IMG/VR virus record: IMGVR_UViG_3300035070_000745
Coordinates: 1 to 34,381 of that record
Strand: one strand, 5' to 3'
Length of the DNA stretch: 34,381 bases
Source of the DNA: a virus
The position numbers were made by a program, and so were the translations under genes. The notes under the pieces were generated by a model. It made no database searches. It was given only the letters and a program-made list of their open reading frames with translations, and had not been told where the DNA came from. Positions 1-34,381 of the stretch are shown here, one piece after another (position 1 is the first letter of the stretch; every line of letters starts with the position of its first letter).

Positions 1-8
1 TTTGTGAT

Positions 9-248
9 ATGAGCGAGCAGAAAATTCAGACCAAGAGAATTAAGCAGCTCGAAGCAGAGGGTTACTATGTGATAAAGCTAACCACTACAAATAAGAATGG
101 TATACCTGACCTGTTGGCTATACCACCACACACAGATGTTTTATTTAGCGAGATAAAGACTCCCAAGGGAAAGCTATCTTCGCTTCAAGAATATAGACTA
201 AAAGAATTAGAAAAATATGGATTCAGAACAGAAGTATACAGAGGGTGA
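9..248 (+). CDS. VRR-NUC domain nuclease
   Basis: A 79-residue stand-alone VRR-NUC protein, a PD-(D/E)xK-type nuclease common in phage replication and recombination modules. The sequence shows the family layout: G31-I-P-D34 followed by a hydrophobic strand, then E48-I-K50 and Q60 in a helix, matching the metal-binding D...ExK...Q core. The length is typical for the phage single-domain form. Family members cut branched or flapped DNA or act as Holliday-junction-type resolvases; the exact substrate here is inferred, not seen. It starts 8 bases into the window, so its ribosome binding region is cut off. It is the first of a tightly packed + strand group that continues to 1819. Confidence 0.85.
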   Translation: MSEQKIQTKRIKQLEAEGYYVIKLTTTNKNGIPDLLAIPPHTDVLFSEIKTPKGKLSSLQEYRLKELEKYGFRTEVYRG

Positions 249-594
249 CGAGCATCCAATAGTAGGAAGACTTGAGATGGATGGGTGGTTCTTTGAAGCC
301 CTATCTGATTTCACAGACTACGCAGACGATATACTCACACAGCTTGTTGAGGTTACAGACTACCTACCGATAGAGGATAGATGGGCACAGCAGATGGTTG
401 GTGTGGTAAAGGGAAAGTATCCATTATTCTTTCGCATAGAATTTTTAAACACGGCAGGGGAACTACCATTGCTACTTGACTTTGAGTCTATTGACTCAGA
501 CACATACTTAGATTACATTAACTTAGATAAATCAATACAATTTTACTTAAATAAAAAAAAATATGACAACACAAACACAGACACAGACAGCTAA
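217..594 (+). CDS. hypothetical protein, early operon
   Basis: A 125-residue acidic protein that I do not recognise. The ATG at 217 follows an A-rich stretch and overlaps the nuclease gene by 32 bases. An alternative ATG at 277 would give about 105 residues with no overlap, so the start is uncertain. The body is rich in Asp, Tyr and Leu (for example DFTDYADDILTQLVEV) with no membrane segment or known motif. The C-terminus ends in a low-complexity Asn/Thr/Asp tail that reads through the start region of the next gene. Location between a nuclease and a DnaA-like protein suggests an early, DNA-related role, which is inference from context only. Confidence 0.6.
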   Translation: MDSEQKYTEGDEHPIVGRLEMDGWFFEALSDFTDYADDILTQLVEVTDYLPIEDRWAQQMVGVVKGKYPLFFRIEFLNTAGELPLLLDFESIDSDTYLDYINLDKSIQFYLNKKKYDNTNTDTDS

Positions 595-1120
595 AGAGAC
601 ACAGAACTCAGTAAGAATGAACGCATTGAAGGACATTATCCAACACCACTTAGGCGTGGATGTAATAAAAGATAAGTCCCGAACAAAAGAAAAGGTAGAG
701 GCACGTATGATGTTCTCCTACATAATGAAAGAGAAAGGATACGGACCATCAGAGATAGGAAGGTTCCTTAAAAAAGACCACACAAGTATTATCCACTACT
801 TAAAAACATTTGAGTGGTACTTGAAAACAGACAAGGCATTGAGCGAAGACTACGCTGTTGTTAGGAAATCGTTCGTAAATGACTTGGGTCACATATTTGA
901 ATTTACAAATTCAGAGTTAACCAAGGAAATCTTTTTTTTGCAAAACAAAATAAAAGAGTTATATTCCGAGCAGAAAGAATTAAAGGATAGCATTGAATCA
1001 TCTTACAAGACAAAGGGCAGGCTCCAAGATATATTTAAACTTATACAAGAGCGAACTCGAATTGGGGCAGAAGATGAGGTGCTAAAGAAGTTAAATCATT
1101 TCTATAACGGATTACAATAA
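563..1120 (+). CDS. stand-alone DnaA domain IV-like DNA-binding protein
   Basis: A 185-residue protein whose residues about 20-90 match the C-terminal DNA-binding domain of DnaA (Bac_DnaA_C). The visible core is K/R at 40-46, A-R-M-M at 47-50, the helix-turn-helix IGRFLKKDHTSIIHYLK at about 65-81, and the box-contacting D-H-T-S motif (DHTT in bacterial DnaA). The AAA+ ATPase domain is absent. Residues 110-185 are predicted coiled coil with many Lys and Glu, so it may dimerise. The N-terminus is a Thr/Gln-rich repeat. The ATG at 563 sits behind a run of As; a later ATG at 617 is possible. Likely role: binding DnaA-box-like sites for replication initiation or for regulation of host DnaA. The function is inferred; the domain call is firm. 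Confidence 0.8.
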   Translation: MTTQTQTQTAKETQNSVRMNALKDIIQHHLGVDVIKDKSRTKEKVEARMMFSYIMKEKGYGPSEIGRFLKKDHTSIIHYLKTFEWYLKTDKALSEDYAVVRKSFVNDLGHIFEFTNSELTKEIFFLQNKIKELYSEQKELKDSIESSYKTKGRLQDIFKLIQERTRIGAEDEVLKKLNHFYNGLQ

Positions 1121-1124
1121 TACA

Positions 1125-1316
1125 ATGGCAAAACCATCAGCATACGACAGAGAGAGAATAGCTCACATTAACTATCTGATGGACACAATCAACGACTCTT
1201 CTAATGTTATATACGAGTCTTTAGTTGACCGAGAATTCAAGCCACTAAAGAAAGAACTAAAGGACTTAATCTCTTTTCTCAGGGAGATTGAGTCTTCATT
1301 AGAAGATGAAATATAA
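1125..1316 (+). CDS. small helical hypothetical protein
   Basis: A 63-residue charged protein predicted to be almost wholly helical, with a coiled-coil-like second half (EFKPLKKELKDLISFLREIE). It begins 4 bases after the DnaA-like gene stops and overlaps the next gene by 11 bases, so it is part of the same operon. No enzyme motif or membrane segment is visible and no function is proposed. Confidence 0.6.
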   Translation: MAKPSAYDRERIAHINYLMDTINDSSNVIYESLVDREFKPLKKELKDLISFLREIESSLEDEI

Positions 1317-1716
1317 CTACAAATTTTTTTTCAAGGAGCACGAGCTGTTCGACTTTCTAAAGGAATACTTTGTTGAAGACTTAGAGAAGTCTGATGATGA
1401 GATGTCCCGTCACGATTGCATATCAAAGGCATACAAGATGGACATAGAATTGAAGTGCAGACGAAAGCACTACGATGGTCTAATCATTGAGAAGAAAAAA
1501 TACGATGCACTAATCAAGAGGTCAAAAGAGAATAGCACAAGACCCGTATACATAAACTCTACACCTGAAGGGGTGTGGGCTTTCTATTTACTAAAGTATG
1601 GAGATGTTGAGTGGGAGACGAAAGACCTACCAAGGAATACTGATTTTAGTAAACGAAGTAACATACCAAAAGAGATAGGGTATCTCGACATATCTAAGGG
1701 CGTTAAACTAACTTAA
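1306..1716 (+). CDS. conserved hypothetical phage protein
   Basis: A 136-residue basic protein. It has a helical N-terminal half, a C-R-R-K-H-Y-D-G patch near residue 52, then a compact segment with PVYINSTPEGVWAFYL and W-E-T-K. This combination is one I associate with small early proteins of Bacteroidetes phages, but I know no function for it. Its start lies inside the last codons of the preceding gene (11-base overlap), showing translational coupling. No metal site or known fold is evident. Confidence 0.65.
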   Translation: MKYNYKFFFKEHELFDFLKEYFVEDLEKSDDEMSRHDCISKAYKMDIELKCRRKHYDGLIIEKKKYDALIKRSKENSTRPVYINSTPEGVWAFYLLKYGDVEWETKDLPRNTDFSKRSNIPKEIGYLDISKGVKLT

Positions 1717-1720
1717 TAGA

Positions 1721-1819
1721 ATGAACGATAATCAAAAAAAATACTTAGAATTTACAGCAGCATTGGCATTAAACTCAATGCTACTGTATGTTATATATAG
1801 GGTAATAGTTAGTCTTTAG
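1721..1819 (+). CDS. 32-residue single-span membrane peptide
   Basis: A short frame starting 4 bases after the preceding stop: ATG at 1721, TAG at 1817-1819, 32 residues. The N-terminus is polar (MNDNQKK) and residues 9-32 form a hydrophobic stretch long enough for one membrane helix (LALNSMLLYVIYRVIV). It continues the + strand operon with the same tight spacing, and its stop overlaps the end of the opposing 2272-residue gene by 4 bases. Small membrane peptides at operon ends in phages often act in superinfection exclusion or host-membrane modification; that is only a possibility here. It could also be a chance frame. Confidence 0.45.
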   Translation: MNDNQKKYLEFTAALALNSMLLYVIYRVIVSL

Positions 1820-4800
1820 TTTCGACTTTCTCTTTTACCTCGGCTTTCTCTTTTAGCTCGGCTTTCTCTTTTACCTCTCCCTTTCGACTTTTTCTTACTC
1901 ATATTATTCATATCTTTATAGATTTGTTTACGAGTCAAGCTTCGTAAGTCTTTATAGAATGGTATAACTCCAAGGTGTCCCAACACTTCTAACATTGCTA
2001 AGTTTTTCTCTTTGTCATATTTACTTTGAGTCTCTTCGGTTTTAGCATCAGGCTTAGTAAAAGCTGATGTTGCAAATCTTGAGGACTTTAATAGTGGAGA
2101 GTATGGTCCTGTTAAATTTACGAGTACATCATAGATATCAACACCACGCCCCATCTTGCCTTCAGGGACAACCTTGTAAGACAATCCATCTTTGTAGATA
2201 TTGTAATCTCCATTTCTCAATCCTGTCAAGAACTCTTTGTTAACAGGTTCTGTGATAAGCTGATTAATTACTGCCTTCGTAGCGTTACCAAAGTCTCGAC
2301 CTAATCCCATAGAGAAAACAGAAGATGCAATTGCTTGACCTAATTGTTGGTCAAAATCTTTCTCATCATCTTCTTCTTCACCAAAGAATAAATCAGACAT
2401 TATACTTGACATTAGTGTATAACCAACCATACGAGATGCAGTTGCCCCTAATAAAGCAGCTCCTTTCTTCTTGCTCAGATTACCTCTACCTATTGCATTC
2501 ATTACACCTGTACGAGCAGTCACATATTCATAGACAAGGAAGGTTGTCATAAAGTTATTAAACCTATTATACATCTTAGCCATTGCACTTGCATTGGGCT
2601 TGCTTACTCCTCTAAGTGTACCCATAAAAGGGTTGGATGCTGCACCTGCCATTACTGATGCTTCGTCTGCTTTCTTAGTTGACTCTTTTAATTGGTCTTT
2701 GTACTGACTCATATAGTCAGCATCATTCTCAGCTATCTTATCTAAGTTGGGCTTCTCTCCTGTTAGTTTCTCAAACTCAACAGAGAATGTACCAAACCAC
2801 ATAGGTCGCATTATAATCTTATCGGGAGTGGATATTAACAAATCAGCTAAACTCCCAACACCTTGCACCCACTTGCTACCTGTCATACTCCAAACTTGGT
2901 CTACCCTATTGGTATACCTGTCTTTTGCAGACTTAGCTTTCTTAGCTCCTTCCCCGGACATTAAGTTAGTGTCAATCATTCTGCCCGACATATCTCCGTT
3001 TGGATAGATACGAGTTATGTTTGTGCTTTCAAGGTTCTTCATTGCTTCAGGAGCAGCGTCACTATTTAAGAAACCAACTCCTATTTTAGCTCCGGAAGTA
3101 AATTCCTTTGGACTTGCAATCATAGCAAACGCTGTGTTCGATGAAAGTTCTGCTATAAATCGAGGAGCACTTGCAAGTATTGCTCTATATCCATTTCTAT
3201 TTATCCAATCTAAAACTCTATCAGCAAAAACAGATTTTTGATAAGCCTTGTTAAATTGATTGTCTATCGACTCTTCCCAACCTTTTCTTATACCATTGAA
3301 TATATCTCTTTTTTCTTGATTATAATCTCCACTTTCTTTTAGTTTCTTCTCTGTTGAGTTCAACGTTCTCTTTGAAGTCCTAACAGGCTCAGTCATATAA
3401 AAGTCTAACAAGACACCTTTAGCTCCCTTAGTCGCTGACTTATACACATCAAAATTCAATGCTGAAATTGCACCCGTTCTTTTAATCAACGACTTGGCTT
3501 TGGTGGAAGGCTGAAGACTTTCTCTGTGCTTCTGAGCATTAAACTCCATAGCATCAAATCCCTCTTTATTTATAGTGTTCAAGTGAACATAATTATTTCT
3601 TGGTATAATACTCTCACCTCTAATTATTGCAGCAGTCTGTTCCGCAATAGGACCTAACTCAGCATTCACCTCTTGAATAGTTTTAATAGAAGCCTTCTCA
3701 GCCTTATTGAAACTTTCGTACAATAGTTCTGCATCAATCTCTCCCGTCTCTTTATTGGTAAACTTATCTAAGATTTCTTGCAACATTTCAGAATCCGATG
3801 CACCATACACTTCAAGGTTTTGGTCTTTGATTGAATCTATATTCTTTTCTATAAATGCTTTAGCTTGGTTTACTTCAGGATTACCTAAATTGGAATCATA
3901 TTCAAGCTGAATCATATAAACCATTTGCTTGAACTTAGACATCAATGTCTTATTACCGTTGTTTTTAAATGACTTATAAACAGCATCCTCAGCTTTGTCT
4001 ATTTTGCTTGACACTTTTTTAAAGGCTACTTCGTATTGCTCAATAGCTTTAGCTGTGTCTTCAAACAAAGACTCGTATAAAGGCTTTCCATAAAAGTCAC
4101 CGAACAATTGGTCGATGTAATACAATGGATTCCTTCTTATCATTTCAAGTACAGCACCTTTTTTAGTAAACATACTCTTGAATGCACCTATACGTTTAGA
4201 TAGTGGGAGCATCTTGGCATTACCAATAGCATCTACCATTGTGTTTGATTTTAAATTGGCAGCCATTTTCTCAACCATCACTTGAGCTAAGTGAGGGAAG
4301 TATCCATTGTTGATATTATCAATTAGTGCCTCAACTTGATTTAGCTCCTGAAGAGATAAACCATCTAATGCATCTACGCTGTTTATTAAAAAGTTAAACT
4401 TATCTCCTTGTTGTCTTTCGTACTCACTTGAAAGCTCTGAAACTTTTAAAGCAGGAGCTTCACTTATACTCTTAATGGCTTCTTGTCTTTCAGCCTCTAT
4501 TTCCTCTTCACTTTTAACTTCCTTGACTTTTTTAGGTTGGATTTCAGATTTATACTTTGTCATTATCTCAGCATCTGCTTCACTAATAACCTCTTCATCC
4601 AACATTTTCTTTATAGTCTTAGCATAGTCAAGTTGCCCTGTCTCTTCATCGACTACCTTGTTTCCAAAAGACTCTAAGCTATCTTGTAATTCAGGTATCT
4701 TTGATAGCTCTAAGTCAACTGCATCAAGTATATCCTTGACTACCTTAGCAGTCTCTGACATTTCATTAAGGTTTAATACAGTTTTTCTTTCCCCAAACTC

Positions 4801-7800
4801 TGAAGCCAATTCCATATATTTATTGAATACTGACTCAGGAATAAGGTTTGGATTAATTGCAAATATTCTTTGCAAATCTCCTGATACTGCACTTGCAAGA
4901 CCAATCTTACTTTTTATATTTGTCTTAGCATTTTTTCTTAGCTTGTTTGCCTTAGCAATATTCTCTGCATAGTTTGCATCTCTAAAGACTCTGCCCATAT
5001 ATTCAACAAAGTTTTCAATAGACTTTTCTTTGAGCATATTTACATTTGCAAATTTCTTAATAATTGCAGCAGACTGCTTGGTTGATATATTGCCCGACTT
5101 AACCATCTCTTTTACATCTTTAGCAACTTGAGTGCTTGTAGATTTAAAAGCCCTTAGAGCATCCTTTGCTCCCTTGTTTATGTCTCTAATCCTCTGTACA
5201 ACTAACTGCTTCTGAGACATTGTAACCTTCTTGCTTGGGTCAACACCAAGTATTTTCTTTACTGATGGTGCAGCCTTTTCTTTTATTCCAAGTTTTTTCC
5301 TTACATCTCTAAATAATTGTTCTCTTTGTATATCAGTAGCGTTCTCATATAGCTTGGTTCCTTGTAGGTATGACAATACATTTTTAGGTATCTCAGAAAA
5401 CTTTCTACCTCTTTGCTTTGACTTCTCTATGATACCATCTACCTCTTTTATAACACGCTGAGTTTCAATAGTTTGCTCAGGAGTAAGTTCTGCTTCTTCG
5501 GTAATTTCTGCTTCTGTTTCAACAGCTACCTCTTCCTTAGTAGCTACTTCTTCCTTAGTAGCTACTTCTTGTGCAGCTCTAACTTGTGCTATCTTAGAGT
5601 CGTATGTAGCTTCAATTTTACTTACGTCTTCATCCGTAAATGGCTTACCATCAACAACAGGAGCTTCTCCTGTTTTCTCAGCTTCAGCCTTAGCTAATAC
5701 ATAAGGCTCTAACTCAGCAGCTTTCTCTTGCTCTAATGCAGCTACTTCTTCCTCGACTTGCTGTTCAGCTTTGTCGGCTTCGACTTCAGTCGGTTCGGTA
5801 ATGGTCCCTGTTCCGGGTACTGTTTCTCCCATTGTTGGGCGACCTTCGGCAGGTTCTTGTGCATCCACCGTCTCTGTGCTTGGCTCTTGAATGGCATCTT
5901 CTTTTGTTTTTGAAAGTTCTACAAGTCTCTCGTTTATATTTGCGAGTTCCTCTATTTGTGGTGTAGCTAACTTAGGGTCAGCTCCTTCTATCTCTTGTTC
6001 TAATTGTTTTTTTCTATTAAGAATAGTAAACGCCTCTGATTTACTTTCCGCAGGTGCATCTCCTTGAAAGAACTCCTTATTGGACTTTAGTATACCAATA
6101 CCCTCGTTCAACGCAGAAAGTTCAGCTTCAGCACCCTTCTTTGTCATAAGACCACTCTCTACTTTAGTCTTTAACTTTGTTACATATATGCTCTTTAATT
6201 CTTCTCTTCCTTCAAATAATTGGAATGCATTAAAGTCATCTGCACTCATTGTGGTTTTATCAGACATTGCAGATTTTACCGCCTTTGGAGCACCTAATAT
6301 GCCACCTCCTACTGCTTCTTGTGCTCCTGCATATAGAGACTCTGCAATTATATCAACAAAGGTATCAGGATTCTCAAACATCTTTTTCCCTTTTACTTCA
6401 TTGTATATACCCTTTGCAGTTATGTCTGCTACCTCTTGAAGAAATCCTGTTTCAAACTCAGCAGCTCCTGCCGCACCAACTCTTATTAAACCTTTCGCTA
6501 AGGCACTATTTATCTCTGTCTCTACAAGGTCTGTAAATTGTTTAGCTGTTGTTCTTGCTGTGGACTTACCTACAACTTTAGACACAAGTTTATTTAGCAT
6601 ACCTCCACCCTTAAAAAGATTTGTAAGACCTACCTTTTCAAGAACACCAACCGTTAAAGCCAATGGTGCTTTTACAAACATTTTCTCTGATTCTTTTATG
6701 TCAGCAAAGTCAGGGTCATTTGATATCTCTTTATTCACAGCATCAGATGCAAAGGAAACCATAGCTAATGTTCCTGCCGGTGCTCCTACAACTGTAGCTG
6801 CCATAGCAGGTATACTCCTTGCCAATCCTAAAATAGCTCCACCAACAAATCCTTCTGACTCTAAAGCAGTCCATTGTTTTGTAGTTGATTCGTCTCCTAT
6901 TGCATCTACTAATCCTGTTCTAATAGCATTTAATGTACCTTTACCCAAGTCAGCATAGTCTGCTGCTTTTGAGAATATATTCCTTGGTATACCTTCTTTA
7001 GCATCTTCGTATCCTGCAAAATACTTTTTCCCCTTTCGAGATATATCAAGCACTTCTGAGAACGCCTTGTCGTAGTCTGTGAAATTTGCTCCGACTACAT
7101 TCTTCAATAAGGTTCCTGCTTCTATACCCTTGATAGCTCCTTCTGCTACTAAACCAATCTTTGTGGCTATATCTGTTGCAACAGGTGTCCTACCACCCAT
7201 AGATTTTTTTAACTCATCTAAGGTCATTTCCTCTGCGTTCTCAGGAATCTCTATATCATTCTCCTTAGATACCCTTATTATTTCTTTTTTAAAGTCTTCA
7301 TCGCTAAGACCTGAGCCTGCCTTTTCTTCAAGGTAAGTGGATGCATCAATTGCATAGTCAACTACTCCTGCTCCAACATCTCCAAAACCACCTAATACTT
7401 CATTGAATATACCACCCACATAATCGCCTTGCTTACCTCTTACGGTTGCAAAGTCACCTGCCATAACATCAAGCATAGCACCTTGCTTTTCTAAACCAAC
7501 TTTCTCTTTGATTAAGGCTTCTTTTTGTGCGGTAGCTTTAGCAGCATTTTCTACATAGGACTGATACTGTGAACTTAGTATTGGGTCTGCATTTATATCT
7601 TCAACAGATAAACCACTAAACACCTTACTATCTTCTATTAATTGGTTTTCAAGTGCGTTATAATCACTAACTGATTTTACATAATCTTTTGTCCTATCAT
7701 TGATAGCCATTATCCCCTGCTTAATACGGGCATCACTTCCTGCAATTAATTTTTCTTTGTCTTTGTCTTCAGGTTTAAATACATCTCTATTTTCCTCAAG

Positions 7801-8634
7801 ATATTTTTTTAGGTTTTTTGCTATATCTCCTGCATCATCAAACACCACATCTAAATTTACATATAATGGTGCAACCCCTTCTTTAGATACAATCATTCCG
7901 TCTCCAAACATATCAGTAGGTTTAAAGTCAAAACCATATTGTTTAAAGATATCATTCATAAAGGGAACAACATCTTCTTCATTGGTCTCAATAAGGTCTT
8001 CTGTTATGTTCTCCAAGTTGAATTTAAACTTGTCTTCCTGTGCTCTTTCTCCTATTATGCTTAACTCTTTTCTAAGTTCTTTTGCTTCCTCAGCCTTTTC
8101 TTCAATGGCTTCATCCATTGCTTCTTTACCAAGGGGGACATCAACTACAGATATATCAGCTTGAACTTGCTGCTTATATTCAGGGAATGTAGCTTCTTCT
8201 GCTCTTTGCTGTAATGATATTACAGCTTCTTCATCAGCTTTAGCAGCAGCCGCTATCTGAGCTTCGCTTGGAGCCTCTACTCCTTCATAAAATTTAGGTT
8301 GTACTTCTTGTGTTGGTGTCTCCTCTAATTGCTCAGTAAGGAATGACTGTAAGTCTTGAGGCTCTGCATCAGATTCTTGAGGCTCCAAAGAACCATCCAC
8401 CAAGAATGATTCCAAACCGTCTTTTTTTTTTACAGGAGGGTCTACAGGAATACCATTGTACTTTGCAAAAAAATCTTCTTTTCCTTTTGAATAAAAACCA
8501 TCTCTCGATACGACATTAAATACTTTCTCACGATAGTCACTATCATTATTATATCTTTGATAAAATTCATCCTCACTTTTTGAGTAGTAACCCTCTCTTG
8601 AAAGTAATTCGTATAGTTTTTTTATTTCGCTCAT
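1816..8634 (-). CDS. giant internal virion (ejection) protein, 2272 residues
   Basis: The longest gene of the window and the last of the late region. Its place after two other internal-protein-like genes matches the third and largest ejection or cargo protein of podoviruses (T7 gp16-like by position). Visible parts: two copies of a 24-residue motif at 6-29 and 37-60 (G-[YF]-Y-S-K ... F...Y-N); Gly/Ala-rich hydrophobic segments near 400-425 and 600-630; a Glu/Ala-rich coiled-coil region near 900-1060 containing a tandem 6-residue repeat; long helical stretches; a hydrophobic segment near 2055-2080 (GAALLGATASRMVGYTLMSS); and a very basic C-terminus with repeated K-R-E-S-R. I see no lytic transglycosylase signature and no DxDGD polymerase motif. 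Role inferred: enters the host with the DNA and crosses or lines the membrane. Confidence 0.7.
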   Translation of the reverse strand: MSEIKKLYELLSREGYYSKSEDEFYQRYNNDSDYREKVFNVVSRDGFYSKGKEDFFAKYNGIPVDPPVKKKDGLESFLVDGSLEPQESDAEPQDLQSFLTEQLEETPTQEVQPKFYEGVEAPSEAQIAAAAKADEEAVISLQQRAEEATFPEYKQQVQADISVVDVPLGKEAMDEAIEEKAEEAKELRKELSIIGERAQEDKFKFNLENITEDLIETNEEDVVPFMNDIFKQYGFDFKPTDMFGDGMIVSKEGVAPLYVNLDVVFDDAGDIAKNLKKYLEENRDVFKPEDKDKEKLIAGSDARIKQGIMAINDRTKDYVKSVSDYNALENQLIEDSKVFSGLSVEDINADPILSSQYQSYVENAAKATAQKEALIKEKVGLEKQGAMLDVMAGDFATVRGKQGDYVGGIFNEVLGGFGDVGAGVVDYAIDASTYLEEKAGSGLSDEDFKKEIIRVSKENDIEIPENAEEMTLDELKKSMGGRTPVATDIATKIGLVAEGAIKGIEAGTLLKNVVGANFTDYDKAFSEVLDISRKGKKYFAGYEDAKEGIPRNIFSKAADYADLGKGTLNAIRTGLVDAIGDESTTKQWTALESEGFVGGAILGLARSIPAMAATVVGAPAGTLAMVSFASDAVNKEISNDPDFADIKESEKMFVKAPLALTVGVLEKVGLTNLFKGGGMLNKLVSKVVGKSTARTTAKQFTDLVETEINSALAKGLIRVGAAGAAEFETGFLQEVADITAKGIYNEVKGKKMFENPDTFVDIIAESLYAGAQEAVGGGILGAPKAVKSAMSDKTTMSADDFNAFQLFEGREELKSIYVTKLKTKVESGLMTKKGAEAELSALNEGIGILKSNKEFFQGDAPAESKSEAFTILNRKKQLEQEIEGADPKLATPQIEELANINERLVELSKTKEDAIQEPSTETVDAQEPAEGRPTMGETVPGTGTITEPTEVEADKAEQQVEEEVAALEQEKAAELEPYVLAKAEAEKTGEAPVVDGKPFTDEDVSKIEATYDSKIAQVRAAQEVATKEEVATKEEVAVETEAEITEEAELTPEQTIETQRVIKEVDGIIEKSKQRGRKFSEIPKNVLSYLQGTKLYENATDIQREQLFRDVRKKLGIKEKAAPSVKKILGVDPSKKVTMSQKQLVVQRIRDINKGAKDALRAFKSTSTQVAKDVKEMVKSGNISTKQSAAIIKKFANVNMLKEKSIENFVEYMGRVFRDANYAENIAKANKLRKNAKTNIKSKIGLASAVSGDLQRIFAINPNLIPESVFNKYMELASEFGERKTVLNLNEMSETAKVVKDILDAVDLELSKIPELQDSLESFGNKVVDEETGQLDYAKTIKKMLDEEVISEADAEIMTKYKSEIQPKKVKEVKSEEEIEAERQEAIKSISEAPALKVSELSSEYERQQGDKFNFLINSVDALDGLSLQELNQVEALIDNINNGYFPHLAQVMVEKMAANLKSNTMVDAIGNAKMLPLSKRIGAFKSMFTKKGAVLEMIRRNPLYYIDQLFGDFYGKPLYESLFEDTAKAIEQYEVAFKKVSSKIDKAEDAVYKSFKNNGNKTLMSKFKQMVYMIQLEYDSNLGNPEVNQAKAFIEKNIDSIKDQNLEVYGASDSEMLQEILDKFTNKETGEIDAELLYESFNKAEKASIKTIQEVNAELGPIAEQTAAIIRGESIIPRNNYVHLNTINKEGFDAMEFNAQKHRESLQPSTKAKSLIKRTGAISALNFDVYKSATKGAKGVLLDFYMTEPVRTSKRTLNSTEKKLKESGDYNQEKRDIFNGIRKGWEESIDNQFNKAYQKSVFADRVLDWINRNGYRAILASAPRFIAELSSNTAFAMIASPKEFTSGAKIGVGFLNSDAAPEAMKNLESTNITRIYPNGDMSGRMIDTNLMSGEGAKKAKSAKDRYTNRVDQVWSMTGSKWVQGVGSLADLLISTPDKIIMRPMWFGTFSVEFEKLTGEKPNLDKIAENDADYMSQYKDQLKESTKKADEASVMAGAASNPFMGTLRGVSKPNASAMAKMYNRFNNFMTTFLVYEYVTARTGVMNAIGRGNLSKKKGAALLGATASRMVGYTLMSSIMSDLFFGEEEDDEKDFDQQLGQAIASSVFSMGLGRDFGNATKAVINQLITEPVNKEFLTGLRNGDYNIYKDGLSYKVVPEGKMGRGVDIYDVLVNLTGPYSPLLKSSRFATSAFTKPDAKTEETQSKYDKEKNLAMLEVLGHLGVIPFYKDLRSLTRKQIYKDMNNMSKKKSKGRGKRESRAKRESRGKRESRN
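1822..1875. repeat. three tandem 18-bp repeats encoding K-R-E-S-R
   Basis: Three near-identical 18-bp units (1822-1839, 1840-1857, 1858-1875), differing at one or two bases, in the end of the 2272-residue gene. On the coding (-) strand they yield a basic C-terminus of repeated K-R-E-S-R with a Gly or Ala between. Confidence 0.9.
5525..5570. repeat. tandem 18-bp repeat, two and a half units
   Basis: Units at 5525-5542 and 5543-5560 differ at one base, and a partial third follows. They lie in the 2272-residue gene and encode a repeated six-residue E-E-V-A-T-K segment in its Glu-rich coiled-coil region. Confidence 0.85.
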
Positions 8635-8643
8635 ATTTTAGTA

Positions 8644-10542
8644 TTAATCTAATTCTGCTTCGCCTCCAACAACATCAAATGCTCCTGACAAGAAAGCCTC
8701 CTCGGCTCCCTCTTTTGATAGAGCGTCACCACCTGTAATGAATCTTAGTATATCATTTCTAATAGCTATTGCTTCTGCCTCACTATCTGCGTTTGTATTA
8801 AACTCCTTCTCCTTACCTTCTTCTGATACTATTGTAATATCATTGCCAAGAACTGTGTCCCTATCCCCAACCTTTGCTCCAAACTTTGCTAAAAAATCAT
8901 TTATCGAAGGTATTACCTTCGTATTGGTTTTATCATAAAACAAATCTGAACTCAAGCCCGAAGAATCCCCTGACTTAACAAAATCAGCTATTGCATCAGC
9001 GGCTGACCTTCTCTTACTTACAATTGCTCTACCTATAACACTTGGAACTTTATTAAATTCAAAGCCTGAAAGTTTTAACGCTTTGTCAACATCTGCCGTC
9101 CTTTTATTTGTTAGGAAGTTTGAAATACCAATTATCCATTCACCCTCATTTTGTGCTTCAGCAAAAGGGAAAGGTTCTCTACGAACTTCACCATCTTCTT
9201 TTATTGTTACTACAACTCCACTATCATCTCTATTTATTCCTATTATATTAGGATTAAGACCTCTCACTTGCTTTTCAGCCTGTGATACCTCTTTATCATT
9301 TCCACTATAAAGTTTTTCATAGAACCCAAATAAGTCCTTTCCCGAGACTGCACCTCTATCTGTTGTAGTTCTTCTACCTGAACCTCTATACACAGGTCTT
9401 GGTGCTTGCGTGATAGTCGGCTTTATTATTTCCTTAGTATCAATCATAATCTCTGATTGGTCCTTTAAAGCCTGCTCCGCATTAGCCTGTTGGATATCTG
9501 TTAAATCTGATACCACCCTCCCATTCTTATTTTCAAGTAGGATAATGGTTTCGTCTCGACTTCCATCCTCATTGAATACTCCCTTTGGGTCAAATGTTGT
9601 AGTGTACTGAGTACCACCCTTAACTGAGGTTATAAAGTCTATAAGTGTAGACGCACCTGCCATACTATTAACGGCTGATGACACTTGGCTCTTCGCCCAC
9701 TTATCTTGACTCTCATTAAACAATGAGATAGACTTGAAGTCCTCTTCTTTTATACCAAGCTCCTTAGCATACTCTGCATCTGTCTTATCTCCGTAGCGTT
9801 CTCTTTGTCTTATATCTGATACATCCTTAAATATACCTCTCTTGTAGGCATCTCCCATACTCTCAATGATAGTACGTTGGTCAGTACCTAAAGCCTTCGC
9901 TCTCTGTTCAGATACACCCATCACATCAAATCTTTTTACTGTCTGTCTTATCCTATCTCTAAGAGATGCTACTGTTGATAAGTTGTTAGGATTGGTGTCA
10001 GGTATTAAAGTACCGTCAGGTCCTTCAATCATTTTACCTATAGATACCACACCCGTCTCAGGATTTATTAAGAACTTATGCTCTTGAAAATTTGCAAACG
10101 ACTCAACATTAGCCATAATATCTAAATCAACTTGAGAGATTGTTCCATCCTCTACCATCTTCATCTTCTTTGAATACTCTTGATTGTAATCGTCAAATAG
10201 ACCAAACCCTTGATTTGTACCGTCCATAAGATTCTGCATCTGAATGGTGTAGTCTTTCTGTTTAAGTTGACCTGCTTTAAAAAGTTTATTAAGCATCAAT
10301 GACTGCTTTTTTAGGTCATCTGCAAAATCTAACGCAGCACCATTTAGCTGTGTGTTCTGCCCTGTAGGTATCTCGTTTAATGCATTCTGATAGTCTCTCG
10401 CTTGCTTATCAAAAGCAGCCTTCTTTTCTTCTCTTACACGATTCTCCTCTTGGAGCATACCGCTAAAGTTGGCTCCGACTTCCGCCCAATTTATCTGAGT
10501 ATCCTGAGCGTCTCTCTCTACATATTTATAACCTGTTGGCAT
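8644..10542 (-). CDS. probable internal virion protein, 632 residues
   Basis: A soluble, mostly helical protein with a Gln/Lys/Asp-rich N-terminal half and no membrane segment or enzyme motif. It lies between a 247-residue Ala/Gln-rich protein and the 2272-residue protein, 9 bases from the latter. That three-gene order after the tail genes is the usual order of podovirus ejection proteins (gp14, gp15, gp16 in T7) and of the cargo proteins of crAss-like phages, so a virion-internal role is inferred. There is a basic, Arg/Gly-rich linker near residue 385 (RGSGRRTTTDRG). Sequence alone does not prove the assignment. Confidence 0.6.
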   Translation of the reverse strand: MPTGYKYVERDAQDTQINWAEVGANFSGMLQEENRVREEKKAAFDKQARDYQNALNEIPTGQNTQLNGAALDFADDLKKQSLMLNKLFKAGQLKQKDYTIQMQNLMDGTNQGFGLFDDYNQEYSKKMKMVEDGTISQVDLDIMANVESFANFQEHKFLINPETGVVSIGKMIEGPDGTLIPDTNPNNLSTVASLRDRIRQTVKRFDVMGVSEQRAKALGTDQRTIIESMGDAYKRGIFKDVSDIRQRERYGDKTDAEYAKELGIKEEDFKSISLFNESQDKWAKSQVSSAVNSMAGASTLIDFITSVKGGTQYTTTFDPKGVFNEDGSRDETIILLENKNGRVVSDLTDIQQANAEQALKDQSEIMIDTKEIIKPTITQAPRPVYRGSGRRTTTDRGAVSGKDLFGFYEKLYSGNDKEVSQAEKQVRGLNPNIIGINRDDSGVVVTIKEDGEVRREPFPFAEAQNEGEWIIGISNFLTNKRTADVDKALKLSGFEFNKVPSVIGRAIVSKRRSAADAIADFVKSGDSSGLSSDLFYDKTNTKVIPSINDFLAKFGAKVGDRDTVLGNDITIVSEEGKEKEFNTNADSEAEAIAIRNDILRFITGGDALSKEGAEEAFLSGAFDVVGGEAELD

Positions 10543-10556
10543 ATTGTTCTATTATT

Positions 10557-11300
10557 TTATTTTTTGTATTTTCCTGTGATTGGGTCATATGTATAACCGG
10601 GCATAGGGAAAAGGGAAACATCTGTATCCATTTTAAAAGATGGCTGTCCGATTCCAAAGATATTGAATGCGTTAGGGTCAAAGGTTTTTGTAGGAGCAGT
10701 AGGTTGTACTTTTTTAGCTGCCGCCTCGGCTGCTTTTCGAGCTAATCTGTCTGCTCTTTTTTCCATATACAAAGGAATACCTTCAACGCCTTGCTGTAGT
10801 CCACTTATTGCACTCTGTATACCTTGCTGTGTAGATGCTGTTGCAGCTCTCTGTGCGTCTGCTGCCATCATCTGCTGACCTGCTACCTCCTCTAAGTCTA
10901 AGCCAACTCCTAAGTCTCTTAGTCTTGACTCTTCCTCAAGGACTGCTGCCTCAATGTTTGTCATCTCATCAGCCATAGCACTCCTAATCTGCTGCTGCCC
11001 TAACTGCTGTTGAGCGAACACCCTACCTGCTGTAGCTGCTGCTCCTCTCTCGCTCTCTATACCTGCCTGAGTAAGCTGTGCTCCTTGAACTAACATAGCC
11101 TGTCTCTCCAAGTCGTATGCCTCTTTCTTTATAGACATCTGCTCTGCAAAGTTTACATCCAACTTACCTCTTGCAGCAGCCATTGCCTGCTCTGCGTCTG
11201 ATTGTGCTTGACGCTTTAATCTGTTTTGCTTTGCCGCTTGAGCAAACGATGCACCTGCTGAGACTGTGCTTATTGCTAATCCTGCTATTACTCCTGACAT
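10557..11300 (-). CDS. internal virion protein, T7 gp14-like
   Basis: A 247-residue protein with a short Gly/Ala-rich hydrophobic N-terminus (MSGVIAGLAISTVSAGASFA), then a long Ala/Gln/Glu helical region, and a proline-rich C-terminal tail. This design, a glycine-rich amphipathic start followed by Gln/Ala coiled coil, is that of T7 gp14 and related small ejection proteins that insert into the outer membrane during infection. It is the first of the three-gene ejection group and overlaps the end of the cupin-like gene by 13 bases. The family call rests on composition and position, not on a strict motif. Confidence 0.65.
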   Translation of the reverse strand: MSGVIAGLAISTVSAGASFAQAAKQNRLKRQAQSDAEQAMAAARGKLDVNFAEQMSIKKEAYDLERQAMLVQGAQLTQAGIESERGAAATAGRVFAQQQLGQQQIRSAMADEMTNIEAAVLEEESRLRDLGVGLDLEEVAGQQMMAADAQRAATASTQQGIQSAISGLQQGVEGIPLYMEKRADRLARKAAEAAAKKVQPTAPTKTFDPNAFNIFGIGQPSFKMDTDVSLFPMPGYTYDPITGKYKK

Positions 11301-11803
11301 AATTTCTTCTTTTCTTTTATAACGTATTCAGGTAACTCATTGTAGTCTTCGGTAAACACTTCTTTTTCTGCTTCCTCAACCGTCTTTGCATCTGTCCTAT
11401 AAGTACACACCCAAACACTATCTTCGTGTATATAAGCCACCCTTTGCGTTCCTATTTCTGTTTGCACCACCATAGGTGCTTTTATTCTTTTTATCTCTGC
11501 CTTATCTGTTAAGATAGACATATCACCACTTAAAAAAAAAGATGGGTGATTTACCTTATGAATAAAACTTAATACCAACATCCCCTTTGGCATAAAAACT
11601 TCTCTTGTGTAAATACCATCTTTTATGTGGTGCTTTAATGGCATAGTCTCCTCCATCTCTTTAGTGTGGTGTAATACCACTCCTTCCATAGATATCATTT
11701 GACTTTTAAATTCATTAATCTTTTCCCATAATGCCCCTCTGTGTTGGATAATATTCTCCAAAACAGATTCAGGATTGGGTTGTACTAATTGAACTTCATC
11801 CAT
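11288..11803 (-). CDS. cupin-like structural-operon protein
   Basis: A 171-residue protein from the ATG at 11803. A longer reading with a TTG start at 11821 adds six residues but its codons contain the promoter octamer TATCTTTG, so the ATG is preferred. The middle part (residues about 55-145) shows short alternating strands with G-x-Y-T-R-E, HKVNHPSFFLSGDMSIL and I-G-T-Q-R-V-A-Y-I-H-E-D, a pattern typical of a double-stranded beta-helix (cupin) fold found in many phage structural operons. His residues (H-x-x-H-P and I-H-E-D) could bind a metal. Its job in the virion is unknown. It sits between tail and ejection genes and overlaps the next gene by 13 bases. Confidence 0.6.
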   Translation of the reverse strand: MDEVQLVQPNPESVLENIIQHRGALWEKINEFKSQMISMEGVVLHHTKEMEETMPLKHHIKDGIYTREVFMPKGMLVLSFIHKVNHPSFFLSGDMSILTDKAEIKRIKAPMVVQTEIGTQRVAYIHEDSVWVCTYRTDAKTVEEAEKEVFTEDYNELPEYVIKEKKKLCQE

Positions 11804-11810
11804 ATTACAG

Positions 11811-11818
11811 CAAAGATA
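11811..11818 (-). promoter_or_regulatory. Bacteroidetes-type -7 promoter box before cupin-like gene
   Basis: The octamer TATCTTTG on the - strand fits the Bacteroidetes promoter element TAnnTTTG. It ends 7 bases before the ATG at 11803, so a transcript from it would have almost no leader. No clear TTTG element is visible at the -33 spacing. Confidence 0.45.
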
Positions 11819-11824
11819 CAAAAA

Positions 11825-12622
11825 TTATGGGAATGATTTCATAACCTCAGATAATACTGCGTATAGTTCTACCTTAGATGTGTTGTCGTTTGTCAGAGTA
11901 AACTGTCCGTAGTGACCCAAGATACCCTGAGACTCAGCTACTGAGTTCTTTATGTATAGTATATACTCTGTTGTTCCAACAGGAACTGTACCTGTTGAGT
12001 TGTTGACAACCACATTGTTAATGCCCTGTGGTAAGTTTTGATTTATTGCTGTGACTACACCAAACAAAGTAGGTGTACTACTACCCCAATATACATAGTC
12101 CCCAATACTTATAATACTGCCAACCGGAGTATTGACATTAAAGTCAATCGTAGATACTGTAGTTACCGTAGTTATATTAGAACTTGTACCTAAGCCATTT
12201 ACTGAACGTAATGCGTATTGGTCTAATGTTGCAGGAACCGTTCCACTATTTCTAACGAAAGCAAAGAATGTACCCTCCTTCTCCTCAAACCAATCCTCAT
12301 CAATAAATCCTGTGGTCTGTTGGTCGCTAATCAATGAGACATCCCAACGGTCATCTCCTCCAAGCTCTATAGTCTTGAACAGCTTATTCTCTAAGGGAGA
12401 GTCATTGAATACCGATATCACCTCAGAGTTATACTGAACACCATAGTAATTGTTTCGAGTCTCGTTTGTATTATGCCTGTATAGGTTGCCTCCCTTCCAA
12501 GTATAAAAGTAATTGTTCATACCCATCATAAAGTCAGGGTAGTACGAATAGAATGACGGGAATCCCGTAACCCCTCTATCGTAAGTTAGTGTATAATTAT
12601 TTCCTGCTATTACTTCACTCAT
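11825..12622 (-). CDS. tail protein resembling the end of a tail-stabilisation beta-propeller
   Basis: A 265-residue beta-rich protein. Its N-terminal two-thirds carries the pattern G-[FW]-x-S-F-x-S-Y, MNNYFYTW, L-Y-R-H-N, R-N-N-Y-Y-G, N-D-S-P, F-K-T and E-K-E-G-x-F-F, which I associate with the last part of the large tail stabilisation (muzzle-type) proteins of marine podoviruses. Here it is a separate gene, 9.0 kb region end, two genes away from the large tail protein. Residues about 165-230 look like a small beta module (IISIGDYVYW...GVVTAINQN). Likely a component of the tail barrel or tip. Function inferred from pattern and neighbours. Confidence 0.6.
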   Translation of the reverse strand: MSEVIAGNNYTLTYDRGVTGFPSFYSYYPDFMMGMNNYFYTWKGGNLYRHNTNETRNNYYGVQYNSEVISVFNDSPLENKLFKTIELGGDDRWDVSLISDQQTTGFIDEDWFEEKEGTFFAFVRNSGTVPATLDQYALRSVNGLGTSSNITTVTTVSTIDFNVNTPVGSIISIGDYVYWGSSTPTLFGVVTAINQNLPQGINNVVVNNSTGTVPVGTTEYILYIKNSVAESQGILGHYGQFTLTNDNTSKVELYAVLSEVMKSFP

Positions 12623-12634
12623 ATCTTATTTTCT

Positions 12635-13576
12635 TTATGGACAAGTATTCACTCCTACAACAATACCATCTGAAACCTCAATGTTATCTCCCGTGGTAGC
12701 AACTCTATAGAAGCCATCACCGGGAGCAAATTGTCCGTTTGCATCTGTAAACACATAGTCGTGCAATGCAGGTGCTCCTGCCGTTCCTGTTACAGCAACA
12801 TTATAAAGCGTTACAGGGTATATGGTCTCAGCACAGGCGTTAGCCGATGACACCTGTCTTGATGATACCTCAAAAGATGTCAGCTCCGTTGGACAATTTA
12901 CGGTAATAGAGAACGATGTACCTGTAGTACAAGGTGCTGCTATTTCAAGTCTTATAATTGATGGAGTACCTGTTAACTTTGGTATAACCATAAAAGACGG
13001 CTGTGGTTGAGCAGCAGTTAGCTGCATATCTACTGAGTTTACTGTAACTCCCTGAGTCCCACCTGTAGCCACAAAAGAAGTTCCATCATACTCATACTCA
13101 TCTAAGGTGTATGGGCTACCGGCAAGAATTCCACAATCGAAACTTGACTGACCAATAAATGTGAATGGGTCATTTACTCCTGTTGACTGTAGTTTCCCGT
13201 ATACAGGAGAGCTTAACTTATTATATGTAACACCATTATATACAGCCTTTATACCATCAGGTATACTATCAGGATTAAATCTAACTACTATTGCTCCTGT
13301 GTCTATTGAGGTTGCTCCTGTGTCTATATCTAAAATGAAATATCCTGAATTTACCGTTCCAAATGTAATCAGCCCTCCACACGCTGTAGCACAAGAAGGA
13401 CAAGTCTGATTTGGTAGCAGCGAGCATTTACCTGCTGCGTCAATCACCTGCTCTCTTGATATAGTGCCATCAGAGTAGAACCCCGGTGCTGCACAAGAAG
13501 TTAGCCCTGCGTCTGCATAAACCGCAGTAGAGTTGCTTAGTGTTGTTCCGTCTATATATACGTTTACTGTTGCCAT
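12635..13576 (-). CDS. cysteine-rich beta tail accessory protein
   Basis: A 313-residue beta-rich protein, lacking long helices and rich in Thr, Ser, Gly and Val, as expected for a tail fibre or tail tip component. The first 70 residues hold a cysteine cluster (C28, C51, C59, C62, C66, with C-P-S-C-A-T-A-C), and further Cys occur to the C-terminus (NTCP). The gene starts 24 bases after the large tail protein and ends 12 bases before the next tail gene. It may be a host-contact part of the tail. The Cys could form disulphides in the virion or bind metal; neither can be told from sequence. Confidence 0.6.
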   Translation of the reverse strand: MATVNVYIDGTTLSNSTAVYADAGLTSCAAPGFYSDGTISREQVIDAAGKCSLLPNQTCPSCATACGGLITFGTVNSGYFILDIDTGATSIDTGAIVVRFNPDSIPDGIKAVYNGVTYNKLSSPVYGKLQSTGVNDPFTFIGQSSFDCGILAGSPYTLDEYEYDGTSFVATGGTQGVTVNSVDMQLTAAQPQPSFMVIPKLTGTPSIIRLEIAAPCTTGTSFSITVNCPTELTSFEVSSRQVSSANACAETIYPVTLYNVAVTGTAGAPALHDYVFTDANGQFAPGDGFYRVATTGDNIEVSDGIVVGVNTCP

Positions 13577-13600
13577 TTTTTAATTCTAATTATTTTCTTT

Positions 13601-16600
13601 TTAACATCCACAACAAGAAGATTCCAAGTCTGCACCAAAACACAAGTTGACATTGTTAGGCTTTCTATAGTCATATATAAGATATAAAAAATCTCCATTA
13701 CTTCCATTAGGTACAGTAAAAGTACCCGTATATATATTGGGTGCTCCACTTGTATCTGTGGTTATCGAAATACCTGCCGCTAAAAGGCTTGCAATAGATG
13801 CCTGTGTATTTGGATAGTTTGTGCCACTTCTTAAAAACATAAAGTTATTTACAGATGTATCAAATGTCGCACTATCTCCACTCAGCTTATTGAATGTAAG
13901 GGTCATACTCGCACCATTCGGTGGTATAGACCCAACACCTTGTGGTCCTGTTGTAACATCATAGTATGACACCACAGGGTTACCTATGTCTGTTCCAAAC
14001 TTTACTTGGTTAGATGTTAGTGGTGATGTATACGTGCCATCTACAAACCTGTGTTGGTTATGAACCTGTAGTCCCTCTTCATTCGGACTCGTCACACACA
14101 CCTCAACAATACTAATAGTCTCAGATAAAGGACAGGTTACCGTAAACTCTATCGTCATATCAATTCTTGATATTATCTGTAGTGTTACCTCAGTTACATT
14201 TACCTCGCTCTTATCGAATACAATAGTTCCTGTTGGACCTGTATTGTTTAATACTTCTGTAACTACCCCATTATAGGTAGCAATCACATCATAGTCGTAA
14301 GGACCCTGAGTAGGTTTTAAAACCCTCCACGTAATAGGAGTCTCTCCAACTGCTGCACCCAACTCAAAACATCTACTATAAGGAGAGTCAGCAGTAATCT
14401 CTATTGTTTGTAGTATTCCACACGGAGCACATTCAATCTGTGCAGGTAAGTCTTGTTGGTTGGCTGTGATGACATACTCATTCATATATGGGTCAAAGCC
14501 ACCAAGTTTCTGCTTATCCATTGATACAAGGAACAAGTCTCTAAACCAAGTTCTCATACCATTCTGAGAGATAATCTCTAATGAATCACTCGGACCACTT
14601 GACCCTGTAAGTTTCAATACAGCTCCTCTCTTTGCGTCTGTGAAGTATTTATCAGGTCCCCATTGAGCAAAGCTCTCAGGGTTATTACTGATACCAAACT
14701 CCTCAATCCTTGCTATCTGAGTTCCTAACACTTGAGGTACTGAGGTAAGGGTGCTTCCACCTGCTGCATCAGAAAGTAAATTCTTACCACTTGCTAATAT
14801 GTATGATATCTTATCTTCTTGTAGAATCAGTACGTCTGTCTCTCTACCGAATAGTATTTCTACAGGACCAAAAGACTCTTCGAGTGGCTTGAAGTTAAGT
14901 AGCCCTCTATTAAACTCATTTAGTCTGTTTACATTTGACTCGTCTGAGTATGTACCACTATAGGTAATATCAGCAAAGCGATTAACCTGCTCAACCTCAT
15001 TTGCCTGTGTGGATGTAACCCTGTTGCCAAGTGCAAAAGGTTTACCAATGGCACTATCTCTAATCTTATAGCTCTCTACACCATTTCCAAATGCAAAGCA
15101 GTTAAAGAAATTTGTTTCGCATATTGCAGGAGTGGATGTAGATAAGTTTTGGTCTTGAACATTACCCAAATGTGTTCCTGCTGCTAATGCTGTATCCGTT
15201 ATTGATACAGGAAAAGTAGGTGTTGTAGTCGGAGATACCGTTGCACTACCACATATACCATTTACAACTACTGCTCCCGTAGGTCCGGGCTGAACTATTA
15301 CTTGTTTTGGTCTATCGTTTAAGTCACGATAGTCAAATGCAATAGGTGCAGGCTCTGCTATATTTATTTCTAATTGTATGCTACACTTATCTGTGCCTTC
15401 TATAATACCAAATGACTGAGAAGACTCGTACCAAATATCAGGAGATGCATCGAGTGGTTCGCTTTCAAATACGACAGTCTCGTCTGCTCTATACACAGTA
15501 ACCTCTGTCTTAAGGTATGAAGACCTTTTAGATGAACTTGCTAATCCCGTGCAAGCCTTAGTACCTGTAGTCCCTAAATATAATATATTATTTACAGTAT
15601 CCCTCCAAAACTCCCAATAGTTTGTACGCAAGTTTGTAGGCATATTTCTTGTGGCAGGAGGTGCATAAGGAGTAGGTGTGCCATTATTTATAAACTGATT
15701 TGACTGAGGACCTATATTTATAGCCCCATCATTTAATGTGAGAGCAATGTTATCGCCTACAAACCAATCATAGAGAGTGTTGTAATTAGCAGATGCCGTA
15801 TATGTTCTATCTAATTGGTATTCTATTCTCTCACAAGCACTACTCCTACCTACTCTTAGGTTTTTATAGTTAAGGACAATCACACTACCTGCCGGTATAT
15901 CAAAGTCAGAAAAAGTCCCCGGTAAAGTAGAATCATCAAATAAACTTAAATTCACAAACACATTGGGGAATCCTGAAGATACTGAAATTTCGCTTACAAG
16001 TGGTCCTATGATAGAATTGTCTTCTCTTTCTAATGAAAGGCTATTGTTATCTATCCTCATATACACACCACTCGGTACAGGTAGATTGATGTCAGGATTT
16101 TCAGATGATGGAACGTCAATAAAGTTTGCTTCCTTTGCTTCTTTCTCTAATACCGTAGCATATATACAATTATTTGCAGGACCTGAAGTATCTTTCTTTA
16201 CTATTAGTCTCTGACCTACTGTTATCTTAGCAGCGTTCTCTCCTTCAAGTAGGAAATATGTTTCACTACTACCGGGTTCTGTAAAATATACATTTGAGTA
16301 TATAGTCTCATATGTCTCTCTATCAGGCTTTATTGCAAACTTATATTGCGTAGCCCAAAAGGGAGCCTTCTGAGTAGTAGGTATAGTTACGTCAATACTA
16401 TTTATAGTATCGCAAGTAGAGCAAGGGAAAAACTCTGTATTGTTCTCACTAACTAATGAGGTAGTAGCTCTATTGAACTCGTCCATATAGACTATCCCTA
16501 TCTCGTATCCTCTATTGCTATGCAAGCTACCTGCATTTGAAGACAATAAAAAATCAACTTCAGAATTTACTATTGAAAAATACTCTGTATATAAATTAGC

Positions 16601-18265
16601 AGGAGTAAGAGGGTCTTGGTATTGTATAGCAGGAAACTGAAAGGTTATAGTGCCGGGAAATCCTGAAGTTGTATTTGCCGTAGTTATAACTGCTTGTTCA
16701 GCAGCACTTATACCACTCTCATATTTTTCATATGCCCCATTAAGAAGGTCAGCAAATGTAGAGTTATATATGTCTGTTAATGTTATTCCATCTTCTGCTG
16801 TAGCCATTGGCTGAATATTACCACCGGGTAAAGATGTTCCTACAGCCTCTTGCCACTCATCACTTAGAAATAAGTCTACAGTGCTCGTATAGTCTCTTGT
16901 AAGAAAAAATGTAAACGAAAATGATTTCCCATCCCCATTTGTTTCTGTAGGAACAGGTGTCGTACTACCTGATGACCAACCAAAGTGATTAAACTCAAAG
17001 ACAAAATTAAGTGATGCTCCTGACTTTAGCTCTATACTTGAATCAAATTCAAAAGAAACAATCGAGTCGGTTACAGTATCAAATGGTCCACTTGAACCAA
17101 ATACGAAATCCCCATCAGTATATGTACCTATCTCTCCTCTTGTATTTTGGCTTTCTGATTTTTGAGAAGTAGTGTACTCAAGTAGTACATCATTACCATC
17201 ATTGTCTATCAAGTCAAATCCTTCAGTATAGTTACCGTACATAAGTCGGTTACCCATAACTGTCTGAGCCTTACTCAATAAGGGGACACTATCATATAGC
17301 CTAAGTATCTCTGACTCAGGGAGTATTGTAAATATCTTACTATTTGAAAATGTAAAGGTTTCTTCTTGGTAGTCTAAATATGATGACTTCTCTTTATCAA
17401 ATTTCTCTATTATCTTTATAGTAGGACTATCTGCATCTTTAAATAAAAGGTCGATACCTTTTACTAAAGGTCCTCCTGTATTAAAGGTTATAGTAGCTGA
17501 GTTAAAAGCATTTACCATTCCCTCATTTAATACACTATCTCCTGAGAACTCAAAAGCTCTTGGTACAAATGCAGGGTCTGTCCATTGAGATGTAGCTGAA
17601 TACTCATCATCAGCATACTTATATCTATAAGCAAAGCATATAAACCTCTCCTCTAAGAATGTTTGCTCTGATGTTGTACTCAATAGAGATACTTCAGGTG
17701 CTTGTGTTGGTGGTCTTTTTATTACCAATATATCTTCGTAAGAAAATCCATCTACACCACTAAGGGGCTTATCGTAATTTCTTTTTACATTTATCTGCCT
17801 TGGCTGATTAAAGTTATCTGTAAAAAATAACAAGTCCTCAACTTTATTTACGCCTGTTATTAGGTACTCAGGATTGAAATTTAGTGTAGTATTACCACTA
17901 CCACTTCCATCATTGATACTTATCAGATGGTATACAAGTGCCGTAGTGTTCACATTATAGGACACTACCATATCAAGTTTACCTTGATTAAAGTCTGAGT
18001 CGTGTATAAACCAATACATAGTCTCATTGGCTCCATCGTCAAATGCTCCTATACACCTTGCGTCAGCAGATAGCGGAGTACCATCGTACTCTAATGTTGT
18101 TAGCTGAGTATTCCCTTTAGAGTTCTCAAGGACACCTATCTCGGAGCCTTCTGTTGAACCCATACGAATGTTTAATGCATCAATGTACTCCCCGTTTGGA
18201 ACGAGTCGCTCATCGACTGATTTATTCATCCTACCTGCTATAAAGTTTCTTTGAATATTCGCCAT
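13601..18265 (-). CDS. large tail stabilisation / muzzle-like protein
   Basis: A 1554-residue beta-rich protein. The N-terminal signature at residues 19-36 (ERLVPNGEYIDALNIRMG) is shared by the tail stabilisation or muzzle proteins of crAss-like and many marine Bacteroidetes podoviruses, which build the barrel of the short tail. Later conserved blocks are visible near residues 1205-1245 (KYFTDAKRGAVLKL, then G-M-R-T-W-F-R-D). Beyond about 1290 the protein continues with Thr/Gly-rich beta domains and ends in a Cys knot-like tail (S-C-C-G-C). The part that normally finishes the propeller seems to be the separate 265-residue gene at 11825-12622. It starts 1 base after the upstream connector gene, in the order portal, capsid, connector, tail. 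Confidence 0.8.
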   Translation of the reverse strand: MANIQRNFIAGRMNKSVDERLVPNGEYIDALNIRMGSTEGSEIGVLENSKGNTQLTTLEYDGTPLSADARCIGAFDDGANETMYWFIHDSDFNQGKLDMVVSYNVNTTALVYHLISINDGSGSGNTTLNFNPEYLITGVNKVEDLLFFTDNFNQPRQINVKRNYDKPLSGVDGFSYEDILVIKRPPTQAPEVSLLSTTSEQTFLEERFICFAYRYKYADDEYSATSQWTDPAFVPRAFEFSGDSVLNEGMVNAFNSATITFNTGGPLVKGIDLLFKDADSPTIKIIEKFDKEKSSYLDYQEETFTFSNSKIFTILPESEILRLYDSVPLLSKAQTVMGNRLMYGNYTEGFDLIDNDGNDVLLEYTTSQKSESQNTRGEIGTYTDGDFVFGSSGPFDTVTDSIVSFEFDSSIELKSGASLNFVFEFNHFGWSSGSTTPVPTETNGDGKSFSFTFFLTRDYTSTVDLFLSDEWQEAVGTSLPGGNIQPMATAEDGITLTDIYNSTFADLLNGAYEKYESGISAAEQAVITTANTTSGFPGTITFQFPAIQYQDPLTPANLYTEYFSIVNSEVDFLLSSNAGSLHSNRGYEIGIVYMDEFNRATTSLVSENNTEFFPCSTCDTINSIDVTIPTTQKAPFWATQYKFAIKPDRETYETIYSNVYFTEPGSSETYFLLEGENAAKITVGQRLIVKKDTSGPANNCIYATVLEKEAKEANFIDVPSSENPDINLPVPSGVYMRIDNNSLSLEREDNSIIGPLVSEISVSSGFPNVFVNLSLFDDSTLPGTFSDFDIPAGSVIVLNYKNLRVGRSSACERIEYQLDRTYTASANYNTLYDWFVGDNIALTLNDGAINIGPQSNQFINNGTPTPYAPPATRNMPTNLRTNYWEFWRDTVNNILYLGTTGTKACTGLASSSKRSSYLKTEVTVYRADETVVFESEPLDASPDIWYESSQSFGIIEGTDKCSIQLEINIAEPAPIAFDYRDLNDRPKQVIVQPGPTGAVVVNGICGSATVSPTTTPTFPVSITDTALAAGTHLGNVQDQNLSTSTPAICETNFFNCFAFGNGVESYKIRDSAIGKPFALGNRVTSTQANEVEQVNRFADITYSGTYSDESNVNRLNEFNRGLLNFKPLEESFGPVEILFGRETDVLILQEDKISYILASGKNLLSDAAGGSTLTSVPQVLGTQIARIEEFGISNNPESFAQWGPDKYFTDAKRGAVLKLTGSSGPSDSLEIISQNGMRTWFRDLFLVSMDKQKLGGFDPYMNEYVITANQQDLPAQIECAPCGILQTIEITADSPYSRCFELGAAVGETPITWRVLKPTQGPYDYDVIATYNGVVTEVLNNTGPTGTIVFDKSEVNVTEVTLQIISRIDMTIEFTVTCPLSETISIVEVCVTSPNEEGLQVHNQHRFVDGTYTSPLTSNQVKFGTDIGNPVVSYYDVTTGPQGVGSIPPNGASMTLTFNKLSGDSATFDTSVNNFMFLRSGTNYPNTQASIASLLAAGISITTDTSGAPNIYTGTFTVPNGSNGDFLYLIYDYRKPNNVNLCFGADLESSCCGC

Positions 18266-18266
18266 A

Positions 18267-19190
18267 TTATTTTAACCACTTATCTCTTCCTCTTAGATTC
18301 ATTAATAATCTTCCCGGATGTATATTGCTAATTCTTATTTTTGCGTTTCTAAGTAATGCCGTCTTTCTCTTCTGTGCTCTCCTTACGACATACTCTTGTA
18401 CACCTACCTTGCTATTTAATATAGCGTACTCAATGTAAGCGTAGATGAAGTCTTCAAATAACTTATTAACAGTTACCTTACTATCGTCTCCATTCTCCAT
18501 ACCATCAGACACATACTCAAGTACAACAAGCTCTCCCTCAATACCTGAGCTAAAGTTTATTACACCACCCTTAGCATCTATCTTAAATGTAGGGTTTGCA
18601 TTTGCAGTCTCTGTATTCAATCCGTATCGAGCACCTATTCCATAGTCAAAGTACCAAGCCCCATCAATATTCCAACCTGCTCTCCCATAATACTCAGAGT
18701 TTTGGTTTAGGTATATAGACTGCTTAGTCCCATCTAATCTATCTTGGTCTAAGTTTGAGTTCTGAGGGCTTAATGCGTTACCGTCTATATCGAATAGTAT
18801 CCTATCGTTATTGTCTTGTAGGTATGCACTTGACCAATTGGTCTGAATGTTTTCAGTCAATGGCATCAATAGACCATCACGGTACATTGACACTCTAATC
18901 CAATTTACATAGTCTGATGGTAGCACATACCTAAGCTGTGCCCCAACATTTAGTTCTAATATCTTGCTCTCTTTAAATGCGTCATAGTTTAATTCTTGTA
19001 TCGCCCTCTTTGCGTGAAACAATACTTTGTAGCGAGGCTCGTTGTTTACCAATGAGTGATTACCTGCGTACATTAACATAAAATTATTTACTATATCCTC
19101 TAAAGAAACATATTGGTATGAACCCCAATTTTCATCTTCAGGGCTTGCCCCTCCATTTTCGTAGTATTGATATTGTGATATATATGCCAT
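18267..19190 (-). CDS. head-tail connector / tail tube-like protein
   Basis: A 307-residue protein directly before the large tail protein (1 base apart) and 3 bases after another connector-like gene. It has a helical N-terminal part with VNNFMLMYAGNHSLV and FHAKRAIQELNYDA, a central beta region, and a helical, basic C-terminus (VVRRAQKRKTALLRNAKI). Such N-terminal helical bundles followed by beta segments are found in the ring and tail-tube (gp11-like) proteins of podoviruses and in crAss-like phages. The exact ring position is unknown. Confidence 0.65.
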   Translation of the reverse strand: MAYISQYQYYENGGASPEDENWGSYQYVSLEDIVNNFMLMYAGNHSLVNNEPRYKVLFHAKRAIQELNYDAFKESKILELNVGAQLRYVLPSDYVNWIRVSMYRDGLLMPLTENIQTNWSSAYLQDNNDRILFDIDGNALSPQNSNLDQDRLDGTKQSIYLNQNSEYYGRAGWNIDGAWYFDYGIGARYGLNTETANANPTFKIDAKGGVINFSSGIEGELVVLEYVSDGMENGDDSKVTVNKLFEDFIYAYIEYAILNSKVGVQEYVVRRAQKRKTALLRNAKIRISNIHPGRLLMNLRGRDKWLK

Positions 19191-19193
19191 ATG

Positions 19194-20162
19194 TTATTTT
19201 TCTGATGCTGTGTTTTCGTTGTCCTCAGCCTGTGCAAATTGTACTGCCTGAATCTCTCTAATCGACATACCTGCGTATTGTAGAATCTTGTTAACCAAGT
19301 TAACCTCATCGTCCAATGGTAGCTCAAAGTCTTGATAGTCAGCACTTCCTGAATCAAATACAGGCTCTCCACTTGCTAATGTTATGAATGTCCACTTAGG
19401 TGCAAATGGAAATCTAATGTACTGAGAAATCAACTGCCCTATATTACTTATCGTATTTGGATAAGAATCCAAGAAGTCACCCTCCTGTGCGTATGCAGGG
19501 AATGTTAGGTTTGGTGCAGTAAGAATAGAATTACTTAGCATAGTAATCTTGCTATTGCTTACCTTCTCTGCTTCCTTTATGTCTGATACTCTATATATAT
19601 TATAAGTCTTAGGAAATACATCCCATACTGTTACGCCTGACGTAGCTCCTACTGTTAACTGAGTAGAGCTGTCCACAGATGCCACTCTAGTATTGTATGT
19701 AACGCCTCCTGTTACCGTTGACACGATATCCCCTACTGATACACCACTTGCCGTAAAGTCTGCTGTAGAGTCCTCTACAAGCGTCCCTGCTACATTAACT
19801 GCATCTGTAGTACCACTTGCCAATTGATTAGTATAGATTAATACCTTATTAATAAGATAGTAGCTATTGTTAGTCGTTGTTGGAGATGGTAAAAAATATT
19901 GACTACCTGCATTCTGTAACAATGGTAGCGTTACTGAGAAAGAGTCTATTACCTCCTCTATACCTTTCGTAATATCTGCGTAACCCGTTCCTGATTGACG
20001 GGCATTTTCTTTCATTAATTGGTAGTTGTACTGATAGAAATAATTCTCAAAGATATCTAACTGAGCTTGCTTTGCAAACAAGTTGAAATCAGATGGGGTT
20101 ATGTACCCGTAATTATTTTTGTTCAATACAGACATTACCGTCTGTCGGACCGAGTTAATCAT
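19194..20162 (-). CDS. ring / adaptor-like head-tail protein
   Basis: A 322-residue protein with a helical N-terminus (NKNNYGYITPSDFNLFAKQA) typical of the ring proteins that follow the capsid gene in marine podoviruses. Residues about 130-190 hold a beta module with VSVGDIV and S-S-T-Q-L-T-V, which recurs in other structural proteins here. The C-terminal part is helical (DEVNLVNKILQYAGMSIREI). It is the first gene after a strong terminator and is preceded by a TATCTTTG promoter box 17 bases before the ATG, so it likely heads its own transcript with the tail genes. Confidence 0.65.
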   Translation of the reverse strand: MINSVRQTVMSVLNKNNYGYITPSDFNLFAKQAQLDIFENYFYQYNYQLMKENARQSGTGYADITKGIEEVIDSFSVTLPLLQNAGSQYFLPSPTTTNNSYYLINKVLIYTNQLASGTTDAVNVAGTLVEDSTADFTASGVSVGDIVSTVTGGVTYNTRVASVDSSTQLTVGATSGVTVWDVFPKTYNIYRVSDIKEAEKVSNSKITMLSNSILTAPNLTFPAYAQEGDFLDSYPNTISNIGQLISQYIRFPFAPKWTFITLASGEPVFDSGSADYQDFELPLDDEVNLVNKILQYAGMSIREIQAVQFAQAEDNENTASEK

Positions 20163-20179
20163 CTGCTCTTATTTTATTA

Positions 20180-20187
20180 CAAAGATA
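20180..20187 (-). promoter_or_regulatory. Bacteroidetes-type -7 promoter box before tail genes
   Basis: TATCTTTG on the - strand, 17 bases before the ATG at 20162 and a few bases beyond the terminator poly-T tract at 20191. Its place just after a terminator supports a promoter restarting transcription of the tail operon. No convincing -33 TTTG is seen; the upstream DNA is the terminator hairpin. Confidence 0.55.
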
Positions 20188-20190
20188 GGC

Positions 20191-20224
20191 AAAAAAAAAG
20201 ACCCCACATTTTTGCGGAGTCTTT
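20191..20224 (-). terminator. Rho-independent terminator after 249-residue gene
   Basis: On the - strand the bases 20224 to 20197 form a 12-bp stem (two G-U pairs) closed by an AAAA loop, followed by an unbroken poly-T run to 20191. It lies 22 bases after the stop at 20246 and before the promoter box at 20180. Confidence 0.85.
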
Positions 20225-20245
20225 GTATATTGGTAGAGTAACTTG

Positions 20246-20995
20246 TTAGTCTAATAGTGATTCAAGGTGTTTCAATATATCTATACCATCATCGCTCTTC
20301 ATATAAGAGACAACTAAATCTATACCTTCTTCTCCAAAAGGTACATTTAATAACTTTGTTTTATTGGAAGATAAATTAAACCATACCTCTTTGTTGCTTT
20401 TTCTAAATGTTAATAGCCCTTGGTCAAAGAATCTTTGAACCGTTCCTACTAACTGTAGCTCAGGGTCTGTTATAACATCTAAGAAATCACTTGGATTGTT
20501 CTTAGCGAATACTAATACATCTCGCTTCATCTCTGCGGTAGATGTCTTTGATGTATCCATATTAAATAGTACACGACATACATTCTCAAGCTGCTCTATG
20601 CTAAGTGACTTAGCCTCTATCAATGCATCTGCTTGAACTAATAGGTAGTCTACCTCTTCTGTGGCATCCTTAGCCTTGTTAATTTCTTGAAACTTTACTC
20701 CGTTTGAGGGGTGGTAGTGTAAGAACTGCTGCAATACTTGGTTTTCTTTTGGAACGTAAAGTAGCCCATCTTCAAATATTACGGGTTCAAGAATGGCACT
20801 TCCATCTTGCTCGTCTACAAATGGGGACTTTTGGTTTCGTGCATATCGAAGTTCTCGGTTAGTACCTGTGTCTTCGTCAAAATGCATTAATGGGAATCTT
20901 CTACTGTTTTGTGTCGGTAGCATAAAAGATAAAGGTGCTACATCTCTTGTAAGCCTGTAAGACTTAGCTTCAAATACTTTGTTTTTATTTTTCAT
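20246..20995 (-). CDS. conserved hypothetical protein after capsid gene
   Basis: A 249-residue soluble protein lying between two terminators, directly after the major capsid gene. The N-terminal half is beta-like (YRLTRDVAPLSFMLP, then F-P-L-M-H-F-D) and the central part has F-Q-E-I-N and a helical DATEEVDYLLVQADALI segment; the C-terminal half is helical. The arrangement is one I have met in marine phage structural regions without a known function. The gene has its own terminator and could be read through from the capsid transcript. No metal site or transmembrane segment is visible. Head completion or virion-associated roles are possible but not shown. Confidence 0.6.
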   Translation of the reverse strand: MKNKNKVFEAKSYRLTRDVAPLSFMLPTQNSRRFPLMHFDEDTGTNRELRYARNQKSPFVDEQDGSAILEPVIFEDGLLYVPKENQVLQQFLHYHPSNGVKFQEINKAKDATEEVDYLLVQADALIEAKSLSIEQLENVCRVLFNMDTSKTSTAEMKRDVLVFAKNNPSDFLDVITDPELQLVGTVQRFFDQGLLTFRKSNKEVWFNLSSNKTKLLNVPFGEEGIDLVVSYMKSDDGIDILKHLESLLD

Positions 20996-21015
20996 TTAAT
21001 TCTAATTTAATTCTT

Positions 21016-21055
21016 AAAAAAAAGGGAGAGGCTACACCTTGGGTAGCCCCATCCC
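21016..21055 (-). terminator. Rho-independent terminator after major capsid gene
   Basis: On the - strand bases 21055 to 21024 form a GC-rich hairpin of about 12 pairs (a perfect GGCTAC/GTAGCC inner stem, one bulged T, and GGGA/TCCC at the base) with a 7-base loop, followed by eight Ts. It begins 17 bases after the capsid stop codon at 21072. Confidence 0.88.
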
Positions 21056-21071
21056 ATTATTAATTTACTTC

Positions 21072-22502
21072 TTAGTCTTGGAATAAGAAGAAGTTGTTTG
21101 CACCTAACGTACATACAGCTCTCTCAGATAAGAAGTGTACTTCCATAGCATCTAAGCTTGAAGTTTGTGCTCCACCTGCTGAACCTGTAATCCACGTTTT
21201 GTAACGTCTGTCTTCAGTTTCAGAAGCTCTGTATCGAACGTGCAAGAATGGACGCTTTGCGTTTTTACCCATTACTTGGTCGTATACTGAAGTAGAACCG
21301 GCAGGAACTAATAGTCCGTTTACTGCTCCACTTCCTAATCCACCACGCATAGTTGGGTCGTTTAGGTATTTCCAATCAGACTTGTAGAAGTCATATCCTC
21401 TACGGAATCCTGTGAAACCTAAGTTCAATGCCATATCTTTCTCATTGTCAAATAGACCATAAGATACACCACCGGCTGCGTTGCTTGATTGAGCAGCTAA
21501 CATATCGTCAATGTCAAAAGAGAAATCTCTATTAACAAATACTACGTTTTCTTCAATCGCACCTTGCTTGTCAAGTCTTGAGATAATACTATCCCACTCA
21601 AGAAGAGTAGTTGGGCTACCTCCGCCCCATACGTTTCCTCGGTTGTTAACAACGTAGAAGATACCTTCAGAACCTTTAGCATCTACACCTGCTGCGATTG
21701 CTCCTGAACCTGCTTCAGCAGGAACTGCTTCAATCATTGCAGTCTCTAAGTAGTCATCAAAACGTAAACGAGTTTCGTGCTCAGACTTTAAGTACCATAG
21801 GTATCCGTTTGCTCCATTTTCAGTAGTTACCTCAACCCATCCAATTTGTGCCATATCAGAACCTGATACTGCATACTTGTCTTTGATGATGATTGGAGAG
21901 TTCTCGAAGATGTAATCGTCAGACTCTAATGAGCCAACCATTCCTTCAGTTCCTTTTTTGAACTCAGAACCATAAACAAATACTGTAAACTTGTCTGTTG
22001 CTGTTGTGTTAGTAATACCGGCTGCCTCATAAAATGCAACTGTAAACTCATTATTTGTAGCACCTGAACCAACTGCTGTTACGATAGCTTTTATGCTATT
22101 AGTATCACCAATAGCTGATGTTATATTACGAGTAATCATAACTGTCTGTCCAACTCGGATAGCAATAGCGTTAGCTGTTGTTAAAGCAGGGTCAAGAATG
22201 TCATTTACTGTAAATGTAGCTGTATCTGCTGTTGTTGCAGTACCTGTTGTAACGTCTACATATTTAGTGTGTAATCTTCCTTGCTCTGCCCATTTGATAA
22301 GGTCAGAGTTAGAAGGCATCTCAGCTCCAACCATTCTAAGGAATGAGGATACTGTTCTGTTTCCATAACGCTCAAATTCTTTCTCGTAGGTATCAGGAAG
22401 ATACTGATTCAAGAAGTCGAAGTTAGTGATGTAATTTGTACTCAACGGTACTTGTTGAGCACTTGGGGTTAAATCAAAACCCGGGGTAGCTAATACTGCC
22501 AT
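21072..22502 (-). CDS. major capsid protein
   Basis: A 476-residue protein with the N-terminal region seen in crAss-like and related marine podovirus capsid proteins: Y-L-P-D-T-Y-E-K-E-F-E-R-Y-G-N-R-T at residues 35-50, then FLRMVGAEMPSNSDLI and WAEQGRLHTKYVDV (54-84). The family has the HK97 fold. Residues about 85-180 form a Thr/Ala-rich beta insertion, and the remainder is the conserved shell part. The gene follows the scaffold gene by 44 bases with an A-rich leader and is followed at once by a strong terminator, which fits high, separate expression of the most abundant virion protein. Confidence 0.88.
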   Translation of the reverse strand: MAVLATPGFDLTPSAQQVPLSTNYITNFDFLNQYLPDTYEKEFERYGNRTVSSFLRMVGAEMPSNSDLIKWAEQGRLHTKYVDVTTGTATTADTATFTVNDILDPALTTANAIAIRVGQTVMITRNITSAIGDTNSIKAIVTAVGSGATNNEFTVAFYEAAGITNTTATDKFTVFVYGSEFKKGTEGMVGSLESDDYIFENSPIIIKDKYAVSGSDMAQIGWVEVTTENGANGYLWYLKSEHETRLRFDDYLETAMIEAVPAEAGSGAIAAGVDAKGSEGIFYVVNNRGNVWGGGSPTTLLEWDSIISRLDKQGAIEENVVFVNRDFSFDIDDMLAAQSSNAAGGVSYGLFDNEKDMALNLGFTGFRRGYDFYKSDWKYLNDPTMRGGLGSGAVNGLLVPAGSTSVYDQVMGKNAKRPFLHVRYRASETEDRRYKTWITGSAGGAQTSSLDAMEVHFLSERAVCTLGANNFFLFQD

Positions 22503-22546
22503 AATTTTTTTTTCTTTTTTTTTTAAATGTTAAACTTTTTTATTAA

Positions 22547-23686
22547 TTATCTTTTTCTAATCTTTAAACCACGACCTGAGTCTTTGTTCAAAGATTTAAT
22601 TTGCATACCTGATTTCGATTGTGTTACTTCAGGAGCAGAGCGAGTTGTCATATTGACATTTTTCATTTTCCTCATCTGCTCATCTGCCGAAGCACTCTTG
22701 CCTTGTTCGTAAAAGAACTTAGCAAACTTGTCAGGATGCATCGCCATTGCTAAAGACTTGTGGTATCCCTCCGCATCACTTATGATTCCATCTTCATCCA
22801 AAAACTTTTTAATAAAGTTTGAGGGGTCTGATTGACTCTTTCTAAGTTCAGCAGCATCTCCCGGTGAAAAAGAAATAGATTTGTCTTCGCCTAATTTGAA
22901 CTCAAAACCTTTGAACTCGTTGAATACGTCATCTGTCTTTTTCGAGAACATCTCTCTCTTGCGAGAGTTTTGCTCATCTATCGTCTTAGCGTCAGCTATA
23001 TATTGTCTATATTCCTCCAACTCTTTCGCTTCGCTATCAGGAAGACCATCCCTTCTTGACTCAAGAGGGACTTTGTATTTTTCCTGTTGCTCTGCAAAGT
23101 AGTCTTTGGCTTTAGCAATTGTCTTCTTTTTTGCTAACTTGGTTTTCTTAATGTGGCTATCGTCATCAATGTCCTCATCATAGGAATAATCCTCCATAAG
23201 AATTTCAATGTCTTCTGCATCCAACCCTTTCTCGGTTGCACTAAGATAATCTCGTAGCAGTTGCTCAGGCTCTGCGTCATCATAATTCTTTTGCAATTGC
23301 ATAAAATCATTAATGCCACGACCTGTATCTTTTTTGTATTGTAAATACTTGGATACATCTTCAGGGAGAGGGTCGCTCTCTTCTCTCACTTGATTGAACT
23401 CATCAAGTGAATTGATTTCTCTTCCGTATTTATTACCAATAAATTTAAGAACGTCTTCCTCAGTTAGCGTAGCCTCCTGAGATTGTGTTTCTACTTCTTT
23501 AGTCGGCTCCTCTACTTGAGGAGTTTCCTCTTGAACTTCAAGGTTTACCTTTGGTGTCTCTTGGACCTCAACATCAGGTGCTACCTCTTGGTTTAATTTT
23601 TCCTCGTGCTTCTCAAGTAATTCTCTTTCTATTTCTTGAGTTGACTTCTCTTCTCCGACTTCTACCGCTTTAACTTTAAATTCCAT
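22547..23686 (-). CDS. scaffold-like protein
   Basis: A 379-residue, strongly acidic protein with long Glu/Gln/Val-rich disordered and coiled-coil stretches at residues 1-75 and 95-200, and a Lys-rich helical region with KKTKLAKKKTIAKAK. The last 100 residues contain a helical F-A-K-F-F-Y-E-Q-G-K segment and a basic tail (GLKIRKR). Position between portal and capsid genes and this composition are those of phage scaffold proteins, which guide procapsid assembly and are usually lost from the mature head. No protease motif is visible. The ATG at 23686 is preceded by an AT-rich 61-base gap. Confidence 0.75.
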   Translation of the reverse strand: MEFKVKAVEVGEEKSTQEIERELLEKHEEKLNQEVAPDVEVQETPKVNLEVQEETPQVEEPTKEVETQSQEATLTEEDVLKFIGNKYGREINSLDEFNQVREESDPLPEDVSKYLQYKKDTGRGINDFMQLQKNYDDAEPEQLLRDYLSATEKGLDAEDIEILMEDYSYDEDIDDDSHIKKTKLAKKKTIAKAKDYFAEQQEKYKVPLESRRDGLPDSEAKELEEYRQYIADAKTIDEQNSRKREMFSKKTDDVFNEFKGFEFKLGEDKSISFSPGDAAELRKSQSDPSNFIKKFLDEDGIISDAEGYHKSLAMAMHPDKFAKFFYEQGKSASADEQMRKMKNVNMTTRSAPEVTQSKSGMQIKSLNKDSGRGLKIRKR

Positions 23687-23709
23687 TATGTGTTTGATTT
23701 AATTGTTTG

Positions 23710-23717
23710 CAAATTTA
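23710..23717 (-). promoter_or_regulatory. possible -7 promoter box before scaffold gene
   Basis: TAAATTTG on the - strand fits TAnnTTTG and lies 23 bases before the scaffold ATG, in an AT-rich gap without a terminator. The preceding bases (TTTTGCC) match those before the box at 20180. Weaker than the TATCTTTG copies. Confidence 0.3.
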
Positions 23718-23747
23718 GGCAAAATATATTATAGTTTTTTTTGCTCA

Positions 23748-26183
23748 TTATCTTGGGTTAAACTCCGCAAAGTCAAAACCATCTAAGCTATCCTCGTTTG
23801 ATTCAAAATTCAATGGAGGTAGATTATTCTTTCTTTGGTTAATTAACTTGCTTTGCTCTGTATTCTGTTGACTGATTCTATCCGCCTTAGCACCCTCTCT
23901 TGAAGACTCTCTATCAGCTAACGCTTGTGAGTTCATCTGTGCTAATTGAAGATTAAGTTCAAACTCTTTATCCATTAACTGAGATTTCAACATAGCCTCA
24001 TTCTTCATCTTCTCAATCTCGAATGCTACATCAGCCTGTCTGTACTGCATCTTAGCCTGAGTCTCTGCCTGTATCTTCATCTGAGCTGTTTGTGCTGCTA
24101 ACTCTTGAGACTGTATTTGCTGTTGAGCTTGAATAGCTTGCTTCTGCATAGCCATCTTCTCTTCTCTATCTTGCTTAGATATTCTCTTAACCTTTAGCAA
24201 TTGATTGGCGAGTTTAAGATTTCGTATCTCTCTAATGTCAATAGCATCCTCAAGGTTTATATCTCCCTTAGACAAAGCCATCTGAACATTCTGCTCAAGC
24301 ATTGCCTTCTGCTCTTCGTCAGGAGACATCTCGATGAATATTCCAAAGTCATATATATATAAGTCTTTGATATCACTTAGTATAGATACATTGTACTTGC
24401 CAATCTGATTTATAAACTCATCCTTAAAGTCAGAGTATTGAAGGATGTCAGCTACCCTATACGTTATAGCCTCAGATAGACTCCTACATATATATAGGCT
24501 ACCTTGTAGTATATGCCTTGTAGCTACGTTAGAGTTTAATGCTGCTAACTTCTGCAATCCTACTAACGCATTAGGGTCAGGAGAACTTCCGTCTCTTGCC
24601 TCATTTAATCCCGTTACATTTCTTATTTGGTTTAGGTAGTGATTGTAGTTAGTTAAAAGCATCTGAGTCTTGGATGCACCCGAATTAGAGTTTAGCTCCT
24701 GAATAGGAACCCTTGCATTATTAAAGTCTCCATCTCCTGTATAGCTCCTTCCGATTACACTACCCGTTTGGAAGTATAGTCGCAAAGCATCTTCAGGATT
24801 GTATGCTGCTCCCGTACCTAAGTCTACTTCACTTAGACCATCTGCATCAATAAATACACCATCAGGTACAACCCGTGATATAACCTGCTGTAGTTTTAGG
24901 TGAGTAATCTGAATCAAGTCAGCGAATGGTATCATCCTTCTAACTAAAGACTCAATAACTCCTTTATACATTCTTGGGGCAACGCATACATAGTTAGGTA
25001 TAGCGTGTTGAGTGGCAGACTGTGGTCGTACCATATTCTCCATCATATCCCACTTGAGTATAATGTTAGTACCCATAACCATAACTCCCTCATACCATAC
25101 ATCAATAGTCTTAGAAACCTTTTCAAATTTCCCTTCCTCTTGCATATCTTCAGGTGGGTTAAAGCTATCGTCTTTCTCGACCATAGACACATTACCATTA
25201 TCCTTTACCTTTCTTTTGTATACTACCTTCTTAGTGGTCTTATAGTTAAAGTAAAGTAGAGTTGCAGTATCCTTATAGAACATATCATTCTGTTGGAATT
25301 GAGCAACATCATAGTAGTCATACCAACTTTGAGAGTATTTAGATATTGTCTCTAAGTCTTCGTTGGTTAGACTTGTGTCAATCTTAACAAGCTCAGTAAT
25401 AGGTACAGTCTTAATCTCTCCCCAATAGAAACAATCTTTAAAGTGAGGGTCTTCAGTATAGCTGTATACAATATTAGCAGGGTCTACATAGTTTAGTTTT
25501 ACTCCTCCACCGGGAAGGAACTCGTGCTTGGCACATCCTATACCTAATACGGTAAGGTCATAGTCAAGCTGCTTTCTTATGTCGTTATACTTATTGCTTT
25601 CAAATATTGTGCTTATAGCCTCTTCCTCTGCAATCTCTATTGCAGGCTTGTAGTTAAGCTGCATATACAAAGCCAACTCCTCATCAGTATTAGGAAGCTC
25701 ATCAGGATTCATCGTGAAAGGATTAGCCCCTGTCTTCTCTTGTATAATCTCAAGCATAGGCTTTGCAACCATCTGCCCTTCTATCATCTGCTGATACTTG
25801 CTTCGCTTAGACATAGACATAGCATCTTGTGCATATGCCTTTGGCTCGAACATACGGTCTTGCATACCGTTAACAACTATGTCAACAAACTTTGGAAGTA
25901 TAGGTACAGGTGTCCAATCTAAGTTTAGATAACTTAAATCTCCATCAACAGCAAGCTCATTTTTATATTTACCTACTGACTGCTCACCTCTTGCATATAA
26001 TTTTAATCTTTGGAAGTCTCTCCATTGACTGTAATACCTACAAGAATTTCCATCCTTTCTAAACCACTCATACTGAATAGCCTGACCAATCTGCAACCCG
26101 AACTCGACAGTTTTTTTCTCTGCATCCGACACAAATTGATTTGGAAAACTTGTAGATGATATATTAACTTGTACCTCTTTCAT
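23748..26183 (-). CDS. portal protein
   Basis: An 811-residue protein of the crAss-like/marine podovirus portal type. Characteristic blocks near residues 50-110 are FQRLKLYARGEQS, YLNLDWTPVPILPKFVDIVV and NGMQDRMFEP. The last 190 residues are a long Gln/Ala/Met-rich coiled coil (for example QAIQAQQQIQSQELAAQTAQ) ending in an acidic tail. Length fits the large portals of this group. The portal forms the 12-subunit ring at the DNA-entry vertex, binding the terminase and the connector. The start ATG overlaps the terminase stop (ATGA), showing coupling. The long helical C-terminus may act as the barrel inside the head. Confidence 0.88.
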   Translation of the reverse strand: MKEVQVNISSTSFPNQFVSDAEKKTVEFGLQIGQAIQYEWFRKDGNSCRYYSQWRDFQRLKLYARGEQSVGKYKNELAVDGDLSYLNLDWTPVPILPKFVDIVVNGMQDRMFEPKAYAQDAMSMSKRSKYQQMIEGQMVAKPMLEIIQEKTGANPFTMNPDELPNTDEELALYMQLNYKPAIEIAEEEAISTIFESNKYNDIRKQLDYDLTVLGIGCAKHEFLPGGGVKLNYVDPANIVYSYTEDPHFKDCFYWGEIKTVPITELVKIDTSLTNEDLETISKYSQSWYDYYDVAQFQQNDMFYKDTATLLYFNYKTTKKVVYKRKVKDNGNVSMVEKDDSFNPPEDMQEEGKFEKVSKTIDVWYEGVMVMGTNIILKWDMMENMVRPQSATQHAIPNYVCVAPRMYKGVIESLVRRMIPFADLIQITHLKLQQVISRVVPDGVFIDADGLSEVDLGTGAAYNPEDALRLYFQTGSVIGRSYTGDGDFNNARVPIQELNSNSGASKTQMLLTNYNHYLNQIRNVTGLNEARDGSSPDPNALVGLQKLAALNSNVATRHILQGSLYICRSLSEAITYRVADILQYSDFKDEFINQIGKYNVSILSDIKDLYIYDFGIFIEMSPDEEQKAMLEQNVQMALSKGDINLEDAIDIREIRNLKLANQLLKVKRISKQDREEKMAMQKQAIQAQQQIQSQELAAQTAQMKIQAETQAKMQYRQADVAFEIEKMKNEAMLKSQLMDKEFELNLQLAQMNSQALADRESSREGAKADRISQQNTEQSKLINQRKNNLPPLNFESNEDSLDGFDFAEFNPR

Positions 26184-28411
26184 CTAATTATTTCGCTTGT
26201 ATTGCCCTTATTACTATACCTTGCAAAGTTAATCTTTATTTTTGATACTTTTTTCTCAGTAAAATATAGATGCCTCTGCGTTGCCATTATAGCTAAACCT
26301 GAGCTAATAGACGCATCAAATTTAGTTCTGTTAGATATATCAAACTTTGCCCAATCCTCTAAGGTCCTTACGAATACGCAATCGCCCATCTCGTCCTCAG
26401 ACTTGAAGCCAATATGCTCTTCTATGTAAGACTCTATAGCAGAGGCGTGAGCCTGTTTTACGTCTTCACTTGAGTTAGGTATACCCCCAAGCTCTTTCTC
26501 TGTCTTAGAGAGCTTGTTAGCAGGCTTATCGGGTCTGTTCATACTGAAGCCCCTATACCCTCTATTCTTAAAATGATATAATAACCTCGGCTTGTTATTC
26601 TCACACAGGAGTGGCATACCATAAAACACACAAGCCATAAGTACATCCTCAAAGAATATCTCTGCCGTATCAGGTCTTGCTATATACTCTAAAAAGAACT
26701 GATTGCTTGGTGCATCTTCCATACTAAACTTAGTCTTTCCGTGTAGTGCCCCATTAGAACCACCGCCACCAACTACTCCCGATATGTCATAGCTATCACA
26801 TCCGAACGCACCCATATGCTCATTGCCCGGATACTTGACTCCATTCTTTTCTACTACCCTATTCTGTAAGTTCTTGCTTGGTGTCCACGATACATAGAAC
26901 CGTCCCCTCTTGTCAGGGTTGAATACTACCTCTGTATCCTTTATACCATTCTTCCAAGAGAAAGACCCACGAGTTACGTGATGCTCCATAATCAAGGAGT
27001 CGTTATACTCAACCTGCTGATATATCTTAGTTAGATTAAATATAGACTGCTTGCTCTCGTCTCTAAATGCGTGTGACTCTGTCCTTGGGAACTGTCTGTA
27101 AAACTCATTCAATGCATCAGGGTCGCTCTTTAAAGAGTCAACCTCACCCTTCCAATAGTCGATAGCACCCTGAGTTATCTCCTCACCATCAATCCCAAGT
27201 ACAGGCTCTTCAGGTGTCCTAAATACAGGCATACCATACCTATCTATAAAACCCTCCATATTCCACTCCATTGGAATAAACAAAGAGTATAGTCCACTCT
27301 TAGTCTGACCATTAGAGTTACGGTTTGTAACATCAGAGTCTCTATATAATTTCTTAAACTGCTCTCCACCTTTCTTTAGTGCATTCGAGGTAGACCCCAT
27401 CATACACTTACCAATAACCTTGCTACCTAATCGTAGACAGGTCTTAGTAACCCTCCAATTATTTAATATATTATTTGGCTTCAACCACTTACCACTCTCA
27501 TCGTGGACTAACAGCAATAGCTTCTCCCCATCATAGGAGTTATCATCTGTATTCTTCCAATCAATAGTGGTATCCAATCCGTACAACTCATCAGCAGTTG
27601 TGTCGTACATATTCTTTTTTGTAATCTTTGATGCAGGAATCCTAAATGCTAACTCAGTCTTAGGCTTATCCATACCATCCATAATAGGCTTAAAGAAAAA
27701 AGGTAGCCTGCTGTTTATTGGCACGACCTTATCCGTAAACATCTTCTTTGCATCGCCCCCTGTCTTGGATAGCATACCAACCCTCGCATCCTTTGCGAGT
27801 GTACCTGTATTCACACACTCAGATGAACTCATAAATGAGAAACCTGAACGTCTTATCTTTAGATAGTCTTGACCAAAGCTACGCTTGTCTGCCTTGCAAG
27901 CCTCCCAATGTAAGAAAAATAATCTATTAGCCTCTCTAAAGTCAGGGTATCCTACATCAATAGAAGCCCATTGCAAGTACATATAGTGTGAGCCTGTGAT
28001 ATACGTAGGGATACCATTTGACATAAACCACATCCCCTCTTCTCTTCTCTCAAACTCTTTCTCAATATAGTCCACCCATCTATCCTTAAACTCAGATGGC
28101 TTCTCATTCCATTGGAATATGGACTGTATCCTATTTAATTCTTTTGGTATATCTGCCCTCTCCCAATACTGCTCAGATTTTTTCTTATGTCTCTTGAAGC
28201 ATTCCTTCGGTTTAGCAGGTAGCCCTATTCTTAGACTCTGTATCTCGATGACATCTCCTAACGTGCCATCCTTTGATATTATAACTAAGTCATACTTACT
28301 GTCATACCCATACGTCCAAGTCTTAGCCTTGTTCTTATTTACAAGGACTGTCTTTGGTATATAGTCTTCTATAACCCTATGTAAGTTTCTATTTAGACCG
28401 TCTTTCTGCAA
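26180..28411 (-). CDS. terminase large subunit
   Basis: A 743-residue DNA-packaging motor protein. An ATPase half has a Walker A-like segment KIRRSGFSFMSSS at about 185-197 and a Walker B with D304-E305 (LLLLVHDESGKW). The C-terminal RNase H-like nuclease has G-C-D-S-Y-D (D539), E604 and a C-terminal acidic pair near D691 and D699. These are the markers of crAss-like terminases. The Walker A lacks the usual Lys before Ser/Thr. The only possible start near the upstream gene is a TTG at 28411, because a TGA lies in frame just upstream and the next Met is at 127. The gene overlaps the small-subunit-like gene by 23 bases. Confidence 0.9.
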   Translation of the reverse strand: MQKDGLNRNLHRVIEDYIPKTVLVNKNKAKTWTYGYDSKYDLVIISKDGTLGDVIEIQSLRIGLPAKPKECFKRHKKKSEQYWERADIPKELNRIQSIFQWNEKPSEFKDRWVDYIEKEFERREEGMWFMSNGIPTYITGSHYMYLQWASIDVGYPDFREANRLFFLHWEACKADKRSFGQDYLKIRRSGFSFMSSSECVNTGTLAKDARVGMLSKTGGDAKKMFTDKVVPINSRLPFFFKPIMDGMDKPKTELAFRIPASKITKKNMYDTTADELYGLDTTIDWKNTDDNSYDGEKLLLLVHDESGKWLKPNNILNNWRVTKTCLRLGSKVIGKCMMGSTSNALKKGGEQFKKLYRDSDVTNRNSNGQTKSGLYSLFIPMEWNMEGFIDRYGMPVFRTPEEPVLGIDGEEITQGAIDYWKGEVDSLKSDPDALNEFYRQFPRTESHAFRDESKQSIFNLTKIYQQVEYNDSLIMEHHVTRGSFSWKNGIKDTEVVFNPDKRGRFYVSWTPSKNLQNRVVEKNGVKYPGNEHMGAFGCDSYDISGVVGGGGSNGALHGKTKFSMEDAPSNQFFLEYIARPDTAEIFFEDVLMACVFYGMPLLCENNKPRLLYHFKNRGYRGFSMNRPDKPANKLSKTEKELGGIPNSSEDVKQAHASAIESYIEEHIGFKSEDEMGDCVFVRTLEDWAKFDISNRTKFDASISSGLAIMATQRHLYFTEKKVSKIKINFARYSNKGNTSEIIR

Positions 28412-28670
28412 ATCCCTGTTTTGTATCTGTCTTCTTAGGACCGTTCTTCAAAGACTCTAACGCCTCCTTCTCAGCTTCAATCCTATTCAATATCTCAAAC
28501 GCATCGAATATAGCTAACTTCTTTGTAGCTGCTGCGTTCTTTAATCTGTCAGCAGAGATATCATCCTCCGGGTCGTGTTTTATAATAGCCTCCTTGGAAA
28601 CCTTTATTAACTGCTCTACTGCCTTATATCCTGCTTCTATTATTTTTAATTTTATATCCTTTGAATCCAA
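28389..28670 (-). CDS. terminase small subunit candidate
   Basis: A 93-residue, fully helical protein directly before the large terminase, with a 23-base overlap. It has a helical N-terminus (KLKIIEAGYKAVEQLI), a central AADRLKN-like stretch and a long coiled helix (IFDAFEILNRIEAEKEALES), and a basic tail. A position immediately upstream of TerL and a helical oligomer-like nature suggest a TerS role, but no helix-turn-helix signature is certain. It has no internal Met, so its start is the TTG at 28670 (a TGA lies in frame upstream); a weaker start than the usual ATG. Confidence 0.55.
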   Translation of the reverse strand: MDSKDIKLKIIEAGYKAVEQLIKVSKEAIIKHDPEDDISADRLKNAAATKKLAIFDAFEILNRIEAEKEALESLKNGPKKTDTKQGFAERRSK

Positions 28671-28686
28671 TGCTTTATGATTTGAT

Positions 28687-29250
28687 TTATAGTTTCATTG
28701 TTATCTGATGGTCATACATCCTGTATAGCTTCTCGCCATCAATGTCAAACTCATACTCGCTCTCAGGCTTGAAGGATATCCTATCTCCATTATTAACACC
28801 CTTGCTAATCAGGTAGTCGTTGGATATCTTTACTAATCCTACAAGTGGCTCCTCCGAAAATGGTTTATATATATAGGACTCTGTTGCAGGTACAGGCTTT
28901 ACAAAACAATACCTATCATAAGAGTACCAAGTCTCATCTTTTTTATATGCGTAGAACTGCTCTAATTCTACAAAGAATAGGTCATCTTGAAAATAGCTCT
29001 TGCCACTCTTACGCCTCCCTCTCATATCGTTATAGAACTTGAATACGTTGTGGTGTACAAGTAGTGTATCTCCCTTGGAGATTTTTCCATTATATCCAAC
29101 AGGAGTCTCAATTACCTCAGCAAACCTATTAGAGAACTTGTGGTCCTCTTCTGATGTGCTTACAATAAACTCTATGCCACCAATATCTTTGGTGTTGTTA
29201 TATCTCTTGTTGTTTAATGGTTTTACAATAAATGAATGGGGTGACCTCAT
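28687..29250 (-). CDS. tandem GroES-like co-chaperonin protein
   Basis: A 187-residue protein that reads as two GroES-type (Cpn10) domains. The first (about 7-104) has F-I-V-K-P-L at 7-12, a glycine-rich loop region (K-D-I-G-G-I-E-F at 21-28), then F-A-E-V-I-E and G-D-T-L-L-V (60-65). The second (about 113-187) opens with C-F-V-K-P-V (115-120), then G-L-V-K-I-S-N-D, G-D-R-I-S-F (155-160) and D-G-E-K-L-Y-R-M (171-178), the strand and turn order seen near the end of GroES. Phage co-chaperonins (T4 gp31 and others) help host GroEL fold the capsid protein. Its location just before the packaging and capsid genes fits. The domain call is by eye. Confidence 0.55.
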   Translation of the reverse strand: MRSPHSFIVKPLNNKRYNNTKDIGGIEFIVSTSEEDHKFSNRFAEVIETPVGYNGKISKGDTLLVHHNVFKFYNDMRGRRKSGKSYFQDDLFFVELEQFYAYKKDETWYSYDRYCFVKPVPATESYIYKPFSEEPLVGLVKISNDYLISKGVNNGDRISFKPESEYEFDIDGEKLYRMYDHQITMKL

Positions 29251-29484
29251 TTAAAATTCTATGTTATACTCTATAGACACAGGCATAGTTGAAGTAAACT
29301 CTTTCCAAAGTATTACCGCCTCACTATCATCCTCAATCCATATTTTAATTGAATTACTATTATTGTCGTACATTATTAGATGGATGGTATATGCACCCCT
29401 ACCCACAGCCTGCCCTACTATGTAGTGCATAGCCCCGGATTTATAATCGGGTCCTATAGATATCTTCCTAATAATGCCTGACAT
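29251..29484 (-). CDS. conserved small phage protein
   Basis: A 77-residue beta-rich protein with the pattern I-S-I-G-P-D-Y-K, M-H-Y-I-V-G-Q, then I-W-I-E, W-K-E-F and S-I-E-Y-N at the end. I associate this pattern with small proteins lying in structural regions of Bacteroidetes phages, with no known function. Its stop is followed at once by the GroES-like gene's ATG (1 base), and it is coupled to the head-fibre-like gene by an overlap. Confidence 0.65.
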   Translation of the reverse strand: MSGIIRKISIGPDYKSGAMHYIVGQAVGRGAYTIHLIMYDNNSNSIKIWIEDDSEAVILWKEFTSTMPVSIEYNIEF

Positions 29485-30086
29485 TATTTTACTTTTAGTA
29501 TGTTTATCGCAAAGTTGGGAGTGATAGTAAAAAAACCATCTGTATCAGTAGAAGATACTAAAGACCCTTCATTAAAAAATCCACTATCTCTTGCCATTCT
29601 AAAGTTTAGAACCTGACCTGCTGTTACAACAATAGGAACAGTCCTCTCATATGGAAGCTTGTCTCCTGCATCCTTAATACCTACACACTGACTTGCTCCC
29701 TCTTGAACTCCATCAATAAAAGTACCAAAGTGAACTAATGCAGTAGCTCCTCCATTAGCTCTTCCAAAACACCCTTGTGCTATTAGCAAGTATGTACCTG
29801 CTTGGTTAAATGTAATATTACCTGATGCATCCAACATAACAGGGTCAGATACCGTGCCTTGTGCTCCACCGATAACTATCTGATACAATGAGTTTGTTGT
29901 AGATGGTCCTTGAGATACTGCAAGGTCTTCAGCAGATAAAACATTTGTAAGAGGGATTGCTCCTAAACTTAATATGTCTTGTATAGTAAAGTTCTTTGTT
30001 GCGTTGTTATTATCTACGTCAGTACCTATAACCTTATCGGTTAATGATGGTGCTGTGGCTTGTGCGTAATTTGCTATGTATCCCAT
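29484..30086 (-). CDS. head fibre-like protein with TNF/C1q-type jelly-roll domain
   Basis: A 200-residue protein. The N-terminal 40 residues (Y-A-N-Y-A-Q-A-T-like: YIANYAQATAPSLTDKVIGT, then KNFTIQDI) resemble the anchor segment at the start of head fibre or decoration proteins of Bacteroidetes phages. Residues about 85-200 are ten or so short strands with F-N-Q-A-G-T-Y-L-L, typical of TNF/C1q-like jelly-roll domains used for trimeric adhesion. It is likely a capsid decoration or accessory fibre that binds the cell surface or glycans. The fold assignment is from pattern recognition. Confidence 0.6.
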   Translation of the reverse strand: MGYIANYAQATAPSLTDKVIGTDVDNNNATKNFTIQDILSLGAIPLTNVLSAEDLAVSQGPSTTNSLYQIVIGGAQGTVSDPVMLDASGNITFNQAGTYLLIAQGCFGRANGGATALVHFGTFIDGVQEGASQCVGIKDAGDKLPYERTVPIVVTAGQVLNFRMARDSGFFNEGSLVSSTDTDGFFTITPNFAINILKVK

Positions 30087-30090
30087 TTGC

Positions 30091-30330
30091 TTATTTGTCT
30101 TTTTTCTTTTCTATATGCCCTGTCTGAACATTAATCCTTATAGAGTCTCCGCCACCATACTTATCAGCCATCTCTGCCTCTATCTTGGTGTACTCCTCTT
30201 TTATCTTATCAATCTCGTTGATGATTGACCTCTTTGCTAACTCAGCATCAGCCAACTGCATCTTTGATTGATTAAATGCATTGAGCATACCTTGTACTCT
30301 CTCTAATTCTTTCTTACTTAATTTTGCCAT
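30091..30330 (-). CDS. small coiled-coil phage protein
   Basis: A 79-residue helical protein (residues 1-60 form a heptad-like coiled coil, K-S-K-M-Q-L-A-D-A-E) ending in a short Y-G-G-G-D-S-I-R-I-N-V-Q-T-G segment and a Lys-rich tail. Similar small proteins occur in phage structural regions but I know no function. A TATCTTTG promoter box lies 18 bases before the ATG, and the gene leads into the head-fibre-like gene 4 bases on. Confidence 0.6.
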   Translation of the reverse strand: MAKLSKKELERVQGMLNAFNQSKMQLADAELAKRSIINEIDKIKEEYTKIEAEMADKYGGGDSIRINVQTGHIEKKKDK

Positions 30331-30348
30331 TTGATTTTATTTATACTA

Positions 30349-30356
30349 CAAAGATA
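30349..30356 (-). promoter_or_regulatory. Bacteroidetes-type -7 promoter box before head-fibre group
   Basis: TATCTTTG on the - strand, 18 bases before the ATG at 30330, in a 51-base AT-rich gap. Same octamer and nearly the same spacing as the box at 20180. No clear -33 TTTG is visible. Confidence 0.55.
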
Positions 30357-30381
30357 GCATATTTATATGAAATGTGTTTTT

Positions 30382-30609
30382 TTATACAGGCGTAGGCTTA
30401 GGAACAAATTCCTGAAGAGTAAAATACAGGCTTACATCTGCAAACATATCTTCAAGTATATCCTTTATAGCATTAAATTCTATAATAGATATATAAACAT
30501 CTCCTATAATATCCTGCACCGGATTTAATATTAAATCTCCTGTGTATTCAGTTTCGATTTCTACCCAAGTTTTTAAGTTGAGGTCGTTATGTATTCTATA
30601 TGCTTCCAT
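30382..30609 (-). CDS. small hypothetical protein
   Basis: A 75-residue acidic protein with mixed strand and helix character and no recognisable motif. It lies 6 bases after the adhesin-like gene and ends before the promoter gap. It may belong functionally to the adhesin or lysis group, but this is only context. Confidence 0.5.
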   Translation of the reverse strand: MEAYRIHNDLNLKTWVEIETEYTGDLILNPVQDIIGDVYISIIEFNAIKDILEDMFADVSLYFTLQEFVPKPTPV

Positions 30610-30615
30610 TTTTTT

Positions 30616-31500
30616 TTACCAAGTTTTCTTTCCTAATTCATTCATAAAGTCATCTACAATAGTACTCCAAATAGGAACCATTGTTGGATTAAGACCTGAG
30701 AAATAATGCCCAAACATCATTGTATTTGAAGCCTGTGCAAATATATTACCATTAACATTTACACCTCCAAAGGGTAGCACTAATTGGCTTAAAGCACTTG
30801 GACGAAAGTTTGTACTGTTTATTGATTCCAATACTCCGTTATGATAATTCTCCCCTGCTGATGGAGTTGTAAACAAATTAATCCAAGTATGCCCTTGATT
30901 ATCATCATTACCTCCACCGCCTACTGCATTATCTAAACACCAACTACGCCCAAAAGACGATACACCTACTCCCATTCTTCTCCACAAGTTTCCTTCAAAT
31001 CCACTGTTTGTAGAATAATTTCCAAAGTCCCATCTCGAAGTGCTATCTCTCAAGACATTACCTACACAGGCACTTGAAGAGTCTAACCCTGCAAAATTGT
31101 CTGCAATTATATTGGAGTTTATGTATCCATTTACCCCATTGGTAGTAACCCCGTCATAGTTCGCTGTACAGCCACCAACGTATGTTTGCTGTAGTGCAGT
31201 GCTTGATGGGTCCATAAGATTATACTTCTTAGTACCTAATGTGTCTCCGAGCATTGGAGATATTTGTAATCCTTGAGCCTGATTAAATATCTCAGCGTCC
31301 CCAAAGTTTCCATACGCAGGGTCTTCTCCTTTTATTCTTTTGCAAAAATTATCAATAGACTCTGCCTCTACGTTAGTTAGAGTATACCCCTCAACAGAAG
31401 CAAGCTCATTTGCATATGCGAGAGCAAGTGCATCTGTTATTATATATCCTCCGCCTCCGGGATATCTGTTACTTGTTGTTATGGATATTGAGTTTATCAT
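30616..31500 (-). CDS. adhesin-like protein (possible receptor binding)
   Basis: A 294-residue Gly/Asn/Ser/Thr-rich protein whose C-terminal part has F-G-G-V-N-V-N-G and an IWSTIVDDFMNELG ending, the type of ending seen in phage surface proteins with concanavalin/laminin-G-like folds (S...L...Y-x-x-x-x-x-F-x-x-x-L-G). The N-terminal 60 residues are different and helical-beta mixed. Few Lys and many aromatic residues in strands suggest an extracellular binding domain. It follows the holin-like gene by 3 bases. Likely a host-recognition or head-decoration protein; it could also be a capsule-binding fibre. Fold and role are inferred. Confidence 0.5.
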   Translation of the reverse strand: MINSISITTSNRYPGGGGYIITDALALAYANELASVEGYTLTNVEAESIDNFCKRIKGEDPAYGNFGDAEIFNQAQGLQISPMLGDTLGTKKYNLMDPSSTALQQTYVGGCTANYDGVTTNGVNGYINSNIIADNFAGLDSSSACVGNVLRDSTSRWDFGNYSTNSGFEGNLWRRMGVGVSSFGRSWCLDNAVGGGGNDDNQGHTWINLFTTPSAGENYHNGVLESINSTNFRPSALSQLVLPFGGVNVNGNIFAQASNTMMFGHYFSGLNPTMVPIWSTIVDDFMNELGKKTW

Positions 31501-31503
31501 ATA

Positions 31504-31896
31504 TTATTTCTTTGTGGCGTACGACTTCATCATCTTCTCGCCTGTCCTACCAATTACATATCCACCAATCCCGAGCTGCAATAAATTCCAAAACTCATTC
31601 TCAAGTGGTGGAATAGGTAGCTCCAATACAGGTGCTAAAAATTTTACATAGATAACTATAAACCCAAACGCTAACATAAGTATTGGTCTCCAACTTCTCT
31701 GTAGCCAATTACCCTTAGCCTCTGTTACAATTATCTCAGTCTGCAACTGCTGTAACTCAATTTGCTTCTTTACAAGAATCTCCTTGATTACATTCTGTGC
31801 CTTTATCTTCTCTTCCTTAGAGGTGAATAGCTTATCCAATCCGCCAAGTAAGTCTGTTACTACACTACCTCCAAACCAATCAAATATCTTCTTCAT
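31504..31896 (-). CDS. holin, GTA_holin_3TM-like
   Basis: A 130-residue protein with a helical, charged N-terminal region (residues 25-60), an N-W-L-Q-R-S-W-R-P motif at 63-71, then a hydrophobic helix at about 71-89 and a second at about 103-116, followed by a Lys-rich end. The W-x-x-R-S-W-R-P-I-L segment before the first long helix is characteristic of the GTA_holin_3TM group (PF11351). Such proteins form the membrane lesion that lets the endolysin act. It sits next to the amidase, whose stop overlaps its start by 1 base (TAATG type), a typical lysis pair. The membrane topology is inferred. Confidence 0.75.
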   Translation of the reverse strand: MKKIFDWFGGSVVTDLLGGLDKLFTSKEEKIKAQNVIKEILVKKQIELQQLQTEIIVTEAKGNWLQRSWRPILMLAFGFIVIYVKFLAPVLELPIPPLENEFWNLLQLGIGGYVIGRTGEKMMKSYATKK

Positions 31897-32297
31897 TAAT
31901 TATATTCCTCCGTTGCATCAAAACTTGGACACGCCTTGGGAGAAAAATCCCTATGACCGTGAACCTTAGATTCAGGATGCTGAATCTTTAATACCGTTAG
32001 TAGCGTCTCCAAACTTTCTTTTTGCTCATCAGTTCTCGTGTCTTTAGGAGTCTTACCATCCTGCTCAACACCACCAATGTAGCATATTCCTAAACTATTT
32101 CCATTATGACCCCTACAATGAGCACCGGGGATATTATCCTCCCTGCCCTTTGCTATCGTTCCGTCAAGACTAATGATATAGTGGTAGCCAATATCAGACC
32201 ATCCTTTAGCCTTATGCCAACCTCTTATATCGTCAGCACTAATGTCCTGACCCTCTCTTGTTGCGGAACAATGGATTATAATCTCTCTAATTATCAT
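31896..32297 (-). CDS. N-acetylmuramoyl-L-alanine amidase (T7 lysozyme type endolysin)
   Basis: A 133-residue zinc amidase of the Amidase_2/PGRP family. Alignable T7 lysozyme residues are all present: H9 in I-I-H-C-S-A-T, Y38 in G-Y-H, H60 in G-A-H, H115 in H-G-H-R-D, K121 and C123 in P-K-A-C-P-S-F-D (H115-C123 spacing of 8 equals H122-C130 of T7). It cleaves the amide bond between MurNAc and L-alanine in peptidoglycan. It lacks a signal peptide, so it needs the holin to reach the wall. Its ATG lies in the last codons of the two-helix membrane gene. The N-terminus is shorter than T7's because the RNA polymerase-binding extension is missing. Confidence 0.92.
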   Translation of the reverse strand: MIIREIIIHCSATREGQDISADDIRGWHKAKGWSDIGYHYIISLDGTIAKGREDNIPGAHCRGHNGNSLGICYIGGVEQDGKTPKDTRTDEQKESLETLLTVLKIQHPESKVHGHRDFSPKACPSFDATEEYN

Positions 32298-32457
32298 TAT
32301 TCTTTGTCTTACTCGTAATCCACCACTTGTATATGGTGTATCCTATTGATACTAAAAGTAATAATATCTTTAATGATGTCTCAAGGGTTGATAGAGATAT
32401 CACAAACGCACTACCATTAAGCAAAAACAACTTCATATCTGATACCCACCCATTCAT
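32287..32457 (-). CDS. 56-residue two-helix membrane protein, lysis region
   Basis: A frame with ATG at 32457 and TAG at 32287-32289. It encodes a 56-residue protein with hydrophobic segments at about 9-26 (LFLLNGSAFVISLS) and 30-46 (KILLLLVSIGYTIYKWW), and a basic C-terminus. It overlaps the amidase ATG by 11 bases, 3 bases after the preceding small gene. The size, two hydrophobic spans and position directly before the endolysin suggest a second holin or an antiholin-like protein; the 130-residue protein after the amidase is the stronger holin candidate. Function not proven. Confidence 0.6.
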   Translation of the reverse strand: MNGWVSDMKLFLLNGSAFVISLSTLETSLKILLLLVSIGYTIYKWWITSKTKNNDN

Positions 32458-32459
32458 AA

Positions 32460-32588
32460 TTATTTTACTTTAATCTTTAACTTCACATCACTATTAGTTG
32501 CAGTAGAGACATACTTTCTCTTAGCATCACCATAGTGATTTATTACGGACATATGCCCTGCAAATATAACCACACTCTTATTTACCAT
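32460..32588 (-). CDS. 42-residue conserved small protein
   Basis: ATG at 32588 lies within the last codons of the spike-like gene (TTATGGTAA context), stop TAA at 32460-32462. The protein starts MVNKSVVIFAGHMSVINHYG, with basic residues and a Thr/Ser stretch, then K-I-K-V-K. It is tightly coupled on both sides (7-base overlap before, 2 bases after). I know no function. Strong coding context is the main support. Confidence 0.55.
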   Translation of the reverse strand: MVNKSVVIFAGHMSVINHYGDAKRKYVSTATNSDVKLKIKVK

Positions 32589-33067
32589 AAGGCTACAACA
32601 CTCGCTGCTGCCGTTCCTGTAGAAAGAACCTTATTAACTTGAACAGGGAAGAATCCAACAGGCACTCCTACGAATAATACCTCATTTCCTGCTGCCGTAA
32701 TAACTTTCAAATCTCCCGACACTCCTACATATAGAACACATCCGTTGCCTGCTTTTAGTAGGTCAAGTTGTTGGGTGTATAGAACATAAGCCTCTCCTGC
32801 TGCCGTAAAGATATCAGCGTTCAATGTCAACTGACTCGTAGAGACAACTACCGTTACCGTTGCAGATTCACCTGAGCTTGTATTCAATACAATGTCTCCA
32901 ACACTTACGTCTGCGAATGGTGCTGTGTTATCTTCTAACGTGAATGGACTAGCAATGGGTGATGTGTGAGTCCCTGTAATAGTCTGTGCTGCCGGATTAG
33001 GTATATTAGCGTTGTCGCTTTTATATATCGCTATCGCTGTGCTTGCTTGTAATTTTTCGTATGCCAT
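32582..33067 (-). CDS. head spike / decoration-like protein
   Basis: A 161-residue beta-rich protein. The C-terminal 60 residues contain L-Y-V-G-V-S-G-D, a V-P-V-G-F-F-P-V-Q-V segment and S-T-G-T-A-A-A-S-V-V-A-L-W at the end. This order (LYVG..GD, V.F..VP.G...PVxV..V..TGT....VAL) is that of head spike-base proteins such as the gene-transfer-agent Rcc01079 group. The N-terminal half has a beta module (VSVGDIVLN...TSQLTL) shared with other structural proteins of this window. Likely a capsid-surface protein. It starts 9 bases after the C-G-C small protein stops. Confidence 0.6.
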   Translation of the reverse strand: MAYEKLQASTAIAIYKSDNANIPNPAAQTITGTHTSPIASPFTLEDNTAPFADVSVGDIVLNTSSGESATVTVVVSTSQLTLNADIFTAAGEAYVLYTQQLDLLKAGNGCVLYVGVSGDLKVITAAGNEVLFVGVPVGFFPVQVNKVLSTGTAAASVVALW

Positions 33068-33076
33068 TTTTACTTT

Positions 33077-33232
33077 TTATTTTTTATAAGGGAATACCTT
33101 ATTTAGTTTTTTCTTTCTTGCTTCGCAGCCACAGCTTTTACCTGTAGCCTTTGATATTTTTTCTACCATTGTCTTTACTCCGGTAGCCTTGGTTAATTTT
33201 TCGACTGTGTCTCCTAATCCTTTTGATTTCAT
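33077..33232 (-). CDS. 51-residue Cys-Gly-Cys small protein
   Basis: ATG at 33232, TAA at 33077-33079. A basic, helical 51-residue protein with two T-K-A-T-G or S-K-A-T-G segments (residues 14-18 and 27-31), then K-S-C-G-C-E and a short V-F-P-Y end. Proteins of this layout occur near phage structural genes of this kind; the function is unknown. It begins 6 bases after the preceding gene stops. Confidence 0.65.
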   Translation of the reverse strand: MKSKGLGDTVEKLTKATGVKTMVEKISKATGKSCGCEARKKKLNKVFPYKK

Positions 33233-33238
33233 TTTAAT

Positions 33239-33376
33239 TTACTTACAGGTACAATTTTTATTTGGACACTTCTCTACACTAAACATTAGCTTAGATACGA
33301 GCTTATTCCATTTGCATTGAAACTTACACCACAATGCTTGAATCCACAAGCCTAACTTTACAAAGAATTTCCCCAT
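33239..33376 (-). CDS. 45-residue Cys-containing small protein
   Basis: ATG at 33376 shares its A with the upstream TAA (TAATG), stop TAA at 33239-33241. The protein is basic, begins MGKFFVKLGLWIQALWCK, and has C17, C21, C37, C42 and C44, with C-P-N-K-N-C-T-C near the end. The four or five Cys could bind a metal such as zinc. No similar protein is known to me. The stop-start overlap supports translation. Confidence 0.55.
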   Translation of the reverse strand: MGKFFVKLGLWIQALWCKFQCKWNKLVSKLMFSVEKCPNKNCTCK

Positions 33377-33576
33377 TAAAAGTTATGCTTCTTGATTACT
33401 ACGTTATTGTTATGGTAGCATCCCTGTGCAGATGACTTATTTCCTGAGTAAGCCTTATTGCCCATAGCCTTTTCCATTCCTTTAGATTCATCTCTGCGAG
33501 ACTTCATAGACTGAGACTTCTTTCCGTTTCGTGCTCCCATTGACTCATCGAGTCTTGCATTGTATCCTTGCTTCAT
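33376..33576 (-). CDS. 66-residue basic small protein
   Basis: A 66-residue, highly charged protein with no hydrophobic core: MKQGYNARLDESMGARNGKK, S-R-R-D-E-S-K-G and M-G-N-K-A-Y-S-G. This composition is common in small marine phage proteins beside structural genes. A TATCTTTG box lies 8 bases before the ATG. No function is known. Possibly disordered until bound to a partner. Confidence 0.6.
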   Translation of the reverse strand: MKQGYNARLDESMGARNGKKSQSMKSRRDESKGMEKAMGNKAYSGNKSSAQGCYHNNNVVIKKHNF

Positions 33577-33584
33577 AATGCTTA

Positions 33585-33592
33585 CAAAGATA
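33585..33592 (-). promoter_or_regulatory. Bacteroidetes-type -7 promoter box before small-protein group
   Basis: TATCTTTG on the - strand, 8 bases before the ATG at 33576, straddling the end (33593) of the preceding gene. Similar close spacing to the copy at 11811. No -33 element is clear. Confidence 0.45.
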
Positions 33593-33883
33593 CTAATATT
33601 TTCCTTTACGATTTTTTGGAGAACTTTTGGTAGAACCTCCCGGTCCTGCCCATAGCTTTTTACAAGACCAATACCTTGCAGTTAGCTTGCTCTTAGCCGT
33701 GCTACACTTGTGTCTTGCCTTGAATGACTTACGAGCTTTAGGAGAATAGTTATGACCATAGCCCTTAGCACCAAAGTGAATTAACTTCTCCTTGCCACCC
33801 TCACAGGCTTTAACCATTTTCTTCTTTCCTGCCCTGTCGCTTCTCTTTACGACATTACATTTCATCTTGCTCTTGTCAGCCAT
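33593..33883 (-). CDS. 96-residue basic Cys/His protein
   Basis: A lysine-rich 96-residue protein with C9, C27, C60, C74 and H36, H44. The core reads LIHFGAKGYGHNYSPKARKS, then F-K-A-R-H-K-C and L-T-A-R-Y-W-S-C-K-K-L-W. I recognise this arrangement from small proteins of marine phages and algal viruses, with unknown function. High charge suggests nucleic acid or head association; the Cys/His could bind zinc. Its ATG overlaps the upstream TAA (TAATG). Confidence 0.7.
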   Translation of the reverse strand: MADKSKMKCNVVKRSDRAGKKKMVKACEGGKEKLIHFGAKGYGHNYSPKARKSFKARHKCSTAKSKLTARYWSCKKLWAGPGGSTKSSPKNRKGKY

Positions 33884-34014
33884 TACTTCTTCTTACCCAT
33901 CTTATGGTATACGCTTTTTTTAATTTGCTTCTCAGATGGTAGTCCTAACATTTCAGGTTTTCCTTTAGTCTTCTTGTTTGCTGCTGTGAAATATGGTTTT
34001 AAATCTTTTTTCAT
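33883..34014 (-). CDS. 43-residue basic small protein
   Basis: ATG at 34014, TAA at 33883-33885; the start overlaps the upstream TGA (ATGA) and the stop overlaps the next ATG. The protein is Lys-rich (MKKDLKPYFTAANKKTKGKP, then MLGLPSEKQ and a K-K-K end) without hydrophobic segments. Tight coupling on both sides argues that it is translated. Function unknown. Confidence 0.55.
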   Translation of the reverse strand: MKKDLKPYFTAANKKTKGKPEMLGLPSEKQIKKSVYHKMGKKK

Positions 34015-34373
34015 TTTCGTTTTTTTCTTATTGGTGATACTTTCTTTCCTCCTGCACCCTGCTTACCTATCCTCTTCTTCTGAGCTTGCTTCTTCTTTAA
34101 CAAACTCTTAGACATCTCAGACTTGGTTACGGGTGTCTTTGAAGACACTCTCTTTGATGGTCTGCAATACTCGCTCTTTCCGCCTGTCCCACAGGGCTTG
34201 CCTGTACGGGTGTCAACCCACTTCTCAGCAGTCCACCTCTTTAGGTTAGAGCCTGCCTTGGTCTTTCGTACCTTGCCCTTAGCCTTACGACACTTAGCCG
34301 TAGCCTGAGCTGCACGAGCCGACCACTTGCCGTAGCTCTTCATTACCTTCTTATAGCAAGCGTCCTTTGGCAT
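34011..34373 (-). CDS. 120-residue very basic protein (DUF5872-like)
   Basis: A strongly basic protein. It opens MPKDACYKKVMKSYGKW, contains W-V-D-T-R-T-G-K-P-C-G and CRPSKRVSSKTP near residues 70-81, then a Lys/Arg-rich tail. The central W-V-D...G-K-P-C-G...C-R-P-S-K-R-V motif is that of a family of small proteins in cyanophages and algal viruses that I believe is DUF5872; the name is from memory. No function is known. It is the first late gene visible; the region that would hold its promoter lies beyond the end of the window. Confidence 0.65.
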   Translation of the reverse strand: MPKDACYKKVMKSYGKWSARAAQATAKCRKAKGKVRKTKAGSNLKRWTAEKWVDTRTGKPCGTGGKSEYCRPSKRVSSKTPVTKSEMSKSLLKKKQAQKKRIGKQGAGGKKVSPIRKKRK

Positions 34374-34381
34374 TATCGTCT

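Follow-up and report, generated by a model that had tools for sequence, protein, structure and literature searches.

The window analyzed here is a 34,381-nucleotide stretch of viral DNA (IMG/VR record IMGVR_UViG_3300035070_000745), and positions 1816-8634 of its minus strand form a single frame of 2272 codons without interruption, whereas the plus-strand reading of the same positions contains many stops. The giant ORF reported by the first-pass annotation is therefore confirmed as an open frame, on the minus strand, and it has a full-length relative that is 95% identical. The codons differing between the two comprise 149 synonymous and 104 non-synonymous cases, with 69, 39, and 176 base changes at codon positions 1, 2, and 3, respectively. 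The gene is the last of a conserved trio encoding proteins of 247, 632, and 2272 aa behind the tail genes (Table 1). Where a locus has enough sequence upstream of the giant, 60 of 64 contain a homolog of the 632-aa protein and 58 of 63 a homolog of the 247-aa protein, these counts being drawn from 71 loci with duplicates still included. In T7, genes 14, 15, and 16 stand behind tail genes 11 and 12 in the same small-medium-large order as the window trio. The position of third, largest ejection protein is held by T7 gp16 and by the N4 virion RNA polymerase (vRNAP). The annotation of a syntenic giant, gp123 of phage phi18:3, records detection by virion MS/MS; the C-terminal part of gp123 has no detectable relationship to the C-terminal module described below, and neither has the Manatee giant.

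Table 1. Features of the giant gene and its surroundings in the window.
Feature	Position	Strand	Basis or remark
Giant ORF, 2272 aa	1816..8634	-	Candidate for the largest, third-placed ejection protein in the ejectosome cluster
Basic C-terminal tail (residues 2246-2272)	1819..1899	-	Net charge count
Conserved C-terminal module as modeled (residues 1060-2245)	1900..5457	-	Almost all helix
C-module core (residues 1482-1802)	3229..4191	-	Aligns to T7-type core/ejectosome chains at low Z
Glu-rich linker (residues 901-1058)	5461..5934	-	Several relatives have extra domains at the same place
Front module (about residues 203-965)	5740..8028	-	Common piecewise to some relatives
-1-frame tail of predicted short protein, RRFGIILGGWFFGASRI and stop	8369..8422	-	-1-frame conservation
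A10 tract, codons GTA AAA AAA AAA	8422..8431	-	Proposed slippage site
N-terminal repeat 2 (residues 36-60)	8455..8529	-	Predicted helical hairpin
N-terminal repeat 1 (residues 5-29)	8548..8622	-	Modeled as a helical hairpin (pLDDT about 80)
632-aa protein, gp15 position in trio	8644..10542	-	phrog_35506, unknown function
247-aa protein, gp14 position in trio	10557..11300	-	phrog_13764, virion structural
1554-aa muzzle/nozzle-like tail protein (context)	13601..18265	-	phrog_14478; N-terminal Pfam crAss_MUZ match, E 1.6e-9

Architecture of the giant protein

Few virion proteins of short-tailed phages had been expected to reach this size, an expectation that fails among the giant's own relatives: members that are neither interrupted (as L043 is) nor end at a contig edge span 1834-3590 residues, and larger giants occur in an elemo phage (3694 residues) and in the Manatee Spring phage (3859 residues). 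A length of 2272 residues is ordinary within the family. Several compositional features proposed by the first-pass annotation are borne out. The duplicated N-terminal motif is real, with a repeat score of 76 that none of 200 shuffles matched, and the tandem pair, which according to the first-pass annotation may be an attachment unit in the head or tail, is the rule of the family, being present in 43 of 47 members. The repeat and KKK occur together in none of the 319 other ORFs of at least 180 aa in the same sequences (all six frames, spurious ORFs included), and tblastn of the repeat against phages, at E up to 10, gave chance matches only. Concerted evolution of the two repeats does not hold as a general rule, since they are closer to each other than to their counterparts in other members in only 10 of 43 cases. 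The Glu-rich character is evident from 22, 22, and 19 Glu per 100 residues at positions 101-200, 901-1000, and 1001-1100, respectively, and the basic C terminus from a net charge of +8 over the final 22 residues; a charge of at least +4 over this length is found at 28 of 46 C termini in the family versus 6.9% of 5708 other 22-mers. On the other hand, the claim of at least three hydrophobic segments was not confirmed: two well-separated 19-residue windows have a mean hydropathy of at least 1.2 (residues 608-626, 1.58; residues 652-670, 1.36), which is no better than in shuffles, 143 of 200 of which contained a 19-mer of hydropathy at least 1.6.

The same annotation could name no enzyme motif, and we agree: no enzyme family was recognized in the giant in Pfam or NCBIfam, and the DxDGD, HExxH, and Walker A patterns are all absent. 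A loose transglycosylase pattern gave chance-like matches only, and the pattern scan produced no convincing polymerase motif. The sole strong match in a PHROG search was phrog_32588, of unknown function, over residues 1492-2249 (E 3.7e-67). A polymerase or transferase fold that would explain the size, and so speak against an ejection protein, was not seen in the giant, although enzyme-domain matches do occur in the middle part of some relatives. Between the N terminus and the C-terminal module these relatives have LPD23, DUF7178, and weaker ADP-ribosyltransferase (ART), metallopeptidase, and acetyltransferase (GNAT) matches. LPD23 is present in 8 of 49 family members, with every match above the cut-off, most of the ART, metallopeptidase, and GNAT matches lie under the Pfam curated cut-offs, and 11 of the 30 middle parts scanned gave nothing at E 0.01. 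The corresponding middle of the window giant consists of the Glu-rich linker only. Ahead of the linker, the front module was modeled as a small alpha/beta domain near residues 212-285 followed by a poorly modeled remainder (pLDDT 53 for the front model), and the matches of a fold search with the N-terminal model were filled by its coiled coil (residues 286-403). Across 44 members, the region ahead of the C-terminal module varies from 588 to 2395 residues; the front of the family is mosaic, with a constant C-terminal module behind it. The intervening region, from the N-terminal part to this module, is probably an exchangeable bay, with effector or processing domains in some relatives and no recognized domain in the window phage.

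The C-terminal module, of about 1200 residues, has matches in 71 viral loci (partial ones in a few), and in 45 relatives it is 34-96% identical to that of the window. When its model was compared with known structures, the first four of 949 aligned chains were T7-type core/ejectosome chains (PhiM1, T7 twice, and E1004, with Z 8.4, 7.2, 6.5, and 6.0), whose lengths of 1101-1223 residues identify them as gp16; unrelated chains come next at Z 5.4-5.0, the C-terminal region of N4 gp50 appears at Z 4.6 and 3.9, and for helical proteins any Z lower than about 13 may arise by chance. With Foldseek, no PDB match reached E 0.001, the best standing at 0.1, whereas 68 BFVD matches had E 0.001 or lower; among the 50 listed, five are named polyvalent or ART-PolyVal proteins, and one is "Protein inside capsid D" of Marinomonas phage CB5A (E 5.8e-7). 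Sequence searches of the PDB returned nothing for P0001 and nothing meaningful with profiles of the C-terminal module, the 247-aa protein, and the 632-aa protein. Bacterial genome contigs scanned with the module yielded 64 pattern matches, none of them a relative and hence no provirus or host link.

The A-tract and the -1 frame

A run of 9-11 A's follows the N-terminal hairpins in 65 of 66 loci. Cultured phages with such a tract include Tenacibaculum phage Gundel, Cellulophaga phages Calle and phi38:1, and a Flavobacterium elemo phage. Where the tract encodes KKK, it is written AAA AAA AAA in all 46 members, as against 0 of 110 other KKK in the same proteins, and A10 is kept in the elemo phages and in L073 despite encoding EKKN instead. 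It is the homopolymer itself that is conserved at the base level, as in programmed slippage. Behind the tract, 31 of 45 members show stronger conservation in the -1 frame than in the frame of the giant itself, and in these matched members the synonymous share of one-base codon differences is 64% in the -1 frame, 23% in the 0 frame, and 12% in the +1 frame; a nucleotide match is absent in the other 14. An aromatic/Gly pattern is found in the -1 frame of 30 of 44 members (synonymous shuffles: mean 0.24, maximum 2) and is absent in 14. Selection on the shifted frame is thus evident for roughly two in three members. The +1 frame is also open for longer than in shuffles but has no conserved peptide. 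A DGS-type motif after the tract was first considered to belong to the giant protein, but coding in the -1 frame accounts for it better.

Only 1 of 47 members has a -1-frame start codon between the preceding stop and the tract, and the frame seems, judging from the sequences, to be reachable only through slippage. We predict that a short protein, 88 aa long in the window phage and consisting of the hairpins followed by a YYGITFGRWFIG-like tail, is made beside the giant; because the in-frame A10 tract hides a slippage product from gene callers, such a companion would have gone unannotated. Among the open-licence titles and abstract openings listed, none describes frameshifting or slippage for these phages or for ejection proteins, and the terms "ejection," "Cellulophaga," and "internal virion" are absent from the accessible portion of a recoding review.

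The short protein might instead arise by -1 ribosomal frameshifting on A_AAA_AAA, as the heptamer is correctly placed relative to the reading frame and -1 is the alternative frame that shows conservation. However, 9-11 A's go beyond what a heptamer needs, no stimulatory RNA structure was found downstream of the tract (folding median z -0.48, with 8 of 47 members below -1.5), and SD-like boosters occur in only 4 of 47 members, so that we regard the ribosomal route as rather unlikely beside RNA polymerase slippage. Direct nucleotide conservation behind the tract (a median best match of 26 of 39 versus 17 in a control stretch) could also reflect a DNA or RNA signal with no second coding frame. 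This we find highly improbable, because the variable position is the third base of the -1 frame, where most one-base codon differences are synonymous as given above, and because the linker before the -1 motif varies in length and yet the register stays -1 in all 31 matched members. Replication slippage is common on long runs of A, and the occurrence of tract lengths 9, 10, and 11 might suggest a phase-variable switch in which genomic length changes turn the giant on and off; the A9 tracts and split frames of four Cellulophaga genomes would fit such an off state, or a sequencing miscall. That a switch operates is nevertheless barely credible, given that close relatives are equal in tract length (for example, L015-L017, L018/L052/L079, L024/L025/L077, and L049/L075) and that the giant remains in frame in the 46 members with KKK at the tract.

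Proposed ejection role and related systems

Our analyses make it probable that the ORF encodes the third, largest modular ejection protein of a short-tailed phage related to flavobacterial phages, with a short companion made by slippage. For the designation as a modular ejection protein, proposed by the first-pass annotation, gene order and family architecture argue well, and the fold only suggestively. The giant could also be a head or tail structural protein that stays with the virion, as the annotations of its relatives say structural only and both the ejection-type structural matches (Z 8.4-6.0) and the best Foldseek match (E 0.1) are weak; we judge this improbable, because the trio order, the all-helical C-terminal module, the basic end, and the effector-type domains of relatives fit proteins that enter the host.

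Like T7 gp16, which acts with gp14 and gp15, the giant is encoded at the end of a cluster of three genes behind the tail genes, by the largest of them, it is helical with a basic C-terminal end, as is gp16 in the account of PMC8954989, and its best structural matches, at low Z, are T7-type chains; unlike gp16, it is nearly twice as long and has no recognized N-terminal transglycosylase. The vRNAP of N4 and DEV (Schitoviridae gp50/gp71) is a giant third ejection protein, outlined as a front, a middle enzyme, and a large C-terminal part (PMC12633501, PMC10925440, PMC5512222), and the N4 C-terminal region is among the structural matches, whereas the middle of the window giant has no recognized domain. 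With no polymerase match in Pfam or NCBIfam and no DxDGD, an N4-type virion RNA polymerase was rejected. Phage polyvalent proteins resemble the family in the LPD23 and the weaker ART-PolyVal and metallopeptidase matches of relatives and in the place of the gene among virion genes, as described in the relevant part of PMC5512222; the several activity domains of this class are partly present in relatives and none is recognized in the window giant, which we do not assign to it. The crAss001 cargo proteins gp45-gp47, reported as stored in head and tail before ejection (PMC10172136), are also encoded after the muzzle gene, but gp45 and gp47 have no sequence similarity to the window proteins in the pairs tested. 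In the pairs compared by hhalign, there was no similarity to T7 gp14, gp15, and gp16 or to crAss001 gp45 and gp47, a weak comparison of profile with single sequence. The giant structural protein of Elemovirus (3694 aa), on the other hand, has a homologous C-terminal module (hhalign E 7.9e-21; tblastn 22% identity) and an A10 near its start, differing in its greater length, a DUF3293 domain, and a tract that encodes EKKN. For slippage, the transcriptional slippage of Thermus dnaX and IS elements, in which a nine-A run gives a full-length and a short product, provides an outlined precedent (PMC1088944, PMC5009743); unlike those cases, the present one concerns a virion gene with the tract near the start and a conserved shifted-frame tail, and slippage is predicted only.

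The window giant is best read as a large ejection protein without a recognized payload. It would be stored in the head together with the 247-aa and 632-aa proteins and leave through the tail ahead of the DNA; the two smaller proteins may form the outer-membrane and periplasmic conduit, and the helical C-terminal module with its basic tail could have a packaging role and a site of action at the inner membrane or past it. At the A9-A11 tract after the hairpin pair, RNA polymerase, or less likely the ribosome, would slip, so that some messages would yield the short protein (hairpin pair and aromatic/glycine -1 tail) and the remaining ones the giant. A likely use of such slippage would be to control how much hairpin domain there is per giant in assembly or docking.

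Together, these data offer a testable architecture of N-terminal hairpins, exchangeable middle, and constant C-terminal module for giants whose annotation says only "structural" in Elemovirus and other flavobacterial phages, and they predict a second, unannotated protein from the start of the giant gene. As a tentative proposal, on which we would not yet wager, this group of environmental phages related to flavobacterial phages may use slippage to make a hidden second virion or assembly protein in fixed ratio with the giant; the tandem hairpins common to both would then build a shared docking ring or plug, keeping in order a few copies of an injector with exchangeable payload. If true, slippage could be a means by which phages adjust how much of an injected machine is delivered, which would be the first case of recoding in a phage ejectosome and would provide a natural modular system for studying phage protein delivery.

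Virion gene row and a probable ejection-protein class

The 2272-residue giant is read from a minus-strand frame of a virus contig of 34,381 bases (see table), and the virion genes lie on its strand, in the order terminase, portal, a 379-aa gene, a capsid-like virion protein (its capsid role suggested by phrog_13704), a 249-aa gene, two short virion proteins, a 1554-aa muzzle-like protein, small genes and then the trio of 247, 632 and 2272 aa. The host is probably a flavobacterium or another member of the Bacteroidota, since the 87 records matched by the muzzle-like protein come from phages of Flavobacterium, Cellulophaga, Tenacibaculum and Maribacter, together with one spring metagenome phage.

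Features of the window and of related phages
Sequence	Position	Strand	Feature
Window	9-248	+	79-aa protein, VRR-NUC domain (E 1.1e-8)
Window	563-1120	+	185-aa protein, DnaA DNA-binding helix-turn-helix (Bac_DnaA_C, E 6.3e-9); strand opposite to the giant
Window	1816-8634	-	Giant; single open frame, 2272 codons
Window	8422-8431		Tract, A10
Window	31504-32297	-	Amidase_2 endolysin (E 1.9e-13); adjoining 130-aa protein with hydrophobic stretch, by eye a possible holin
Window	33593-33883	-	Small basic protein, weak DUF5754 match
Window	34011-34373	-	Small basic protein, DUF5872 match (E 1.5e-13)
Elemo phage (L010)	10719-21803		Giant, structural protein; DUF3293 at residues 1323-1392 (E 1e-12)
phi18:3 (L013)	21633-27437		Giant; residues 1100-1889 resemble a Pseudoalteromonas phage Y3 protein annotated ADP-ribosyltransferase (27.7%, E 2e-73), residues 1350-1855 a putative structural protein of Pelagibacter phage HTVC027P
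phi18:3 (L013)	21310-27437		gp122/gp123, annotated as split at the A9 tract, as are the matching genes of phi46:3, phi13:2 and phi19:3

The trio stands in the same order as T7 genes 14, 15 and 16, and among loci whose sequence extends far enough in front of the giant (duplicates kept) homologues of the 632-aa and 247-aa proteins occur in 60 of 64 and 58 of 63, respectively. Passages in published work (PMC8954989, PMC10925440, PMC12633501, PMC10172136, PMC5512222) describe a class of three ejection proteins, the requirement of T7 gp16 for its basic end, an N4 vRNAP built in three parts and the cargo proteins of crAss001. Sequence comparison with the T7 and crAss001 proteins gave no similarity. 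The syntenic giant of phi18:3 is annotated "experimental MS/MS proteomics", and no counterpart of the C-module, the conserved C-terminal part of the giant, was detectable in it. The predicted model of this module is nearly all helix (pLDDT 79.1, pTM 0.77), and Foldseek against the PDB returned no significant match (best E 0.1). In a structural second look, the best four of 949 aligned chains were T7-like core or ejectosome proteins (Z 8.4, 7.2, 6.5 and 6.0), with unrelated rows from Z 5.4 and a tool warning that such values can be chance for helical proteins. The table gives no chain name, and these four are read as gp16 by their length (1101-1223 residues, against 196 for T7 gp14 and 747 for gp15); the C-terminal region of N4 gp50 scored Z 4.6 and 3.9. 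Because the top rows share one functional class and the same part of the model, we take the comparison as suggestive of T7-type ejection proteins. BFVD yielded 68 matches with E no higher than 0.001, among them an elemo structural protein (3.4e-21), a "protein inside capsid D" and, in the best 50 of the 68, at least five entries named polyvalent or ART-PolyVal. Its position and architecture place the giant, as a new member, in a functional class already known.

A constant C-module behind a mosaic front

Eight relatives of the giant were found in a first scan and 71 loci in a profile scan, which re-found those 8 contigs; 49 remained once sequences with over 75% identity along most of their length had been removed. 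The last ~1200 residues are constant, 45 relatives aligning with the window at 34-96% identity, and the C-module runs 1175-1375 residues to the frame end (43 members). The part before it measures 588 to 2395 residues (44 members), and the front half of the window's giant is only piecewise common to some members. Pfam domains in the 49 front parts (E 0.001) comprised LPD23 in 8 (again 8 of 49 in a repeat check, all over the cut-off), DUF7178 and the DUF6782 metallopeptidase in 4 each, DUF6861 and GNAT (Acetyltransf_7) in 3 each, SprT in 2, ART-PolyVal in 2 (one over the cut-off) and single others, e.g. a leucine-rich repeat; most metallopeptidase, ART and GNAT matches lay under Pfam's curated cut-offs. 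Scanning residue 800 to the C-module separately in 30 of the 49 members placed these domain matches between the front part and the C-module, and 11 of these 30 stretches had no match at E 0.01. None of the relatives' Pfam domains was found in the window's giant. The first-pass annotation had rightly described an N-terminal duplication, Glu-rich stretches and a basic C-terminal end; its "at least three" hydrophobic segments reduce to two weak ones, not above shuffles, and the size it thought exceptional is ordinary in the family, uncut members spanning 1834-3590 residues (interrupted L043 left out) and two named phages having giants of 3694 and 3859.

An A-tract after the N-terminal pair

The start is readable in the window and in 46 relatives, 47 members in all, and in 43 of them the N-terminal tandem pair is significant; the exceptions are L021, L027, L029 and L060. 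In L018, L020 and L038 the duplicated unit is a different one (TP-G motif, e.g. TPNG), with the A-tract still after it; two copies seem to be required although the unit itself changes. KKK occurs within the first 180 residues of 46 of the 47 members, against 59 of 631 other 180-residue stretches, and all 46 are written AAA AAA AAA, as are none of the 110 other KKK triplets of the same proteins; AAA makes up 54% of lysine codons overall (7125/13,123; 50 genes examined). These 46 tracts hold 10 A's in 40 cases, 9 in 5 and 11 in 1. The four genes lacking the tract KKK are L073, which has A10 yet encodes EKKN, and L041, L048 and L053, whose frames are cut or mis-started. Of the loci whose frame does not start at a contig edge, 65 of 66 carry 9-11 A's, the exception being L041 (A8), whose frame does not begin at the gene start. 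Apart from the tracts, the 974 kb of sequence contain 31 runs of A or of T with at least nine bases, 30 having nine and one having ten, where a first-order model predicts 61.

Named phages also have the tract: A10 in Gundel, Calle and phi38:1, A11 in Manatee, and A10 encoding EKKN in three elemo records. Four Cellulophaga Pachyviridae have A9; there the tract is the junction between an N-terminal ORF in one frame and the giant in another, and three of these genomes carry an annotation of the N-terminal ORF, by similarity, as a structural protein. Their A9 may be a homopolymer miscall, and the annotated start of the giant in phi18:3, phi46:3, phi13:2 and phi19:3 is probably wrong.

A hidden -1 frame and its predicted product

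After the tract, both alternative frames stay open longer than in synonymous shuffles (46 members; 50 shuffled means): 36.8 codons on average vs 20.0 (highest 24.7) for +1, and 25.8 vs 11.3 (highest 14.5) for -1. A conserved peptide follows in the -1 frame only, often as a basic linker, then a YYGITFGRWFIG-like stretch with a stop close behind. After removal of the near-duplicates L014 and L043, 30 of 44 members fit a simple pattern for this peptide, compared with a mean of 0.24 and a maximum of 2 in 300 synonymous shuffles; in the +1 frame none of the 44 fits it. Among the 14 members that do not fit in the -1 frame, several keep aromatic/glycine-rich -1 tails and others, e.g. L067, do not. 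Giant-frame codons here vary most at the second position, the entropies being 0.55/1.06/0.81 with a giant-frame anchor (20 members) and 0.83/1.35/0.97 with a -1-frame anchor (36 members); the C-module is opposite (1.06/0.79/1.59), with the second position above the third in 0 of 89 windows. A nucleotide anchor matches 31 of 45 members, all 31 in the -1 register. In these anchored members amino-acid identity between pairs averages 0.59 (-1), 0.42 (0) and 0.38 (+1), and synonymous changes among one-base codon differences number 1536/2403, 491/2162 and 274/2328, respectively; because the pairs are not independent and the anchor consensus comes from the same sequences, we attach no probability to this comparison.

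Only 1 of the 47 members has a -1-frame start codon upstream of the tract, and slippage out of the frame that encodes the N-terminal hairpin pair would be the simplest way into it. The short protein so predicted, the hairpin pair with a -1-frame tail, has 67-115 aa (median 98; 47 members); in the window it would be 71 residues plus RRFGIILGGWFFGASRI, 88 aa in all. Ribosomal frameshifting could also make such a switch, but RNA polymerase slippage appears preferable, because what is conserved is the run length, not a heptamer, and a search for a stimulator found none. Precedents for slippage are Thermus dnaX, with its run of nine A's, and IS elements (PMC1088944, PMC5009743). None of the open-licence matches listed describes, for a gene of this kind, a conserved slippage site together with a hidden frame under selection. 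We regard the recoding as strongly predicted from the sequence rather than demonstrated, and the short protein as a predicted product. As to its role in loading, we can only guess that, because the hairpin pair is common to both proteins, the short one may take the giant's binding sites and so set the number of giants loaded.

Follow-up and report, generated by a model that had tools for sequence, protein, structure and literature searches.

The T4 protein gp31 is a phage-encoded, single-domain co-chaperonin of the GroES fold which acts on the GroEL of the host and is linked to head assembly. Tandem GroES proteins are described from plastids and apicoplasts. In chloroplasts, tandem and single co-chaperonins assemble as seven-domain hetero-oligomers (PMC5780408), and structure 7EKQ contains one single-domain Cpn11 next to one Cpn23 and two Cpn20 chains (tandem), adding up to seven domains. 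GroEL chaperonins owned by phages are known from EL and OBP; that of EL was reported not to cooperate with GroES in function, and no lid is known for it (PMC7185714). Neither co-chaperonins of the GroES fold nor tandem ones are new, and the gene family described here has likewise been annotated before, as plain GroES or cpn10: chaperonin cpn10 is a core protein of the Pervagoviridae (PMC8776804), and members annotated as cpn10 or co-chaperonin GroES, belonging to the same family (PHROG 13932) and residing at the same position ahead of the terminase gene, are found in Cellulophaga phage phi38:1, Calle, phi19:3, the Flavobacterium elemo phages and Maribacter phage Panino, with the copy of MW202828 being annotated as hypothetical protein. 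Within the database records and literature searched, no mention was found of the tandem build or of a pairing with a second GroES, and as far as these literature searches reach, no phage has been described as combining GroEL with both a single and a tandem GroES.

The DNA analysed here (the window) comprises the 34,381 nucleotides of IMG/VR virus record IMGVR_UViG_3300035070_000745 and stems from a phage whose host is a flavobacteria-type bacterium. The sequence-only reading of the window had proposed a 187-residue protein with two consecutive Cpn10-type units, encoded just before the packaging and capsid genes, and both its build and its position were borne out: the open reading frame is located on the minus strand, where the 77-aa ORF, the tandem gene, the 93-aa ORF, the gene of the terminase large subunit (TerL), the portal gene and those of the structural proteins follow each other (Table 1). 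Family profile searches yielded no confident match for the 77-aa ORF and no match for the 93-aa ORF. The TerL start lies at most 0.9 kb downstream at 144 of the 151 tandem loci and at most 1.9 kb downstream at the remaining 7, the tandem gene residing just upstream of TerL across five phage lineages. By its sequence, the 187-aa ORF is a real gene: residues 1-179 of its product match the PHROG 13932 profile 'co-chaperonin GroES' (2.9e-22), at least 598 IMG/VR stretches encode relatives, and 49 non-redundant relatives could be aligned over the full length. The Pfam Cpn10 family (PF00166) is missed at its gathering cut-off (13.4 versus 21.1 bits), yet the cut-off is exceeded by the relatives of phi19:3 (31.7 bits), Calle (28.0) and L168 (26.4), in all cases with a match in the second half; the shortfall of the window protein is a matter of the detection threshold and no biological feature. 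An origin as cellular gene was rejected, the 13 genome-collection matches (12 MAG contigs of 3-65 kb from scattered taxa and one archaeal MAG chromosome) being most readily explained as binned phage contigs, and Pseudomonas transposase matches at E~1 were discarded as chance.

Table 1. Positions of the tandem gene, its parts and its neighbours in the window (G001 is the longer related record described in the text).
Feature	Position	Strand	Evidence or remark
77-aa ORF directly upstream of the tandem gene	29251..29484	minus	conserved in G001
Tandem GroES-like protein, 187 aa + stop	28687..29250	minus	PHROG match, AF2 model, PDB fold matches
Domain 1 (D1), residues 1-110, GroES-like fold	28921..29250	minus	hhalign and own AF2 model
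D1 mobile-loop motif, residues 22-30, DIGGIEFIV	29161..29187	minus	clade conservation, alignment with GroES GGIVL
Domain 2 (D2), residues 111-187, GroES-like fold	28690..28920	minus	profile match and hhalign
Shortened D2 loop, residues 121-137, PATESYIYKPFSEEPLV	28840..28890	minus	clade conservation
93-aa ORF between the tandem gene and TerL	28389..28670	minus	also in G001
Terminase large subunit (TerL)	26180..28411	minus	phrog_6681 1.4e-181
Portal protein	23748..26183	minus	phrog_6547 8.5e-144
Head/virion structural protein, probable major capsid protein	21072..22502	minus	phrog_13704 'virion structural protein' 1.9e-100; capsid role probable, from position

When the two halves were compared with GroES separately, as had been proposed along with the first reading, both turned out to be GroES-like. 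For D2 (residues 115-186), the profile of the 49-sequence alignment matched a solved GroES (8wux) with E=5.5e-5 and reached 96% and 95.8% against two GroES profiles in hhalign. The D1 profile reached 80% and 53% against the GroES profiles, and since 50 column-shuffled control alignments gave 1.5% at most against the GroES profile, a chance resemblance of D1 was rejected. A sequence search of the PDB with D1 returned no GroES match, and on the sequence level D1 is much more diverged from GroES than D2. AlphaFold2 modelled the whole protein with a pLDDT of 84 and D1 alone with 88; the best 14 Foldseek matches of the D1 model in the PDB were all co-chaperonins with a GroES fold, at a best E of 5e-3 and a probability of 1.00. 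The whole-protein model found 7ekq chains R and Q on top, which are Cpn20 and Chaperonin 23, a match to be rated as moderate (TM by query 0.56 and 0.47, rmsd 7-9). A GroES-type beta-barrel is thus indicated for each half: AlphaFold2 and Foldseek cover both the entire protein and isolated D1, and the sequence match covers D2. As a consequence of the separate D1 model and the D2 profile matches, a single unrelated fold was rejected; a recent internal duplication is unsupported as well, with D1 and D2 matching each other at 1.4% in profile comparison. Two GroES domains of about 190 residues in total, joined head to tail, are what the phage protein shares with Cpn20 and Cpn23, its top PDB fold matches (7EKQ; PMC5780408), whereas its location in a head and packaging cluster and its shortened D2 loop set it apart from them. 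The profile of the tandem protein matched GroES and Cpn11 chains in the PDB; Cpn20 itself was not matched significantly by sequence, whereas the fold match was best to it. The phage protein and plastid Cpn20 may have arisen independently.

The mobile loops of the two halves differ, as the sequence-only reading had noticed. In D1 the motif GG[IV][ED][FL] is near-invariant among 104 distinct proteins of the window clade and aligns with GGIVL, the loop of E. coli GroES, with an acidic residue in the middle of the triad instead of the V of E. coli. A mobile loop with the G-hydrophobic-x-hydrophobic motif is hence present in D1 and absent from D2 of the window clade, where the same 104 proteins conserve SYIxKPFSEEPL and possess no GroES GG-I-x-L motif. 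By alignment reading, D2 loops of GroES-like appearance were seen in phi19:3 (SLIYIPEDNKEK), L168 (GSIIVPNSGE), Calle (NGLRV) and Panino (EGVSL). As the D2 loop looks GroES-like in the Pachyviridae and Pervagoviridae relatives, its shortness in the window is probably a lineage-specific change (in elemo, too, the D2 loop is shortened), and the D2 loop would have been lost or trimmed in some lineages. At the place of the E. coli GroES roof hairpin, a short segment is found in D1 and in the single GroES of the phages, a trait shared with T4 gp31.

The window is a 34 kb fragment. The gene set was counted in the 25 tandem-bearing records of at least 42 kb. Among these records, which fall into about five lineages and thus share phylogeny, making the counts non-independent, 24 encode a separate single-domain GroES above the Pfam cut-off and 19 a phage GroEL. 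GroEL is absent from four Pachyviridae, G009 and G002, and a phage GroEL is hence not obligatory; the single GroES is absent only from G002. Both genes are often missing from shorter tandem-bearing fragments. For the window the gene set can be judged from record G001 (56.6 kb), which shares with it four DNA blocks of 89.6-94.8% identity and about 23 kb in total, the longest comprising 14.4 kb at 94.8%. In G001, the stretch 0.7-2.7 kb past the window end encodes a GroEL of 527 aa and a single-domain GroES of 85 aa with the loop TDSGLLL, and the window's own phage would accordingly carry both just off that end. GroEL and single GroES reside close to each other and apart from the head cluster with the tandem gene, in elemo on the opposite strand. 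The phage GroELs are 32-40% identical to E. coli GroEL and retain D52, the GD.TT motif and D398. Their apical GroES- and substrate-binding face differs from that of E. coli GroEL, as is expected if the partners co-adapted. A phage GroEL as such is not rare: 211 phage records, with Vibrio phages numerous among them, give a match at E<=1e-20, and GroEL and GroES were reported for Panino by its authors (PMC11590407). What distinguishes the tandem-bearing phages from EL is the presence of two co-chaperonin genes beside GroEL. The comparison with gp31, likewise drawn earlier from the sequence, holds insofar as a phage co-chaperonin is encoded within a head and packaging module; with two domains, a separate single GroES and, in most lineages, a phage GroEL, the picture of one single-domain phage co-chaperonin acting on host GroEL is incomplete.

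With a probability of roughly 60%, the protein is considered to be a tandem co-chaperonin which is made together with the head genes and caps a GroEL to fold head proteins. Herein, two GroES-like domains would be joined head to tail, D1 bearing the GroEL-binding mobile loop and D2 providing barrel and ring contacts, with its loop shortened in the window lineage. The partner would be the phage's own GroEL in most lineages and that of the host where the phage has none, as in the Pachyviridae, and the tandem protein would help head or packaging proteins to fold during virion assembly. The single-domain partner known from Cpn20 and Cpn23 has its counterpart in the single GroES of the longer records and, judging from G001, presumably of the window's phage, and a phage gene set comprising single and tandem GroES allows for the same seven-domain arithmetic as in chloroplasts. 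The likeliest ring is hence probably a mixed lid in which three tandem chains and a single-domain GroES of the phage make up seven domains. Considering the chloroplast precedent and the phage gene set, a tandem co-chaperonin for GroEL, likely within such a mixed ring, is favoured; GroEL binding, the 3:1 stoichiometry of the ring and the client protein are presumed. Several points count against this: with a single GroES already encoded, the phages could do without another lid; D1 is too diverged to find GroES by sequence in the PDB, and its triad is acidic in the middle; some records have no phage GroEL; and the co-occurrence counts come from correlated records. For relatives owning both GroEL and single GroES, a chloroplast-style mixed lid of a virus-owned folding machine becomes possible, and it is tentatively suggested that such a lid evolved independently, with about four of its seven positions carrying a GroEL-binding loop and the phage GroEL being dedicated to head proteins.

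Alternatively, three or four tandem copies may form a homo-oligomer of six or eight domains capping GroEL unaided, the single GroES serving a separate, general folding cycle. Homo-oligomers of chloroplast and Plasmodium Cpn20 do work despite the symmetry mismatch (PMC5780408), and the separation of the tandem gene in the head cluster from the GroEL and single GroES pair agrees with two distinct cycles. However, given the shortened D2 loops, such a lid would offer just three or four loops to seven GroEL subunits, and the single GroES is nearly always co-encoded, which renders this arrangement rather improbable. Comparably doubtful is a Cpn10 fold repurposed as assembly factor for head, portal or packaging, or as virion component, having lost its link to GroEL. 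The position directly upstream of TerL in all lineages seen, the strong divergence of D1, the trimmed D2 loop and the availability of another GroES would fit, but the D1 loop motif stays near-invariant within a lower-confidence stretch of the model, and distant relatives possess GroES-like loops in both halves (SGLEL and SLIYIPEDNKEK in Pachyviridae, GGVEF and EGVSL in Panino), loops for which a protein with a purely structural role would have no use.

A phage lineage with GroEL, single and tandem GroES would constitute a compact and tractable system for the question of why tandem lids evolve, bearing also on how domains in even number are fitted to a ring of seven-fold symmetry and on whether a lid can be tuned to its client, e.g., a capsid protein. 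With phi38:1, Calle, elemo and Panino, relatives are available as isolates, so that this system is testable.

Several further features were observed in the window. On the minus strand, a 265-aa protein (11825-12622) matches the C-terminal domain of the crAss-phage muzzle (PF25729, 8.2e-17), which suggests that the tail is akin to the Crassvirales one, and a 2272-aa protein (1816-8634), whose gene is the window's largest and lies where the structural cluster ends, has no Pfam match and is possibly an ejected virion protein. A 185-aa protein (563-1120, plus) contains the DnaA C-terminal helix-turn-helix domain (PF08299, 6.3e-9), shows no match to the DnaA ATPase domain and is encoded near a VRR-NUC protein at 9-248. 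Two small Lys/Arg-rich proteins are encoded on the minus strand at 33593-33883, with a DUF5754 match below the cut-off, and at 34011-34373, matching DUF5872 (1.5e-13). Among the relatives, the elemo-like record G010 (IMGVR_UViG_3300046002_004363; 99.6 kb) is about 40 kb longer than its kin of ~60 kb. A tandem relative of 64% identity resides in L231 (CP070801.1; 1.05 Mb), titled a Candidatus Aenigmatarchaeota chromosome, an archaeal MAG into which phage sequence has likely been merged or binned.
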